This document shows positions 1-64,000 of a stretch of 64,000 nt of DNA, in pieces; positions within the stretch are counted from its first letter, which is position 1, and each line of letters begins with the position of its first letter. The notes beneath the pieces are model-generated. The model searched no databases. It was given only the letters and a program-made list of their open reading frames with translations, and had not been told where the DNA came from. The DNA lies in NCBI RefSeq assembly GCF_026162365.1, contig NZ_JAOANW010000002.1, positions 310,001 to 374,000 of the forward strand, in the 5' to 3' direction. The translations under genes and the position numbers were made by a program. This DNA is from Nitratireductor luteus. Lineage in GTDB: Bacteria > Pseudomonadota > Alphaproteobacteria > Rhizobiales > Rhizobiaceae.

Positions 1-2
1 AT

Positions 3-1322
<1,320 letters not shown>

Positions 1323-1380
1323 GCCAGTCGACAGGCCAACCGAACAGGGGTTGCCCGCGCCGGCGGCTTTGATACATGTT

Positions 1381-1408
1381 AATGGCCCCGTCCAACCGGG
1401 CCATTTTC
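1381..1408 (+). terminator. Putative intrinsic terminator after pckA
   Basis: AATGGCCC (1381-1388) and GGGCCATT (1398-1405) form a perfect 8-bp stem around a 9-nt loop, followed by a short T-rich tail. It lies 58 bases after the pckA stop and ahead of the arfB start chosen here. Confidence 0.55.
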
Positions 1409-1438
1409 GTTTGGCAACAGGAAGCCAGGCCGACACGC

Positions 1439-1873
1439 ATGCCCGAACCAGCTCTCATCATCCGGCCTGGCATCTTCGTCGACGAAGATGAGTTGGACGA
1501 ACAGTTCATCCGGTCTTCCGGCCCCGGCGGCCAGAACGTCAACAAGGTGGCGACGGCGGTTCAATTGCGGTTCGACGCTGCCAATGCCCGCAACCTGCCC
1601 GAGCGTATCAGGCAGCGGGCGCTACAACTTGCCGGCAGCCGGGCGACCAAGGACGGCGAGATACTGATTGAGGCAGGGCGCTACCGGACACAGGAGTTGA
1701 ACCGGGCCGATGCGCGCGACCGTCTCATGGAGCTGCTCAAGCGCGCCGCCGAGCCGCCGCCCAAACCACGCAAGAAGACCAAGCCCTCCCGCGGGGCGGT
1801 CGAGCGCCGCCTCAAGGCCAAGGCCGGCCGCTCACAGGTGAAAAAGATGCGGGGCCGGATAAAGCCTGAATGA
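1439..1873 (+). CDS. arfB: Alternative ribosome-rescue factor / peptidyl-tRNA hydrolase ArfB
   Basis: Rescues ribosomes stalled on non-stop mRNAs by hydrolysing peptidyl-tRNA; known family name YaeJ/ArfB. The 144-residue product has the release-factor GGQ motif in the context SSGPGGQNVNK near residue 28 and a long Lys/Arg-rich C-terminal tail (KPRKKTKPSRG onward) that in this family inserts into the mRNA channel. The frame is open further upstream to an ATG at 1376, but that would place the start before the pckA terminator hairpin. The ATG at 1439 begins the conserved MPEPALIIRPG segment and gives the usual family length, so it is preferred. Confidence 0.92.
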   Translation: MPEPALIIRPGIFVDEDELDEQFIRSSGPGGQNVNKVATAVQLRFDAANARNLPERIRQRALQLAGSRATKDGEILIEAGRYRTQELNRADARDRLMELLKRAAEPPPKPRKKTKPSRGAVERRLKAKAGRSQVKKMRGRIKPE

Positions 1874-1972
1874 TCGGCCTGCCACATGCCCGATCCGAAG
1901 GACCGTTTTCCGGTTGAAATATTTTGGCGTTACACGTCAAATGGCGTGCAGTTCAAACGGGAGCATATTGCA

Positions 1973-2425
1973 ATGGGCATTTTTGATTTTGTGAAGTCGG
2001 TCGGCAAGAAGCTGGGCGTCGTCGACGACGAGGCACCGGAAGCCAGCGAACTCAAGAAAGAGCTCGATTCGCACAAGCTCGGCACCGACAAGGTCGACAT
2101 CGAGGTCCAGGGCGACAAGGTCGTGCTCAAGGGCGAGGTCGCCGATCAATCGGCCTTCGAAAAGGCCGTCATCGCCGTCGGCAATACGCTCGGCGTTTCC
2201 AAGGTCGAGGCAGGCGAGCTGAAGGTGGCCGAGGCGGGCGGCGAAGTCAGGGACCCGGTATTCTACACGGTCAAGAAGGGCGACAATCTCTGGAAGATCG
2301 CGGAGGCCAATTACGGCAAGAGCAATGGTGCGAAGTACACAATCATCTTCGAGGCAAACAAGCCCATGCTGACCCATCCGGACAAGATCTACCCAGGCCA
2401 GGTGCTGCGCATTCCCGCGTTGTAA
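1973..2425 (+). CDS. kbp: BON and LysM domain protein, Kbp/YgaU-like
   Basis: A 150-residue cytosolic-type protein with a BON domain (about residues 30-85) followed by a LysM domain (about 97-147, beginning VFYTVKKGDNLWKIAEANYG). This is the architecture and length of E. coli Kbp (YgaU), a potassium-binding protein of 149 residues that also begins MG(L/I)F(D/N)FVK. An upstream in-frame start exists at 1886, but the ATG at 1973 has GGGAG at 1959-1963, nine bases away, and matches the family N-terminus. No signal peptide is visible. The gene is followed by a strong intrinsic terminator. Potassium sensing here is inferred from the family. Confidence 0.85.
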   Translation: MGIFDFVKSVGKKLGVVDDEAPEASELKKELDSHKLGTDKVDIEVQGDKVVLKGEVADQSAFEKAVIAVGNTLGVSKVEAGELKVAEAGGEVRDPVFYTVKKGDNLWKIAEANYGKSNGAKYTIIFEANKPMLTHPDKIYPGQVLRIPAL

Positions 2426-2487
2426 GCGCTGGACGCGCTTCGACAAGGATCGGGTGGCGCACCAAACCTCAAGCTGGCATCATGATA

Positions 2488-2524
2488 CCCCGGACGCCGG
2501 AACGTCCGGGGTTTTTGCATTTTT
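2488..2524 (+). terminator. Intrinsic terminator after kbp
   Basis: CCCCGGACG (2488-2496) and CGTCCGGGG (2503-2511) form a perfect 9-bp stem with a 6-nt loop, directly followed by TTTTT and a second T run. It ends the kbp transcript immediately before alkB. Confidence 0.88.
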
Positions 2525-2536
2525 CGGGACCCTGCC

Positions 2537-3151
2537 ATGATTCAGCTGCCGCCAGGCATACGTCATATCCCCGGCCATCTTGACATGGATGCGCAACGGT
2601 TGCTGGTCGACGAGATTAGAAGAGTCGTGGCCGATGCGCCGCTCTACGTGCCCGCCATGCCGCGGACCGGCAAACCGATGCGCGTGCGGATGACCAATTG
2701 CGGCGCGCTGGGTTGGGTTACCGACAAGGAGCGGGGCTACCGCTATCAGGCAACGCATCCGGTAACCGGCAGGCACTGGCCGCCGATCCCGCCCGGGCTT
2801 TTGCGGCTATGGGACGACTTTTCCAGATACCCGCATCCGCCCGAAGCCTGCCTAGTGAATTTCTATGACCCCCGTGCCAGGATGGGCCTTCACCAGGACC
2901 GGGACGAGGAGGATTTCGACGCTCCGGTCGTTTCTGTATCGCTAGGGGACGCCTGCCTGTTTCGCGTGGGCGGAACGAAGCGCGCGGACGCCACCATGTC
3001 ACTGCGGCTGGAGAGCGGAGATGTGGTGCTGCTCGCTGGCGAGGGAAGGCTCTGCTACCACGGCGTCGACCGCATCTATCCCGAGACGTCGACCATTCTC
3101 AAAGGCGCCGGGCGCATCAATCTGACCTTGCGCCGGGTAACTAAGCCCTAG
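2537..3151 (+). CDS. alkB: Alpha-ketoglutarate-dependent DNA repair dioxygenase AlkB
   Basis: Fe(II)/2-oxoglutarate dioxygenase that removes methyl groups from 1-methyladenine and 3-methylcytosine in DNA or RNA by oxidation. The 204-residue product has the iron ligands H119 and D121 (in MGLHQDRDE) and H175 (in CYHGVDRI), and the 2-oxoglutarate-binding arginines R193 and R199 in RINLTLRR. The substrate-binding lid region around residues 50-75 (MTNCGALGWV, RYQ) also fits AlkB. It lies after the kbp terminator and is convergent with coaA. No Ada-type gene is next to it, so regulation as part of an adaptive response cannot be inferred. Confidence 0.95.
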   Translation: MIQLPPGIRHIPGHLDMDAQRLLVDEIRRVVADAPLYVPAMPRTGKPMRVRMTNCGALGWVTDKERGYRYQATHPVTGRHWPPIPPGLLRLWDDFSRYPHPPEACLVNFYDPRARMGLHQDRDEEDFDAPVVSVSLGDACLFRVGGTKRADATMSLRLESGDVVLLAGEGRLCYHGVDRIYPETSTILKGAGRINLTLRRVTKP

Positions 3152-3206
3152 ATCAAGATGGCGATTTCGTTGAACCGCCGTCTTGGTCTATCTCCTTGTT
3201 GTAGCG

Positions 3207-3245
3207 CGATCTTTTCCGAAAACCGGTACCCACTTTTCGGGATCG
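3207..3245. repeat. Short palindromic repeat between alkB and coaA
   Basis: An imperfect palindrome with CGATC at both ends and inner arms CCGAAAA / TTTTCGG around a centre containing CCGGTACC. It fills the space between the convergent alkB and coaA genes. It resembles a REP-like sequence I recall as abundant in Mesorhizobium-type genomes (GATC, CCGAAAAGTGGG, ACCGG, TTTTCGG). It could also act as a terminator for both genes. Confidence 0.6.
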
Positions 3246-3250
3246 TTCCC

Positions 3251-4210
3251 CTAAAGCTTCCGCAGCGCCACTTCCTCCACCAGATGATTGGCGCCTTTGC
3301 GCAGGATGAGATCGGCGCGGGGGCGGGTGGGCAGGATGTTTTCTTTCAGGTTCTTCAAATTGATGTTGTTCCAGAGCTGCTCCGCGATGGTATGTGCGGC
3401 ATCGGCTGAAAGCCCTGAATAGCGATGGAAGAAGGATTGCGGGTCCCTGAAGGCGGTATCGCGCAGCCGCATGAAGCGATCGACATACCATTGATGGATC
3501 AGTTCTTCCGGCGCGTCGATATAGATCGAGAAATCGAAAAAGTCGGAAACCACCGGCACCGCTTTGCCGTCCACGGGCAACTCACGTGTCTGTAACACAT
3601 TGATGCCCTCGAAAATGAGAATGTCGGGCCGGTCTATGGTGACGAACTCGCCGGGCAATACGTCATAGGTCAGATGCGAATAGAGCGGCGCCCGCATATT
3701 GGGCAGCCCCGCCTTTATGCCCGACAGGAAGCGCAAAATGGCGCCGACGTCATAGCTGTCGGGAAAGCCCTTGCGGTCCATCAGGCCTTCCCGCCGCAGC
3801 ACCTCATTCGGATAGAGAAAGCCGTCGGTAGTGACGAGGTCGACCTTGGGGCTCGACGGCCAGCGGGCCAGAAGTTCCTTCAGCACACGCGCCGTGGTGG
3901 ACTTGCCGACCGCGACCGAACCGGCGATGCCGATGATAAATGGAGCCTTGACCGCGTCGTCGACGTCGAAGAAGACTTGGCGCTGGCGAAATAGAAGCTG
4001 GCTGGCTTCGACATGCGCCGAAAGGAGCCGCGACATGGACAGGTAAATGCGGCGCACTTCGTCCAGGTCGACGGGGTCGTTCAACGATCGAAGCCGGCGA
4101 ACCTCGTCTTCGGACAGGGTGAGCGGCGTGTCGGCGCGAAATTTTGCCCAGCGCTCGGCGGAAAAGAAGCGGTAAGGAGAGTAGCGTTCCCCCGCAACCA
4201 GTTGATCCAT
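3251..4210 (-). CDS. coaA: Type I pantothenate kinase
   Basis: Phosphorylates pantothenate with ATP, the first and feedback-controlled step of coenzyme A synthesis. The 319-residue product has the P-loop [12 protein letters not shown] at residues 94-105 and the prokaryotic type I fold throughout, for example TTDGFLYPN and the DFSIYIDA segment. The frame is open upstream to 4357, but that would run through hisE. The ATG at 4210 is preceded by an AAGGGGA ribosome site and starts 32 bases after the hisE stop. It is the last gene of the minus-strand his cluster, an arrangement common in Rhizobiales. Confidence 0.95.
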
Positions 4211-4242
4211 GCGCCGTGATCCCCTTTCCGCCTCCGGCCGGT

Positions 4243-4566
4243 TCATTTCGCTCGGCGGGCGGCCTTCTCGGCAATGCCCGTGCGCGACGTACGGCTTTCC
4301 AATTCGGCCATCACCTCGTCCAACGGCACTTCGGCCAGGGCCAGGACAACCAGCCAATGATATAGAAGATCAGCGCTTTCGGAAACGACCCCCTTACGAT
4401 TCCCGCCCACTGCAGCGATAACCGTCTCGACGGCCTCCTCGCCAAGCTTTTGGGCGGCTTTTTCCATGCCTGCGGCATAGAGCTTGGCCGTCCAGGAATT
4501 GGCGTCGCCAGAGCGGGCGCGCTCGGCGACGATGGCCTCCAGTCGCGCCAGATCGAAAGTGCTCAT
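4243..4566 (-). CDS. hisE: Phosphoribosyl-ATP pyrophosphohydrolase
   Basis: Second step of histidine synthesis: phosphoribosyl-ATP to phosphoribosyl-AMP and pyrophosphate. The 107-residue all-alpha protein shows the MazG-like metal-binding helices [13 protein letters not shown] and [13 protein letters not shown], with the acidic residues (E43, E44, E47, and E/D in ESADLL) that bind Mg2+. It is the stand-alone form, not fused to HisI. Its start overlaps the hisF stop by 4 bases (ATGA), so the two are very likely translationally coupled. Confidence 0.95.
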
Positions 4567-5366
4567 CTTGTCGCTGCCTCGCCTTGTGTCGGGTCGAGCC
4601 GCATGGCCAAGCCGTGATCGGCCATGAAGCGTTTCGCTTCGCCGATTGTATAGGTGCCAAAGTGGAAAATCGATGCCGCCAACACAGCGGCGGCATGGCC
4701 CTGCTTAACACCGTCGACCAGATGATCGAGCGTGCCGACACCGCCCGAGGCGATCACCGGCACACGCACCGCATCAGCCACCGCACGCGTCAGCCCTATG
4801 TCGTAGCCGGCCTTGGTACCGTCGCGATCCATGGAGGTCAGCAGGATTTCCCCAGCACCGAGATCGACAACGCGGCGGGCGAACTCGACGGCGTCCATGC
4901 CGGTGGCGTTGCGTCCGCCATGGGTGAAGATTTCCCAGCGGGCGATTGCACCCTTCCCGGACACCTTCTTGGCGTCGATGGCGACGACAATGCACTGGTC
5001 ACCGAATCTGTCAGCCGCGCGGGCAACGAAATCCGGATTCTTTACCGCCGCCGTGTTGATAGACACCTTGTCGGCGCCGGCAAGCAGCAGCTTGCGGATA
5101 TCCGCCACCTCGCGAACGCCGCCACCCACGGTCAGCGGCATGAAGCACTGTTCGGCCGTGCGCGCCACGACATCGAAGATTGTCTCGCGATTGTCGCTGG
5201 AGGCGGTGATGTCGAGAAAGCACAGTTCGTCCGCGCCGGCTGCGTCATAGGCCTTGGCCGCTTCAACCGGATCACCGGCATCGATCAGATCGACAAAGTT
5301 CACGCCCTTGACTACACGTCCGTCCTTGACGTCCAGGCAGGGGATGACACGGGATTTGAGCGTCAT
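4563..5366 (-). CDS. hisF: Imidazole glycerol phosphate synthase, cyclase subunit
   Basis: Forms imidazole glycerol phosphate and AICAR from PRFAR using ammonia delivered by HisH. The 267-residue (beta-alpha)8 barrel has the first catalytic aspartate in [14 protein letters not shown] and the second in VVAIDAKK, with the phosphate-binding loops GGGVR and [10 protein letters not shown]. Its start overlaps the hisA stop by 4 bases, and its end overlaps hisE. The order hisH-hisA-hisF-hisE on one strand gives a compact operon. Confidence 0.97.
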
Positions 5367-6097
5367 GATTGCGCCTCGCGCAGGAGCCGCAGCGCCTCGG
5401 CCGGATTGATGCGCCCGTCATAGAGAGCGCGGCCCGATATCGCGCCTTCCAGCTTGGCCGCGTCAGGCATGGTCATGCGCACGATATCGGTGATGGAGGC
5501 GAGCCCGCCGGAAGCGATGATGGGTATATCGACGGCTCCAGCAAGGTCTATAGTCGCGTCCCAGTTGATGCCAGCCAGGACGCCGTCGCGGTCGATATCG
5601 GTGTAGATGATCGCGGCCACACCGGCTCCTTCAAAACGTTCTGCCAGTTCCACTGCCGAAAGCTCTGACGTCTCGGCCCAGCCTTCAACCGCGACGTGAC
5701 CACCGCGCGCGTCTATGCCCACGGCGATCCTTCCTGGAAACCGGCGGCAGGCTTCACGCACCAGCTCAGGGTCGCGCACCGCCACGGTGCCGAGGATGAC
5801 GCGGGCGAGACCCTTGTCCAGCCATGCCTCGATCTGCTCGAGTGTGCGGATGCCGCCGCCGAGCTGCACCGGGTTCTTCGTCGCCGCCAGGATCGCCTCG
5901 ACCGCCGCACCGTTGACGCTCGTGCCGGCGAAGGCGCCGTCGAGGTCGACCACATGCAGCCATTTAAACCCCTGCTCCTCGAAGGCTTTTGCCTGGGCAG
6001 CGGGGTCGGCATTGTAGACGGTCGCCTGGCTCATCTCGCCGAGCTTCAGGCGCACGCACTGGCCTTGCTTAAGGTCGATGGCGGGGAAAAGGATCAT
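5363..6097 (-). CDS. hisA: ProFAR isomerase (HisA)
   Basis: Isomerises ProFAR to PRFAR in histidine synthesis. The 244-residue barrel begins [17 protein letters not shown], with the catalytic aspartate in AIDLK and a second in [10 protein letters not shown], and phosphate loops LGGGIR and ASGGLAS. A start three codons upstream is possible, but ATG at 6097 overlaps the hisH stop as ATGA and gives the canonical [10 protein letters not shown]-terminus, so it is preferred. It sits between hisH and hisF. Confidence 0.96.
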
Positions 6098-6744
6098 GGC
6101 TTCCACTTCAGGAAATTGGCAATGAGCGCTAGGCCAAGCCGCTGGCTCTTTTCGGGATGAAACTGGGTGCCGGCCAGATTGTCGCGCGCCACTGCCGCGG
6201 TGACGGGACCGCCGTAATCGGTCTGTGCCAGCACGTCCTCCTCCTGTTCCGCATCGAGATGATACGAATGCACGAAATAGGCGTGCAGGCCGTCCGGTCC
6301 GGTGGGGATGCCGGTAAACAACGGGTGGTCATGTTTCACGTGAATCGTGTTCCAGCCGATCTGGGGAATTTTCAAGCTCGAGTCGGAGGGCGTCATTTCC
6401 TTCACGTCGCCCTTGATCCAGCCAAAGCCTTCCGTAACCGTCTTCTCCAGCCCGCGCTGGGACATGAGCTGCAAGCCGACACAAATGCCCAGGAAGGGTC
6501 GCGACTTGTCAATCGCCGTTTCGCCGATCGCCTCGACCATGCCAGGCACCGAATCAAGGCCCGCCCGACAGGCCGCATAGGCGCCGACACCAGGCAGAAC
6601 GATCCGATCCGCAGTGCGCACGCGGCCAGCATCGGCCGTCAGTTCGATCTCTGCAGAAATGCCGGCCTCGCGGGCAGCACGCTCGAAGGCCTTGGTGGCT
6701 GAACGGAGATTGCCGGAGCCATAGTCGATGATTGCAACGCGCAT
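6094..6744 (-). CDS. hisH: Imidazole glycerol phosphate synthase, glutaminase subunit
   Basis: Class I glutamine amidotransferase that supplies ammonia to HisF. The 216-residue product has the nucleophile C88 in [12 protein letters not shown] and the H196/E198 pair in TQFHPEKSQ, which complete the catalytic triad, and the oxyanion-strand motif PGVGAY. It begins with [15 protein letters not shown], typical of the family, and its end overlaps hisA. A parS-like 16-mer lies inside the gene at 6332-6347 (listed separately). Confidence 0.96.
6332..6347. other. parS-like site inside hisH
   Basis: TGTTTCACGTGAATCG matches the ParB-binding consensus TGTTTCACGTGAAACA at 14 of 16 positions, including the CACGTG core and one complete half. 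It lies about 22 kb from parAB. A single near-match inside a gene could be chance, but the identical first 15 bases recur in hemE. Confidence 0.5.
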
Positions 6745-6746
6745 GT

Positions 6747-7250
6747 TCAGGTTTTCCGGGGATAGTCGATCAGGCCGAAGGTGGAGTGGCGGCGCTCACC
6801 GGCGGGAGCCCTGGCGGATTTCCAGGGCATTGCCGGGGGCGCTGCTGCAGGCCGTTCGGTCATGCGGGCATATGTTGGGCCGGAAGTCGATTCGGTCGCG
6901 TAACGGACTTCCGCCTCGCCCCTGGAACCCGCCTCCACGACGCCCCAGACCCACCAGCCTTTGCGCTGCAGGGCCGCTGCCCGCCAGCTCTGTGCTTCCA
7001 TGCCTATCAGGAATGAGAGGCATAAGGAGACGACGGAGGCCACGGCCGAATACCCGGCAACCGTCCCCAGTCCTGCCAGTGCCAGCCCCAATGCAAGTGC
7101 GGTCAGCGCCTCCCACCACATGCGGTGGACGAGGAACCAGATGAAGGGCACCAGAAAGGCGAGAAAGGAGAAGCCGTCGCGCAACACCACAGCCTTTTCC
7201 GCGGCATCGCCTGTTTCGGTTTCAGGTTCGACTACGAGATAACTTGCCAT
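6747..7250 (-). CDS. DUF2628 membrane protein in the his cluster
   Basis: A 167-residue protein with three or four hydrophobic segments between about residues 25 and 88 ([50 protein letters not shown]), followed by a soluble Pro/Arg-rich tail. I recognise it as the DUF2628 family often found between hisB and hisH in Rhizobiales. No enzymatic motif is visible and no role in histidine synthesis is established. It starts 25 bases after the hisB stop and ends 2 bases before the hisH start, so it is almost certainly co-transcribed with the his genes. Confidence 0.8.
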
Positions 7251-7275
7251 TCAATTCTTCGCCTCGTGCAGGCTT

Positions 7276-7884
7276 TCAACCGTTCAGCGTTCCCTTGGTA
7301 GAGGGAACAGCGTTTGGCTGACGGGAATCCGCTTCAAGCGCGGCGCGCAGCACCCGCGCCACGGCTTTGAAACAAGTCTCGGCGATGTGGTGGTTGTTCG
7401 CGCCGTAATGGTTGGCGACATGCAGCGTGATACCCGCATTCTGCGCAAAGGCCTGGAAGAACTCGCGCACCAGTTCGGTGTCGAAAGTGCCTATTTTGGC
7501 GGTCGGGAACACGACATTCCAGACGAGGAACGGCCGTCCCGAAACGTCGACAGCCGCCCGTGTCAGACATTCGTCCATGGCGAGATCGAGGGAGGCATAG
7601 CGCATGATGCCGCGCCGCTCGCCGAGCGCCTTCGCGATGGCCTGGCCGATGGCGATGCCGCAATCCTCCACCGTGTGGTGGTCGTCAATATGCAGATCGC
7701 CTTTGGCGTTCAGCGTAATATCGATCAGGCTATGGCGGGAAAGCTGCTCGAGCATATGGTCGAAAAACCCGACGCCGGAAGCGATGTCGAAACGTCCTTC
7801 CCCATCCAGATCGACCGAAACGGCGATCTCCGTCTCGTTGGTCTTGCGACTGATTTCGGCTTTGCGCGCCGTCCCTTGAGCCAT
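7276..7884 (-). CDS. hisB: Imidazoleglycerol-phosphate dehydratase
   Basis: Dehydrates imidazole glycerol phosphate to imidazole acetol phosphate. The 202-residue mono-functional form carries the metal-binding histidine clusters [30 protein letters not shown] and [13 protein letters not shown]. There is no fused histidinol-phosphatase domain, as usual outside the Enterobacteria. It is the promoter-proximal gene of the minus-strand his cluster and is divergent from hslV; the 186-base gap between them probably carries both promoters. Confidence 0.97.
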
Positions 7885-8070
7885 GGCGGTCCTCTTGGCG
7901 ATCAGAAGGCCAGCCTTCTAGCAGCATGTCTGCCGGAACGCCAGCGGCAGCCGGCATCGCGGGCATAGGCAGGGCTGAAGGCGGCGATCGGCAATGCGCG
8001 CCGTTTGCAATTGCCAGCGGGCCGCTTACATAACCGCTCTGAAGATACCCGCCGCCCGAAAGGACCCGCC

Positions 8071-8619
8071 ATGAGTGAAGCCCCTTCCATGCACGCCACC
8101 ACCATCGTCACCGTACGCAAGGGCGGCAAGGTGGTGATCGCCGGCGACGGGCAGGTCAGCCTCGGCCAGACGGTGATGAAGGGCAATGCCCGCAAGGTGC
8201 GCCGCATCGGCAAGGGCAATGTGATCGCCGGCTTTGCCGGTGCCACGGCGGATGCGTTCACGCTGCTGGAGAGGCTGGAAAGCAAGCTGGAACAGTATCC
8301 CGATCAGCTGATGCGCGCCTGCGTGGAGCTCGCCAAGGACTGGCGCACCGACCGCTATCTGCGCCGGCTGGAGGCGATGATGCTGGTCGCCGATAAATCG
8401 ATCACGCTGGCGCTTACCGGAAATGGTGACGTACTGGAACCTGAACAGGGTGTGATGGCGATCGGATCGGGCGGAAATTTTGCGCTGGCGGCCGCCCGCG
8501 CGCTGCTGGATACGGACAAGGACGCCGAGGAAGTGGCACGCAAGGCGATGGCCATCGCGGCAGGCATCTGCATCTACACCAACGACAACGTCGTTCTGGA
8601 ATCCCTGGATGAAGAATGA
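8071..8619 (+). CDS. hslV: ATP-dependent protease peptidase subunit HslV
   Basis: Proteolytic core of the HslUV (ClpYQ) protease. The 182-residue product has the Ntn-hydrolase signature [20 protein letters not shown]; by homology the catalytic threonine is T10 or T11, so a short N-terminal propeptide must be removed, unlike E. coli where only Met precedes it. The frame extends upstream to 8005, but ATG at 8071 has AAAGGA just upstream and the usual length. Its last 11 bases overlap the acetyltransferase gene, which itself overlaps hslU, giving one transcript. Confidence 0.96.
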
Positions 8620-9151
8620 CGGCTCAAACATCCGCTTCAAGCCGGTGATGGAGGCCCATCTGCCGATGCTCGCGCAGTGGCTCAGCACCCCTCACATGCG
8701 GGAATGGTGGGGTGAGCCTGAAGAGGAGCTGGGCTTCATCCGCGACATGATCTCGGGGCGCGATTCCACGCGGCCGTTCCTCATCGTACTCGCCGACCAG
8801 CCGGTAGGCTACATCCAGAACTGGTTCATCGGCCACCACCAGAACGAGCAATGGGTGAAGGATCATCCCTGGCTGATGGAGCTTCCTTCCGAAACGGTCG
8901 GCGTCGACCTTTCCATCGGCGATCCCGACTTTTTGTCCAAGGGTATCGGCTCCGCCGCACTTGCCGCATTCGTTCGCCGGTTGATCGAGGAAGGGCACGG
9001 GAGCATCATCATCGATCCGGATCGCGGTAACGCGCGCGCCATACGCGCCTATGCCAAAGTCGGGTTCCGCCCTGTTCCGCACCTTGAAGGGCGCACCGGC
9101 GACGCGCTCATCATGCAATACGACCGACACGCAAGCGAGACCAACATATGA
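8609..9151 (+). CDS. GNAT acetyltransferase, AAC(6')-like, between hslV and hslU
   Basis: A 180-residue acetyl-CoA-dependent N-acetyltransferase of the type annotated as aminoglycoside 6'-N-acetyltransferase or Acetyltransf_8. Visible features are the N-terminal [12 protein letters not shown] segment, the acceptor region [20 protein letters not shown] with the acetyl-CoA pyrophosphate loop (K-G-I-G-S-A), and the end [19 protein letters not shown]. The physiological substrate is not known, and resistance should not be assumed. The start ATG at 8609 lies inside the end of hslV and the stop overlaps the hslU start (ATGA), so it is translationally coupled to the protease genes. This placement recurs in Rhizobiales. 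Confidence 0.85.
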
Positions 9152-10458
9152 CGAATTTTTCCCCGCGCGAGATCGTTTCGGAGCTCGACCGCTTCATCAT
9201 CGGCCAGAAGGACGCCAAGCGGGCGGTCGCCATCGCGCTGCGCAATCGCTGGCGCCGTCAGCAGCTCGAGGAGGGGTTGCGCGAAGAGGTGATGCCCAAG
9301 AACATCCTCATGATCGGCCCCACCGGCGTCGGCAAGACGGAAATCTCGCGGCGGCTGGCCAGGCTGGCGGGCGCGCCTTTCATGAAGGTGGAGGCTACGA
9401 AATTCACGGAGGTCGGCTATGTCGGCCGCGATGTCGAGCAGATCATCCGCGATCTCGTGGAAGTCGCTATCGGGCTGACCCGTGAGAAGATGCGCGAGGA
9501 GGTGAAGGCCCGAGCCCATGTGGCGGCCGAGGAGCGCGTGCTGGACGCGCTGGTGGGCAAGACGGCGAGCCCGGCCACGAAAGAGAGCTTTCGCAAGAAA
9601 CTGCGCAGCGGCGAGCTCGACGACAAGGAAATCGAGATCGAGGTGTCCGACACCGGCGGCGGCATGCCGGGCTTCGAGATTCCGGGCATGCCGGGCGCAA
9701 ATATCGGTGTTCTGAACATCAACGACATGTTGCAGAAGGCCATGGGCGGCAGCCGCACAAAAGTGCGCAAGACCACAGTGAAGGAGTCCTACGGGCACCT
9801 CATCGACGACGAGTCCGACAAGCTGCTCGACCAAGACGCCGTCATACAGACCGCATTGTCGTCGGCGCAGAACGACGGCATCGTCTTTCTCGACGAGATC
9901 GACAAGATCGCATCCCGGGAAGGCGGCATGGGTGCCGGCGTCTCCCGCGAAGGCGTGCAGCGCGACCTGCTGCCGCTGGTGGAAGGAACGACCGTGGCCA
10001 CGAAGTACGGCCCCGTCAAAACCGATCATATCCTGTTCATCGCCTCCGGCGCGTTCCACGTATCGAAGCCGTCCGATCTCCTGCCGGAGCTGCAGGGCCG
10101 CCTGCCGATCAGAGTCGAATTGCGGGCGCTGGAGAAGGACGATTTCAGGCGCATCCTGACCGAGACCGAGGCAAGCCTCATCAAGCAGTATATAGCACTG
10201 ATGGACACCGAAGGCGTCGAGCTCGAGTTCACTGACGATGCCATCGACCGGCTGGCCGCGATCGCCGTCGATCTCAACGCCAGCGTGGAGAATATCGGGG
10301 CCCGCAGGCTGCAGACCGTGATGGAGCGCGTCCTGGACGATATCTCCTATAACGCACCCGACCGGTCCGGCTCCAAGATCACGATCGATGCCGGTTATGT
10401 CGACACGAATGTCGGCGACCTGGCAAAGAACACCGACCTTTCGCGCTTCATCCTGTAG
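9148..10458 (+). CDS. hslU: ATP-dependent protease ATPase subunit HslU
   Basis: AAA+ unfoldase that feeds substrates to HslV. The 436-residue product has Walker A GPTGVGKT at residues 57-64, Walker B FLDEIDKI with D249/E250, the pore-loop region [11 protein letters not shown], and a typical I-domain insert (about residues 110-235). The C-terminus ends FIL, consistent with the tail that docks into HslV. It starts at an ATG overlapping the acetyltransferase stop. Confidence 0.97.
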
Positions 10459-10548
10459 CGTTGCGTCTTTCCCACAACGTTTGAGGCCCCTAATATTTGG
10501 GCTCGACTCGGTGCGCGGGTTTCCATAGGTTGCGCGCAATCAGAAAAT

Positions 10549-11535
10549 ATGACGGCGGGGCGGCGCATGGCGCTGAGGCACAGCATCCTGGCAGGGCTTT
10601 TGTTGGGTTTGGCGGCGAACGCCGTGCAAGCCGCCAGCCTCGTGCCGCCCGGCAACAGTCATGAAAAGCAGCCGGCCGTGCCGGGTGCATCCGCCTCGCG
10701 CACGAATGCCGGCAACACGACATACGACGCCAAGTATCAGAGGGTCTACCAGCTTCTGAAGAGCGACGTGGCGCTGCGCGAGAAGATCCGCGCAACAGCC
10801 GATGATTACGGGATCGACCCGACACATATCATTGGCGCCATTGTCGGCGAGCACACCTACAATGTAGATGTCTACGACCGGCTGCAAACCTATTATGTGA
10901 AGGCTGTCTCATACCTGAAAAGCGAATTCACCTTCTCCTATGACGGCGAGAGCATCGCCGATTTCATCGAGCGTCCGGAATTTGCCGAGTGCGAAGACAG
11001 GAAGGGCAGCTACACCTTGTGGAGTTGCCGGGAAGCGGTTTGGGACAAGGCTTTCCGTGGCAGGAGGGTGGACGGAAAGCGCTTTCCTGACGACCGGTTC
11101 AGCGCGGTTTTCTTCCAGCCGCTCTATGCAGGCCAGACCTTCGGCATCGGGCAGCTCAATCCGTTGACGGCGCTGCAGATGACGGACATCGTCAACCGCG
11201 TTTCCGGTTACGAGAAGATCGATCACCGCGACCCCCAGAAGGTCTACCAGACCATCATGGATCCCGATATCACGCTGGCCTACATATCTGCGACGATCAG
11301 GAAATCCATCGATGCCTATCGCGAGATCGCGGGGTTCGACATTTCCAGGAATCCAGGAATTACCGCAACGTTGTACAATGTCGGAAACCCGGAAGCGCGG
11401 GCGACCCGACTAGCAGCCGAGAACCGGTTGCGCCGCAAAAAGGGCCAGACAACAAAGCTTCCGGAAGAAAACTACTACGGCTGGCTGGTCAACGACCGGC
11501 TGGAAGAACTGCAGGCGCTTATCCCGGCGTCATGA
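10549..11535 (+). CDS. Exported DUF1402 protein, lysozyme-like fold suspected
   Basis: A 328-residue protein with a signal peptide (MALRHSILAGLLLGLAANAVQA) and a mature part I recognise as DUF1402, a family commonly found downstream of hslU in Rhizobiales. The segment YGIDPTHIIGAIVGEHTYNVDVYDRLQTYYV, with a possible catalytic Glu in VGEH, and FGIGQLNPLTALQM resemble soluble lytic transglycosylases, so a role in peptidoglycan turnover is a reasonable guess only. The start may be 10549 or the ATG at 10567; neither has a strong ribosome site, and the second gives the cleaner signal peptide. It begins 90 bases after hslU, with no clear terminator between. Confidence 0.75.
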   Translation: MTAGRRMALRHSILAGLLLGLAANAVQAASLVPPGNSHEKQPAVPGASASRTNAGNTTYDAKYQRVYQLLKSDVALREKIRATADDYGIDPTHIIGAIVGEHTYNVDVYDRLQTYYVKAVSYLKSEFTFSYDGESIADFIERPEFAECEDRKGSYTLWSCREAVWDKAFRGRRVDGKRFPDDRFSAVFFQPLYAGQTFGIGQLNPLTALQMTDIVNRVSGYEKIDHRDPQKVYQTIMDPDITLAYISATIRKSIDAYREIAGFDISRNPGITATLYNVGNPEARATRLAAENRLRRKKGQTTKLPEENYYGWLVNDRLEELQALIPAS

Positions 11536-11541
11536 CAGGGC

Positions 11542-11916
11542 CTAGGGCTCGCATGCACCCTCCAACATCGCTTCAAGGCGCCGATAAAGTTCTTCGATCT
11601 GCGTATCCTCCAAGGTGGCGATATTGCGCGCAAGCAGGTTGGCAAGCGCCGTCGCCCTGTCGGGAAGTCCTGCCGTATCCACAACAACGCGCGGGTTGGA
11701 CATTTCGGCAAGACGTTGAAGCTCGTCCGCCTCGTCCCAGATCACATTGAAGTAACCTATGATCTTCTGCACCATCGCCCAGTTGGGCGGACTGCGTCGG
11801 CCGTGCTCCAGCGCTGACAGATAAGCGGGGCTGACATTAAGGGCCGCCGCCATCTCCTTTTGGCTGGCGCCCCGGGACCGGCGAAGCTGCCGGATGCGTT
11901 CTCCAAACGGTGTCAC
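11542..11916 (-). CDS. XRE-family helix-turn-helix regulator
   Basis: A 124-residue DNA-binding protein. Residues 1-60 form a Cro/CI-type helix-turn-helix (GERIRQLRRSRGASQKEMAAALNVSPAYLSALEHGRRSPP). The remainder is helical and may dimerise. It starts with GTG overlapping the smr stop (GTGA), so it is the last gene of the tim44-mltA-smr operon and is convergent with the DUF1402 gene. The target genes are unknown, and no obvious operator was found. Confidence 0.85.
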   Translation of the reverse strand: MTPFGERIRQLRRSRGASQKEMAAALNVSPAYLSALEHGRRSPPNWAMVQKIIGYFNVIWDEADELQRLAEMSNPRVVVDTAGLPDRATALANLLARNIATLEDTQIEELYRRLEAMLEGACEP

Positions 11917-12464
11917 CTGACCTGCTCCCTGCGGCGCAGGCGCACATAGATAGCCCCCTCACCGCCATGCTGACGCGACGCTTCCTCGTATCCGCTCACG
12001 AACTGCCGGAAGGGGGCAGTGGCAAACCATTGCGGGACCGCGCGCCGCAATACGCCCTCGCTTGAGGGCGAGGAGCCCTTGCCCGTGATGACAAGCAGAT
12101 AGCGACGGTCCGCCTCATAGGCCCGGCGCAGAAATGACAACAGGAGCATATGCGCTTCCTCCTGCCGCAAGCCGTGCAGGTCTACCCGCCCCGTGATCGC
12201 CACCCGGCCGCGTGCGATCTTATCGCGGGTGGGTGCATCGAGCTTGGGTGGAGCGCTCTTCCTTGGCGACACTATTCCTGGGCCAGGGGCCGGGCTGGAC
12301 AGTATCTTGTCCGTCGCCGCCTTTGTGCGCGGCGGCTCTACCGGTGTCTCGGCCTCATCTTCTTCGGGAAAGGCTTTTCCGGGCAGCGGCTTTGCGGTCC
12401 GCGCCACCCTGGTCCACAGGACGCGGTCCTCACGGGTGAGGTGCTTGCGAGCCGTCCGTTTCAT
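11913..12464 (-). CDS. Smr domain protein
   Basis: A 183-residue protein with a charged, Pro-rich N-terminal half and a C-terminal Smr domain (about residues 88-180). The Smr signatures VDLHGLRQEEAH and LLVITGKGSS are present, with the end EGAIYVRLRRR. Smr domains are nucleases or nucleic-acid binders related to the MutS2 C-terminus; the specific target here is unknown. It overlaps both neighbours by 4 bases (mltA upstream, XRE downstream). Confidence 0.88.
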   Translation of the reverse strand: MKRTARKHLTREDRVLWTRVARTAKPLPGKAFPEEDEAETPVEPPRTKAATDKILSSPAPGPGIVSPRKSAPPKLDAPTRDKIARGRVAITGRVDLHGLRQEEAHMLLLSFLRRAYEADRRYLLVITGKGSSPSSEGVLRRAVPQWFATAPFRQFVSGYEEASRQHGGEGAIYVRLRRREQVR

Positions 12465-13600
12465 CCCCGCAACCCGTCCAGTGCCCGTGGGGCGAGCATA
12501 TGAAAATCGGCGGGATGCCGGATGACACCGGCGGTTTCGCCGGCATCTTTTCCCGTGCCCATGAACAGATCGCCGCGCGCTGGGCCGGTGATTGCCGACC
12601 CGGTATCCTGGGCGATCATCAGCCGCTGAAACGGGCTTCTCTCGGCATCAAGCGTCGGCGCATGGACAAAGAAGGGTGTCGCGAAAGTGTGCAGCAGACG
12701 ATCGACAGCCATCGAGCGGCCAGGCGTAAGTTGAACTTTGGCCGCGGCGACGGGACCGAGCCTGGCCTCGCCCGGTTCGGTCTCGCGAAAGAAAACATAT
12801 GACCGGTTGCGCCAGAAAATTTCGTCCATGCGGTCCGGATTGGCGGCAAGCCAGGCACGAATGGACTGCATCGTGACCTGACGCAGCGGAATCTCGCCCA
12901 ACTCGGCCAAAACACGGCCGATGCCGGTGAAGGGATGGCCGGTCTTGCCCGCGTAGGTGATCCGCCGCACGCGGCCATCCGGCACATGCAGACGCGCAGC
13001 ACCTTGAACGTGTATGAAGAAGGCGTCGACCCGATCGGCCAGCCAGAACAGCTCGAGCCCCCTTCCCTCCAGCGCACCGGTGTCGATGGCCCGGCGATCG
13101 AAATAAGGGATCAGGCGCTCGCCCTCGCGCCTGGCAAACGCATAGCCCAGTTCTATGCCGGAGGGCGGGTCATCGGGCGAGATTTCCAACAGGTCGAGAG
13201 GCCTGCCATATATCGGGACCTGAAAGCGCTCGGTCCGTACGAGAGATGCTTCCGCTTCGGGTTCGTAATAGCCTGTGACGAAACCGGGCGCCCCAGAGTC
13301 GGGCAAAACGCGATACGGACTAAAGAAGCGCTCGAAAAAGGCGCGTGCGTCGGTCGGGCCGACATCTTCTCCGGCCGACAGTGCTGCTTCAAATGCCTCG
13401 TCAAAGGATGCGGCGGAGATGCCCAGGCTGCCGGTTCGATACGGCTTTACGGTTCTGGCGTATTCCGCGCTACGTCGGAAAGCAGCAAAGGCCGCCACCA
13501 AATCGTCGGAGATCCAGCCCGGAATATCGGCGAAGGCAGTTGGCCGCATGACCGGGGGCAGCCCCCTCGAAGGTTCCGGCTGCCGGACCGTCTCAGCCAC
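12461..13600 (-). CDS. mltA: Membrane-bound lytic murein transglycosylase A-like protein
   Basis: Cleaves the glycan strands of peptidoglycan to anhydro-muropeptides. The 379-residue product carries the MltA domain (about residues 95-270, GFVTGYYEPE, VQGAARLHVPDGRVRRITYAGKTGHPF) and a C-terminal 3D domain with the three aspartates in IAQDTGSAITGPARGDLFMG. The GTG start at 13600 has GAGGAA upstream, inside the end of the tim44-like gene, and no earlier in-frame start exists. No signal peptide or lipobox is visible, which is odd for a periplasmic enzyme (see findings). Confidence 0.88.
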   Translation of the reverse strand: MAETVRQPEPSRGLPPVMRPTAFADIPGWISDDLVAAFAAFRRSAEYARTVKPYRTGSLGISAASFDEAFEAALSAGEDVGPTDARAFFERFFSPYRVLPDSGAPGFVTGYYEPEAEASLVRTERFQVPIYGRPLDLLEISPDDPPSGIELGYAFARREGERLIPYFDRRAIDTGALEGRGLELFWLADRVDAFFIHVQGAARLHVPDGRVRRITYAGKTGHPFTGIGRVLAELGEIPLRQVTMQSIRAWLAANPDRMDEIFWRNRSYVFFRETEPGEARLGPVAAAKVQLTPGRSMAVDRLLHTFATPFFVHAPTLDAERSPFQRLMIAQDTGSAITGPARGDLFMGTGKDAGETAGVIRHPADFHMLAPRALDGLRG

Positions 13601-13605
13601 CTGGC

Positions 13606-14307
13606 CTATTCCTCTGCTTCGGTGGCCACCAGCTTCCAGTTCGGATCGCCGGAGCGCGTGTCACGGGCGAAGGTCCAGACGTCCTTGACTTCGGCGACGG
13701 TCTCCGGATCGCCATCGATCACGCTGCCCGCATTGTCGCGCGTGGCCGAAATCAGTTCGCTGACGATGCGCAGCGTGACATGGGCCTCGGTCCCCTTCAT
13801 CTCGGCGCCAACAATCGCGGCCTTGTCGATACCGACAAAGGACGATTCGATCTTCTCCGACCGCTTCTCGCGCTCGTCGATCGCAGAGACGAAGCCCTCG
13901 TACACATCCCGCGAAAGAAGGTTCTTCAAGGTCTTCCGGTCGCCATCGGCAAAGGCCATGACGATCATCTCGTATGCCATCTTCGCGCCCTCCACGAAAC
14001 CGGACGGGTCAAAAGATGGGTCCGCATCCTTGATCGCGCGCAGGCCCTTGTTCACGCTGGTGCCCGGCTTGGCGATCGCGTCGATCGTCGCGTAGGTCTC
14101 CGCAGCTTCCGGAGCATCCTTGCGTCGCGGCAGGGAAACCACATTGTCCTCAGCGCTTTTGTCGGCAGCCTTGCGGCGGGAGGCCGTATAGGGGTCGAAG
14201 GGCGGACGCTCGTTGCCCGTGCGACGTCCGAGGACGTTTCGCAGCTGAAAGAAGATCACGACCGCCGCGACCAGGAAGAAAATTGTGCCGAAATCAAAAA
14301 ATTCCAT
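13606..14307 (-). CDS. Tim44/TimA domain protein
   Basis: A 233-residue protein with one N-terminal membrane anchor (FFDFGTIFFLVAAVVIFFQL), a linker rich in charged residues, and a C-terminal Tim44-like domain (about residues 85-228, FVEGAKMAYEMIVMAFADGDRK, LRIVSELISAT). Alphaproteobacterial members of this family (TimA) are related to the mitochondrial import motor subunit Tim44; their bacterial role is not settled. It is the first gene of the minus-strand operon with mltA, smr and XRE, and is divergent from fxsA. Confidence 0.88.
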   Translation of the reverse strand: MEFFDFGTIFFLVAAVVIFFQLRNVLGRRTGNERPPFDPYTASRRKAADKSAEDNVVSLPRRKDAPEAAETYATIDAIAKPGTSVNKGLRAIKDADPSFDPSGFVEGAKMAYEMIVMAFADGDRKTLKNLLSRDVYEGFVSAIDEREKRSEKIESSFVGIDKAAIVGAEMKGTEAHVTLRIVSELISATRDNAGSVIDGDPETVAEVKDVWTFARDTRSGDPNWKLVATEAEE

Positions 14308-14531
14308 ATCGTTCAGCCGCTAGCCGCCTTTGTCGCATCGCCCTCGCAATCCAGGGCAAACAGCGGTGAAACCGATCCACCGCAACCTGATTTCATATAG
14401 AACGCACAAGCCTATCATTCAAATCCTGTCCGCGCGCTACTATCTCATTGTATCGGAGTGCCGTCAGGCAATGTCGCAGCGGGCCCTCGGCCGGCTTTTC
14501 TCCCACGACTTGAACAAGGTTAGACAAGAAC

Positions 14532-15023
14532 GTGCCTTTCTCTATTGTCCCATTTCTCCTGTTGGCGATACCGCTCCTGGAAATTGCCGTTTTTGTGGTC
14601 GTTGGCAGTCAGATCGGTGTACTGCCGACTCTTGGGCTGGTTCTTTTGACGGCGGTGGCCGGCTCGATCCTGCTGCGCATTCAGGGGTTCGGGCTCCTTG
14701 CGCGCGTTCGCCATACGCTTGATGAGGGGCGGATGCCCGGCCGCGACCTGGTGCATGGTGTCATGATCATGATAGCGGGTGTTTTGCTGCTGACGCCGGG
14801 CTTCGTGACCGACACGCTCGGCTTTCTGCTGTTCGTGCCCGCCATTCGCGATATCGGCTGGCGCTTGCTGCGAGACAGGATTGTCGTGGTCAGCGCCGGC
14901 GCGGCGGGCGGTGGTCAGCACCCAAAGAAGGACGACAAGACGATCGACCTCGACATGGACGACTACACAAGGGGAAAAAACGAGCACTCGCCTTGGAGGG
15001 AGCCCGGTCGGCGCAACGATTGA
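14532..15023 (+). CDS. fxsA: FxsA family membrane protein
   Basis: A 163-residue inner-membrane protein with three or four hydrophobic segments in residues 1-115 and an acidic cytoplasmic tail. The pattern (PFLLLAIPLLEIAVFVVVG, TLGLVLLTAVAGSILLR, LTPGFVTDTLGFLLFVPAIR) is that of FxsA, known in E. coli as a suppressor of phage T7 F exclusion. The start is GTG at 14532. Its position between the tim44-like gene and secB is typical for Rhizobiales. Confidence 0.88.
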   Translation: MPFSIVPFLLLAIPLLEIAVFVVVGSQIGVLPTLGLVLLTAVAGSILLRIQGFGLLARVRHTLDEGRMPGRDLVHGVMIMIAGVLLLTPGFVTDTLGFLLFVPAIRDIGWRLLRDRIVVVSAGAAGGGQHPKKDDKTIDLDMDDYTRGKNEHSPWREPGRRND

Positions 15024-15129
15024 TCCCCACCCTGCTTAAACTTGTCTTGAACGAGTCCGCATGGTAGCGAACGCTCGATTTTCCAGAACCGCGCTTGAGA
15101 GCGCACAGCAAAGGACGAGGACAAGGCGG

Positions 15130-15639
15130 ATGGCCAAAGAACCGCAGGACAATAAGGAAGCGCAGGGGGCCGCGGCACAGAGCGGGAACGGCAAACAGCC
15201 CAGCCTGAACGTGCTTACGCAGTATGTGAAGGATCTTTCCTTCGAAAGCCCGGGTGCTCCGCAGTCCCTGCGCGGCCGCGACAAGGCCCCGGCGATCAAT
15301 ATCAATGTCAATGTGAACGCCAACCCGATCAGCGGCGCAGACTACGACGTCGTTCTCACGCTGAACGCGCGGGCCGAGGCGGACAAGAATGTCCTCTTCA
15401 ATGTCGAATTGATCTATGGCGGCGTATTCCGCATCGAAGGCTTTCCGCAGGAGCACATGCTGCCGCTGCTCTTCATCGAGTGCCCGCGCTTGCTTTTCCC
15501 CTTTGCCCGGCAGATCATCGCCGACGCCACACGCAACGGCGGTTTCCCGCCCCTGATGATCGACCCGATCGACTTCGCCCGCATGTTCCAGCAGCGCATG
15601 GCCGAAGAACAGACGAAGGCCAAGGTTCAGACGACCTGA
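15130..15639 (+). CDS. secB: Protein-export chaperone SecB
   Basis: Tetrameric chaperone that holds preproteins unfolded and hands them to SecA. The 169-residue product has the typical order [38 protein letters not shown] and [30 protein letters not shown]. The frame runs upstream to 15061, but the ATG at 15130 gives the family N-terminus and length. A strong terminator follows. Confidence 0.95.
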
Positions 15640-15663
15640 TCCTTTTGGAGTTGCCGAATTTCC

Positions 15664-15694
15664 AGCCGGGACGGCCAGCCGTCCTGGCTTTTTT
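15664..15694 (+). terminator. Intrinsic terminator after secB
   Basis: AGCCGGGACGG (15664-15674) pairs with CCGTCCTGGCT (15679-15689), an 11-bp stem with one G-U pair and a 4-nt loop, followed by six T. It separates secB from the convergent dnaQ, whose stop codon overlaps its T run. Confidence 0.85.
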
Positions 15695-16424
15695 ATTCTC
15701 CGGGCTTAGGCAGCGGGTTGCTGCCGGCCGCCAACTTCAGCCAGATAGCATTGTCGCCAAGCCCCGAAACCATGGCCTTGTGCGCTTCGTGCTCTGCCGG
15801 AGTAAGTCGGCTGGGAAGCGCTCTCGGACGCGTGGGCAGGACGACCTGCACCTGGAGCGACGGGCCCTCGGATCGCGCCGATTCATCCACGACCTCCAGG
15901 CCAAAAGCTGCCTGCTTGCCGCCGACCAGCTCGATATAGACCTCGGCCAGAAGTTCTGCGTCAAGCAGAGCGCCGTGCTTAGTGCGGCGTGAATTGTCGA
16001 TGCCGTATCGCCGGCACAGCGCGTCGAGCGAATTGGGGCCCATGGGGTGCTTGCGACGGGCAATGGCCAGCGTGTCGACCACACGCGAAGGGTCAGCGAA
16101 AGGCTGACCAAGACGCCCGAACTCCGCGTTGATAAACCCCATGTCGAAATTGGCATTATGAGCGACCAGCTTTGCGCCGTCGATGAACTCCAGGAATTCT
16201 TCAAGAATCTCACCGAAGACCGGTTTGCCAGCGAGATCGCTGTCGGAAATGCCGTGGACCGCCTGAGCATCGGGATGCACCTGGCGACCTTGCGGATTGA
16301 TGAATTTATGCAGGCTCCGGCCGGTGGGGAAGCGGTTGTCGAGCTCGACGCAACCAAGCTCGATAACGCGGTCCTCACGCGGATCCAATCCCGTCGTCTC
16401 TGTGTCGAAAATTATCTCACGCAT
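15693..16424 (-). CDS. dnaQ: DNA polymerase III epsilon subunit (3'-5' exonuclease)
   Basis: Proofreading exonuclease of the replicative polymerase. The 243-residue product has ExoI DTETTG with D7 and E9, ExoII HNANFDMGF and ExoIII HGALLDAELL, the DEDDh set. The C-terminal part (after about residue 180) would bind the alpha subunit. The ATG at 16424 has AGGAG upstream and starts at the conserved MREIIFDTETTG, so the longer frame reaching into coaE is rejected. It is the last gene of ppsR-maf-aroE-coaE-dnaQ. Confidence 0.96.
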   Translation of the reverse strand: MREIIFDTETTGLDPREDRVIELGCVELDNRFPTGRSLHKFINPQGRQVHPDAQAVHGISDSDLAGKPVFGEILEEFLEFIDGAKLVAHNANFDMGFINAEFGRLGQPFADPSRVVDTLAIARRKHPMGPNSLDALCRRYGIDNSRRTKHGALLDAELLAEVYIELVGGKQAAFGLEVVDESARSEGPSLQVQVVLPTRPRALPSRLTPAEHEAHKAMVSGLGDNAIWLKLAAGSNPLPKPGE

Positions 16425-16485
16425 CGATTCGCTCCTGGGCGCAGCATGCACGTGGGAAGCCGGGCCGGGCAAGACGGAGAACCAC

Positions 16486-17070
16486 TCAATCCTGTTGAAG
16501 GCTCTCGACGATACGGCCCACTTCGGCGCGTGCCGCATCCATGCCCTGGCTCGTGTCGATGATGAAGTCGGCGCGGGCGCGCTTTTCGGCATCGGGCACC
16601 TGCCGGTCCAGCATGGCCTTGAACTTGTCCTCCGACATGCCCGGCCGTGCCAGGACGCGCCTTCGTTGCACCTCGGCCGGCGCCGTGACGACCACGACCT
16701 TGTCGACCCGGTCGGTGCCGCCGGTCTCGAACAGAAGCGGAATATCGAGGAGGACGAGAGGTGTGCCGCGGGCACGATGCTCGGCAACGAACGTGTCGGC
16801 GTCCTGCCGGACCATAGGGTGAATGAGCGCTTCAAGCTTTTTCAGTGCTTGCGGATTTCCGACGACCGCCTTGGCCAGCCTGTCGCGGTCGACCTTGCCC
16901 CTTGAAGTGGTGCCTGGAAACAGCTTTTCCACCTCCGGCGCGGCGGCGCCCTCATACAGGCGATGCACGGCGGCATCCGAATCGTGCACCGGCACGCCCG
17001 CTTCGGCAAACATCTTCGCCGTGGCGGATTTGCCCATGCCGATGGAGCCGGTCAGGCCCAAAACGATCAT
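16486..17070 (-). CDS. coaE: Dephospho-CoA kinase
   Basis: Last step of coenzyme A synthesis: phosphorylation of dephospho-CoA on the 3' ribose hydroxyl. The 194-residue P-loop kinase has GSIGMGKS at residues 8-15, [12 protein letters not shown] and the helix [14 protein letters not shown]. The ATG at 17070 overlaps the aroE stop (ATGA). With coaA at 3.3 kb, this is the second CoA gene in the window. Confidence 0.95.
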
Positions 17071-17909
17071 TGGTGCAACTCCAGATCGGCAATGATGAGC
17101 GCGCGCAGTTCGGGCGTCACTTCGGGGCGGCGGCCGAACCACTTTTCGAAACCTGGGACGGCTTGATGCAGCAGCATCCCGAGGCCATCCACCGTCCGCA
17201 ACCCACGGTCCCGCGCCATCGCCAGCAGTGGCGTGAGGAGAGGGGCGTAGACGATGTCGCTGACAATGACCGTGGAAGGCAGCGGTGAAAGGTCCAGTTC
17301 CGGACCCGGCCCACCGTCCATGCCAAGCGAAGTTGTGTTGACCAGCAGACCGGTCTCGGTAAGCAGCTCCGGCAGAGCATCCCAAGCGTGGGCACTGGCG
17401 GCTCCGCCGAAATGCGCGGCCAAGGCCTGTGCGCGGGAGGAGGTTCTGTTGACAATGCGGATCTGGCGGAATGCCCGCTCCTGGAGGGCGTGGACGATGG
17501 CTCGGGCCGCACCGCCCGCACCCAGGATCGTGGCGACGCCGCTCTGGCTCCAGCCGGGCGTCTCGGCATCCAGATTGGCGGCGAAGCCGTAGGCATCGGT
17601 GTTGCCGCCGTGCAGAAGGCCCCCCTCCATCCACAGCGTGTTGACGGCGCCGATGCGAGTGGCTGCATCATCAAGGTGGTCCACCGACCGACAGGTGCTT
17701 TCCTTGTGAGGGATCGTGACATTGCCGCCGACATAAACCGAACCGGGCAGGTCCCGAAGGAACGCCCCGAAGGCTTCCGGCGGCACGTCCAAACGCTCAT
17801 AGGCTCCCTCGATCCCATAGTGCTGCAACCAGTATCCGTGGATCATCGGCGAGCGGGAATGCGCGATGGGATGGCCGCAGACAAAGGCGCGCGGCAGGGT
17901 TTCAGCCAT
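17067..17909 (-). CDS. aroE: Shikimate dehydrogenase (NADP+)
   Basis: Reduces 3-dehydroshikimate to shikimate in aromatic amino acid synthesis. The 280-residue product has the shikimate site [11 protein letters not shown], the catalytic lysine K69 in [15 protein letters not shown], and the nucleotide loop [15 protein letters not shown] followed by NRTSSRA, which fits NADP. The ATG at 17909 overlaps the end of maf by 8 bases. Confidence 0.95.
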
Positions 17910-18501
17910 CGATGGCTCCTTCCTCGCGCAGTTTTCCGAGAAGGGGAAGGAGGGGCAGGCCGACGATGGTGAAATAGTCCCCCTCGATCTTCTCGAAGAG
18001 CTGGATGCCTGACCCCTCGATCTGGTAGGCGCCGACGCTGGAAAGCGCATTTTTGCCGACTTGCGAGAGATGCCGGCCAATGAAGCCCGGATCAAGCTTG
18101 CGCATGGTCAGATTGGCCTGGGAAACGTGCCGCCAGATGGGCTGGCCCGCGCGCGCCAGCACGATCGCACTGTTGAGCTGGTGCGTCTTGCCGGACAGAT
18201 CGAGGAGATGTCTGCGCGCGCTCTCCATATCCTTGGGCTTGTGAAAAACCCGGTCGCCGAGGGAGAGCGTCTGGTCGCAGCCGATGACGAGGGCATGGGG
18301 ATGACGCTTCGAGACGTCCACCGCCTTGGCCTCGGCCAGAATGAGCGCGACGTCTTCCGGACTTACGCCGGCGTTTTCCAAAGGCGCCTCGACAACGCGC
18401 TCATCGACTTCCGGGGCAACAGCCTCCACGGAAACGCCTGCATTTTCCAGCAACTGGCGGCGAAACGGGCTCGTGGAAGCCAGGATGATTTTCTCTGTCA
18501 T
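17902..18501 (-). CDS. maf: Maf-like nucleotide pyrophosphatase
   Basis: Nucleoside-triphosphate pyrophosphatase of the Maf/HAM1-like house-cleaning group. The 199-residue product begins [19 protein letters not shown] and has the catalytic region VIGCDQTL and [14 protein letters not shown]. The absence of the ADTxV form suggests the YceF (7-methyl-GTP) subgroup rather than YhdE, but this is tentative. Its stop overlaps the aroE start, and its start overlaps the ppsR stop (ATGA). Confidence 0.88.
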
Positions 18502-19340
18502 AGCGATTCCCCTTGGGATCTTTGCGGTTTTGACCGCAACGCCATGATGGCTGCAGCGGTTTCCTCGATGGAGCGCCGTGTGACATCGATTACCGGCCAG
18601 CCATGGCGCGCACAGAGCTGACGGGCATAGGCGAGTTCGCGCGCGATCGTGCTGCGGTCGGTATAGGTGTCGAAATTGTCCGTTCCCGGCGTGCCAAGGA
18701 TGCGGTTCTGCCGGATCTGGGCGATGCGCTCGGCCGAGGCGATGAGGCCGACGATCAGCGGCTTTTCCGCTCGCGCAAGGCTCGCAGGCGGTGGCACGTC
18801 AAGGACTATGGGGACGTTGGCGGTCTTGATCCCGCGATTGGCCAGGTAGATGCTGGTCGGCGTCTTGGAGGTACGCGAAACACCGATGAGAATGATCTCG
18901 GCTTCATCAACGTCATTGGGTAGCTGGCCATCATCATGCTCCATGGTGAAGTTCAGCGCGTCGATGCGGCGGAAATATTCCGCATCGAGCACATGCTGGG
19001 CGCCGACGCGGCGGCCGGCCGGCGTTCCCAGATAGGATTGGAAAACGGTCAGGACCGGTTCCAGAACCGAAACGCAGGGTAGGCCCATTGCCGCGCATCG
19101 CTCGTCGATCTGACGGGCAAGGGACTGATCGACGATCGTGTAGAGGACGATGCCCGGCTCCTCGTCGATCTCGGCGAAGACCTTTGCAAGCTGCTTGTCG
19201 GTGCGGATGAGCGGGTAGATATGTTCGATGGCGCGCGCATTCTTGTACTGAGCGGCCGCCGCCCTGCCCGCCGCCAGCAATGTTTCGCCGGTTGCGTCCG
19301 AAATCAGATGCAGATGGAAGAAGCTTTGAGGTTTATGCAC
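18498..19340 (-). CDS. ppsR: Pyruvate,phosphate dikinase regulatory protein (DUF299 family)
   Basis: Bifunctional ADP-dependent kinase and phosphate-dependent phosphorylase that switches pyruvate,phosphate dikinase or PEP synthase off and on. The 280-residue product has the P-loop GVSRTSKT at residues 153-160 and the family segment DYNLDA-like [11 protein letters not shown]. Start is GTG at 19340. The start codon overlaps a DnaA-box-like sequence at the edge of the putative origin. It is the first gene of the minus-strand ppsR-maf-aroE-coaE-dnaQ operon and diverges from hemE. Confidence 0.92.
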
Positions 19341-19737
19341 ACCGCACGCTCACTCTCTGTGGAGAAGTGTTGATAGCGCGTGGGATAGTTCCTGACGAGA
19401 CCATGGGCAGGGGAAAAGACGGATGGAAATCCACAATTCACCGCACAGGAGGATGCGAACTACCCATGTGCAAAAGAATGTGGATGAGCGAAACCATCCA
19501 CAGAGACTCGATATTTCGCATATCGAGCCTTGCCGGTTAGTTGTTTGATTCAGATTGCTGAATCATGACTGTCCACGGCCTTTTCCCACATGTATGGGTC
19601 AAGGACGCGGCAATATGCGCAATGCCTGCCTAGCCGGATCGGTGGACAGGATTTAATCCACGTTCCAAACAGACTCTTAGAATCAAAAGAAGACTAATCG
19701 ATAGATTCTTAATTAATTCCTAAACGGAGGCGTCACC
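19333..19737. other. Putative chromosomal replication origin (oriC) beside hemE
   Basis: A 397-base gene-free gap between divergent ppsR and hemE. DnaA-box-like 9-mers: TTATGCACA (19333-19341, fits TTATNCACA exactly); one mismatch: TGTGGAGAA (19358-19366, reverse), TGTGCAAAA (19467-19475, reverse), TGTGGATGA (19479-19487, reverse); two mismatches: AAATCCACA (19427-19435), CCATCCACA (19494-19502), TTTCCCACA (19582-19590). An AT-rich patch (about 19681-19725) next to hemE could be the unwinding element. TGATTCAG / CTGAATCA (19546-19565) is a perfect 8-bp inverted repeat, and six GANTC sites are present. In Caulobacter, Rickettsia and Sinorhizobium the origin is known to adjoin hemE, which supports the reading. 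Confidence 0.8.
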
Positions 19738-20766
19738 TTGGCGGAAATGAAATTCCTGGAGGTCATGCGAGGGAGAACGGTGTTCCCTCCTCCCATCTGG
19801 ATGATGCGCCAGGCTGGCCGGTATCTGCCGGAATATAGGGAAACCCGGAAACGCGCGGGAAGCTTTCTCGATCTCTGTTATGACCCCGATATGTCTGTAG
19901 AGGTGACACTGCAGCCGATCCGCCGTTTCGGCTTCGACGCATCGATACTTTTTTCCGATATTCTGGTGGTGCCCCACGCGCTTGGCCGCGACCTGCGTTT
20001 CGTGGAGGGCCGCGGACCGATGATGACGCCCATCAAGGCGCAGGACGTCGATGCGCTGGATGGGTTGTTGTTTCACGTGAATCTCGAGCCGGTCTATGAG
20101 ACCGTACGGCGGTTGCGGCGTGAATTGCCGCCGGAAACGGCGCTGATCGGCTTTTGCGGTGCGCCCTGGACCGTGGCGACCTATATGATCGCCGGTCATG
20201 GAACGCCGGATCAGGCGCCTGGACGACTGTTCGGATTTTCCCACCCGGAGGCCATGGAGGCCCTGCTCGCGAAGCTTGCCGCACAATCGGCGGAATATCT
20301 CATCCGGCAGATAGACGCCGGCGCCGACGCTGTGCAGATTTTCGATTCCTGGGCAGGGGTCCTGGACGAGGCGAGTTATGAGGCCTGGTGCGTGAAGCCG
20401 GTTGCCGAGATGGTCAGGCGCGTGCGGGAGAAGCATCCGGAGGTGCCGATCGTCGGGTTCCCGAAAGGGGCAGGCATGCTTTACGACAGCTATCGCGCGA
20501 AAACAGGCATAACGGCGCTCGGCCTCGACTGGTCGGTGCCTTTGCCCCAGGCGCGTCGTTTGCAGGCGCTCGGTCCGGTGCAAGGCAATCTCGACCCGAT
20601 GCGGCTCAGGGCCGGCGGCAAAGCGTTGGAGGAGGGGGTCGATCGAATCCTGGAGGCTCTGGGAGATGGCCCTCTCGTGTTCAACCTCGGTCATGGCATC
20701 ACGCCGGAAACGCCGATCGCCCATGTGGAGGCGATGGTGCAGAGTGTGCGCGGGGCAAGCCGATGA
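19738..20766 (+). CDS. hemE: Uroporphyrinogen decarboxylase
   Basis: Decarboxylates uroporphyrinogen III to coproporphyrinogen III in heme synthesis. The 342-residue product has the N-terminal signature [16 protein letters not shown], the second signature [14 protein letters not shown] and the C-terminal [11 protein letters not shown]. The start is TTG at 19738: GGAGG at 19726-19730 is seven bases upstream, whereas the ATG three codons later would be too far. A parS-like 16-mer is inside the gene at 20069-20084. The stop overlaps the hemJ start. Confidence 0.97.
20069..20084. other. parS-like site inside hemE
   Basis: TGTTTCACGTGAATCT matches TGTTTCACGTGAAACA at 14 of 16 positions and shares its first 15 bases with the hisH site. 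It lies 350 bases from the putative oriC and 6 kb from the mnmE-mnmG cluster of sites. Confidence 0.55.
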
Positions 20767-21296
20767 CCGCGAGCGGTGAGGTCAGCGGCAGGAAAGCCGG
20801 CATGAGAGCCATCGTCGCGCTCGTCATCCTTGTCGTTCTGGTACTCCTTCTGTTTTTGGCGGCGCCGGACGGACTCTATAATTGGATCAAGGCGTTCCAC
20901 GTTATATCCGTGATCTCCTGGATGGCTGGGATGCTCTATCTGCCACGGCTTTTCGTCTACCATTCCGAAACCGCCGCCGGCACGTCGCAGAGTGAAACCT
21001 TCAAGGTGATGGAATACCGGCTTCTGCGCTTCATCATCAATCCCGCGATGATGGCCACGTGGGTATTCGGACTCTGGCTCGCATGGAAGGGATTCGGCTT
21101 TTCCGGCGGATGGCTTCACGCCAAAATCGCGGCAGTGGTGCTGCTTTCTGGCGTGCACGGCTATCTGGCCAAGGGCGTGCGGATGTTTGCCGCTGACCGC
21201 AACGAAAAGCCGGCGCGGCACTGGCGCATCGTCAATGAGATACCTACATTGCTGATGATCGCTATCGTTATTCTCGTCATCGTGAAGCCGTTCTGA
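20763..21296 (+). CDS. hemJ: Protoporphyrinogen oxidase HemJ
   Basis: Membrane-bound, heme-containing protoporphyrinogen IX oxidase (UPF0093/HemJ), the penultimate step of heme synthesis. The 177-residue product has four or five membrane segments and the family stretch [29 protein letters not shown], with the conserved histidines, plus [12 protein letters not shown] and [17 protein letters not shown]. The ATG at 20763 overlaps the hemE TGA (ATGA); a second ATG at codon 14 is a possible alternative start. The hemE-hemJ-rho order is typical. Confidence 0.92.
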
Positions 21297-21468
21297 CGGT
21301 TTTCGGCGAAGGATTTAAAACGCGCCTTGCTCTTTCCGGGGCAGGACGATAAAAGAGCGTTCCTTCCTTTGCACGTCCGGCGTTGTTTCCTTCCGGATTT
21401 CGGGACGCTTCAAGCGCTCCGGGGCGTGCCGCATCCCAAATTCCCATGATCGATCCAGAGTCCGCACC

Positions 21469-22734
21469 ATGCAGGAAATGAAACTTCAAGAGCTCAAGAG
21501 CAAATCGCCGACCGATCTCATCGCGTTCGCCGAATCTCTCGAGGTGGAGAATGCGAGCATCATGCGCAAGCAGGAGCTCATGTTCGCTATCTTGAAAAAG
21601 CTCGCGATCCAGGAGTTCGAGATCATCGGCGAGGGGGTCGTTGAGGTTCTGCAAGACGGTTTCGGTTTTTTGCGTTCGGCATCGGCAAATTATCTTCCGG
21701 GCCCGGATGACATCTACATTTCTCCCTCCCAGATTCGCCGTTTTTCGCTGAAAACGGGCGATACGGTCGAAGGGCCGATCCGCAGCCCGAAGGAAGGCGA
21801 ACGCTATTTCGCGCTCCTGAAGGTCAACACGATCAATTTCGAGGATCCGGAGAAGATCCGTCACAAGATCCACTTCGACAACCTCACGCCGCTCTATCCG
21901 GACGAGCGTCTGCGGATGGAGATCGAGAACCCGACCACCAAGGACAATACCCCACGCGTAATCGACCTGGTCGCACCGCTGGGCAAGGGCCAGCGCGGCC
22001 TCATCGTGGCGCCGCCCCGCACAGGCAAGACCGTGATCCTGCAGAATATCGCGCATTCGGTCACATCGAACCATCCCGAATGCTATCTCATCGTTCTGCT
22101 GATCGACGAGCGGCCGGAGGAAGTGACGGACATGCAGCGTTCGGTGAAGGGAGAGGTCGTGTCGTCGACCTTCGACGAGCCGGCCACGCGTCATGTTCAG
22201 GTGGCTGAGATGGTGATCGAGAAGGCCAAACGGCTGGTGGAGCACGGGCGCGACGTCGTGATCCTGCTCGATTCGATCACCCGGCTCGGTCGCGCCTACA
22301 ACACCGTGGTTCCGTCTTCCGGCAAGGTGCTGACGGGCGGCGTGGATGCCAATGCACTCCAGCGGCCCAAGCGCTTCTTCGGCGCAGCACGCAATATCGA
22401 AGAGGGCGGATCGTTGACGATCATCGCCACGGCGCTGATCGATACGGGCAGCCGCATGGACGAAGTCATCTTCGAAGAATTCAAGGGCACTGGCAACTCG
22501 GAAATCGTCCTCGACCGGAAGGTTGCTGACAAGCGGATATTCCCCGCGATCGACATCCTCAAGTCGGGCACGCGCAAGGAAGACCTGCTCATCGCACGCC
22601 AGGACCTGCAGAAGATATTCGTCCTGCGTCGCATCCTTGCTCCGATGGGCACGACCGATGCAGTCGAGTTCCTCATCGACAAGCTCAAGCAGACCAAGAG
22701 CAATGCCGAATTCTTCGATTCGATGAATACCTGA
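21469..22734 (+). CDS. rho: Transcription termination factor Rho
   Basis: Hexameric RNA helicase that terminates untranslated transcripts. The 421-residue product has the N-terminal Rho domain ([21 protein letters not shown]), the cold-shock-like RNA-binding domain with [26 protein letters not shown], Walker A PPRTGKT near residue 184, and the R-loop/Q-loop region of the ATPase. A 172-base leader separates it from hemJ; it contains pyrimidine-rich stretches that could serve Rho autoregulation, but I see no decisive signal. Confidence 0.97.
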
Positions 22735-22761
22735 TCCATCTTTTAATACGCCGGCTAATCA

Positions 22762-24786
22762 TCAAGCGATATGCTTTGGCAACAGCGCTTCCAGTTCTTT
22801 AGGGCTGCGGACCGAGGGAAGGCAGCGGGTCCCGATGCACAACCAGGCCCCCGGCCGTGTCCGGTCTATCGCAATATCGCTGGCTGTTTCAGACGGGTGC
22901 GGCTGATCCGAGAGCAAAATGTCGACGCGGCGGGGATCGGGGTGGGCGGCGGCAAGCCGTGAGAAGGTACCTTCCTCATCGTCGACGACGAGCAGTTTCA
23001 TCGGTTCGCGCGCGAGGCTGGCAGCATAGACGATGCCCGCCTGCCCATAGGCCTGTTGGCTGATGCGTGACAATGCATGACGAGCGGCAACGGCAACGGC
23101 ATCATAGATGGACTGATTGCCTGTCGCCATCGAGAGCTGGGCGAGAGCCTCTATGATCTGGGCCGTGGCAGAGGGTGTTGCCTCGTCGATATCGCCCCGG
23201 ACCCGGATCGGCACGTCGGACGCATCGGAAGCGGTGAGAAAGTGACCGCGTCCGCCAGGCGCAGCATGCCATTTCTGAAGCGCCTCATACCACTCCACAC
23301 CATGCGCGATCATATCGGGGTCGCCGGTCGCCTGATAAACTGCGACGGCGGCGTGGATCATTGCTGCATAGTCGCTGGAAAGGGCCGGAAACTGGCTCTT
23401 CTCGGCACCGATACTGTGTGGCAGGCGACCTTCGACAGTCGATTCGGATATGAAATGAAATGCCGCTGTGGCTGCTCCCACCCAGTCGGCACGCTGTAAC
23501 TGCCGGCCGGCGTGAGCGATTGCCGCAATAGCCATGCCATTCCAGTCCACCAAAACCTTGTCGTCACGGCTCGGCGCCAACCGGCGCTGGCGGGCGGCAA
23601 GGAGTTTTGCCCGTTGTTCGGCCAGCCATGGCTCGTCCTCCAGATCGATGGAACTGTAGTAGCTGCGATGCAGAATGGGTTCTCCCTCCCATCCTTCCGG
23701 CCTTGCGAGCTCGTAGACTTCCAGAAACCTTTCGGTGTCCGGTCCAAGCACCTCCCTTATCTGTTGTTCGGTCCAGAGATAGTACTTTCCTTCTTCGCCT
23801 TCCGAGTCGGCATCGAGGCTAGAGGCGAAAGCGCCAGCCTCGGTGCGCATATCGCGCAGGAGCCAGTTGATTGTCTCCTCGATGCGGGTCCGGAAAAGCG
23901 GATCGCCCGTTGCGGCAAAGGCCTGTGAGGTCAGGCTGATCAGCTGTGCATTGTCGTAAAGCATCTTCTCGAAATGGGGCACGAGCCATCGTGCGTCGGT
24001 GGCATAGCGCGCAAGCCCGCCGCCGATATGGTCATAGATCCCGCCGGAAAGCATTTTCCGAAGGCTGAAGATCACCGCATCCCTATGGCCCTCGTTCGCC
24101 CTCTCCAGCCAGTTCAGCCAAAGAATGTTCATAAAGGGCGTGTTCGGGAATTTCGGCGCCCCGCGCAGACCACCCTGCTCACCGTCGATCATGGAATGAA
24201 TGCGCAGGGCAAGCTGCTCCAGCGGAGGCGCGGCCCCTGGGGTGTCGTCGCCTTCGGGCGCAAGCCGTGCCTCCACATGGGCATTCAGCGCTTCCGCACT
24301 GCGCGTCAGATCGTCGTTCCTCTCCGTCCAGGCCTGATGCACGGCTACGAGAAGATCCCGGAAACCGGGCCTGCCGAAGCGCTGGATCGGAGGAAAATAG
24401 GTTCCGCCCCAGAACGGTTTTGCTTCCGGTGTCAGGAACATTGTCAGCGGCCAACCGCCCTGTTCGCCCGTTGCCGTCAGGGCGGCCATGTAGATCTGGT
24501 CGATGTCCGGTCGCTCTTCTCGGTCGACCTTGATATTCACAAAGAGTCGGTTCATGAGATCGGCGATGTCATGGTCTTCGAAACTCTCATGCGCCATGAC
24601 ATGGCACCAGTGGCATGCGGCGTACCCTATGGAGAGAAGAATGGGCCTATCCAACTCCCGTGCTTCCGACAGCGCCGCTTCACTCCACGGCCGCCAATGA
24701 ACGGGGTTCGACTGATGCTGTTTGAGATAGGGGCTGGTTTCAGCCGAAAGCAAGTTCTTCGCGGGCAACGGCAATGTGGCCTCCAT
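22762..24786 (-). CDS. DUF255 thioredoxin-domain protein (YyaL/SSP411-like)
   Basis: A 674-residue protein with an N-terminal thioredoxin-like domain (DUF255) carrying CHWC (C58, C61) after SPYLKQHQSNPVHWRPW, followed by a long (alpha/alpha)6-barrel-like region (HYDKMLYDNAQL-type segment, here HFEKMLYDNAQLISL) as in spermatogenesis-associated protein 20. Its biochemical role is not established; no signal peptide. The frame allows starts at 24831, 24807 and 24786. The last gives the usual N-terminus and avoids overlap with mnmE, but none has a good ribosome site. It is divergent from mnmE with under 40 bases between starts. Confidence 0.85.
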   Translation of the reverse strand: MEATLPLPAKNLLSAETSPYLKQHQSNPVHWRPWSEAALSEARELDRPILLSIGYAACHWCHVMAHESFEDHDIADLMNRLFVNIKVDREERPDIDQIYMAALTATGEQGGWPLTMFLTPEAKPFWGGTYFPPIQRFGRPGFRDLLVAVHQAWTERNDDLTRSAEALNAHVEARLAPEGDDTPGAAPPLEQLALRIHSMIDGEQGGLRGAPKFPNTPFMNILWLNWLERANEGHRDAVIFSLRKMLSGGIYDHIGGGLARYATDARWLVPHFEKMLYDNAQLISLTSQAFAATGDPLFRTRIEETINWLLRDMRTEAGAFASSLDADSEGEEGKYYLWTEQQIREVLGPDTERFLEVYELARPEGWEGEPILHRSYYSSIDLEDEPWLAEQRAKLLAARQRRLAPSRDDKVLVDWNGMAIAAIAHAGRQLQRADWVGAATAAFHFISESTVEGRLPHSIGAEKSQFPALSSDYAAMIHAAVAVYQATGDPDMIAHGVEWYEALQKWHAAPGGRGHFLTASDASDVPIRVRGDIDEATPSATAQIIEALAQLSMATGNQSIYDAVAVAARHALSRISQQAYGQAGIVYAASLAREPMKLLVVDDEEGTFSRLAAAHPDPRRVDILLSDQPHPSETASDIAIDRTRPGAWLCIGTRCLPSVRSPKELEALLPKHIA

Positions 24787-24823
24787 GGCTTCAGTCGACT
24801 TGCCCATAGGTAGAGCGCCGGGA

Positions 24824-26152
24824 ATGATCAATCAAACTCCGTATGGCGAGACGATCTACGCATTGTCGAGTGGCGGCCTCCCGTCCGGCATTGCGGTGGT
24901 CCGTTTATCAGGTCCGCATACAAGGTCGGTAGTCGAACAGATTGCCGGATCGGTTCCACCACCGCGCCAGGCGAAATTGGTCCGGTTCCAGAACAGGGAA
25001 GGCGGGGTGATCGATACAGGTCTTTGCATCTTCTTTCCGGGCCCGGCGAGTTTCACGGGGGAGGATTGTGCTGAATTCCATTTGCATGGCGGACGTGCGG
25101 TCGTCAGGGCGATGCTGGAGCTGATCTCTTCCTTCCGGGGGACGCGCGCGGCGGAGGCCGGTGCCTTCACGCAGCGCTCCTTCCTGAACGGCAAGATGGA
25201 TCTGACAGCCGCCGAGGCGCTGGCGGATCTGATCGATGCGGAGACTGAGGCGCAACGACTTTTTGCGATCGCCAACAACAGCGACGCCCACCGGCAGCTT
25301 TACTCCGGCTGGCGCCGCATTCTTCTGGAGGCGCGGGCTCTTCTGGAGGCCGAGCTGGATTTCTCGGACGAAGGGGATGTTCCAGGCTCCGTTTCGGACA
25401 GGGTCTGGACCGATCTGGCCAAGCTTCTGAGCGCGATCCGGACCCATGCATCCGGCTACCACCGCGCGGAGATCGTGCGCGAAGGGCTGAGCATCGTCAT
25501 TCTCGGCGCCCCCAATTCCGGCAAGTCGAGCTTGCTCAACGCGTTGGCCAAACGCGATGTGGCCATCGTTACGGACGAAGCCGGAACCACCAGGGATCTG
25601 CTGGAGATAAGCCTCGACATAGCAGGCATGAAAGTGAATCTTGTGGATACGGCCGGCATTCGAGAGAGGGCCGCGAAAGTCGAGGCCATTGGCATCGAAC
25701 GGGCGCTGAAGAGAGCCGGCGAGGCGGATCTCATACTCTATCTTCAGGATGCGACGAACCCGAAATCGGTACCCCTGCCCGACATGGCTCCCATCTTACG
25801 GGTGGGAACGAAAGCCGACCTGCTGGCAAACCCGCATCATGAGAAATGGGACCGTCTCGTATCGACCGTCAACGGCTCCGGTTTGGTTGAGCTACTCGAG
25901 GAGATCGAGAAACTCTGCCGGCCTCTGCAGGAGTCAACGGGAGAGATACTGCCGTTCCGAAGCCGGCACATCGAAGAGCTGCGGACGGCCGCTGAATGCC
26001 TGGAAGCTGCCGTCGAAAGTATCTCTATGGACCTTGAACTGAGGGCCGAAGACCTCCGGCGGGCCGCGGATGCTTTGGGCCGGATCTGCGGCGACATCGG
26101 TACCGAAGAAGTGTTGGGCGAAATATTCTCGAGCTTCTGCATCGGAAAATGA
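24824..26152 (+). CDS. mnmE: tRNA modification GTPase MnmE
   Basis: With MnmG forms the cmnm5/nm5 group at wobble uridine 34 of certain tRNAs. The 442-residue product has the N-terminal tetrahydrofolate-binding domain (TIYALSSGGLPSGIAVVRLSG), the G domain with P-loop GAPNSGKSS near residues 228-236 and VDTAGIRE, and the C-terminal FCIGK with the essential cysteine. The ATG at 24824 begins the canonical MINQTPYGETIYALSSG; an upstream in-frame start would overlap the DUF255 gene. Its stop codon lies within a parS-like site. Confidence 0.96.
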   Translation: MINQTPYGETIYALSSGGLPSGIAVVRLSGPHTRSVVEQIAGSVPPPRQAKLVRFQNREGGVIDTGLCIFFPGPASFTGEDCAEFHLHGGRAVVRAMLELISSFRGTRAAEAGAFTQRSFLNGKMDLTAAEALADLIDAETEAQRLFAIANNSDAHRQLYSGWRRILLEARALLEAELDFSDEGDVPGSVSDRVWTDLAKLLSAIRTHASGYHRAEIVREGLSIVILGAPNSGKSSLLNALAKRDVAIVTDEAGTTRDLLEISLDIAGMKVNLVDTAGIRERAAKVEAIGIERALKRAGEADLILYLQDATNPKSVPLPDMAPILRVGTKADLLANPHHEKWDRLVSTVNGSGLVELLEEIEKLCRPLQESTGEILPFRSRHIEELRTAAECLEAAVESISMDLELRAEDLRRAADALGRICGDIGTEEVLGEIFSSFCIGK

Positions 26153-26165
26153 CTCACGTGAAACA
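26150..26165. other. parS-like site 1 (overlaps mnmE stop)
   Basis: TGACTCACGTGAAACA matches the parS consensus TGTTTCACGTGAAACA at 14 of 16 positions. The first three bases are the mnmE stop codon. First of four sites in 132 bases. Confidence 0.8.
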
Positions 26166-26187
26166 TCCTGGGATTCCGTGTGAGCGG

Positions 26188-26203
26188 CGATTCACGTGAA
26201 ACA
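26188..26203. other. parS-like site 2
   Basis: CGATTCACGTGAAACA matches the parS consensus at 14 of 16 positions, including an intact right half. It lies between mnmE and mnmG, 38 bases (start to start) after site 1. Confidence 0.8.
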
Positions 26204-26227
26204 TTCAGCAGGTCAGCGGAGTCGGGA

Positions 26228-26243
26228 TGACTCACGTGAAACA
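26228..26243. other. parS-like site 3
   Basis: TGACTCACGTGAAACA is identical to site 1 and starts 40 bases after site 2. Sites 1-3 have nearly even spacing of 38-40 bases. Confidence 0.8.
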
Positions 26244-26265
26244 TTCGTACACTTGCTGACCGACA

Positions 26266-26281
26266 AGTTTCACGTGAAACT
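26266..26281. other. parS-like site 4 (perfect palindrome)
   Basis: AGTTTCACGTGAAACT is a perfect 16-base palindrome matching the consensus in all 14 inner positions. It starts 38 bases after site 3 and ends 66 bases before the mnmG start chosen here. Confidence 0.88.
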
Positions 26282-26347
26282 TTTCGAAGTTGCTTGACGC
26301 GGAGCCTCGAAATCCGCATCCAGGCACAGTTATCGCAGGGAATGAAG

Positions 26348-28213
26348 ATGAAGTACGATGTCGTCGTAATAGGCGGAGGGCATGCCGGGTGTGAAGCCGC
26401 GGCCGCTTCGGCGCGCGCGGGAGCGAATACGGCCCTTGTGACCCTGAACAGGGAGACCATCGGCGTTATGTCCTGCAACCCCGCGATCGGTGGGATCGGC
26501 AAGGGGCAGCTCGTGCGGGAGGTCGATGCACTGGATGGCCTGATGGGCCGAGCCGCCGATGCCGCAGGCATTCAGTTCCGGATGCTCAACCGACGCAAGG
26601 GGCCGGCTGTGCGTGGTCCTCGAACCCAGGCAGATCGCGCGCTTTACAAGGCAGCGATCCAAGAGGCCATTGGCGCTCAGGAGTTCCTGGATGTGATCGA
26701 GGCCGAGGCCTGGGAGATCGGCATCGAGGATTGCAAGGTCAAGCAAGTCATCATTTCCGGAGAGCGGCGCATAGACTGTGGTGCAGTGGTGTTGACGACG
26801 GGAACATTCCTGCGGGGGCTTATCCATATCGGTGAGAAAACGATTGTCGCCGGCCGGGTGGGCGAACCCGCCGCCAAGCGCCTGTCGGCTTCGCTCGAGC
26901 AGGCCGGGTTCCGGTTGGGGCGGCTGAAGACCGGCACACCACCTAGGCTGGATGGGCGAACGATCGACTGGGCGTCACTGTGCATGCAGTCGGCGGACGC
27001 GGAACCCATACCATTTTCGCTCATGACCGATCGTATCACAACCCGCCAAATCGACTGCGGGATAACACGGACCACATCTCATACCCACGACATCATTCGC
27101 GCAAATCTGCACCGCTCTGCTATGTACTCGGGCGCGATCGAAGGGGTGGGGCCGCGCTACTGCCCGTCGATCGAGGATAAGATTGTAAAATTCGGCGATC
27201 GCGAGGGCCACCAGATATTCCTGGAGCCGGAGGGCCTTGAGGACGACACCGTCTATCCGAACGGCATCTCCACGTCACTCCCGGAGGACGTACAGCGTGC
27301 GCTGCTGGCAAGCATACCGGGACTCGAAAAGGCGATCATCCTTCAGCCAGGCTACGCGATCGAATACGATCATGTGGATCCGAGAGAGCTTACAAGTTCG
27401 CTGGAAGCGCGGCGAATTGGCGGACTCTTCCTGGCGGGCCAGATCAACGGGACCACAGGCTATGAGGAAGCGGCGGCCCAAGGCCTGGTCGCGGGGCTGA
27501 ACGCCGCGCGCAGGGCGGGCGGACAGGATGTCGTCCACCTTAGCCGCGCGGACGCCTATATCGGCGTTATGATTGACGACCTAGTGACCCGGGGCGTCAG
27601 TGAGCCCTATCGCATGTTCACCTCTCGGGCCGAGTTCAGGCTTTCCCTGCGTGCAGACAACGCGGATCTAAGGCTGACCCCGATGGCGGAAGCCTGGGGC
27701 ATAGCGGGAGGGGAGCGTGTTGCGCGTTACCGCGGCCTGCAACGCCGGTTCGACCGGGCGCGAGAACTGTCGCGATCGCTAACGATCACGCCCAGCGAAG
27801 CGGCGGCGAAGGATATTCAGCTCAATCGGGACGGCCTCCGGCGGACGGCCTATGATCTTCTGTCCTATCCCGACATGGATATACCGCGTTTGACCGCGAT
27901 CTGGCCTGAGTTGTCACAAATTGATTCGGATGCGGCACGACTTCTGGCGACTGAGGCACGCTACGCGGTCTATCTCGACCGCCAGACGGCCGACGCAGAG
28001 CAGTTGCGCCGGGAGGATACAGCGCTTATTCCGGCTGACCTCGATTTCGATGCCATTGTCGGCCTCTCGAATGAGCTGAAAGGAAAGCTGCGGCTACGAA
28101 GACCGGCAACCCTGGCCGAAGCGCGACACATTGACGGAATGACGCCGGCAGCGCTCGCGCTTGTCCTCATGGCATCCCGGCAATATGCACGCGAGGCGCG
28201 GGGCGCTGCGTGA
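26348..28213 (+). CDS. mnmG: tRNA uridine-5-carboxymethylaminomethyl modification enzyme MnmG
   Basis: FAD-dependent partner of MnmE (also called GidA). The 621-residue product begins [18 protein letters not shown], with the dinucleotide motif GGGHAG at residues 9-14, and has [21 protein letters not shown] and the GidA signatures [13 protein letters not shown] and [20 protein letters not shown]. Of three in-frame starts, ATG at 26348 is best: AGGG lies seven bases upstream, while ATG at 26342 is almost touching it. The end overlaps rsmG (GTGA). Confidence 0.96.
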
Positions 28214-28842
28214 CCAGTCAACGCTTTGAAAGTCTGTGTGCGGCGGCTGGACCGGTTTCACGTGAAACATTCGCAAAAATGGAGAGTTTTGAGACTGCGT
28301 TCAAGCGCTGGGCAGCGCATATCAATCTGGCGGCTCCCTCGACACTCCCGTCGTTGTGGGAACGCCATATTCTTGATAGCGCACAAGTGTGGAGATTGGC
28401 GCCCGACGCGCTTCACTGGCTGGATCTGGGGTCCGGGGGCGGGTTTCCCGGCGCAGTAATTGCCATACTCGCATGCGAGCGCTCCTCTGCGCACATCGAT
28501 CTGGTGGAGAGCAATCGCAAAAAGGCGTCGTTCCTGCAGACGACCCTTTCCGGCCTCCGATGCCCGGCGAAAGTGCATGCGAAGCGTATAGAGGCGTGCC
28601 ACGGCGTGCTGGACGTTCCGGAAATCGTCACCGCGCGCGCGCTGGCGCCGCTGGGAATGCTGCTGGAGCTGGCGGAACCCTGGCTATCGGGCGGAGCAAC
28701 GGCTCTTTTTCATAAAGGCCGGGATTATCATCAGGAAATCGCAGAAAGCGGTGCCGCTTGGAAATACGATCTGGTAGAACATGGCGACTTGATTGCAGGT
28801 GAAGGCGTGATTCTGGAGATCAGCAACCTCCAGCGCCGTTGA
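28210..28842 (+). CDS. rsmG: 16S rRNA (guanine-527-N7)-methyltransferase RsmG
   Basis: SAM-dependent methyltransferase (GidB) acting on G527 of 16S rRNA. The 210-residue product has the SAM motif [17 protein letters not shown], the acidic loop [14 protein letters not shown] and the ARALAPL segment. Start is GTG at 28210, overlapping the mnmG stop. The codons near residues 15-20 contain a near-perfect parS site (28254-28269). Downstream, parA starts 15 bases after the stop. Confidence 0.95.
28254..28269. other. parS site inside rsmG
   Basis: GGTTTCACGTGAAACA matches the parS consensus at 15 of 16 positions, the best match in the window. It lies in the 5' part of rsmG, about 600 bases before parA. 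Confidence 0.85.
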
Positions 28843-28857
28843 AAATCGAGGGCTGCA

Positions 28858-29685
28858 ATGCTTCTGGAACGGATAGACGGGCGGCAAGGGGCCATGAGCA
28901 AGCGCACACGCATCATCACGGTTGCCAACCAGAAGGGTGGCGTAGGGAAAACGACCACAGCCATCAACCTCGCCACAGCTTTGGCTGCTATCGGTGAGCA
29001 GGTGCTTATTGTTGATCTGGATCCCCAGGGAAATGCCAGCACGGGGCTCGGCATCGACCGGCAGGCGCGGCTCGTGTCATCCTATGATGTCCTGACAGGA
29101 CGCTCCACCGTTTCCGATGCGGCAATGGAAACGGCGGTTCCGGGGCTTTCGATTATCCCCTCCACCCTCGACCTTCTGGGCATCGAGATGGAGATTTCTG
29201 AAGCAACAGACCGCGTTCTGAAACTCCGACGGGCACTGCGGGAGGCGGAGAACGCCCCTTATTCCTATGTGCTTGTCGATTGCCCTCCATCGCTTAACCT
29301 GCTCACGCTCAACGCCATGGCCGCCGCTGATTCGGTACTTGTGCCGCTGCAATGCGAATTCTTCGCACTGGAAGGTCTCAGTCAGCTTCTTGAGACTGTG
29401 GAGCAGATCAGAGGCTCCATTAACCCGAACTTAACCATACAGGGCATCGTGCTGACCATGTTCGACCGGCGCAACAACCTTGCCAATCAGGTGGTCGAGG
29501 ATGTGCGGGCGTATATGGGCGATGCTGTCTACGAAACCGTGATCCCGCGTAACGTCCGGGTCTCGGAAGCGCCATCTTATGGGAAGCCGGCGATTCTATA
29601 CGATCTGAAATGTTCCGGAAGCCAAGCCTATTTGCAGCTTGCCTCCGAAGTCATCCGGCGTGAGCGCCGCTTGCGGGCGGCTTGA
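28858..29685 (+). CDS. parA: Chromosome-partitioning ATPase ParA
   Basis: Walker-type ATPase that drives segregation of the ParB-parS complex. The 275-residue product has the deviant Walker A motif KGGVGKTT at residues 26-33, the Walker B region VLIVDLDPQGNASTGLG and YVLVDCPPSLNLLTLNAM. The ATG at 28858 has GAGGG five bases before it; an internal ATG at 28894 would give a 263-residue protein closer to some homologues, but its ribosome site is too close, so the longer form is listed. It is followed 25 bases later by parB, and both are near the putative oriC. Confidence 0.95.
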   Translation: MLLERIDGRQGAMSKRTRIITVANQKGGVGKTTTAINLATALAAIGEQVLIVDLDPQGNASTGLGIDRQARLVSSYDVLTGRSTVSDAAMETAVPGLSIIPSTLDLLGIEMEISEATDRVLKLRRALREAENAPYSYVLVDCPPSLNLLTLNAMAAADSVLVPLQCEFFALEGLSQLLETVEQIRGSINPNLTIQGIVLTMFDRRNNLANQVVEDVRAYMGDAVYETVIPRNVRVSEAPSYGKPAILYDLKCSGSQAYLQLASEVIRRERRLRAA

Positions 29686-29710
29686 AAATCATTGAGAATG
29701 TGGATGTAAA

Positions 29711-30580
29711 ATGAACGAAGATCCTTCCCGTAAACGTCTCGGCCGTGGCTTGGCAGCGCTGATCGGCGAAATGGACAAGCCATCTGCAAGCGAGGCGGAA
29801 ACGTTTCGCGCCGATCGCTTCGTTCCCATAGAATTCGTATCGCCCAATCCGCGTAACCCGCGACGAAATTTCGGCGAAGCGGATTTGGCCGATCTCACCC
29901 AGTCCATCCGCGAGCACGGCATCGTTCAGCCGGTCGTGGTGCGGCCGGCGGCTCAAGGGCGTTACGAGATTATCGCCGGCGAGCGGCGGTGGCGCGCGGC
30001 CCAGCGCGCCGGTCTGACCGAAGTTCCGGTGATCGTGCGCGATGTCGATGACAAGGCGGCGCTGGAACTGGCCATCATCGAAAATGTGCAGCGCGCCGAT
30101 CTCAATGCGCTCGAAGAAGCGCGTGGCTATCAGCAGCTTATGGATGAGCACCATTACACCCAAGCGGATCTCGGCCAAGTGATCGGCAAGAGCCGCAGTC
30201 ACGTGGCCAACACATTGCGCCTGTTGAAGCTGCCGCCTGCGGTCAGTGACCTGATCGTCGACGGCTCGCTCACCGCAGGCCACGCCCGCACGCTGGTCAG
30301 CGCAAACGATCCAGCCGCCCTGGCCAGGCGGATCGTTGAGGAGGGGCTGTCCGTGCGTCAGGCAGAAGCGCTGGCAAGCGCGCCGGACCACTCCACCCCG
30401 GCAGCCAGCAGCTCCCGGCCCAAGGAAAAGGATGCGGACACCTTGTCCCTGGAGAAGCTCCTGAGCGATAATACCGGAATGAAGGTAACGATCAACCACA
30501 AGAGCAAGGGCGGGGAACTGAAAATCGCCTATCGGTCGCTCGAGCAGCTCGATGAGCTTTGCCGGCTTCTCCAGCGCTAG
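29711..30580 (+). CDS. parB: Chromosome-partitioning protein ParB
   Basis: CTP-dependent DNA clamp that loads at parS and spreads on neighbouring DNA. The 289-residue product has the N-terminal ParA-interacting segment (KRLGRGLAALIG), the CTP-binding boxes with GERRW at residues 90-94 and ENVQR at 124-128, a helix-turn-helix (YTQADLGQVIGKSRSHVANTLRLL) that reads parS, and a C-terminal dimer domain. Seven parS-like sites lie within 24 kb upstream on this window, consistent with its role. Confidence 0.96.
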   Translation: MNEDPSRKRLGRGLAALIGEMDKPSASEAETFRADRFVPIEFVSPNPRNPRRNFGEADLADLTQSIREHGIVQPVVVRPAAQGRYEIIAGERRWRAAQRAGLTEVPVIVRDVDDKAALELAIIENVQRADLNALEEARGYQQLMDEHHYTQADLGQVIGKSRSHVANTLRLLKLPPAVSDLIVDGSLTAGHARTLVSANDPAALARRIVEEGLSVRQAEALASAPDHSTPAASSSRPKEKDADTLSLEKLLSDNTGMKVTINHKSKGGELKIAYRSLEQLDELCRLLQR

Positions 30581-30682
30581 GCCACGGCTCCCCATTGGGA
30601 CGCGCAGATGGCGCATTATAGCGATTTTCGGCACATGCTCAAAATAAGTGAGCCGGCTATTAATGCCCACACGGGCCGTCTT

Positions 30683-31750
30683 TCATTTCAAACTTGATGC
30701 CGGCCATTGTCGGCGGCCTGCGCGGGCGCTTTCTATGGCCAGAGCCAGCAGCGCCTGGCGGCTAGCGGCATCCGCGCCGGCCGGGTGCTGTCTGGTGCGC
30801 AGGACCGCGCCATGCAGACGCTCCGCTGCTGCTGAAAGCCTGCCAAGATCCCAGCGCTGCAAGGCCATCTCGACGGCACGGCGGCGCGCGAAGAAGACCG
30901 GGGGGCGAGCCGCGCTGACGGCGCCAGCGGGTGTCTTTCCCTCCCGCTCGACCTGATTGCGCAGGATTTGAAGCTGATGCACCTGGCGCAACGCCGCCGA
31001 CAGAACGAGGAAAGCGGGGCTTCCCGTCGCAAGGTGCCGCGAAAACAGCGTGTCGAATTCGGCTATGCGGCCACACAGAACGGCGTCGACTGTATCGTCC
31101 GCACTGGATTTTGCAACATCGCCGACCAGTTCGCGAATATCGGCGGCCTGAACCGACTTACCGCCGGCGCAATAGAGCGCGAGCTTTTCAAGCTCCCCTC
31201 GCGTGGCCATACGATCTCCTCCGAGATTTGCCTTGAGCAACTGGCGGGCTTCGAGATCGAGGGACAGCCCGTTTGCTGAGAGCACCTCGTCGATGATCGT
31301 GTCGAGGCTACGGCCGTCATCGGCGTAGCACGGCAGGGCCATCGAACCCTCGCCGCGCTCGATTGCGCTGCGCAGGGCGGCTCCCTTCTTCAAGTCGCCG
31401 GCTTCGATGAGTATCGTGCAATCTCCGGAAGGCTCTTGAATAAGCCGGCTGATATCGCGGGCGAGCCCGGCCTGTCCTCCTGCGCCGCGCAGCCAGATCA
31501 ACCGCCGCTCAGCGAACATCGGCACGGTCTGCACCTCATCGAGCAGCCGCCCAGGCTGCTGCTCAGCTTCGCCGGCGTCCAGCTTGATGACTGTGAAGGG
31601 ATCGTCGAGTGGCAGGCCGCTCGCAATGGCAAAGCGCCGTGCCCTCTCCGAGACCAGTCCGCGATCGGGTCCGTAGATCAGCACGATCCAGAAAATTGGA
31701 TCGGGCCTTGAGAGCCAACCGTCGACTTCATGTGCTTTCTTTTGTGCCAT
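30683..31750 (-). CDS. holA: DNA polymerase III delta subunit
   Basis: Clamp-loader subunit that opens the beta ring. The 355-residue product has the AAA+-like delta fold without a functional P-loop (IVLIYGPDRGLVSERARRFA), the SDLVEQR-type middle (VGDVAKSSADDTVDAVLCGR) and the C-terminal collar domain. It is convergent with parB, as in other Rhizobiales. Upstream of its start I do not see the lptE and leuS genes that often precede it in related genomes; a Trm112-like gene follows instead. Confidence 0.92.
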   Translation of the reverse strand: MAQKKAHEVDGWLSRPDPIFWIVLIYGPDRGLVSERARRFAIASGLPLDDPFTVIKLDAGEAEQQPGRLLDEVQTVPMFAERRLIWLRGAGGQAGLARDISRLIQEPSGDCTILIEAGDLKKGAALRSAIERGEGSMALPCYADDGRSLDTIIDEVLSANGLSLDLEARQLLKANLGGDRMATRGELEKLALYCAGGKSVQAADIRELVGDVAKSSADDTVDAVLCGRIAEFDTLFSRHLATGSPAFLVLSAALRQVHQLQILRNQVEREGKTPAGAVSAARPPVFFARRRAVEMALQRWDLGRLSAAAERLHGAVLRTRQHPAGADAASRQALLALAIESARAGRRQWPASSLK

Positions 31751-31920
31751 GTGACCACATTATGCATCGATCCGGCGGTTGGAAAGCCGCCGGGAGCGGC
31801 ATGCGTCGATTCGGACGCATAAAGATGAGCAATCTTCTTGTCGGTCGGCGTTTGCGCGGACGTCAGGTGAGTTCACCTGACTGCAAAAATGCTATCGAAG
31901 GGGTAGACGGGATCGGATTT

Positions 31921-32133
31921 TCAGGCGGGTCGGCCGGGGATGTCGTCGGAGAGCGGTCGCGCCTCCGAAGGCAGCATGACCGGAATGCCGTCGCGCACTG
32001 GGTAAGCAAGGCCGGCGGCGCGCGAAACCAGCTCGCTTCGCTCCCGATCCCACTTCAGTGGCGCCTTGCTGATGGGGCAGATCAACAGTTCCAGCATCTT
32101 CACGTCGACATTGTCGTCCTGATTCCGTCTCAT
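31921..32133 (-). CDS. Trm112-like protein (UPF0434)
   Basis: A 70-residue protein whose core [40 protein letters not shown] is the UPF0434/Trm112-like fold. Eukaryotic Trm112 activates several methyltransferases; a bacterial role is not settled. Only one of the usual zinc cysteines is present, as in many alphaproteobacterial members. The ATG at 32133 has a GGGGGGCG stretch just upstream; longer in-frame starts run through the space before the LON gene. It is probably co-transcribed with the LON-domain gene 108 bases upstream. Confidence 0.87.
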
Positions 32134-32241
32134 CGGCGCCCCCCCAAAGTGAATCGCCCGCGATGCTCGGGAAGTGAGCAAGCGCAGGCAGATGCCGGTA
32201 AAGGAACGGGAGTTTCCCTGCATCCACCAGGCACACCGACA

Positions 32242-32925
32242 CTACTGCAAATTCCGGCCATTGTCGCCAGCATGCCGGGCGGTCACCATTTCCGTCAGCG
32301 CGACGAGCGTTTCCGCGCGCGCCTTCACATCCGGGGCCTCGAGCAGTGCCTGTTTTTCAGCAGGGCCGTAAGGCGCCATCATGGACAAAGCGTTGACGAG
32401 CGGGCCATTCTCCGCCCTGCTTACGCTTTGCCAGTCCGCTTCGAGGTCGTGGGCGGCAAGATAGGCGCGGAGTGCATCGATCAGGCCCTTGCGGTCGATG
32501 GCTTCGGCGGTGGTGTCCTTTCGCAGATCCCGGGCGAAGGGTTCGATGCGGCAGAGCCGGAACGGCCGGTCCGTCGCTATCTCCTCGACGCAGGTGAACC
32601 GGCAGATGCCCTGAAGCGAAACGAGATACCGGCCATCTCCCGTTTCCGAAAGCGAAACCAGCCGTCCCAGGCAGCCTACGGTGCAGAGCGGGGGCTCGCC
32701 CGCGCGCGCCGCGACCATTTTACCGGGTCGTTCAAGGCTGGGCTGGATCATTCCGATCAATCGCTGATCGGCAAGAGCGTGATCGGTCATGGCGACATAG
32801 CGGGGTTCGAAGATGTTTAACGGGAGCCGTCCACCCGGCAAGAGCAAAGCGCCGGCGAGAGGGAATACCGGCACCACCTGCGGCAGATCGGCGGTATCGG
32901 AATATTCGGCATTTCCCGCCTTCAA
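32242..32925 (-). CDS. LON substrate-binding-domain protein
   Basis: A 227-residue protein consisting of the N-terminal (substrate-recognition) domain of Lon protease without the ATPase or protease parts: PQVVPVFPLAGALLLPGGRLPLNIFEPRYVAM, TVGCLGRLVSLSETGDGRYLV and GICRFTCVEE. The role is unknown. The start is TTG at 32925, supported by GGAGGT six bases upstream and the family N-terminus; an earlier start at 32961 has no such support. It lies between the CnoX-like gene and the Trm112-like gene on the same strand, a conserved rhizobial trio. Confidence 0.88.
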   Translation of the reverse strand: MKAGNAEYSDTADLPQVVPVFPLAGALLLPGGRLPLNIFEPRYVAMTDHALADQRLIGMIQPSLERPGKMVAARAGEPPLCTVGCLGRLVSLSETGDGRYLVSLQGICRFTCVEEIATDRPFRLCRIEPFARDLRKDTTAEAIDRKGLIDALRAYLAAHDLEADWQSVSRAENGPLVNALSMMAPYGPAEKQALLEAPDVKARAETLVALTEMVTARHAGDNGRNLQ

Positions 32926-33082
32926 ACGTTTACCTCCATCGAGCCAACATTCGTGCCGCACGGCGCGAGCCTCGTCAGGCAGTCTGTTGTCGTTTGCTCC
33001 ATATCACCTGCAAATATGTGGCGCAGGTCTTAAAACTCAATGCGCAGCTACTTTTCTGAGCTTTTCGCAGCGGGGGAGGCGC

Positions 33083-34078
33083 TCAGGAGAAAAGCAGGGA
33101 TGAAAGACGTCTGCGCGCCGACAGCGTTGCGGGATCGGCAGGTCCCCAGGCGTCGAAGAGCTCGAGCAGTTTTGCTCTCGCGCCGTCATCGTTCCAGCTG
33201 CGATCGGTGCGTATGATGTGCAGAAGACGTTCGGCAGCCTCCTCGCGCCGTCCCCGTGCATTGGCGATCAGGGCCAGATCGAACCGCGCCTGATGATCGG
33301 CGGGGTTGGCTTCGAGACGGGCCGCCAGTGCCTCCGGGTCGCCCAGGGCCGCCACCTGTTCGGCGAGAGCCATGCGCGCACGAATCGCTGCGACCGCCGA
33401 CGCATCGCTCTTTGCCGCAGGCACGCGGTCGAGCAGCGCTGCCGCCTTATCGGTCTGCCCGGCGTCGAAAAGCAGCCCGGCAAGCCCGGCCAATGCATCG
33501 ACCTGTTCAGGTTCTTCCTGGAGGATGGCGGAGTATATATGGGCGCCCGTCTGGCTGTCGCCTTCGCTTATTGCTGCCTTCGCCGCCTCCAGAGCTTCGC
33601 CTATCCGGTCGCCCCCGTCGCCGCCCAGCTTGTCTATGAATTGCTTGATCTGGCTTTCAGGGACGGCACCCATGAATCCGTCCACAGGCTGACCATCCTT
33701 GAAGGCGATGACGGCGGGGATCGACTGGATACCAAGCTGCCCGGCAATAGCAGGGTGTTCGTCTATGTTCATTTTCACCAGCCGTACCTTGCCGCCGGCC
33801 TGCCTCACCGCTTGTTCCAAAAGGGGTGTAAGCTGCTTGCAGGGCCCGCACCACGGCGCCCAGAAATCGACCAATACGGGCTGGCGCCGCGATTCCTGAA
33901 TGACATCCGCACTGAAGGAGGCCGTGGACGTTTCTTTGATCAACTCGCCGGCCGTGGTATTGCCGTCCAAATTCAGCACGGATGGCTGCGCCTGCGACTT
34001 GTTATGTTCAGGCGTACCGAAGTCGACGCTGGCCGTCGTCATACCGGCAGCCTTATAAGGATTGTCGCGCGTGCTCAT
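33083..34078 (-). CDS. cnoX: Thioredoxin-TPR chaperedoxin, CnoX (YbbN)-like
   Basis: A 331-residue protein with a thioredoxin domain (about residues 50-155, active site WCGPC with C77 and C80, ESIPAVIAFKDGQPVDGF) followed by a TPR-like helical region (about 165-325). This is the architecture of CnoX/YbbN, a redox-linked holdase that hands clients to GroEL and DnaK. The retained CXXC, as in Caulobacter-type proteins and unlike E. coli (SXXC), suggests real thiol reductase activity. The first of two nearby starts is listed. It heads the minus-strand set with the LON and Trm112-like genes. Confidence 0.9.
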   Translation of the reverse strand: MSTRDNPYKAAGMTTASVDFGTPEHNKSQAQPSVLNLDGNTTAGELIKETSTASFSADVIQESRRQPVLVDFWAPWCGPCKQLTPLLEQAVRQAGGKVRLVKMNIDEHPAIAGQLGIQSIPAVIAFKDGQPVDGFMGAVPESQIKQFIDKLGGDGGDRIGEALEAAKAAISEGDSQTGAHIYSAILQEEPEQVDALAGLAGLLFDAGQTDKAAALLDRVPAAKSDASAVAAIRARMALAEQVAALGDPEALAARLEANPADHQARFDLALIANARGRREEAAERLLHIIRTDRSWNDDGARAKLLELFDAWGPADPATLSARRRLSSLLFS

Positions 34079-34150
34079 TTGGACCCCCGTGTTGCGCCGG
34101 CCGAAGCCGAAATTCCGATCAGTATAAGATGTCTGTGCCAGATGTGGCCA

Positions 34151-34654
34151 TCAAATCGAGACTTTCAAGACGAGCGGCTCATGCCCGGTGGCCTCAAGAA
34201 AACGAAAGAGATCGTCCTTGCCGATCGATGTCGTCGCCGCATTGTGCAGCGGATGGCCATTGATGATTTGCTCTTCCGTCAGCGGTTCGTCGAGGACGAA
34301 CGTGACTTTCCGATCCAGATCGTTGACCAGGCCGAAAAGGGTTACCGATCCCGGTGTCACGCCGAGCAATTCCATCAGCGCATCTTCCTTGCCGAACGAG
34401 ACCCGTCCCGAGGCGCCTATCGTGTGATGTATCGTCTTCAGGTCGACGACGGCGCGTTCCTCGACGGTCACCAGGAAATAGCGCCCCTTCTTGTCCTTCA
34501 GGAAGAGGTTCTTGGTGTGGGCGCCCGGAATGCTGCCTCGCAGGGATTGGGATTCGTCGACCGTAAAGAGCGGCGGATGCTCTCTGGTTGCTGTGTCGAT
34601 GCCGAGCTCGCGCAAGAATGTGAATAACTCGTCCGCCGTCTTTGCCATATCCAT
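34151..34654 (-). CDS. YbaK/ProX-type aminoacyl-tRNA deacylase (PrdX-like)
   Basis: A 167-residue editing-domain protein that probably hydrolyses mischarged aminoacyl-tRNA such as Ala-tRNA(Pro). Family markers are HPPLFTVDES, GAHTKNLFLKDKKGRYFLVTV with the conserved lysine, and the GVTPGSVTLFGLVND turn. The ATG at 34654 has GAGG five bases upstream, better than the ATG two codons later. It is in the same direction as the CnoX gene, 72 bases away. The exact tRNA substrate is inferred from the family. Confidence 0.87.
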   Translation of the reverse strand: MDMAKTADELFTFLRELGIDTATREHPPLFTVDESQSLRGSIPGAHTKNLFLKDKKGRYFLVTVEERAVVDLKTIHHTIGASGRVSFGKEDALMELLGVTPGSVTLFGLVNDLDRKVTFVLDEPLTEEQIINGHPLHNAATTSIGKDDLFRFLEATGHEPLVLKVSI

Positions 34655-34840
34655 CCCGTCCTCACGGATTTCCCGATGGCTTTCGTTTATGTGGAGGCGT
34701 TACCGGTTGCAAGATGCTCCTATGCGCGCTGAGAAGGGGCGCTGGCGAAATGCGTCCAATACACCGAACATGCGAATTCCCTGTTGCAATCGCCGTCCAG
34801 TTCAGCCATATAGGCGCCGCTTGCGGCTTTCGCCGCGCGA

Positions 34841-34915
34841 GCGGGTGTAGCTCAGGGGTAGAGCACAACCTTGCCAAGGTTGGGGTCGAGGGTTCGAATC
34901 CCTTCGCCCGCTCCA
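34841..34915 (+). tRNA. tRNA-Gly(GCC)
   Basis: Full cloverleaf: acceptor GCGGGTG / CGCCCGC, D arm GCTC / GAGC, anticodon stem CAACC / GGTTG with loop TTGCCAA (anticodon GCC), T arm GAGGG / CCCTT with loop TTCGAAT, and an encoded CCA end. Confidence 0.97.
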
Positions 34916-34941
34916 AAATTTCTTATTTTTGAATTGCTTAG

Positions 34942-34964
34942 GGCTCGGGTATCCGGGCCTTTTT
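34942..34964 (+). terminator. Terminator after tRNA-Gly
   Basis: GGCTCGG (34942-34948) and CCGGGCC (34953-34959) form a 7-bp stem with one G-U pair and a 4-nt loop, directly followed by TTTTT. Confidence 0.8.
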
Positions 34965-35151
34965 GCTGTTTGGAGGCGGGGGGCGCGGCGGGATCGTCGC
35001 AGTTGGGGTTGCTCCCGCATCTCACAACAAGTCTCGCCCCTCGCGACAATTTGAAATCCGCGCACTTTGCGTTCCGATGAGACGCGGATATGATCTTATT
35101 GGCCGGATTGGCGCCGTTCGTTGCCATCGAACCCCGGCCAGGGAGGCTTTC

Positions 35152-35391
35152 ATGTTGCGAATTCTATTGCTTGCCGTCGCGCTTTTCGCGTTTCCGGCTT
35201 CCGCTTTGGCTAATATGTGCCCGTCCGTCATGGCCGAGATCGATGCCGCCTTGGAAACGGCGAACCTTAGCGATGATGAGAGAGCTCAGGTGATGGAGCT
35301 TCGCGCCCGTGGCGAGGCTGAGCATCTGGCCGGTGACCATGACGCGTCGCTGGCAACGCTCGACGAAGCCAAGGCCCTGCTCGAAATGTAA
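35152..35391 (+). CDS. Small exported protein of unknown function
   Basis: A 79-residue product with a signal peptide (MLRILLLAVALFAFPASALA, likely cut before NMC) and a mature part of about 59 residues: one cysteine, then two amphipathic helices (VMAEIDAALETANLSDDERAQVMELRARGEAEHLAG and ATLDEAKALLEM). I recall similar short proteins in other Rhizobiales but no function. GGGAGG sits just before the ATG, and a strong terminator follows, so it is a single-gene transcript. Confidence 0.82.
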   Translation: MLRILLLAVALFAFPASALANMCPSVMAEIDAALETANLSDDERAQVMELRARGEAEHLAGDHDASLATLDEAKALLEM

Positions 35392-35417
35392 TCGGACTCA
35401 AAGGAACTTTTGACAAG

Positions 35418-35451
35418 TCGGGCCGGTTCGCGCGCCGGCCCGATTTCTTTT
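35418..35451 (+). terminator. Intrinsic terminator after the small exported protein
   Basis: TCGGGCCGG (35418-35426) and CCGGCCCGA (35435-35443) form a perfect 9-bp stem with an 8-nt loop, followed by TTTCTTTT. Confidence 0.88.
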
Positions 35452-35573
35452 GATCTCTGATCATGGTGAGTATCCCTCTGCGAAGCGGTGCTACAACGCT
35501 GCGCGTTTTTTGGATGCTTGAAGGATGCTGTAACGGTCTTTCCATTTGTACGACCTTGGGCCAGGGTGTGTTC

Positions 35574-36995
35574 ATGCGCCTGAAGCTCCCCCGCATCGCT
35601 GGATACGCCATCGCCTGCTTTGCCCTCCTGGCAGGCACCGTTGCCGCTTTTGCCCATGCTTCGGAGCGGGGGCATGTGCTGCTTCTGCCTACAAGCTATT
35701 ACCTGATGGGCGGCGCGATGGCGGTCGTGTTCAGCTTCGTCGTTCTGGCCTTCATGCCGCCGGGCGCCTTGTTGCAAGCAGGCGCCTGGCGGTTGCGGCT
35801 TTGCCGCTACCGGCCCTTCGGAAAGTTCGCCGCCAGCACATTCTCCTTCGCCGCATTTGCCTTCCTGCTCCATGTGGGCTGGGCCGGCAGCCGCGATCCG
35901 CTGGCTAATCTGCTGCCCTTGACCGTTTGGACCGTGCTCTGGCTCTGCCTGACGCTTGCCCAGGGCATTTTCGGGTTCTGGTGGCCGTGGCTGAACCCTT
36001 GGTACGGACCGTGGCGTATCTGGACCGCAGTGACTGGCCAAACGGCCCGCGAAGATAACCCCTTTCTAATTCTGCCGAATCGGGTGGGAAGATGGCCAGC
36101 CTTTGCCATTCTCTTCGCCTTCGCATGGTTCGAGCTAGTCTCGCTCGCGCCCGACGATCCCGGCAATCTCGCCGGGGTCGTCGTGGCCTATTGGCTTTTC
36201 ACCTTCGCCTGCATCGTCCTCTTCGGTTACGGGACATGGATGGCGAGAGGCGAGTTCTTCTCTGTCTTCTTCCGTCTGGTCTCCCATCTTGCAGTTTTCG
36301 CTGTTCGCGCCGGATACCTCTGGCTGGTTCTGCCGGGAGCGAAGCTGCGGCACGCGCCGGTCCTGCCGGCAAGCGGGGTCGCCTTCGTGCTCCTGGCGCT
36401 GGCTTATATTTCCTTCGACGGGCTGATGCGCACCTTCGCCTGGCTCCAGATCATCGGCGTCAATCCGCTTGAATTTCCAGGCCGCTCCGCAGTCATACTC
36501 CAGAACACGCTTGGGCTTGCCGGAATGGTGACTCTTTTCGCGGTGCTTTTTCTCGCGGCGATCCTGGCGGGCGAAAAGCTGGCCGGTGGAAAGGGAACCG
36601 CGCGCGCAGCTGGCGCTCTCGTGTGGTCGTTCGTGCCCATCGCGCTCGCCTACCACTTTTCCCACTATCTCGTCGTCATGCTGGTGAATGGACAATATGC
36701 TCTGGCCGCAGCTTCGGACCCGCTGGCGCGCGGTTGGAACCTTTTCGGCACGGCCGATATGCCCATCCGCGCCGGCCTGACGCTGGGCGCCGATGCCGCC
36801 TGGGCCATCTGGAATGCGCAGGCGGCGGCGATCGTCGGTGGCCATGTGCTGGCCATCATCCTCGCGCACGCCACTGCCTACGGGCTTTACGGCAGCGCGC
36901 GGCGCGCGGCGTTGAGCCAGATCCCGATGGCCGTCCTGATGATATTCTACACGGTTTTCGGCCTGTGGTTGCTGTCCACCCCGACCGCGGGCTGA
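35574..36995 (+). CDS. Polytopic membrane protein with His-rich segment, function unknown
   Basis: A 473-residue protein with a signal-like first segment (LPRIAGYAIACFALLAGTVAAFAHA) and roughly ten further hydrophobic segments spread to the end. Notable motifs are FGFWWPWLNPWYGPW near residues 140-155 and IALAYHFSHYLVVMLVNGQY near the middle-to-end, with two histidines that could bind metal or heme. It reminds me of the membrane proteins labelled fenitrothion hydrolase in Actinobacteria and Burkholderia, but this is a weak recollection. ATG at 35574 is preferred over 35463 because it starts the signal-like segment and follows AGGG. It lies 150 bases before the importer operon, and may or may not be linked to it. 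Confidence 0.7.
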   Translation: MRLKLPRIAGYAIACFALLAGTVAAFAHASERGHVLLLPTSYYLMGGAMAVVFSFVVLAFMPPGALLQAGAWRLRLCRYRPFGKFAASTFSFAAFAFLLHVGWAGSRDPLANLLPLTVWTVLWLCLTLAQGIFGFWWPWLNPWYGPWRIWTAVTGQTAREDNPFLILPNRVGRWPAFAILFAFAWFELVSLAPDDPGNLAGVVVAYWLFTFACIVLFGYGTWMARGEFFSVFFRLVSHLAVFAVRAGYLWLVLPGAKLRHAPVLPASGVAFVLLALAYISFDGLMRTFAWLQIIGVNPLEFPGRSAVILQNTLGLAGMVTLFAVLFLAAILAGEKLAGGKGTARAAGALVWSFVPIALAYHFSHYLVVMLVNGQYALAAASDPLARGWNLFGTADMPIRAGLTLGADAAWAIWNAQAAAIVGGHVLAIILAHATAYGLYGSARRAALSQIPMAVLMIFYTVFGLWLLSTPTAG

Positions 36996-37054
36996 CATGC
37001 CCTCGCATAACGCTGCGTCATGTTGTATTGCCAATGGCCGGGATTGGTGATTTA

Positions 37055-37070
37055 GTTTGTACACAAGTGA
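37055..37070 (+). promoter_or_regulatory. Operator-like motif B upstream of the ABC importer
   Basis: GTTTGTACACAAGTGA lies 76-91 bases before the substrate-binding-protein start. It contains the inverted repeat TTGT..ACAA and matches motif A (49310-49325) at 13 of 16 positions, differing only by transitions. The likely ligand is the cluster MarR protein. Confidence 0.6.
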
Positions 37071-37145
37071 TTTTTGTGGCGAGAGAGGGCACAAAAAAAG
37101 CGCCCCACCGCCCGGTTGGACTGTCTTGAACAGAGGGGAACCGGC

Positions 37146-38450
37146 ATGACTGAAAATCGCAAATCCACCATTCTCACGCCGCACGGCCTGACGCGCCGAA
37201 GTGCGCTCAAGGGCCTTGGCGTCGCCGCCGGCCTCATGGCCGCGCCGGGCTTCGTCCGCTATGGGCAAGCCCAAACCTCCGAACCCATCAGGATCGGATT
37301 TCAGTGCCATCGCACTGGCATCGGCGCCGCCTACGGCCGCTGGTACGAGCGCACCACGACAGCCGCCGCCAAGCTGATAAACGAAGCCGGCGGCATCAAC
37401 GGCCGTCCGCTTGAAATCATCATCGAGGACGATGGCACCGATCCCAAGCGCGGCGCCGAAGTGGTCGAGAAATTCGCTAACCAGCACAAGGTCGACCTGG
37501 TATACGGCACGCTGTTCAGCCACGTGGTCGTCGGCTCCGCGCCGGCCGCGGGCGAGCTGAAGATGCCCTACTATGTGGTCAGCGAGGGCTATCACGTCGC
37601 TTCCGGCAAGATGAACCGCTACTGCGTGCAGCCGGGCATCACCGACGTGAAGGCGCAGGTGCGCTCGGTCGCGCCCTGGATCGCCAACAATCTCGGGAAG
37701 AAGATCACGCTGGTCTATCCCGACTACGCGTTCGGTCATGATCACCGCGATTTCTTCGAGCCAGCCATCCAGGCCCAGGGCGGACAGGTGGTCGCCAAGG
37801 TGCCGATACCGCCGACGGAGACGTCGTTCACCCGCTACCTGCCGCAGATCCCTTCCGACACCGATGTGATTTACCACGTCATGGTCGGTCCCGCCGTCCT
37901 CACCTTCGTCAAGGAACTCGGCGAGTTTTTCGGCAATTCCGGTCCGCAACTTTTCGGCTTCATCGATTCCCTTGAAGCCGTCGACATCAACAGCCCCGGC
38001 CTGGAGTTTCTGGACGGAAGCCATTTCTGGGAAGGCATGCCGCGCTACGCCCAGCCTGACGAGCCTGAGTATGTGTCTTTCTACCGCGATACGGTCGGCA
38101 TTGATGAGAACGGCGCCAGTGTCGGCGATCCGACGGATGTCTCCACCGCCGCCCATATGTTCGGCTGCTGGGAAACGTTGCACATCATCAAGACCGCGAT
38201 GGAAGCCTCCGGCTATGCCGGCCCCGGAGACCGCACCAAGCTGATCGAGGCGACCGAAGCCATGACCGACATGGAAGCGGGCCGCGAACACCCACAGGGC
38301 AAGAAGCGCTTCAACGGCAAGATCCACCAGGTGTTTGGCGAACAGAATATCTCCAGGGTCGAGGATGGCAGGCTCAATGTCGTGCATCGCACCTCGATCG
38401 AAGACGGCCACTACGAGCCGGAAGCCGACTATACGACGATGTTGTTCTGA
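37146..38450 (+). CDS. ABC importer substrate-binding protein, branched-chain amino acid/amide type
   Basis: Periplasmic binding protein of 434 residues. The N-terminus has a Tat-like RRSALKG (residues 17-23) followed by a hydrophobic stretch and a likely cleavage after GQAQ near residue 43. The mature part is a type I periplasmic-binding fold of the LivJ/urea/short-chain amide group (IRIGFQCHRTGIGAAYGRWYERTTTAAAKL and LVYPDYAFGHDHRDFF). The ligand cannot be read from sequence; the neighbouring genes suggest a nicotinate-like or other cyclic acid. GAGGGGA precedes the ATG. An operator-like motif lies upstream, and a 9-bp hairpin separates it from the permease genes. Confidence 0.88.
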   Translation: MTENRKSTILTPHGLTRRSALKGLGVAAGLMAAPGFVRYGQAQTSEPIRIGFQCHRTGIGAAYGRWYERTTTAAAKLINEAGGINGRPLEIIIEDDGTDPKRGAEVVEKFANQHKVDLVYGTLFSHVVVGSAPAAGELKMPYYVVSEGYHVASGKMNRYCVQPGITDVKAQVRSVAPWIANNLGKKITLVYPDYAFGHDHRDFFEPAIQAQGGQVVAKVPIPPTETSFTRYLPQIPSDTDVIYHVMVGPAVLTFVKELGEFFGNSGPQLFGFIDSLEAVDINSPGLEFLDGSHFWEGMPRYAQPDEPEYVSFYRDTVGIDENGASVGDPTDVSTAAHMFGCWETLHIIKTAMEASGYAGPGDRTKLIEATEAMTDMEAGREHPQGKKRFNGKIHQVFGEQNISRVEDGRLNVVHRTSIEDGHYEPEADYTTMLF

Positions 38451-38772
38451 TCCGGCACCGGGCGCTCAAGTGCTCGTACCAGCGCCATCACCGCCGAGGA
38501 AACTCGTGGGTGCGTTTTGGAGGGCGCGAGGTGCCTAGCAGATCATCATCCCGGAAGGCGAAGCACTTCCGGGACCCATTGGAAGCTGAACGTAGATCAG
38601 GGTCGGGTCCCCGTCCCTGCCGCGCACCAGCACCCAGCGGCCCTTCTACAGAGACCGGCCGCTCCTTTCAATTGGTCTCGGCCCTCCTTGCAGTCGGCCG
38701 GGATGACGCCCGCTGTATCGAGTACTGACCTCACAATCTGTCCCGTTGCTTCCAGGAGTTTGCCGCTAACCC
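38451..38772 (+). other. 322-base gap with a hairpin between binding protein and permease genes
   Basis: No gene is seen here. TCCCGGAAG (38549-38557) and CTTCCGGGA (38566-38574) form a perfect 9-bp stem with an 8-nt loop and no T run. Such hairpins after a binding-protein gene commonly stabilise its mRNA or reduce read-through, so that more binding protein than permease is made. No copy of the operator-like motif was found in the gap. Confidence 0.6.
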
Positions 38773-39654
38773 ATGGCCTTCGGACCCTATCTTCTCCTCG
38801 CCACGCTTGAAGGCCTTGTGACGGCGGCGGTGCTGTCGCTCATGGCGCTGGGCCTCTCGCTGGTCTTCGGCGTCATGCGCGTCGTCAACGTCGCCCATGG
38901 CGAGTTCTACATGCTGGGCGCAGTGCTGGCCTGGTGGTTCTCGACCATGCTGGGCGGCCATCCGGCCGTCGGCTTTCTGCTTGCGCTGGTGCTAAGCCCG
39001 CTCGTCGTCGCCGCCGTCGCCTTCGTCGCCGAGCGCCTCGTCCTTAGCCGGCTCAACTATGAGCCGGAGGCCACCATCGTCGCCACGATTGGCCTGCTCT
39101 ACATCATCCAGCAGCTCGCGCTCAGCTTTTACGGCGCGGATGCCCGCCCGGTGGAAGCGCCGTTCAGCTATCGCATCCAGTTGCCCTGGTTCGGCTATTC
39201 TGCCTACAAGCTCGCCGTCATCGCCGCTTCTGCTTTGATGATGATCGGCACATGGTTCGTGCTTACACGAACCAAGATCGGCCTCGTCATGCGTGCCACG
39301 CAATATGACCGCGAGACGGCACAGGCGTTCGGCATTCCGGTTGGCAAGGTTTATGCTGGCGTCTTCGCGCTGGGCGCGGCGCTGGCCGCGTTTGCCGCCG
39401 TCCTCATCGTGCCGATCCAGCAGGCTCACTACCTGATGGGCCACGATCCGCTGCTTCTGTCCTTCATCGTCGTCATCATCGGCGGGCTTGGCTCGCTGCG
39501 CGGCACGGTCGTCGCCGCCATTCTCATTGGCCTGTCGGACGGCATCGTCTCCATGTTCTTTTCGCCGACGCTCGCCAAGATGCTTGCGACGTTCCTCGTC
39601 GCCATGGTCCTCGTCTTCCGCCCGCAGGGTCTGTTCGGAGCGGCCGCGCGATGA
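38773..39654 (+). CDS. ABC importer permease, LivH family
   Basis: First permease of the branched-chain-amino-acid-type (HAAT) importer. The 293-residue protein has about eight membrane segments and the LivH signatures LMALGLSLVFGVMRVVNVAHGEFYMLGA near the N-terminus and VVIIGGLGSLRGTVVAAILIGL near the C-terminus, the latter contacting the ATPases. Its stop overlaps the next permease start (ATGA). It pairs with the LivM-like gene to form the membrane channel. Confidence 0.92.
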   Translation: MAFGPYLLLATLEGLVTAAVLSLMALGLSLVFGVMRVVNVAHGEFYMLGAVLAWWFSTMLGGHPAVGFLLALVLSPLVVAAVAFVAERLVLSRLNYEPEATIVATIGLLYIIQQLALSFYGADARPVEAPFSYRIQLPWFGYSAYKLAVIAASALMMIGTWFVLTRTKIGLVMRATQYDRETAQAFGIPVGKVYAGVFALGAALAAFAAVLIVPIQQAHYLMGHDPLLLSFIVVIIGGLGSLRGTVVAAILIGLSDGIVSMFFSPTLAKMLATFLVAMVLVFRPQGLFGAAAR

Positions 39655-40616
39655 TCTCCCTTCTCCCGCGCGGCAAGACGCTGGTTCTGCATATCGGCAT
39701 CGTCCTAGCGCTGCTCGCGCTCAATTTCATCCTTCCCGAATATCACCGCGGCGTCTTCTCGCGCGTGCTGGTGCTTGCCGTATTCGCCATGGGCTACAAC
39801 ATCGCATTCGGCTATACGGGCCTGCTCAGCCTCGGCCACGCCATGTTCTTCGCCGCCGGTCTCTACGGCGCGGGGCTGACTATCTATCATCTGGACTGGG
39901 GCGTCTGGCCCGCTTTTGCTATGGGGCTTGCGGCCGGCCTCGCGCTGGCGCTTCTGGTGGGCGCGCTGGCGCTGCGGACGACCGGCGTCGCCTTCATGAT
40001 CGTGACACTGATGTTCGCTCAGGTCTTCTACCTCACCACCCTTTATTTCACGACCTATACGCGCGGCGAGGAAGGGCTGGTCCTGCGGCAGCAAGCCCGC
40101 GTTCTTGCGTTTCCCGGCGGCGCGCTCGATCTCTCCGACCCCTCGACACGCTATCTGGTCGCGCTCACGCTCTTCACCCTCGTTCTCGGCGCCGTGCTGT
40201 TTCTGGTCCGTGCGCCGTTCGGCCGTTCGCTGGTGGCCATAAAGGAGAACGAGGAGCGCATGCGCATGCTGGGCTATGACGTCTTTGCCAACAAACTTCT
40301 GTCCGTCGCTCTTTCGGGCCTCGTCTGCGCGGCCTCGGGCGCGGCCTATGCAGTGCTGTTCGGCTATGTCGGATCCGGTTTCGCGGCGATCCAGTATTCG
40401 ATACTGCCGCTGCTCTGGGTGCTTCTAGGCGGCGCGGCGACGACGCTCGGACCCCTGATCGGCACGCTGCTCATGTTCTATGTGATCGACCTTGCCTCCA
40501 GCCACACGACGGCGCATCTGCTGGTCGTCGGCCTCGTCCTGATCGGTCTCATCCTTTACTTCCCGAAGGGCATCGTCGGCACGATACGAGAAAGGTGGGC
40601 GCCATGGCTGCCGTGA
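39651..40616 (+). CDS. ABC importer permease, LivM family
   Basis: Second permease of the importer, 321 residues with about nine or ten membrane segments. LivM-family signatures are AMGYNIAFGYTGLLSLGHAMFFAAGLYGAG, RSLVAIKENEERMRMLGYDVFANKLLSVALSG (the cytoplasmic ATPase-contact loop) and LWVLLGGAATTLGPLIGT. It overlaps LivH by 4 bases and the LivG-like ATPase gene by 13 bases, so the three are translationally coupled. Confidence 0.92.
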   Translation: MISLLPRGKTLVLHIGIVLALLALNFILPEYHRGVFSRVLVLAVFAMGYNIAFGYTGLLSLGHAMFFAAGLYGAGLTIYHLDWGVWPAFAMGLAAGLALALLVGALALRTTGVAFMIVTLMFAQVFYLTTLYFTTYTRGEEGLVLRQQARVLAFPGGALDLSDPSTRYLVALTLFTLVLGAVLFLVRAPFGRSLVAIKENEERMRMLGYDVFANKLLSVALSGLVCAASGAAYAVLFGYVGSGFAAIQYSILPLLWVLLGGAATTLGPLIGTLLMFYVIDLASSHTTAHLLVVGLVLIGLILYFPKGIVGTIRERWAPWLP

Positions 40617-41350
40617 ACCCCCTTCTTTCCACCAACGCGCTCAGCCGCTCCTTCGGCGGACTGAAGGCCGTCGAGAAAGTGGATTTTTCGCTGCCTCAGG
40701 GCCAGACCCGCGCCATCATCGGGCCCAATGGTGCCGGAAAGACCACCTTCGTCAGCCTCGTCTGCGGCCGCGTTGCACCCAGTTCGGGCACCGTGGTCTT
40801 CGACGGAAGCGACATCTCGCGGATGCCTGCCCACCGGCGCGTGCGCGCCGGCATCGCCTACACGTTTCAGATCACCTCCATCTTCGCCAACCTTACGGTG
40901 TTCGACAATGTGGCCCTTGCCGTCCAGCGGCGACTGCTCGGCGACAGGCAGCACGGGCTCTCCAGCCGCCTGCTGCTGAAACACGGCCTCGATGCGCTGG
41001 AAAGGGTCGGGCTTGGGGACCGTGCGGAAGCGCTGGCGGGTAACCTCGCCTATGGCCATCAGCGCCTGCTGGAAGTGGCGATGGGGCTGGCGCTCAAGCC
41101 GCGCCTGCTGATCCTCGACGAGCCCACGCAGGGACTGTCGGACGGCGAAATCGAAAGCTTCATCGCGCTTGTCCGCGAGATCGCCAGCGAGGCGACCGTG
41201 CTTCTCATCGAGCACAATATGGACGTGGTCATGGCGCTGGCCGAGCGCATCACGGTCATGGAACAGGGGCGCATCCTGGCCGAAGGCACGCCGGACGAAA
41301 TCCGCGCGAACAAGGCTGTGCAGCAAGCCTATCTCGGAGGCGATGCGTGA
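40604..41350 (+). CDS. ABC importer ATPase, LivG family
   Basis: Nucleotide-binding subunit of 248 residues. Walker A GPNGAGKT is at residues 40-47, the signature segment is AYGHQRLLEVAMGLALKPRLLILDEPTQGLS (LivG-type, with Walker B LLILDEP), and the switch histidine is in LLIEHNMDVV. ATG at 40604 is preferred over the GTG three codons upstream because GAGAAAGG is eight bases before it. Its stop overlaps the LivF-like start. Confidence 0.93.
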   Translation: MAAVNPLLSTNALSRSFGGLKAVEKVDFSLPQGQTRAIIGPNGAGKTTFVSLVCGRVAPSSGTVVFDGSDISRMPAHRRVRAGIAYTFQITSIFANLTVFDNVALAVQRRLLGDRQHGLSSRLLLKHGLDALERVGLGDRAEALAGNLAYGHQRLLEVAMGLALKPRLLILDEPTQGLSDGEIESFIALVREIASEATVLLIEHNMDVVMALAERITVMEQGRILAEGTPDEIRANKAVQQAYLGGDA

Positions 41351-42054
41351 ACGCAATACTTACCCTCGACGCCGTCGATAGCGGCTACGGCAAGGTGCAG
41401 GTGCTGCGCGGCCTGTCGCTCGACCTGAGGCCGGGCGAGGTGCATTGCCTGCTCGGCCGCAACGGCGCCGGCAAGACCACGACCCTCAAGGCGATTATGG
41501 GACTGCTGCCCGTCTCGGTGGGGAAGATCGTGCTGGACGGCATGACGATCTCCGGCCTGCCCGCCCATGAAGTCCCGCGCGCGGGCATCGCCTACGTGCC
41601 GCAAGGCCGCCGGCTCTTTTCGGAACTGACCGTCGGCGAGAACATCGAGGTCGGCCTGATGACGCGCGGCAAGGGCGGCGAGACCCGCGACAGCGTACTG
41701 GATCTGTTTCCGGTGCTGCGCGAGCGGCTGAAGCAGCGGTCGGGCACGCTCTCCGGCGGCGAGCAGCAGATGCTGGCGATGGCCCGGGCGCTTTGCATCG
41801 AGCCGAAGGTGCTGCTGCTCGACGAGCCGACCGAAGGGCTGATGCCCTCGATGATCGCCCGCATCCGGGAAACGGTCGCTTCCCTGCGCGAACGCGGCGT
41901 TTCCACCATTCTGGTGGAACAGCGCGTCGACGCCGTGCTGCCGGTCGCCGACCGCGTTTCCTTCATTGAAAACGGGCGCAACCGCGAAACGGTGGACATC
42001 GCGCAACTCCGGGCCGACCCGGGCATGGTGCATCGCTATGTGGGCGTGGGATAA
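41347..42054 (+). CDS. ABC importer ATPase, LivF family
   Basis: Second nucleotide-binding subunit, 235 residues. Walker A GRNGAGKT is at residues 37-44, the ABC signature LSGGEQQMLAMARAL, Walker B VLLLDEPTEGL and the switch histidine region ILVEQRVDAVLPVADR are all present (the LivF group has Q-R after E in the H-loop). GTG start overlapping the LivG stop. It ends the importer operon and is convergent with the MarR gene. Confidence 0.93.
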   Translation: MNAILTLDAVDSGYGKVQVLRGLSLDLRPGEVHCLLGRNGAGKTTTLKAIMGLLPVSVGKIVLDGMTISGLPAHEVPRAGIAYVPQGRRLFSELTVGENIEVGLMTRGKGGETRDSVLDLFPVLRERLKQRSGTLSGGEQQMLAMARALCIEPKVLLLDEPTEGLMPSMIARIRETVASLRERGVSTILVEQRVDAVLPVADRVSFIENGRNRETVDIAQLRADPGMVHRYVGVG

Positions 42055-42060
42055 GAGCAA

Positions 42061-42091
42061 CCCCAGGAAAAGTGGAAGCCGGTTTCTGTCA
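42061..42091. repeat. Degenerate copy of the rhizobial palindromic repeat
   Basis: GGAAAAGTGGAAGCCGGTTTC (42066 onward) resembles the CGAAAAGTGGGAACCGGTTTTCGG core of the repeat at 3207-3245. It fills the short gap between convergent LivF and MarR genes. Confidence 0.35.
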
Positions 42092-42118
42092 GGGACTGCG
42101 TGGAATGATCCAGCGCGC

Positions 42119-42583
42119 CTATCCGTCCGCGATCTTTCCCAGGAGCTTCAGAAAAATCTCTGCCTCGCGCGCGTTCAGCGGCTTCAGCGTTTCGGCCGTG
42201 ATCCGCATCGCCACCGGCAACAGCCTCTCGACGAGCACGCGCCCCTCCTCCGAAAGCCCCACCACCAGCCGCCGCCGGTCCAGGGTATGCGGCTTCAGTG
42301 TCACAAGTCCCCGCTTCTTCAGCCGGTCGATCACGCCCTTGATGGTCGCCGCATCCATGGCGATGAGCTGGCCGAGCTGGTTCTGCGATGTTTCGCCGAC
42401 CTCATGAAGCCGCGCCAGCGCGGCGAATTGGGGCGGCGTCAGGTCGCCCACATGCGCTGCGAAGATCGAAAGATGACGCTGGTTCGCCTTACGCAGGACG
42501 AATCCTACCTGCTCGTGCAGGCGGTATTCGCCGCCCGCTTCCAGGTCGTCGTGCACCGGCGGCAGCTTGTCGGCCACGTTCAT
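42119..42583 (-). CDS. MarR family transcriptional regulator
   Basis: A 154-residue winged-helix regulator: LTPPQFAALARLHEVGETSQNQLGQLIAMDAATIKGVIDRLKKRGLVTLKPHTLDRRRLVVGLSEEG spans the recognition helix and the wing with the DxRR motif. Members usually bind palindromes as dimers and release DNA on binding an aromatic or heterocyclic ligand. It is the last gene of the six-gene hydroxylase operon (start overlaps the DUF1185 stop as ATGA), so it is probably autoregulated and probably controls the operator-like motifs at 49310 and 37055. Confidence 0.9.
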   Translation of the reverse strand: MNVADKLPPVHDDLEAGGEYRLHEQVGFVLRKANQRHLSIFAAHVGDLTPPQFAALARLHEVGETSQNQLGQLIAMDAATIKGVIDRLKKRGLVTLKPHTLDRRRLVVGLSEEGRVLVERLLPVAMRITAETLKPLNAREAEIFLKLLGKIADG

Positions 42584-43164
42584 CGCAGCCCGTCCTGGCC
42601 CTTGATGTCTTCGGCACGAAGACCGCCCATGCGCGCATGGACGCGGGGTCCGCAGGTCATGGCGAGCACGAACAGGATTTCATCGGGACGCGGCCCGTCG
42701 GCCATCCCGACTTCCATGGCGTCGAAATGGCTGCGCACATAGGCGGCGTTGATATGGCCGAGCGGTACGTCGATGCGCGCGCCGAAGGCGCCCACCTTCT
42801 TGGCCGAGGGCACGATGGCCCGGGAATCGCCGAGCCGCTCCCGCATGGCATAGCCGCCCGGCACATGCCAGAGCGCGCCGTGCTCCAGCTCGCCCGCCAC
42901 GCCCACGATGGCCCCCTTGCCGAAACCGTCGATCACCGACGTGTCGCCGCCCAAGGCAGCGATCAGCCGGTCGGAGAGCTCCAGCCCCAGCGGTCTCAGA
43001 TCGTCCATCGCGCTTTCGAGCTCGGGGACATAGCGCCCGGCAAAGGGATTGGCCACCAGAGCCATGGCCGCCGCCCGGCGGCGCGGCGTCTCGCGTACCG
43101 GCCCGCCCTCGTGAAATATCTCCTCGGTAAGCAACGTGATCTTTCGGACGGAAAACTCAGGCAT
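42580..43164 (-). CDS. DUF1185 protein (amino acid synthesis family, PF06684)
   Basis: A 194-residue protein recognised as the DUF1185/AA_synth family: VRKITLLTEEIFHEGGP at the N-terminus, AAMALVANPFAGRY, HINAAYVRSHFDAMEVGMADGPRPDEILFVLAM near the end. The family name implies amino acid synthesis, but no reaction is established. Position between UPF0280 and the MarR gene in a hydroxylase operon suggests a catabolic step on a ring-derived acid. ATG at 43164 follows GAGGAAA and overlaps the UPF0280 end by 8 bases; the longer frame upstream is an artefact. Confidence 0.85.
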   Translation of the reverse strand: MPEFSVRKITLLTEEIFHEGGPVRETPRRRAAAMALVANPFAGRYVPELESAMDDLRPLGLELSDRLIAALGGDTSVIDGFGKGAIVGVAGELEHGALWHVPGGYAMRERLGDSRAIVPSAKKVGAFGARIDVPLGHINAAYVRSHFDAMEVGMADGPRPDEILFVLAMTCGPRVHARMGGLRAEDIKGQDGLR

Positions 43165-44071
43165 GGCTCGTTTCCTCAAGTAGAAGCATTTCATTGAATG
43201 GAATGGGACGTTGCCGCGGCGCTTCGCCGAAGCAAGACCGAGAGCCGCCCACCAGACGATGCCGGCCCTGCAGGAAAAGCGCCGCGTCCGCAATCAGGCC
43301 ACGGTCCCGCATGTCTTGCGCCACCGCAAGCCCTGCGTCGAGTGCTGTCGATGCTTCTTTCCCCGACAAAGGCCCAACCGCCACCGTCACCATCTGGTCA
43401 CCGAGATCGCTGTCCGGCGACAATTCATTAGCCGGCAATCGTTCTACGCCGCCATGGCTCGGCAGATTGACGGCGTTGGCGATCAGCGTTGCCGCCACAT
43501 CGGCCTGCGCCGCGCTTGTCGCCAGCACCGTCACGGCGTCCGCGATGCCCAGCGAATGGCTGCGCCCACGCCAGCCGCTGGTGGCGAGCCCGCGCACCGG
43601 GTCGGCGGCGCGGATCGTCAGCCGATCGGAAAACCCATGGCCGGTGCCGGCGATCGCCACCGTCGTCTCAGTGCCTGCGGCAAGGTGCAGCGCGGTATCG
43701 CCGCCATTGTTGACATAGGCGCGCCGGAGCCGCCGGCCGTCGACCATAGCAGCCAGCATCTCATCGGCGACGCCCCCGGCAACCGCCGCCATCGGAGTCA
43801 CAAAGGCCGGATGGTGCCGGGCGCTGGCCGCTTCCATCCGGCGCGCGGTCGAGTGGCGGAAACGGCGCGCCCGCAGCCCGACCGGGCGGCGTAGCGCGGG
43901 CAACTCGCTCACGAGCTCTTCCAGAATGCTCCGGAACCGGGCGGCCGCCTGCGCATAGGCCTGCCTCACCTCGTTCTCCGGGCCGAAAGCTTCGACGATC
44001 AGGTCGATCGGCCCGTGGTTCATATGCAGCCGCCGCTTGTCGGGCAGCCAATGCACGGTCGGGCCCATCAT
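43157..44071 (-). CDS. UPF0280 family protein
   Basis: A 304-residue protein of the UPF0280 family, whose solved member has an ApbE-like (flavin-transferase-like) fold. Landmarks are GPIDLIVEAFG, HPAFVTPMAAVAGGVADEMLAAM, YVNNGGDTALHLAAG and a C-terminal DLGDQMVTVAVGPLS. No function is established. Methanogen homologues are linked to one-carbon metabolism, so the bacterial role could be different. ATG at 44071 overlaps the stop of the 6-hydroxynicotinate-reductase-like gene (ATGA). It follows that gene in the same operon. Confidence 0.85.
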   Translation of the reverse strand: MMGPTVHWLPDKRRLHMNHGPIDLIVEAFGPENEVRQAYAQAAARFRSILEELVSELPALRRPVGLRARRFRHSTARRMEAASARHHPAFVTPMAAVAGGVADEMLAAMVDGRRLRRAYVNNGGDTALHLAAGTETTVAIAGTGHGFSDRLTIRAADPVRGLATSGWRGRSHSLGIADAVTVLATSAAQADVAATLIANAVNLPSHGGVERLPANELSPDSDLGDQMVTVAVGPLSGKEASTALDAGLAVAQDMRDRGLIADAALFLQGRHRLVGGSRSCFGEAPRQRPIPFNEMLLLEETSHA

Positions 44072-45594
44072 TTCCGGGGCTCCCGCCGCAATTGTGCCAG
44101 CGGCGGCCAAGGGCTGCCTGGCGGGGCTGCTTCCTGCCGCCGCTCGTTGAAATACTCGCCGCCCCGCTCCAGCACGTCCTCCAGCGAACGGATCTCGGCC
44201 TCATAGCCGCCGAGACGGATATAATCGTCGCGGCGCATGGTGAACTCGATAGGCGCGACCAGCGCCGGCGTCGGCACATAGCCGAAGGCATTGTCCGGCG
44301 TGCGCGAGACGTCCACCATGATGGTGATGCCCCCGCCCGGCCAGACATAGACCGGCGCGCCACCGCAGGTGACATAAGTCTTCAGCCCCTGCACGGAGCG
44401 AGTGAGGTTGACCGGGTTTTCGGTCACGCCGGCGCGCAGGCTGCCGCCCGCCCCGCCCATGAAAAGCACGGTGCAAAGCGCGGGCTCGCAATTCTCCTCA
44501 ATCAGGTCGACGGATTTGCGCAGCCGCTCGGGAAAGGCCTTCTCCACCGGCTTCAGATCCTCGTCGAGCTCGTAATAGGCGAACTGCTCTCCGGTGGTCG
44601 ATACCATCAGCAGCGAGAGCCCCGGCCGGGCGCCTTTCTTTGCGTTGAAGTCGCCCAGAATCTCCAGCGGGTCGTCGATGGTGGTCCCGCCCCAGCCGAG
44701 CCCCGGCTCGGAGACCTTGAAATAGCGGCCGGGCGTCGATTTGCGGCCGACGATCCTGATCCCGGTATCCTCCCAGCCGATCACCTTGCCGGCCTGATGC
44801 TCGGACACGACACCGGTTATGTGGTCGTCCACCACGACCACCTCGTCCACCAGCCCTTTCCATTGGGTCGCGAACATGCCGATGGTGGCCGACCCGCAAC
44901 CGACCCGCATGCGCGCTTCGCGCTGGCCGTCGATCACCGGTGCCTTGCCGGCTTCCACGATGACCGTCGCGCCGCCGTCAATGGAAAGCTCGACGGGCTT
45001 CTTGTTGCACAGATCCATGAGCGCCCGGCAGGTCACGCGGCCTTCGGACTTGGAGCCCCCGGTCAGGTGCTGCACACCACCCAGCGAGAGCATCTGGCTT
45101 CCGTATTCGGCGGTGGTGACATGGCCTATCACCTCTCCCTCGGCCCGCACGGCAGCTGTTTCCGGGCCAAGATGCCGGTCGGTGTCGATCTTCACCTTGA
45201 CACCGCAATAGGAGAAGATCGCCTCGGTCACTACGGTGACGAGATCGACGCCCTCGACATCCTGACTCACGATAAAGGGTGCCGGCTTATAGTCCGGATA
45301 GGTCGTGCCGGCGCCTATGGCGCTGACGAACCGGCGTCTGGTATTGACCAGCCCGCCATCCCAGGAGCGCTCGTCCTCGAACGGCACCAGCGCCGTGCCA
45401 TCCTCCGCCGCATGCTCCAATACGGTCACCGGATCGCAGCGCGTGATCCGCCCGCCGAAATTGCCGTAGCGGTCGCAGGCGCCGGTGCGGCCTTCGGCGA
45501 TGTAGCACATGACGGGGCAGGCGTCGCAGCGCAGCTTTTCTTTCTGGGCCTTCTTCGGCGGCTCCGCCTCGAAACGTTCGGAAAGCTCGTTCAT
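44068..45594 (-). CDS. 6-hydroxynicotinate reductase-like iron-sulfur protein
   Basis: A 508-residue protein that I recognise as the family of Eubacterium barkeri 6-hydroxynicotinate reductase, which reduces 6-hydroxynicotinate to 1,4,5,6-tetrahydro-6-oxonicotinate using reduced ferredoxin. The N-terminus has a cysteine cluster CDACPVMC (C23, C26, C30) plus C40 and C53, suited to an Fe-S centre. The body is Gly-rich with the conserved RVGCGSATIGMFATQW, GLGWGGTTIDDPLEILGD and LFMGGAGGSLRAGV. Starts by ATGA overlap with the molybdopterin subunit and ends by ATGA overlap with UPF0280. The substrate here is an inference from homology. Confidence 0.82.
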   Translation of the reverse strand: MNELSERFEAEPPKKAQKEKLRCDACPVMCYIAEGRTGACDRYGNFGGRITRCDPVTVLEHAAEDGTALVPFEDERSWDGGLVNTRRRFVSAIGAGTTYPDYKPAPFIVSQDVEGVDLVTVVTEAIFSYCGVKVKIDTDRHLGPETAAVRAEGEVIGHVTTAEYGSQMLSLGGVQHLTGGSKSEGRVTCRALMDLCNKKPVELSIDGGATVIVEAGKAPVIDGQREARMRVGCGSATIGMFATQWKGLVDEVVVVDDHITGVVSEHQAGKVIGWEDTGIRIVGRKSTPGRYFKVSEPGLGWGGTTIDDPLEILGDFNAKKGARPGLSLLMVSTTGEQFAYYELDEDLKPVEKAFPERLRKSVDLIEENCEPALCTVLFMGGAGGSLRAGVTENPVNLTRSVQGLKTYVTCGGAPVYVWPGGGITIMVDVSRTPDNAFGYVPTPALVAPIEFTMRRDDYIRLGGYEAEIRSLEDVLERGGEYFNERRQEAAPPGSPWPPLAQLRREPRK

Positions 45595-48338
45595 GGCTTC
45601 CGCCCCGCTGCCTGAATGGCCGCCAGAACGCGCGACGGCGTTGCCGGCACCTTTTCGATCTCGGCGCCGCTGGCATGGCGGATGGCGTTGAGGATGGCCG
45701 GCGCCGTCGGAATGAGCACGTGCTCGCCCAGCCCCTTTGCGCCAAAGGGGCCTTCAGGGTCCGGCACCTCCACCAGGATCGTCTCGATCGGCGGCACATC
45801 GCCGATTGTGGGGATGAGGTAGTCGTGCAGGTTTTCCGTGCGGCCCGGCACATACTCCTCCATCAGCGCAAGGCCGATCCCCTGGGCGATGCCGCCCTCG
45901 ATCTGCCCTTCGGCCAGGATCGGATTGATGGCCCGGCCGACATCGTGGGCGGCAGTGATCTTCAACAGTCTCACCGTGCCCAGCCTCATGTCCACCTCCA
46001 GCTCTACGATCTGGGCGCCATAGCCATAGACGGCATAGGGCTTGCCCTGGCCCTTCCCGTCGAGCGCGGTGGTCGGCGGATCGTAGGTCTCCTCGGCCGA
46101 GAAAGCATAGCCATGCGCATCGGCTGGAAGATTATCGAGTGACACATGGCGCACCGCCTGCCCTTCGCGAATGACCAGCACCGTGCCCTCCAGCGATATT
46201 TCCGCCGCGTCCGACACGTTCGCGAAACGCAGGATCGTCTCACGCAGCGCGCGCCCCGCCTTCTCCGCCGCCTTTCCCGAAATGAAGGTCTGGCGGGAGG
46301 CGGATGTCTTGCCCGCGTCGGGCGTGATGCCGGTATCGCCGCCAAGCAGCGTGAAGGCCGACAGCGGCAGGCCGCTGGCGTCGGCGCATATCTGCGCGAT
46401 CACCGTGTTCGATCCCTGGCCGATATCGACGGCGCCCTGATGCAGGACGACGGCGCCGTCACGCGAAATTCCGACCCTGATCGTCGAGGGATTGGGCAGC
46501 GCCGTGTTTCCGCAGCCATACCAGCAAGAGGCGACGCCAATCCCCCGCCGCGTCTTGAAGCTCTCCTTGTTGAAGCTTTCCGCATCAGCCAGCGCGCGCT
46601 CCCAGTGCGGCCGCAGTTGCTCCAGACATTGGCGGATGCCGACGCCATGAAGTTCCTGGCCGCAGGTCGTCCGGTCGCCGTCCGACAGCGCATTGACCAG
46701 CCGGAATTCCAGTCGGTCCATCCCCAGCTTCCCGGCCAGGCGGTCGTAGAGCGTCTCCTGCATGATGGTCGCCTGCGGCACGCCGAAGCCGCGAAAGGCA
46801 CCGGAGATCGGCCCGTTGGTATGGATCGCGCGGCCGACCGCGCGGTAATTCGGCGTCCTGTATGGGCCCGACGCGTGCACCGGCACGCGATTGGCCACCG
46901 TCGGACCCCAGCTTGCGTAAGCGCCTGTGTTGAAGTCACCCTCGAAGATCATGCCGGTGATCCGGCCTTGTGCATCGGCGCCGATGCGGGCCTGCATTCT
47001 GGCGGGGTGGCGCTTGGTGGTCGACCGCATGGAATCGCCGCGGCTATAGACGAGAGCCGCCGGCCTGCCGGTTTTAAGCGCCACGAGGCCGATGAGCGGT
47101 TGAAGCGAGACGTCGAGCTTGGACCCGAACCCGCCGCCCGTCGCCAGCGGCACGATCCGCACCTTTTCCGGCGGCAGGCCCAACACCTTGGCCGTGTCGT
47201 CGCGATCCATGAAAGGGGCCTGGGTGCAGGCTTTTATGACCAGCGTGTCGCCATCGACCATGGCATAGCCGGCTTCCGGCTCGATATAGGCATGCTCCAC
47301 ATAAGAGGTCTCCATCGAGCCCTCGACTATGGCCTTGGCGCGGGCGAGACCGGCCTCGGGGACGCCGCTTTCAACGAGCCCCTGCGTCAGGATGTTGTCC
47401 GGGCGGCCCTCATGAACCAGCTTTGCGCCGGGGGTTCTGGCCTCTTCCGTCGTCAGGCAATACGGCAGTTCGGTCCAGGCGATCGGAAAACTGGCCGGAT
47501 CGAGCGCCTCGATGGCGTCGCGTTCCCCTGCGATCAGCGCAACCGCTTCGCCCCGGAACCGGGCACGCCCTTCCGCCAAAGCCGGCTGATCGGCAAAGGG
47601 CGGAATGACGCCGAAGCGGTTTTCACCGGGGATATCCGCCGCCGTGAAGACGCCGACGATGCCCGGATGCGCCGCGATAAAAGCTTCCCTATCGCCGATC
47701 TCGAAGGTCGCGTGCCAAAAAGGCGAACGCACCACCAGCACCGAAAGCGCATCGGACGGCCGCTCGTCGGCGCCGAAGATCTCCCGCCCCGTTACCTTGC
47801 GCTCGCCGTCAAGGCGGATGGGCGAAGCGCCGACGGCCGCGCGCGGGGCGATGGTTCCGCTTTCGACGGCAACTGGCCTGTTTGCGTTCATCACCGCCTG
47901 CACGATCTTGCGGTAGCCCGTGCAGCGACACAGGACACCGCCCAGCGCATCCTGGACCTCGGCCTCCGAGGGTGCCGGGTTCTCATCCAGAAGCGCGCTT
48001 GCCGTCACCAGCAGGCCCGGCGTGCAGATGCCGCACTGTGCCGCGCCATGGCGAAGAAAGGACTGCTGAAGAGCCGAAAGGCGGCCGTTGGAGAGCCCTT
48101 CCACCGTGCGCACCCGCCGGCCCGCAACGTCCGACGCGGGAACGAGGCAGGCGCAAACGACCTCGCCGTCGACCAGCACCGAGCACGCGCCGCAATCGCC
48201 GGCGTCGCAGCCGACCTTGGTTCCCGTCAACCCGACCTTATCGCGCAGAAGCGCGGAAAGCCGCTGAACCGGAGCAGTTTCGACGACGATCGGCCGCCCG
48301 TTGACCTCAAACGATAGGGAAATGCTTCCACCGCTCAT
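45591..48338 (-). CDS. Molybdenum hydroxylase, fused 2Fe-2S and molybdopterin subunit
   Basis: A 915-residue xanthine-oxidase-family protein. Residues 1-155 form the two 2Fe-2S domains: C44, C49, C52, C64 and then C102, C105, C137, C139. Residues about 170-910 are the molybdopterin-binding subunit, with GGGFGSK, AFRGFGVPQATIMQE and catalytic glutamate E872 in GPFGAKGLGEHV. Such enzymes hydroxylate N-heterocycles at carbon next to nitrogen, using water. The FAD part is a separate protein (next gene), so the order here is FeS-Mo plus FAD. Nicotinate is the best guess for substrate given the reductase next to it; a purine or other heterocycle is possible. Confidence 0.9.
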   Translation of the reverse strand: MSGGSISLSFEVNGRPIVVETAPVQRLSALLRDKVGLTGTKVGCDAGDCGACSVLVDGEVVCACLVPASDVAGRRVRTVEGLSNGRLSALQQSFLRHGAAQCGICTPGLLVTASALLDENPAPSEAEVQDALGGVLCRCTGYRKIVQAVMNANRPVAVESGTIAPRAAVGASPIRLDGERKVTGREIFGADERPSDALSVLVVRSPFWHATFEIGDREAFIAAHPGIVGVFTAADIPGENRFGVIPPFADQPALAEGRARFRGEAVALIAGERDAIEALDPASFPIAWTELPYCLTTEEARTPGAKLVHEGRPDNILTQGLVESGVPEAGLARAKAIVEGSMETSYVEHAYIEPEAGYAMVDGDTLVIKACTQAPFMDRDDTAKVLGLPPEKVRIVPLATGGGFGSKLDVSLQPLIGLVALKTGRPAALVYSRGDSMRSTTKRHPARMQARIGADAQGRITGMIFEGDFNTGAYASWGPTVANRVPVHASGPYRTPNYRAVGRAIHTNGPISGAFRGFGVPQATIMQETLYDRLAGKLGMDRLEFRLVNALSDGDRTTCGQELHGVGIRQCLEQLRPHWERALADAESFNKESFKTRRGIGVASCWYGCGNTALPNPSTIRVGISRDGAVVLHQGAVDIGQGSNTVIAQICADASGLPLSAFTLLGGDTGITPDAGKTSASRQTFISGKAAEKAGRALRETILRFANVSDAAEISLEGTVLVIREGQAVRHVSLDNLPADAHGYAFSAEETYDPPTTALDGKGQGKPYAVYGYGAQIVELEVDMRLGTVRLLKITAAHDVGRAINPILAEGQIEGGIAQGIGLALMEEYVPGRTENLHDYLIPTIGDVPPIETILVEVPDPEGPFGAKGLGEHVLIPTAPAILNAIRHASGAEIEKVPATPSRVLAAIQAAGRKP

Positions 48339-49192
48339 GCCGCAACGCCTCGCTCTGCGTCGGTGAAAGCGGCTTGGAGCAGCGCCCTTTCAACGATCTC
48401 TCGCGCCCCCAGCCTGCGATATTCGGCACTGCCGCGAACGTCGTCGATGGGGGACAATTCCGAAAGTGGATAATCTACGACAAGTTCTGATATATTACTG
48501 ATATATCTACCGATCAGCGCTTGCTCCAATCCCTCGATCCGCTGCGCCACTGCCGAGCAGGAGCCGACGGCGACCGCCGCCTCCACGATTCGCTCTCCTT
48601 CCAGCGCGATGCGCGCCGCAGCCATGGCGATGGATATGATGAGGTAGCGCCGCGCACCGAGCTTCACGAAGCTGGACCGGCCGGCCGTCGCGTGCCTGGG
48701 CACATGCACCGCCGTTACGAGCTCGCCGGGCCGAAGCGCCGTTTTGCGGTTGCCGAGAACGAATTCGGACAGCCGGACCAGACGCTGGCCTTCATCGGCA
48801 GAACGTAGCTCAACGCGCGCGTCCAGCGCCAAGAGAGGCGGCATCCCATCGGCGGCGGGAGAAGCGTTGCACAGATTGCCGGCCACCGTCCCACGGTTCT
48901 GGATCTGGATGGAACCCACCTCGCGCGCGGCCTGCTTGAGCATGTCGAAGGCCGGCGGCAGGGGATGGCGCATGATCTCGGTCCAGCTCGTCCGCGCGCC
49001 GATGACGACATGGTCATCCGTCTCGGTGATGCCGGCGAGCTCCGGCAGTCCGTTGATGTCGAGCACGTCTTGTTTGAGGGGCCCGGCACCCAGTGCCGGG
49101 TAGAAATCGGTGCCGCCCGCAAGCACGGTCCATGGCTTCTGCTTCAGCAGAAGCAGCGCCTCCTCGAGTTCGGTCGGTCTGGCATAGTCCAT
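48335..49192 (-). CDS. Molybdenum hydroxylase, FAD-binding subunit
   Basis: A 285-residue CoxM/xanthine dehydrogenase middle-subunit-like flavoprotein. The FAD pyrophosphate motif is TVLAGGTDFYPAL (residues 22-34), with GSIQIQNRGTVAGNLCNASPAADGMPPLLALDA and the C-terminal CO-dehydrogenase-flavoprotein domain from about residue 175. ATG at 49192 is preferred over the upstream start because it begins the conserved MDYARPTELEEAL. It is the first gene of the operon. Its stop overlaps the start of the FeS-Mo subunit (ATGA). A 9-bp direct repeat CTGATATAT (48487, 48498) lies inside it. Confidence 0.9.
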   Translation of the reverse strand: MDYARPTELEEALLLLKQKPWTVLAGGTDFYPALGAGPLKQDVLDINGLPELAGITETDDHVVIGARTSWTEIMRHPLPPAFDMLKQAAREVGSIQIQNRGTVAGNLCNASPAADGMPPLLALDARVELRSADEGQRLVRLSEFVLGNRKTALRPGELVTAVHVPRHATAGRSSFVKLGARRYLIISIAMAAARIALEGERIVEAAVAVGSCSAVAQRIEGLEQALIGRYISNISELVVDYPLSELSPIDDVRGSAEYRRLGAREIVERALLQAAFTDAERGVAA

Positions 49193-49309
49193 GGCTTGCC
49201 TGCCTGCCTCGTCTTGCACGCCGCGCACCGCCGCTGCCTTCGATCAGTGTCGAACCGGGCGGCACGCTCCTGTCCCAGCGCCATTCTTGTTGGTCTGCGG
49301 CGCAAACTC

Positions 49310-49325
49310 GTTTGTATACGAATGA
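49310..49325 (+). promoter_or_regulatory. Operator-like motif A between the hydroxylase operon and pncA
   Basis: GTTTGTATACGAATGA lies in the 212-base divergent gap, 80-95 bases before pncA and about 118 bases before the FAD-subunit gene. Its core TTTGTATACGAA is a near palindrome (5 of 6 pairs). It matches motif B (37055-37070) at 13 of 16 positions. Confidence 0.62.
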
Positions 49326-49404
49326 TACGCCGATGCGCCTGCTTGTCAAAGGGGAACATCCGGTCCACCCTTGCACCGATCACTCACATATGCGGAGGCA
49401 AGGC

Positions 49405-50010
49405 ATGGCCGATGAGGCGCTGATCGTCATCGACGTCCAGAATGATTTCTGCCCGGGCGGGGCACTCGCCGTGAACGAGGGTGACCAGGTGGTGCCGCTC
49501 ATCAACCGGCTGATCCAGCGGTTCGACCATGTAGTGCTGACTCAGGACTGGCATCCCGCCGGGCATTCGAGTTTCGCGTCCCGCCATGCCGGGAAACAGC
49601 CCTTCGAAACCATCGCCATGCCCTATGGCGAACAGACACTGTGGCCGGACCATTGCGTGCAGGGCACGCACGGGGCGGAGTTTCACGATGACCTGGAATG
49701 GACGAAGGCGGAGCTGGTGATCAGGAAGGGTTTCCGCAGGGAAATCGACAGCTATTCGGCCTTCTTCGAGAACGACCACATAACCCCGACGGGCCTTTCG
49801 GGCTATCTGCGCGAGCGCGGCATCACAAGGGTCACGCTAGCCGGGCTCGCCACCGATTACTGCGTGGCCTATTCGGCGCTGGACGCGCGCAGACAAGGCT
49901 TCGAGGCGACCGTCCTGCTCGACGCCTGCCGTGGCATCGACCTCGGCGGATCAATGGCGGCGATGGAGAAAAGGATGCGCGAGGCGGGTGTGGCGCTGGC
50001 CCAAACGTGA
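49405..50010 (+). CDS. pncA: Nicotinamidase
   Basis: Hydrolyses nicotinamide to nicotinate and ammonia, feeding NAD salvage or, here possibly, nicotinate catabolism. The 201-residue isochorismatase-fold enzyme has D10 (IDVQNDF), K108 and C153 as the catalytic triad (C153 in LATDYCVAYSA) and the metal site D48, H50, H54 in TQDWHPAGH. GGAGG precedes the ATG at 49405. It is divergent from the hydroxylase operon, and the operator-like motif lies between them. A hairpin terminator follows. Confidence 0.94.
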   Translation: MADEALIVIDVQNDFCPGGALAVNEGDQVVPLINRLIQRFDHVVLTQDWHPAGHSSFASRHAGKQPFETIAMPYGEQTLWPDHCVQGTHGAEFHDDLEWTKAELVIRKGFRREIDSYSAFFENDHITPTGLSGYLRERGITRVTLAGLATDYCVAYSALDARRQGFEATVLLDACRGIDLGGSMAAMEKRMREAGVALAQT

Positions 50011-50038
50011 AAAAACGGCGCGAAACGCTCCGCGCCGT
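50011..50038 (-). terminator. Bidirectional terminator between pncA and asd
   Basis: ACGGCGCG (50015-50022) and CGCGCCGT (50031-50038) form a perfect 8-bp stem with an 8-nt loop. On the minus strand it is followed by five T, ending the asd transcript. On the plus strand the T run is weaker, but it could also end pncA. Confidence 0.82.
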
Positions 50039-50062
50039 CGCTGTTTTCAGGCGAAAAAGGGC

Positions 50063-51097
50063 CTAAGCTGCCTGCTTTTTGGGCTGGATCAGCCCCTTTG
50101 CGACCAGCAATTCGGCGATCTGGACCGTATTCAGCGCCGCGCCCTTGCGCAGATTGTCGGAGACGATCCACATGGCCAGGCCATTGTCGATGGTCGAATC
50201 TTCGCGCAACCGGCTGATATAGGTGGCGTCCTCGCCGGCGCTCTCATAGGGCGTGATGTAGCCGCCGTCCTCGCGCTTGTCGATGACCTGGCAGCCCGGT
50301 GCCTCGCGCAGGATCTCGCGCGCTTCGTCGGCGGTGATCGGCTTTTCGAACTCAATGTTCACCGCTTCGGCATGGCCGATGAAGACCGGCACGCGGACGC
50401 AGGTTGCCGTCAGCTTTATCTTGGGGTCGAGCATCTTCTTGGTCTCGGCCACCATCTTCCATTCTTCCTTGGTGAAGCCGTCGTCCATGAAGACGTCGAT
50501 ATGCGGGATCACGTTGAAGGCGATGCGCTTGGTGAACTTCTTGGTGGAGATGGGATCGGCGACGAAGACGGCGCGCGTCTGCTCGAACAGTTCGTCCATG
50601 CCCTCCTTGCCCGCGCCGGAGACCGACTGGTAGGTGGACACGACGACGCGCCTGATGGTTGCCGCATCGTGCAGCGGCTTCAGCGCTACGACGAGCTGGG
50701 CCGTGGAGCAGTTGGGATTGGCGATGATGTTCTTCTTTCGGAAGCCTTCAACCGCATCCGGATTGACCTCCGGCACGATCAGCGGCACGTCCTGGTCGTA
50801 GCGAAAGGCCGACGAATTATCGATGACGACGCAGCCTTGCTTGCCGATCCTCGGCGAATATTCCTGGGAAACGCCGCCACCCGCCGACATCAGGCAGATG
50901 TCGGTGTCGGAGAAATCGTAATTTTCCAGCGCCTTCACTTTCAGCGTCTTGTCGCCGTAGGAGGCCTCCTGCCCCACCGACCGGCGCGAGGCAAGCGCCA
51001 CCACCTCATCGGCGGGGAAGCCGCGTTCTTCGAGGATGTTGAGCATTTCGCGGCCGACATTTCCAGTAGCGCCGGCTACGGCTATCTTGAAACCCAT
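50063..51097 (-). CDS. asd: Aspartate-semialdehyde dehydrogenase
   Basis: Reduces aspartyl phosphate to aspartate semialdehyde, the branch point to lysine/diaminopimelate, threonine and methionine. The 344-residue product has the NADP loop GATGNVG (residues 9-15), catalytic C130 in NPNCSTAQL, and VRVPVFIGHAEAVNIEF near the end. ATG at 51097 follows GGAG; the longer frame upstream is non-coding leader. A 39-codon Thr/Lys-rich ORF lies upstream on the same strand (51206-51325). Confidence 0.95.
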   Translation of the reverse strand: MGFKIAVAGATGNVGREMLNILEERGFPADEVVALASRRSVGQEASYGDKTLKVKALENYDFSDTDICLMSAGGGVSQEYSPRIGKQGCVVIDNSSAFRYDQDVPLIVPEVNPDAVEGFRKKNIIANPNCSTAQLVVALKPLHDAATIRRVVVSTYQSVSGAGKEGMDELFEQTRAVFVADPISTKKFTKRIAFNVIPHIDVFMDDGFTKEEWKMVAETKKMLDPKIKLTATCVRVPVFIGHAEAVNIEFEKPITADEAREILREAPGCQVIDKREDGGYITPYESAGEDATYISRLREDSTIDNGLAMWIVSDNLRKGAALNTVQIAELLVAKGLIQPKKQAA

Positions 51098-51162
51098 GAT
51101 TTTGAACTCCTGTCCCTCTCCGCTTGCTTTGGAAGATGCCCGCCGACCTGCGGGTTTCTCTT

Positions 51163-51181
51163 CCCCGGGCCGGACCCGGGG
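51163..51181 (-). promoter_or_regulatory. GC-rich leader hairpin before asd
   Basis: CCCCGGG (51163-51169) and CCCGGGG (51175-51181) form a 7-bp stem with a 5-nt loop; adding CTCT / AGAG with one bulged base lengthens it to 11 bp (51158-51185). It lies between the leader ORF stop and the asd ribosome site. There is no T run, so it would act by pausing or changing structure rather than as a simple terminator. Confidence 0.4.
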
Positions 51182-51205
51182 AGAGCGCGAGCGGGCCAAG
51201 GGAAA

Positions 51206-51325
51206 TCAGACCGTCTTGGCGGTCGTTTTTTTGGCCGTCGTGGTGGTGAAGCGGAGGCCCGCGCCGACATTCCCGGCGGTGCGGGGCGAAAGGCCCGAAA
51301 AATGCATCGCGATGGGATCGCGCAT
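51206..51325 (-). CDS. Putative Thr/Lys-rich leader peptide of asd
   Basis: A 39-codon ORF starting at ATG 51325 and ending at TGA 51206. Its last 13 residues are TTTTAKKTTAKTV: seven threonines and three lysines. Lysine and threonine are end products of the Asd branch, so this fits a ribosome-stalling attenuation leader like thrL of E. coli. GGAG lies nine bases before the ATG, and a TTGACT...TAAAAC promoter-like pair lies upstream. A second in-frame ATG at 51307 would give 33 codons. No homologue is known to me. It is short, so chance cannot be excluded. Confidence 0.55.
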   Translation of the reverse strand: MRDPIAMHFSGLSPRTAGNVGAGLRFTTTTAKKTTAKTV

Positions 51326-51351
51326 GAAAGTCAGCTCCGTTTACGCGCGTT

Positions 51352-51379
51352 GTTTTACGCTGAATTGGCGCGGAGTCAA
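51352..51379 (-). promoter_or_regulatory. Putative promoter for the asd leader
   Basis: On the minus strand TTGACT (51374-51379, 5 of 6 to the -35 consensus) is followed after 16 bases by TAAAAC (51352-51357, 4 of 6 to the -10 consensus). The predicted start would be about 20 bases before the leader ATG. Confidence 0.4.
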
Positions 51380-51476
51380 CGTGGTGCATCGGGCATGGTT
51401 CGCCGAAACGTGACTTGACCGACAGCCGCCGCGCCATACTCTGGCCGGGAGCGTCTAACGAATGCAGGAAACGATC

Positions 51477-51878
51477 ATGCGGACGAACCGGACGATTTCA
51501 CCCCTGCCGCTGCCCGCCCTGTTTATCGCGGCCCTCGTGTTTTTCGGCCTCGCCGCCCCAGCCTTTGCCCACCATGGCTGGGCCTGGACCGACAACGAGC
51601 CTTTCGAGCTGAACGGGACGATCGAGGAGATCTATATCGGCAATCCGCATGTCACCTTGACGGTGAGGGCCGAAGACGGCACCTGGCATGTCGACCTCGC
51701 CCCGCTCGCGCGGACCTTGCGTGCCGGTTTCGACGAGGACGCCGCCAGCGTCGGCGATATGGTGACCTGCCTCGGCTTCCGCTCCAGCGATCCGGCGGAA
51801 AGGACCATGAAAGCGGCTCGGGTGACGGTGAACGGCGCGACCTACGACGTCTATCCAAACCGCGTCCCCGACGCCTGA
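51477..51878 (+). CDS. DUF6152 family exported protein
   Basis: A 133-residue protein with a signal peptide (ISPLPLPALFIAALVFFGLAAPAFA) and a mature beta-rich domain HHGWAWTDNEPFELNGTIEEIYIGNPHVTLTVRAEDGTWHVDL. I recognise this as DUF6152, often exported proteins of unknown role next to a small polytopic membrane gene. Both ATG at 51462 and 51477 have possible ribosome sites; 51477 (AGGA upstream) gives the clean signal peptide. The HHGW just after cleavage hints at metal binding, unproven. Confidence 0.78.
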   Translation: MRTNRTISPLPLPALFIAALVFFGLAAPAFAHHGWAWTDNEPFELNGTIEEIYIGNPHVTLTVRAEDGTWHVDLAPLARTLRAGFDEDAASVGDMVTCLGFRSSDPAERTMKAARVTVNGATYDVYPNRVPDA

Positions 51879-51890
51879 CAGGCGCGGTCC

Positions 51891-52367
51891 ATGCTCGCCG
51901 AATGGCTCCAGGCACTGCATGACTGGCCGCTGGCGGCGTTCTTTCGCCGCTCCGTCTATGCCTATCCGCTGCTCAACGCGACGCATATATTCGCGCTGAC
52001 GCTGCTTGTTGGCACCATCCTGCCGGCCGACCTCAAGATACTCGGCCTTTTCCCGAAATTGGCGGCCGAGCCCTTTCTGCGGCTGATGACGGCAATCTCA
52101 GCCACGGGGCTGGTGCTGGCCGTGGCCACCGGCTTTCTGCTGTTTTCGGTTCAGCCGCTGGAATATGCCGCCAACGCGGCCTTCCTGACCAAGATCTCCC
52201 TGGTTGCGTTGGGCATCGCCAACGCGATCGTCGTCCGCACGAGTGTGGCTTGGCGAAGGGCTTCGGCGGGCGGGGCCACAGGCTCCGGCCTGCGGCTCGG
52301 CGCCTTGCTGTCGCTGGCCATATGGGTGGCGGCACTGTTCGCCGGACGCTGGATCGCCTTCATCTGA
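51891..52367 (+). CDS. Small polytopic membrane protein, DUF6644/DUF2214-like
   Basis: A 158-residue protein with four hydrophobic segments (YAYPLLNATHIFALTLLVGTILP, LMTAISATGLVLAVATGFLLF, FLTKISLVALGIANAIVV, LGALLSLAIWVAALFAGRW). The motif LNATHIFALTLLVG with one histidine in the first segment is typical of these pairs. It follows the DUF6152 gene by 12 bases and is presumably co-transcribed and functionally linked. Role unknown. Confidence 0.75.
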   Translation: MLAEWLQALHDWPLAAFFRRSVYAYPLLNATHIFALTLLVGTILPADLKILGLFPKLAAEPFLRLMTAISATGLVLAVATGFLLFSVQPLEYAANAAFLTKISLVALGIANAIVVRTSVAWRRASAGGATGSGLRLGALLSLAIWVAALFAGRWIAFI

Positions 52368-52418
52368 ATGCCGGAACAAATGCAGTTGGCCGGCCGTTGC
52401 AGGAACACGGAGGCCGCC

Positions 52419-52565
52419 ATGAACGAGCAGAAAGAGCAAAAGACCTACCGCGCCCGCGACACGCGCCAGGGCGACATCATCTTGCGCACGCTCCTGCGCA
52501 AGACGATCTTCATCGCCGGGCTTGTCGGCTTCGTCCTGCTGGCCTTGATGCTGAGCTTTCTGTGA
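52419..52565 (+). CDS. Short conserved single-span membrane protein
   Basis: A 48-residue product, too short for most annotation cut-offs: a charged N-terminal half containing TYRARDTRQGDIILRTLLRK and one C-terminal membrane segment (FIAGLVGFVLLALMLSFL). I recall very similar small proteins (RARDTRQGxIIL followed by a hydrophobic end) in many Rhizobiales, sometimes misnamed as peptide transporter permeases. GGAGG is placed well before ATG 52419. It lies 51 bases after the polytopic membrane gene. Function unknown. Confidence 0.78.
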   Translation: MNEQKEQKTYRARDTRQGDIILRTLLRKTIFIAGLVGFVLLALMLSFL

Positions 52566-52566
52566 G

Positions 52567-52594
52567 GGAAAATCCGGTCAGGCTGCCTGATCCG
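52567..52594 (-). terminator. Possible terminator at the leuB end
   Basis: Minus-strand hairpin GGATCAGG-CAG-CCTGACC spans the leuB stop codon and is followed a few bases later by TTTT. The stem is short with one bulge, so this is a weak call. Confidence 0.35.
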
Positions 52595-53702
52595 ATAAAA
52601 GCGACCTGAATTTCTCCACGATGGCTTCCCCCATGACGCCGGTGCCCAGCTCGGTCATGCCTTCCGACATGACGTCCCTTGTGCGGTAACCCTCGTCAAG
52701 AACGGCGGAAATCGCCTTCTCCAGATGGTCCGCTTCCTCCACCATGTTGAAAGAATAGCGCAGGCACATGGCGAAGGAGGCGATCATGGCGATCGGATTG
52801 GCGATGCCCTGCCCGGCGATGTCCGGTGCGGAGCCGTGCACAGGCTCGTAGAGCGCCTTGCGGCTGCCCGTTTTCGGATCCGGCGCGCCGAGCGAGGCGG
52901 ACGGCAGCATCCCGAGCGAGCCGGTCAGCATCGCCGCCACGTCCGACAGCATGTCGCCGAACAGATTGTCGGTAACGATCACGTCGAACTGCTTGGGCCA
53001 CCGCACGAGCTGCATGCCGCCGGCATCGGCCAGCATATGGGTGAGCTCGACATCGGAATATTTTTCCTTGTGCGTGGCCGTCACCACCTCGTTCCACAGC
53101 ACGCCCGACTTCATGACGTTGCGCTTTTCCATCGAGCAGACCTTGTTGCGGCGCGTGCGTGCCAGCTCGAAGGCCACGCCCGAGATGCGCTCGATCTCGA
53201 ACGTGTCGTAGACCTGCGTGTCGATGCCGCGCTTCTGGCCGTTGCCGAGATCGATGATCTCCTTGGGCTCGCCGAAATAGACGCCGCCCGTCAGCTCGCG
53301 AATGATGAGAATGTCGAGGCCCTCGACCACCTCCTGCTTCAGCGAGGAGGAAGCGGCAAGGGCGGGATAGCAGATGGCGGGGCGCAGATTGGCGAAAAGC
53401 TCCATCTCCTTGCGCAGCCGCAGAAGGCCGGCCTCGGGGCGAACCTCATAGGGAACGCCGTCCCATTTCGGCCCGCCCACCGCGCCGAAAAGCACTGCGT
53501 CGGCTGCCAGCGCCTTGGCCATATCGGCGTCGGAAATGGCCTGGCCATGCGCGTCATATGCCGAGCCGCCCACAAGCCCTTCCTCCGTCTCAAAGCCGGC
53601 CCCAAGCTCGGTGTTCATCATGTCGACGAGCTTGGCGACTTCGGCCATTGCCTCGGGGCCGATGCCGTCGCCTGGAAGAAGAAGGAGCTTTTTCGTTGCC
53701 AT
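52578..53702 (-). CDS. leuB: 3-Isopropylmalate dehydrogenase
   Basis: Oxidative decarboxylation of 3-isopropylmalate in leucine synthesis. The 374-residue product has [33 protein letters not shown] with the substrate arginines, and the C-terminal [27 protein letters not shown] and [18 protein letters not shown] signatures. No internal frameshift. It lies in the same direction as RidA and leuD, with about 100 bases between, so a loose leuD-ridA-leuB transcript is plausible. Confidence 0.97.
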
Positions 53703-53798
53703 GGGAGCCTCTCAGGAAAAAAAGTCGATGCCTTGCTACGGCACGGAAAACCGGCGCGCAAGGCGCATGCGCCCTGCTCCGGTACGGCGCCGCGAAGT

Positions 53799-54182
53799 TC
53801 AGCCACCGCGCCGCCGCGCCGTCACCTCGATCTCGATCTTCATTTCCGGCTTGATGAGATCGCACACGACCATGGTGGCCGCGGGTCGAATGCCGCCGAA
53901 AGCTTCGCCGAGGATCGGGAAAACCCGGTCGGCGTAGGCCGCCTCGGTTACATAATAATGGGCGCGAACGACGTCCTCGAGCGCGAAGTCGGCTTCCGCG
54001 AGCGCGGCGCGGATCGTGGCGATGCAGTTGCGCGTCTGCTCTTCCACGCTGTCCGGCATCGCCATAGATGCATAGTCATAGCCGGTCGTGCCGGAGACGA
54101 AACACCACTCGCCATCGACCAGGGCCCGGCTGTAGCCGGCGATCTTTTCAAAGGGCGAACCGGTCGAGATCAGACGTCGCAT
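53799..54182 (-). CDS. RidA family protein
   Basis: A 127-residue YjgF/YER057c/UK114 protein, likely hydrolysing reactive enamine/imine intermediates. Core: YSRALVDGEWCFVSGTTGYDYASMAMP, EQTRNCIATIRAALAEADFALEDVVRAHYYVTE, and the conserved arginine region FGGIRPAATMVVCDLIKPEMKIEIEVTA. This subgroup lacks the usual second Arg-Glu pattern of archetypal RidA, so substrate range is uncertain. It sits between leuD and leuB on the same strand; threonine/isoleucine-type enamine chemistry makes this placement sensible. Confidence 0.85.
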   Translation of the reverse strand: MRRLISTGSPFEKIAGYSRALVDGEWCFVSGTTGYDYASMAMPDSVEEQTRNCIATIRAALAEADFALEDVVRAHYYVTEAAYADRVFPILGEAFGGIRPAATMVVCDLIKPEMKIEIEVTARRRGG

Positions 54183-54213
54183 CTCATGCTACCAAAGCGC
54201 TGACGGCCAAACC

Positions 54214-54819
54214 TCAAGCCCAAGGACGGGCCTGGCTGTATTTGCCCTCGAAGCTGTCGATGGCGGCTGCTTTTTCCAGCGTCAACCCGATGTCGTCGAG
54301 ACCGTTCAGCAGGCAATGCCGCTTGAAGGCGTCGATCTCGAACTTGATGACGCCGCCGTCGGGTCCGCGAATCTCCTGCTCCTGGAGATCGACCGTCAGC
54401 GTGGCGTTGGAGCCGCGCTCGGCGTCGTCCATCAGCTTCTCCAGCTCTTCCTCGCTCACCTTGATGGGCAGGATGCCGTTCTTGAAGCAGTTGTTGTAGA
54501 AAATATCCGCAAAGCTGGTGGCGATTACGCAGCGAATGCCGAAGTCAAGCAGAGCCCATGGCGCATGCTCACGGCTGGAACCGCAGCCGAAATTGTCGCC
54601 GGCCACCAATACCTTGGCATTGCGATAGGCCGGCTGGTTGAGCACGAAATCAGGATTTTCCGAGCCGTTTTCATTATAACGCATTTCGGCAAACAGCCCG
54701 GTTCCCAGCCCCGTACGTTTGATCGTCTTGAGATAATCCTTGGGTATGATCATGTCTGTATCGACATTGACGATCGGAAGGGGAGCGGCGACGCCGGTGA
54801 GCGTGGTGAACTTTTCCAT
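54214..54819 (-). CDS. leuD: 3-Isopropylmalate dehydratase small subunit
   Basis: With LeuC isomerises 2-isopropylmalate to 3-isopropylmalate. The 201-residue product has the swivelling-domain signatures [50 protein letters not shown] and [16 protein letters not shown] at 54819 is the family start; the longer frame runs into the promoter region. leuC is not in the window. It diverges from the CitE-like gene across 130 bases. Confidence 0.96.
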
Positions 54820-54949
54820 GAGCGTAAGACCTGTGGTCCTTGGTATTGGCGGCTGGATGCCCTGTTTTGCATAGGAGTTTTGTTTGCACAAGCCCGACGC
54901 GATGCCAAGGCATCTTGCGTGAACGTAAGAGCTGAGCAAAGAATTGCTT

Positions 54950-55843
54950 ATGAATGATTCGCCTATCAGGCTGCGCCGTTCCGCGCTCTATGTCCCCGCG
55001 AGCAATGCGAAGGCCTTGGCCAAGGCCAAGAGCCTGTCCTGCGACGCGGTCATTTTCGATCTCGAGGATTCCGCTGCGCCGGAAGAAAAGGGAGCCGCCA
55101 GGGAACGCCTGCGCGAGTTGCTCTCTTCCCAGGCGCGTCCATCCTGCGAGATCATCATCCGCATCAACCCCCTTTGCAGCGAATGGGGCACGGAAGATCT
55201 GTTGGCTGCCCGCGCCATGCGACCGGACGGCATACTGCTTCCCAAGGTGGAGGGGCCGAAGGATATCCTCGCCGCCGACGAGGCGCTGGAGGAAGCAGAT
55301 GCGCCGCCTTCGGTGAAGCTCTGGGCCATGATGGAAACGTCGCGTTCCATCGTCAATGCCGCCGCCATCGCCGAGCTTGCCTGCAATCCCGCCGCCCGGC
55401 TCGCCTGCCTGGTGGCTGGCATCAATGACCTCGTCAAGGAAACGCGTATCGCGCCGCTGCGGGAGAACCTGCGGCCCTGGCTCTTGCAGATCGTTCTTGC
55501 CGGGCGCGCCGCCGGCATCGATGTTCTTGCCGGCGTCACTAACAACTTTCGCGACATGGAAGTTTTCGCGAAGGATTGCTCGGACGCGCGCTCTATGGGC
55601 TTCGACGGAAAAACGCTCATCCACCCGGCCCAGATATACCCCGCCAACGCCATCTTCGCTCCTTCATCCGAAGAGCTCGCTGAGGCGCGAGGAATCGTGG
55701 AGGCCTTCTCAAGGCCCGAGAACCGGGAAAAGAACGTCGTCGCGCTGAATGGGCGCATGATGGAGCGGCTGCACCTCGAACAGGCAAGAGCACTGATAAG
55801 ACGGGCCCAGGCCATCGAGGAATTGGAGGACAGCGAGGAATGA
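54950..55843 (+). CDS. HpcH/HpaI aldolase family protein, CitE/malyl-CoA lyase-like
   Basis: A 297-residue CoA-ester lyase of the CitE-like group: [44 protein letters not shown] with the metal-binding acidic residues, [26 protein letters not shown] and [10 protein letters not shown]. It may act as a malyl-CoA, citramalyl-CoA or similar lyase; the substrate cannot be read from sequence. ATG at 54950 is chosen over TTG at 54944. Its stop overlaps the DUF1737 gene (ATGA). Confidence 0.85.
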
Positions 55844-56046
55844 GGCTGTACCGGTTCTTGACCGGGCCAGACGATTCAGGCTTCTGCCACAAGGTGACGG
55901 CGGCGCTGAATAAGGGCTGGCTCCTGCACGGTTCGCCAATCTATGCCTATGATGCGGAAGCCCGGACCATGCGCTGCGGGCAGGCCGTCTACAAGGAAGT
56001 CGAGGGCGTCGACTACACGGCCGATACCAAGCTCGGCGAGTGGTAA
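55840..56046 (+). CDS. DUF1737 family small protein
   Basis: A 68-residue protein of the DUF1737 family ([38 protein letters not shown]), often found with a CitE-like lyase. No known function. The start overlaps the lyase stop by 4 bases, so the two are translationally coupled. The compact alpha/beta-size product has no signal peptide. Confidence 0.85.
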   Translation: MRLYRFLTGPDDSGFCHKVTAALNKGWLLHGSPIYAYDAEARTMRCGQAVYKEVEGVDYTADTKLGEW

Positions 56047-56123
56047 TTTCTTGCCGTCATGCAATTTTTGATTGCGACCCTTGATCCGTGTGGTTGAATA
56101 ACTGACGGGCAGGGGGATCAAGG

Positions 56124-56507
56124 ATGACGACGATCAACGTTATAAGTGATGGTGGCCAGGCGCAGGCTTCGTCCGGCGGCGGTATGAAGCTGCGATGCGA
56201 ATATTCGATCATGGAAGCGATCGGCTATCTCATCATATGGGCCATCGTGTCGATCGCAACGCTCGGGGTCGGAGCGTTCTTTGCGATCTACTATTTCTAC
56301 AAGACCATCATCAACAAGACCTATCTCCTCAATCGCGAGGGGCATCAGGTTGCGAGGCTGGAATGCGAGATCAATCTGGCAGAGGTGATTGGTCACGTGG
56401 TCCTGTGGATCATCATCACGATAGTGACGCTGGGGATCGGCCTGCTCTTCTATGTCTTCAGAACCCTGCGGCTATGCATGAACAAGACGCGGGTGATGAG
56501 GCTCTGA
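56124..56507 (+). CDS. Small two-span membrane protein (DUF6693-like)
   Basis: A 127-residue protein with two or three hydrophobic segments (AIGYLIIWAIVSIATLGVGAFFAIYYFY and VIGHVVLWIIITIVTLGIGLLFYVFRTL). The two hydrophobic regions and their flanks (both followed by a YKTIINKTYLL- or RTLRLCMNKTRV-like sequence) look like an internal duplication. I place it with DUF6693 from memory, low certainty. It has its own GGGG-type site (agggggatcaagg before the ATG) and no clear operon partner. Confidence 0.72.
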   Translation: MTTINVISDGGQAQASSGGGMKLRCEYSIMEAIGYLIIWAIVSIATLGVGAFFAIYYFYKTIINKTYLLNREGHQVARLECEINLAEVIGHVVLWIIITIVTLGIGLLFYVFRTLRLCMNKTRVMRL

Positions 56508-56540
56508 CAGCTGCAGCCCTCGTCGAACGCCGGGCAACGA

Positions 56541-56963
56541 TCAGGCGACGGCTTCTTCGATGCGCACCATGTCGTCGTCCGAAAGGCCGAAATGATGGCC
56601 GATCTCGTGGATGAGCACATGGGCAACGATGTCGCCCAGCGTTTCCTCGTTCTCTGCCCAATAGTCGAGGATGGCCCGGCGATACAGCGTCACTCGGTTG
56701 GGACCTTCGCCCGTCGCCGGGTTCCAGCGTTCCGCAATACCGCGTCCCTCGAAAAGCCCCAGCAGGTCGAAAGGCGTTTCCAGCGCCAGATCGTCCATGA
56801 TCTCCTCGGTAGGGAATTCCGCGATCTGGATGATGATCTCGCCCGTTAGCTCGCGGAAATCCTGGGGCAATGTGGCATAGGTCTCAAGCGCGAGGAGTTC
56901 GAGCTCGGGTAGCGAGGGCGAAAGCTGGTCCTGCCAGGCGCGGGTCTGATAGATGCGTGCCAT
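56541..56963 (-). CDS. Zincin-like metallopeptidase family protein
   Basis: A 140-residue protein of the short zincin family PF06262. The C-terminal part has HEIGHH (residues 119-124), an HExxH-type zinc site, followed by FGLSDDDMVRIEEAVA. The N-terminal half has LPQDFRELTGEIIIQIAEFPT and PFDLLGLFEG. Protease activity has not been shown for the family. ATG at 56963 follows AGGA and gives the family N-terminus; the longer frame is rejected. It is convergent with the preceding membrane gene. Confidence 0.87.
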   Translation of the reverse strand: MARIYQTRAWQDQLSPSLPELELLALETYATLPQDFRELTGEIIIQIAEFPTEEIMDDLALETPFDLLGLFEGRGIAERWNPATGEGPNRVTLYRRAILDYWAENEETLGDIVAHVLIHEIGHHFGLSDDDMVRIEEAVA

Positions 56964-57105
56964 TTCCTGTCCTTGTGGGAGCGCATATAGCGGTTTCCTT
57001 TCCAACTTTCGAGAGCACGCATATCGACCCCTCTCACGCCCCGGACGCCATACGGCATAATGGCCCGGCAACCTGATCCCTAATCCATTAGATTTTAATA
57101 GGAAA

Positions 57106-57195
57106 TGGCGGAGAGGGAGGGATTCGAACCCCCGATACCCTTGCGAGTATGCCGCATTTCGAGTGCGGTGCTTTCAACCACTCAGCCACCTCTCC
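57106..57195 (-). tRNA. tRNA-Ser(CGA)
   Basis: Reading the minus strand: acceptor GGAGAGG, D arm, anticodon stem CCGCA / TGCGG with loop CTCGAAA (anticodon CGA), a long variable arm (TACTCGCAAGGGTA) as in class II tRNAs, T arm GGGGG / TCCCT-type with TTCGAAT, and an encoded CCA. Confidence 0.95.
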
Positions 57196-57480
57196 GCGGT
57201 CGCCGGTGCCGGGCAAAGCCCTGTGCGGGCGCTTAGATAGCGGCGAACCGCTTTTGATACAAGGCTAAATCTGTGCCAAATCCGGTCCCGGACTCTCATG
57301 ATCGGCGGTGGCGGACTTGACCTTGCGGCCCGCTTGAATTATGGACCCGCCTATTGCGGCGTGGAGCGTTCTCTGCGCCGCTTATTTCGTGAGGCCTTCG
57401 GGCCTATTAAATCAGACTGATAAAAAGACGGCAGGCAGCGTGCGCGCGGCCCAAGCCGGACCGGACACCGAAAGGCTAGA

Positions 57481-58119
57481 ATGATGTTCGCAGTCATCAA
57501 GACCGGCGGAAAGCAGTATCGCGTTTCCGCAAACGACCTCCTTGAGGTCGAAAAAGTTTCCGGCGAGCCCGGCGACATCATCCAGTTCGGCGATGTGCTC
57601 ATCGTCGGCGAGGGCGAGGACGTAACTCTCGGCGTGCCGTTCGTGGACGGCGCCAGCGTGGCGGCCGAGGTGGTGGAGCAGGGGCGCGGCAAGAAGGTGA
57701 TCGCCTTCAAGAAGCGCCGCCGGCAGAATTCGCGCCGCAAGCGCGGCCATCGCCAGCTTCTGACCACCGTGCGCATCTCGGAGATCCTGACGGGTGGCGC
57801 CAAGCCTTCCAAGAAGGCGGCGGCAAAGGCCGAGGCCAAGAAGGACGGCGAGAAGGCCGCGCCGAAGAAGGCCGAAGCCAAGGCCGAGGCAACCGCGGCT
57901 CCGCTGTTCACGGCGCCGGCGGGCGAGCTCGACGATCTGACCAAGATCAAGGGCATCGGTCCGGTAGCGGCGGGCCAGCTCCAGGAGCAGGGCATCGCCA
58001 CCTACGCGCAGATCGCCGGACTTTCCGACGACGATGTCGCGCGGATCGACGAAGCCATGCCTTTCAGCGCCGATCAGATCAAGGACTGGCGCGAGCAGGC
58101 CAAGGAACTGGCAAAGTAG
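57481..58119 (+). CDS. rplU: Ribosomal protein L21 with C-terminal helix-hairpin-helix extension
   Basis: Residues 1-103 are a complete L21 ([51 protein letters not shown]). Residues about 107-140 are a Lys/Ala-rich linker, and 148-212 form a helix-hairpin-helix-type domain ([41 protein letters not shown]). Normal L21 is about 103 residues. This extension occurs in other Rhizobiales rplU genes. Start may be the first or second ATG. It precedes rpmA by 86 bases. Confidence 0.96.
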
Positions 58120-58205
58120 GGCCAGTTCGAAAACAGAATTGAATTTGGACGCGAAGGCGTTCATAAGAACAACCAGGCGTTCGCAGGACGCAAAGGAGTA
58201 ACACC

Positions 58206-58475
58206 ATGGCACACAAAAAAGCTGGCGGTTCGTCGCGCAACGGTCGCGATTCCGAATCCAAGCGCCTTGGCGTGAAGAAATTCGGCGGCGAGAAGGTCGT
58301 TGCCGGCAACATCATCATTCGTCAGCGCGGCACGAAGTGGCATCCCGGCTCGAATGTCGGCATGGGCAAAGACCACACGCTGTTTGCGCTCGACGCCGGC
58401 AATGTGTCCTTCGCCAAGAAGGCCAACGGCCGAACCTACGTGTCCGTAAACCCAATTCTCGAAGCAGCGGAGTAG
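58206..58475 (+). CDS. rpmA: Ribosomal protein L27
   Basis: An 89-residue L27 protein with the conserved N-terminus [27 protein letters not shown], whose first residues reach the peptidyl-transferase centre. A strong ribosome site AAGGAG precedes the ATG. It follows rplU and is closed by a strong terminator at 58548. Confidence 0.97.
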
Positions 58476-58547
58476 CCGGTTCCGCACCAAGAACACCGGC
58501 GACCCATCTTGGGACCCGGTGTCGGATGAAATCCGGAAAAAGGTTCA

Positions 58548-58580
58548 GGGGAGATGGGTCGCCATCTCCCCTTTCTTTTT
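58548..58580 (+). terminator. Intrinsic terminator after rpmA
   Basis: GGGGAGATGG (58548-58557) and CCATCTCCCC (58562-58571) form a perfect 10-bp stem with a 4-nt loop (GTCG), followed by TTTCTTTTT. Confidence 0.92.
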
Positions 58581-58596
58581 GCCCGGAGGAAAAACG

Positions 58597-59184
58597 ATGG
58601 TTGCCGACAGTGAAGAGGTTGAGAGCGAAAGTTACAGTATAGAGTGCCCGGTCCTGGTGACCGAGCGGCTGGTATTGCGGCCGCCGCATGAAGACGATGC
58701 GGACGAGCTGGTCGAGCTGGCCAACGACAAGCGGGTGGCCGAGATGCTCTCGCGCATGCCCTATCCCTATAGCGCCGCGGACGCAGTGACCTTCATTCGC
58801 GGCAGCAAGACCCGTAGCAATGGCGGTTGCAACTATGCGGTGGCCCTGTCCGACAGCGGCGCCTTCATCGGCTGCGCCGGGCTCGACAACCGCGAGCACG
58901 GCCTGGAGCTCGGCTACTGGATCGGAGAACCTTACTGGGGCCGCGGCTATGCGACGGAGGTGGCGCATGCGCTGGTCGATCTGGCGTTCCGGGCGACCGA
59001 TGCCGACCGGCTGAACGTGTCGTGCCGGGTCATCAACGCGGCCTCGCGCCGGGTGATCCACAAATGCGGGTTCCAGTATGTGGGGCAGGGCATGATGGAT
59101 TCGGTGGTCGCGGGACGCGTGCCCATCGAGCGCTACCAGCTCGATCGCAGGACCTGGGTCAGCCTCAGGAGCTGGGGCGCATGA
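58597..59184 (+). CDS. GNAT N-acetyltransferase, RimJ/RimL-like
   Basis: A 195-residue acetyltransferase with LVTERLVLRPPHEDDADELVELANDKRVAEMLSRMP at the start and the acetyl-CoA-binding GLELGYWIGEPYWGRGYATEVAHALVDLAF and VINAASRRVIHKCGFQ. This is the Acetyltransf_3 (RimJ/RimL) subgroup. The acceptor is unknown. GGAGG is placed before ATG 58597, and the longer frame would run back through the rpmA terminator. It is commonly found between rpmA and obgE in Rhizobiales. Confidence 0.87.
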   Translation: MVADSEEVESESYSIECPVLVTERLVLRPPHEDDADELVELANDKRVAEMLSRMPYPYSAADAVTFIRGSKTRSNGGCNYAVALSDSGAFIGCAGLDNREHGLELGYWIGEPYWGRGYATEVAHALVDLAFRATDADRLNVSCRVINAASRRVIHKCGFQYVGQGMMDSVVAGRVPIERYQLDRRTWVSLRSWGA

Positions 59185-59189
59185 GCTGA

Positions 59190-60425
<1,236 letters not shown>

Positions 60426-60462
60426 TGGTCGGAACGATGCTGCACCTTCTGGAATTGTCGCT

Positions 60463-61617
60463 ATGAGCATCCCGGCTCTTACTGCCTACCGCCGCATCAC
60501 CGTCAAGATCGGGTCGGCGCTTCTGGTGGACCGGAACAAGGGTTTACGCGAAGCGTGGCTCGAGGCGCTGGTGGAGGACATTGCCCGGCTGGCGGCTTCC
60601 GGAACGGATGTGCTGGTGGTCTCATCGGGTGCAATTGCGCTGGGGCGCACGGTGCTCGGGCTGGAGCGGCGGCGGCTGCCGCTGGAGGAGGCGCAGGCGG
60701 CGGCCTCGGTCGGCCAGATCGCGCTTTCAAGCGCCTGGGCCAAGGAGTTTGGCCGGCAGGGGCTCGTTTCGGGCCAGGTTCTCGTCACGCTCGGCGATAC
60801 GGAAGAGCGCAGGCGCTATCTCAATGCGCGCGCGACCATCTCCACCCTGCTCAAGATGAAAGCGGTGCCGATCATCAATGAGAACGACACGGTGGCGACC
60901 AGCGAGATCCGCTATGGCGACAACGACCGGCTGGCTGCGCGCGTGGCGACGATGATGGGATCGGACCTCCTGATATTGCTGTCGGACATCGACGGGCTTT
61001 ACACCGCGCCGCCCGCGCGCGATGCGGGCGCCACGTTCATTCCGGTCGTCGATGCCATCACACCGGAGATCGAGGCGATGGCGGGCGATGCAGCGTCGGA
61101 GCTTTCGCGCGGCGGCATGCGCACCAAGCTCGACGCCGGCAAGATCGCGACCGCCGCAGGAACGGCCATGGTGATCGCCTCGGGCCACACGATGCATCCG
61201 TTGCGGGCCATCGAGGAAGGCGGCCGCGCCACACTGTTCAAGCCCAGCGGAACCCCCGTGCGCGCCTACAAGACGTGGATCGCCGGGCAACTCGAGCCTG
61301 CGGGCGCGATCGGGGTGGATCAGGGTGCCCTCCATGCGCTCGCAGCCGGAAAATCCTTGCTGCCGGCGGGGGTGAAGTCGGTCTCGGGTCGCTTTTCACG
61401 CGGCGACACGGTGGCTATCCTCGGGCCCGACGGTCGCGAGGCCGGCCGCGGCCTTGTCGCGTATGATGCCGAGGACGCCCGCAAGATCGCGGGACTCAAG
61501 ACGAGCGCCATTGCCGACGTGCTCGGCTACGAGGCCCGCGCCGCGATGGTGCATCGCGACGATCTCGTGCTGGCCGTGCCCGTGAGGCGCGGCGAGACGG
61601 TGAAAGCGGAGGAATAG
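60463..61617 (+). CDS. proB: Glutamate 5-kinase
   Basis: First enzyme of proline synthesis; phosphorylates glutamate, inhibited by proline. The 384-residue product has an amino-acid-kinase domain ([71 protein letters not shown]) and a C-terminal PUA domain (about 285-375). ATG at 60463 is used; the longer frame overlaps obgE. It touches proA directly (TAG followed by ATG). Confidence 0.95.
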
Positions 61618-62904
61618 ATGCTGAACCCGGTCGACAAGGGCGGCGAGGACATCGCCGAGATGATGCGCGAGATCGGGACGCGGGCGCGGGCGGCGGCCCG
61701 GCCGCTCTTCACCGCGTCCACGGAAGCGAAGAACGAGGCCCTGCAGGCGATGGCGGAGGCGCTGACGGCTCGGGCGCCGGCCATTTTGGAGGCCAATGCG
61801 CGCGACATGGAGCAAGGGCGCCAGTCCGGCCTGTCCGCTGCAATCATGGACCGGCTGCTGCTCGACGAGGAGCGCATCAGGTCGATGGCCGAAGGCGTCC
61901 GCGCCATTGCCGCGCTGAAAGATCCCGTCGGCGATGTCATGGATGCCTGGGAGCGCCCCAACGGCCTCAGGATCGAGCGCGTGCGCACGCCGCTGGGCGT
62001 GATCGGCGTGATCTATGAAAGCCGGCCCAACGTGACGGCGGATGCCGGCGCGCTGTGCCTGAAGGCGGGCAATCCGGTCATATTGCGCGGCGGTTCGGAT
62101 TCGGTCCATTCCTCGGCGGCGATCCATGCCGCACTGGTCGAGGGGCTGAAGTCGGCCGGCCTGCCTGAGGACGCCATACAGCGCGTGCCGGTGACGGACC
62201 GGGCGGCGGTCGGGGAAATGCTCAAGGGGCTCGACGGCAATCTCGACGTGATCGTGCCCCGCGGCGGGCGCAGCCTGGTCGAGCGCGTGCAGAGCGATGC
62301 GCGGGTGCCGGTATTCGCCCATCTGGAGGGGCTGTGCCACCTCTATATCGACAGGTCCGCCAGCCGGGAAATGGCGGTAGACATCGCTGTCAACGCCAAG
62401 ATGCGCCGAACGGGCATTTGCGGTGCCGCCGAGACCTTGCTCGTGGACCGGGCCGCGGCGGACACGCATCTGGTTCCCGTGCTTGCCGCACTGGCTGCCG
62501 CCGGCTGTGAAATCCGGGCGACGGACGAAGTCCGGGCCCTGTTCCCCGAAGCCGGCGAGGCGAGCGAGGAAGATTGGGCGACGGAGTATCTCGACGCGGT
62601 CATATCCGTGAAACTGGTGGACGGCGTGGCGGGCGCGATCGATCACATCGAAACCTGGTCGTCGCATCATACGGAAGGCATTGTCGCCGAGGACGCTGCT
62701 GCGGTCGAGCGCTTCTTCAACGAGATCGATTCGGCCATTCTCCTGCACAACGCCTCCACGCAATTCGCCGATGGCGGCGAATTCGGCATGGGAGCCGAGA
62801 TCGGAATCGCCACGGGCAAGATGCATGCGCGCGGCCCCGTCGGTGTGGAGCAACTCACTTCCTTCAAGTACCGCGTCCGCGGCGCCGGCCAGACCCGCCC
62901 GTGA
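61618..62904 (+). CDS. proA: Gamma-glutamyl phosphate reductase
   Basis: Reduces glutamyl phosphate to glutamate semialdehyde; acts with ProB. The 428-residue aldehyde-dehydrogenase-fold enzyme has [35 protein letters not shown], the catalytic cysteine in [16 protein letters not shown], and [36 protein letters not shown]-type ending (here [19 protein letters not shown]). It starts at the base after the proB stop. Confidence 0.97.
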
Positions 62905-62963
62905 GTTCCCGTCGAGAAGTCGCGGCGGGTGAATTGTCCGGCGTTCCGGCCTCGTGCCTGCGT

Positions 62964-63545
62964 ATGCCCCATGTGGAAAAAGGCATGGCCGTCGGCCTGT
63001 TCGGCGGATCGTTCAATCCGCCCCATGCCGGCCATGCGCTGGTGGCGGAAACGGCGCTGCGCCGGCTGCGTCTCGATCAACTCTGGTGGATGGTCACGCC
63101 GGGCAACCCGCTCAAGGACAGAAGGGCGCTCGCCCCGCTTTCCGAACGCATCGCCCTGTCGCGGGAATGCTCGAAGGACCCGCGCATCAAGGTCACCGCC
63201 TTCGAGGCGGCGCACAAGATCCGCTATACCGCCGATACGATCGAACTGGTGCTCGCGCGCAATCCCGGCGTCAATTTCGTCTGGCTGATGGGAGCCGACA
63301 GCCTGCGCGATTTCCACCGCTGGGAGCGCTGGCGCAAAGTTGCCCGCTCGGTGCCCATCGCCGTCTTCGACCGGCCGGGCGCGACGCTTTCCTTCCTGTC
63401 GTCGAAAATGGCCAAGGTGTTCGACTACGCACGCATCGATGAGGACGACGCGCCGCTGCTGGCCCGCCTGTCGCCGCCCGCCTGGACCTTTGTCCACGGC
63501 CCGCGGTCGTCGCTGTCGTCGACGCAATTGCGTGAAATGATCTGA
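62964..63545 (+). CDS. nadD: Nicotinate-nucleotide adenylyltransferase
   Basis: Joins nicotinate mononucleotide and ATP to give deamido-NAD. The 193-residue nucleotidyltransferase has GLFGGSFNPPHAGH (residues 11-24, with the HxGH histidines H21 and H24), NFVWLMGADSLRDFHRWERW and the SSTQLREMI end (the usual SST-x-IR motif). The starts at 62964 (MPHVEKGMAV) and 62985 are both possible; neither has a strong ribosome site. The longer frame runs through proA. It is the third NAD-related gene of note in the window, after pncA and the nicotinate-like cluster. rsfS, which often follows, is absent here. Confidence 0.93.
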   Translation: MPHVEKGMAVGLFGGSFNPPHAGHALVAETALRRLRLDQLWWMVTPGNPLKDRRALAPLSERIALSRECSKDPRIKVTAFEAAHKIRYTADTIELVLARNPGVNFVWLMGADSLRDFHRWERWRKVARSVPIAVFDRPGATLSFLSSKMAKVFDYARIDEDDAPLLARLSPPAWTFVHGPRSSLSSTQLREMI

Positions 63546-63590
63546 GAGCCTGTTTTGCAGGCCGCCATCGCGACTTTCGGAACAGGCTCT
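63545..63590. repeat. 10-bp perfect inverted repeat after nadD
   Basis: AGAGCCTGTT (63545-63554) and AACAGGCTCT (63581-63590) are perfect inverted repeats with a 26-base interior. The left arm begins at the last base of the nadD stop. No T run is present. It could be a terminator, a REP-like element or a remnant of a small mobile repeat. Confidence 0.55.
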
Positions 63591-63747
63591 AAGTGTGACT
63601 CAGCGCCACGGTGACCATCATTGCCGCCAGTGCGAGCACCGCCAGTTTCCAGAAATCCCGGCGTTTTCTCAATCCCGGCAGGCCGAGCGGGCGGATGAGG
63701 TGCAGAGCCATCATCGCCACGATCAGCAGAGAGAGGATTTTGGTCAT
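63589..63747 (-). CDS. Small two-span membrane protein
   Basis: A 52-residue product: two hydrophobic segments (LSLLIVAMMALHLI and WKLAVLALAAMMVTVAL) separated by a basic loop RPLGLPGLRKRRDF. I recall similar short proteins in other Rhizobiales (MTKILSLLI...PGLRKR...FWKIAVLA) but no function. ATG at 63747 follows GGGAC. The longer frame upstream is not supported. It is convergent with nadD and divergent from the SDR gene. Confidence 0.7.
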   Translation of the reverse strand: MTKILSLLIVAMMALHLIRPLGLPGLRKRRDFWKLAVLALAAMMVTVALSHT

Positions 63748-63891
63748 GCGGGGTCCCGGAAAAGGTTCGCGGCCGTTGTGCACGCGGACCAGAACAATGT
63801 CAAAAGCATCACGACATATGTGGGCGCCCGGCTTGACCTTGGCTGCTCGACGGATCAGTTTTCCGCGCATGTGAAAAGATGAGGTGGGACA

Positions 63892-64000
63892 ATGGCACTG
63901 GACGGCAAGGCGGCAATCGTCACGGGCGCAGCAGGCGGTATCGGTTATGCGATTGCGGAGCGGCTGCTGCGGGAGGGCGTGCGCGTGGTCATCGCCGACA
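63892..64000 (+). CDS. Short-chain dehydrogenase/reductase, 3' end beyond window
   Basis: The first 36 codons of an SDR: MALDGKAAIVTGAAGGIGYA with the cofactor motif TGAAGGIG (TGxxxGIG) and, at the end of the window, VVIAD. The Asp after the second strand suggests NAD rather than NADP preference. GAGGTGGG precedes the ATG at 63892. The substrate cannot be inferred from the fragment. Confidence 0.9.
   Translation, partial: MALDGKAAIVTGAAGGIGYAIAERLLREGVRVVIAD

Follow-up and report, generated by a model that had tools for sequence, protein, structure and literature searches.

How a bacterium might complete the breakdown of an N-heterocyclic acid from a locus in which no ring-opening enzyme is visible is the question raised by a gene cluster of Nitratireductor luteus. 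The cluster lies in the stretch of 64,000 nucleotides analyzed here (the window), and the first-pass annotation had assigned to it the import and aerobic degradation of nicotinate, nicotinamide or a similar ring acid, based on a HAAT importer encoded by five genes, an operon of six genes that overlap by 4 or 8 bases, and a nicotinamidase gene in divergent orientation. All three elements were recovered (Table 1). The importer genes occupy positions 37146-42054 (+) and match the fitting Pfam families, the nicotinamidase scores above its family cut-off, and the operon genes, arranged 5' to 3' on the minus strand in the order FAD subunit, FeS-Mo subunit, HNR, UPF0280, PF06684 and MarR, overlap consecutively by 4, 4, 4, 8 and 4 bases. 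The N. luteus genome carries a single copy of HNR and a single copy of PF06684.

Table 1. Features of the N. luteus locus (positions within the window).
Feature	Position	Strand	Supporting match or remark
Membrane protein F14	~35568-36995, start uncertain	+	without Pfam or NCBIfam family
HAAT periplasmic substrate-binding protein (SBP)	37146-38450	+	Peripla_BP_6, E 1e-51; start sites inspected
HAAT permease 1	38773-39654	+	BPD_transp_2, E 9e-38
HAAT permease 2	39651-40616	+	BPD_transp_2, E 1.5e-37
HAAT ATPase 1	40595-41350	+	ABC_tran and BCA_ABC_TP_C
HAAT ATPase 2	41347-42054	+	ABC_tran
MarR regulator, last operon gene	42119-42583	-	MarR, E 4e-11
PF06684/DUF1185 protein, type 1	42580-43164	-	E 1e-66
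UPF0280 (COG2122) protein	43157-44071	-	NF003322, 373 bits (cut-off 290)
6-Hydroxynicotinate-reductase-like Fe-S protein (HNR)	44068-45594	-	annotated relatives; conserved Cys
Molybdenum hydroxylase, fused FeS and Mo subunit	45591-48338	-	family profile and PDB matches
Molybdenum hydroxylase, FAD subunit	48335-49192	-	FAD_binding_5, E 7e-43; in-frame GTG reaches 49228
Nicotinamidase/pyrazinamidase PncA, divergent	49405-50010	+	PRK11609 (NCBIfam), 221 bits (cut-off 174)

The two central enzymes of the operon were compared with known proteins. When the chains were summed, the best PDB match of the molybdenum hydroxylase was nicotinate dehydrogenase 3hrd (249+223+132 bits vs ~430 for the next), the FAD subunit alone not singling out this enzyme. 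A xanthine dehydrogenase identity was rejected, as all listed NCBIfam xanthine dehydrogenase models score below their cut-offs. For HNR, no Pfam or NCBIfam family scored above cut-off, and the name 6-hydroxynicotinate reductase, and with it the assignment as a homolog, comes from annotated plasmid relatives and not from the Eubacterium barkeri or strain SG-6C sequence. Across 36 aligned HNRs, identity to the window protein is at least 58% and eight cysteines (Cys 23, 26, 30, 40, 130, 189, 233 and 369) are kept in at least 35 rows. Their only recurrent Pfam match is a short GCV_T_C stretch (glycine-cleavage T-protein domain), which in the window HNR remains below cut-off (best E 4e-05, 17.7 bits). 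No solved structure was linked to HNR by sequence (phmmer and profile searches against PDB), a search of the phage collection gave no HNR match, and Foldseek returned no match below E 0.001 for the HNR AlphaFold model (mean pLDDT 70.5, pTM 0.67), whose confidence is too low to rule out a known fold.

Together with a HyuAB gene pair located elsewhere in the genome, the locus probably encodes a reductive degradation of nicotinate or nicotinamide with a UPF0280-dependent HNR, in which the enamidase has been replaced; the substrate originally assigned to the locus is thereby retained as the best reading, by a reductive route. The predicted steps are: (i) uptake of nicotinate, or nicotinamide, by the HAAT importer, (ii) deamidation of imported nicotinamide by PncA, (iii) conversion of nicotinate to 6-hydroxynicotinate by the FAD/FeS-Mo hydroxylase, the enzyme type of the first step of the published cluster acting via 1,4,5,6-tetrahydro-6-oxonicotinate (THON), (iv) reduction and dearomatisation of 6-hydroxynicotinate to THON, a six-membered lactam, by HNR and (v) ATP-dependent opening of the THON ring by a caprolactamase-like HyuAB, whose genes lie on another contig, in place of an enamidase. 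MarR is the likely regulator. Membrane protein F14 tracks the importer among the loci of relatives (33 of the 52 loci with the window-type SBP have it, vs 2 of the 72 without) and is possibly an uptake accessory.

The lack of an enamidase, noticed previously for the locus, applies to the whole N. luteus genome, in which the best match reaches 24-25% and none was found at E<=1e-60. For the enamidase-like protein that other loci encode next to HNR, the single solved structure matched at E<=1e-10 is enamidase 2vun (E 7e-109). The annotation had offered two ways out, namely completion of the pathway elsewhere or ring opening by two unknown proteins of the locus, and the former is favoured by the HyuAB pair on a separate contig (G000:C42). 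HyuA is encoded past the end of the same operon in 13 of 31 loci of close relatives (L090-L120), at a distance of 0.25-2.3 kb from MarR in 12 loci and of 4.9 kb in one, and on a Fuscovulum ytuae plasmid the operon, importer and HyuAB form one run (without PncA). A ferredoxin-NADP reductase gene adjoins HyuAB in N. luteus and is divergent from HyuA in all 13 such loci; its product may feed HNR. It may instead be a housekeeping gene. In 73 of the 124 relatives' loci, including the closest relative L120, neither opener is present within the available stretch.

The distribution of both openers was followed in whole genomes. The first sample comprises 44 HNR genomes, of which 17 encode the enamidase and 26 HyuA (counted present at >=57% identity to the query), none encodes both and one, a 70% complete genome, encodes neither. 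The best HyuA in the 17 enamidase genomes is at most 46% identical among the matches listed, five of them having weaker matches only (best E 1e-120), and two HyuA genomes contain a distant enamidase-like protein below the limit (42% in G104; 35% over part in G064). The second sample (28 HNR genomes) comprises 14 with enamidase, 12 with HyuA, 2 with both and 0 with neither. The two double-opener genomes contradict the exclusivity predicted beforehand; in both, the enamidase belongs to a different locus, which contains two PF06684 genes and, over the 20 kb retrieved, no HNR. This separate-locus account was arrived at after the fact. HyuA also occurs at 60-61% in 2 of 289 HNR-negative genomes (beside another Mo hydroxylase) and at 52-54% in five further ones, and the enamidase, at 72% and with its match interrupted by a stop codon, in one HNR-negative genome; thus, neither opener is confined to this pathway. 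The HNR tree shows 8 changes of opener, at least 6 of them forced by well-supported branches, and the exchange between enamidase and HyuAB seems to have occurred several times in evolution.

Enzymes of the CapAB/hydantoinase/oxoprolinase family are known to open lactams at the expense of ATP. The best NCBIfam matches of N. luteus HyuA and HyuB are the caprolactamase subunits CapA and CapB, at 487 and 331 bits with equivalog cut-offs of 1000 each, which marks them as related proteins and not as members. A HyuAB of this lactam-opening type appears to have taken the place of the enamidase. That PF06684 and UPF0280 open the ring themselves, HyuAB being unrelated, is highly improbable. Both are encoded in the operon, and PF06684 proteins, whose genes travel with the enamidase in the HNR-less locus, could have a function close to ring opening, but this alternative is weakened because UPF0280 and PF06684 also co-occur with the enamidase, UPF0280 being equally present alongside a clear one. 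Moreover, 10 of 37 HyuA loci have no PF06684 gene (it could lie elsewhere in these genomes), and the complementarity of enamidase and HyuA would be left without explanation.

Variation among the relatives' loci bears on the substrate. Two SBP types are mutually exclusive (52 and 21 of 124 loci, 0 with both), 10 of 124 loci contain a Rieske oxygenase gene, and a second PF06684 gene accompanies the enamidase in 14 of 14 loci vs 2 of 37 HyuA loci (one of these two ambiguous). PncA, which by its NCBIfam name also acts on pyrazinamide, was found in 14 of 37 HyuA loci vs 1 of 14 enamidase loci. These differences could be understood if the locus handled another N-heterocyclic acid (e.g. pyrazinoate or a substituted nicotinate) and if its HyuAB and enamidase versions differed in substrate. 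We consider this unlikely, since the opener switches repeatedly among HNR relatives, the 36 aligned HNRs keep at least 58% identity to the window protein, each SBP type is found alongside both openers, and the linkage of PncA in 36 of 124 loci speaks for nicotinamide or nicotinate.

UPF0280 accompanies HNR in 120 of 124 loci, which argues that the gene arrangement is not due to chance. Of the four exceptions, three (L065, L146 and L164) stop in HNR or within ~0.3 kb of it, and the fourth, L145, is a short metagenome-assembly contig that extends ~1.5 kb past HNR without UPF0280. Across genomes, UPF0280 was present in 72 of 72 with HNR and in 0 of 297 HNR-negative genomes searched, and for this reason it looks like an obligate partner of HNR, which would depend on it for maturation or in an accessory role.

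The UPF0280 model (pLDDT 91.5) matches 2o34 and then solely ApbE-type proteins (Foldseek hits, E <0.01), which makes its fold ApbE-like, at E ~1e-4 with TM-scores of 0.30-0.47 and rmsd >=6.6; at the sequence level, Pfam ApbE gave only E 0.65. Invariant in 30 rows are N121, G124 and D125 (NNGGD stretch) and D191 and T195 (ADAAAT stretch), positions which we take to match the ApbE metal-site motifs, and E. barkeri Hnr reportedly carries a covalent flavin. UPF0280 might thus flavinylate HNR covalently, in the way that ApbE modifies other proteins. This is rather doubtful, given the low TM-scores and high rmsd and that 0 of 36 HNR sequences contain any of four patterns presumed to resemble the ApbE flavinylation target (HNR being the only protein searched). 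Somewhat less doubtful, and still tentative, is that UPF0280 gives sulfur to HNR or helps to build its Fe-S centre, as thought for relatives acting with DUF39/COG1900 enzymes: COG2122, together with DUF39, was important when Desulfovibrio makes homocysteine (PMC5764234), and a role in sulfur trafficking is ascribed to MA1715, termed the COG2122 ortholog (PMC12068725). The eight conserved HNR cysteines agree with such a role, but no cysteine is found among the invariant or nearly invariant UPF0280 positions, and no HNR-DUF39 (PF01837) link was detected by the Pfam scan of 36 HNRs or by Foldseek with the HNR model of moderate confidence.

With HyuAB as the proposed ring opener, a role it would have in 26 of the 44 HNR genomes sampled first, an incomplete-looking locus becomes a complete candidate pathway, and UPF0280, a poorly understood family, is tied to a second enzyme besides DUF39, making its function directly testable. 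As a speculative generalization, HNRs could be dearomatising Fe-S enzymes that need a cofactor or sulfur installed by UPF0280, UPF0280/COG2122 could be a general maturation system for HNR and the thiol-forming DUF39 enzymes, and lineages could freely exchange two unrelated enzymes for opening the enamide ring, one of which consumes ATP.

A reductive nicotinate cluster via THON is already known: it was published for Azorhizobium caulinodans and Bradyrhizobiaceae, of which strain SG-6C uses nicotinate as a carbon source (PMC3511419). The N. luteus locus shares with it the Mo hydroxylase, the 6-hydroxynicotinate reductase homolog, the ABC importer and two conserved proteins of unknown function, which we infer to be UPF0280 and PF06684, and differs in lacking an enamidase ortholog and in having HyuAB in trans. 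It may also differ in its linked nicotinamidase and MarR. A search of the open-licence PMC literature gave no report linking HyuAB to nicotinate breakdown or UPF0280 to HNR. The E. barkeri pathway (Ndh, Hnr and enamidase; in part from PMC3511419) starts with the same two enzyme types, whereas in N. luteus the FeS and Mo subunits are fused in one chain, the ring opener appears to be replaced and the relatives are aerobic. In the COG2122/UPF0280 and DUF39 system, a member of the same family is the needed partner of a specialised enzyme; here the family goes with HNR, which showed no DUF39 similarity in the Pfam scan. Finally, HyuAB resembles caprolactamase CapAB and the hydantoinase/oxoprolinase family (6yra, 7hk5), but it is well below the CapAB cut-offs and its proposed substrate is a six-membered enamide lactam.

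Gene and family searches recovered every gene named in the first-pass annotation at the position given there and reproduced the reported overlaps, the six minus-strand genes sharing 4, 4, 4, 8 and 4 bases. The 6-hydroxynicotinate-reductase-like Fe-S protein (HNR) is single-copy in the N. luteus genome and matched no NCBIfam family, and no Pfam family above cut-off; its name derives from annotated plasmid relatives (26 matching records, some of them unannotated). With chains summed, the best PDB match of the molybdenum hydroxylase was nicotinate dehydrogenase 3hrd (604 bits), followed by 4-hydroxybenzoyl-CoA reductase (430) and, in one chain, the Desulfovibrio aldehyde oxidoreductase (428), while the FAD subunit alone was not discriminating (3hrd ranks sixth).

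In the class sample, HNR was found in 44 of 289 genomes, the N. luteus genome included. Its partners in 40 fetched loci were UPF0280 (39/40), the FeS-Mo subunit (36/40) and the FAD subunit (35/40), often together with PF06684 (DUF1185), MarR and the HAAT importer. Among the best 80 of 588 relatives in named genomes (mainly Mesorhizobium and Rhodobacterales), the closest to the window was Chelativorans alearense (88%), followed by Aminobacter and Mesorhizobium (at most 84%). A Rieske oxygenase lies inside 10 of 124 HNR loci (L034, L039, L041, L048, L057, L058, L063, L071, L087 and L150), hinting at substituted substrates, and a ferredoxin-NADP reductase adjoining HNR in two loci is a possible electron supply for it.

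The set of genomes with UPF0280 (E ≤ 1e-20) was identical to the HNR set (44 and 44 of 289), and in a second sample UPF0280 (E ≤ 1e-10) was present in 28/28 HNR genomes and 0/52 chosen HNR-negative ones. The one local exception is the metagenome contig L145, where the 1.5 kb following HNR lacks UPF0280 and contains two ABC ATPase matches instead. In its predicted structure (pLDDT 91.5) UPF0280 is similar to 2o34 and to proteins of the ApbE type, the TM-scores being modest, and the known ApbE target motif was absent from 36/36 HNR sequences searched. UPF0280 relatives are described as important, together with DUF39, in homocysteine synthesis, their ApbE likeness reportedly seeming not to extend to the flavin-binding region (PMC5764234), and MA1715 is termed a sulfur-trafficking protein (PMC12068725). 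We therefore claim only a near-obligate partnership of UPF0280 and HNR.

The locus contains no ring-opening enamidase, as had been noted from the sequence, and no ortholog was found elsewhere in the genome; another contig carries a candidate, HyuB and HyuA with a divergent ferredoxin-NADP reductase. The relatives' loci hold two candidate openers: (i) an amidohydrolase that matches a single solved structure at E ≤ 1e-10, enamidase 2vun, and (ii) a HyuA/HyuB pair, related (for a relative's HyuA and the N. luteus pair) to N-methylhydantoinase and caprolactamase. Counting enamidase at ≥68% and HyuA at ≥57% identity to the query, the 44 HNR genomes comprised 17 with enamidase, 26 with HyuA, none with both and one, 70% complete, with neither (Fisher p 3e-11, kinship ignored); two of the HyuA genomes additionally carry a protein that distantly resembles enamidase (42% and 35%). 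Either opener was present in 43/44 HNR genomes versus 3/245 others. In two HNR-negative genomes HyuAB adjoins another molybdenum hydroxylase and a putative gene for a beta-keto acid cleavage enzyme-like protein, probably in a different heterocycle pathway.

On a quick HNR tree (65 rows, 64 labelled: 20 enamidase, 44 HyuA) the opener switches 8 times, at least 6 switches being forced by well-supported branches. A search of 398 genomes of a phylum sample gave 32 HNR genomes, 28 of them new, with enamidase only in 14, HyuA only in 12, both in 2 and neither in none. The prediction, made beforehand, that both openers never co-occur thus failed in 2/28, and exactly one opener is present in 69/72 HNR genomes of the pooled samples. 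In the two exceptions the enamidase (63–64%) lies apart from HNR, which was absent from the 20 kb fetched around it, and is accompanied by a pair of PF06684 genes and a different ABC-type transporter; this module suggests a role for PF06684 proteins near the ring-opening step.

Across 124 relatives' loci, HyuA was found in 37, enamidase in 14, both in none and neither, within the stretch covered, in 73. A second PF06684 gene was present in 14/14 enamidase loci, 2/37 HyuA loci (one ambiguous) and 5/73 others. The window-type substrate-binding protein (52/124) and the other substrate-binding protein type (21/124) never occur together; the membrane protein F14 tracks the former (33/52 loci with it versus 2/72 without), and the nicotinamidase PncA is present in 36/124. 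A HyuB-HyuA-ferredoxin-NADP reductase block sits beyond the operon in 13 of the 31 nearest relatives' loci (L090–L120), the gap after MarR being 0.25–2.3 kb for 12 of them and 4.9 kb for L090, and therefore N. luteus has operon and HyuAB block separated. L120, the nearest relative, likewise shows no HyuA within the stretch covered.

Coordinates of features in the window and in relatives' loci (L numbers)
Feature	Location	Positions	Remark
F14	window	35568-36995	family-less membrane protein, multi-pass-looking; travels with window-type importer
UPF0280 (COG2122)	window	43157-44071 (-)	
HNR	window	44068-45594 (-)	
HNR	L064 (genome G028)	9225-10753	two reading frames; frameshift or two separate parts
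HNR, two ABC ATPase matches	L145	2704-5694	
Ferredoxin-NADP reductase beside HNR	L087 (Sagittula stellata)	13006-13833	
Ferredoxin-NADP reductase beside HNR	L088 (a Comamonadaceae plasmid)	12881-13654	
Two PF06684 genes, enamidase	L188	7956-10285	different transporter
Two PF06684 genes, enamidase	L189	7776-10186	different transporter
HyuAB, other molybdenum hydroxylase	L194	7135-14124	
HyuAB, other molybdenum hydroxylase	L195	2979-11674	

Judged by its genes, the window holds a predicted nicotinate/nicotinamide catabolic locus of known kind, whose ring opener would be replaced and encoded in trans. A nicotinate degradation cluster is known from A. caulinodans and Bradyrhizobiaceae; it combines the first three genes of the pathway with a putative transporter for nicotinate and two conserved proteins of unknown function, and an HNR in strain SG-6C shares 42% identity with that of E. 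barkeri (PMC3511419). The window locus belongs to the same kind.
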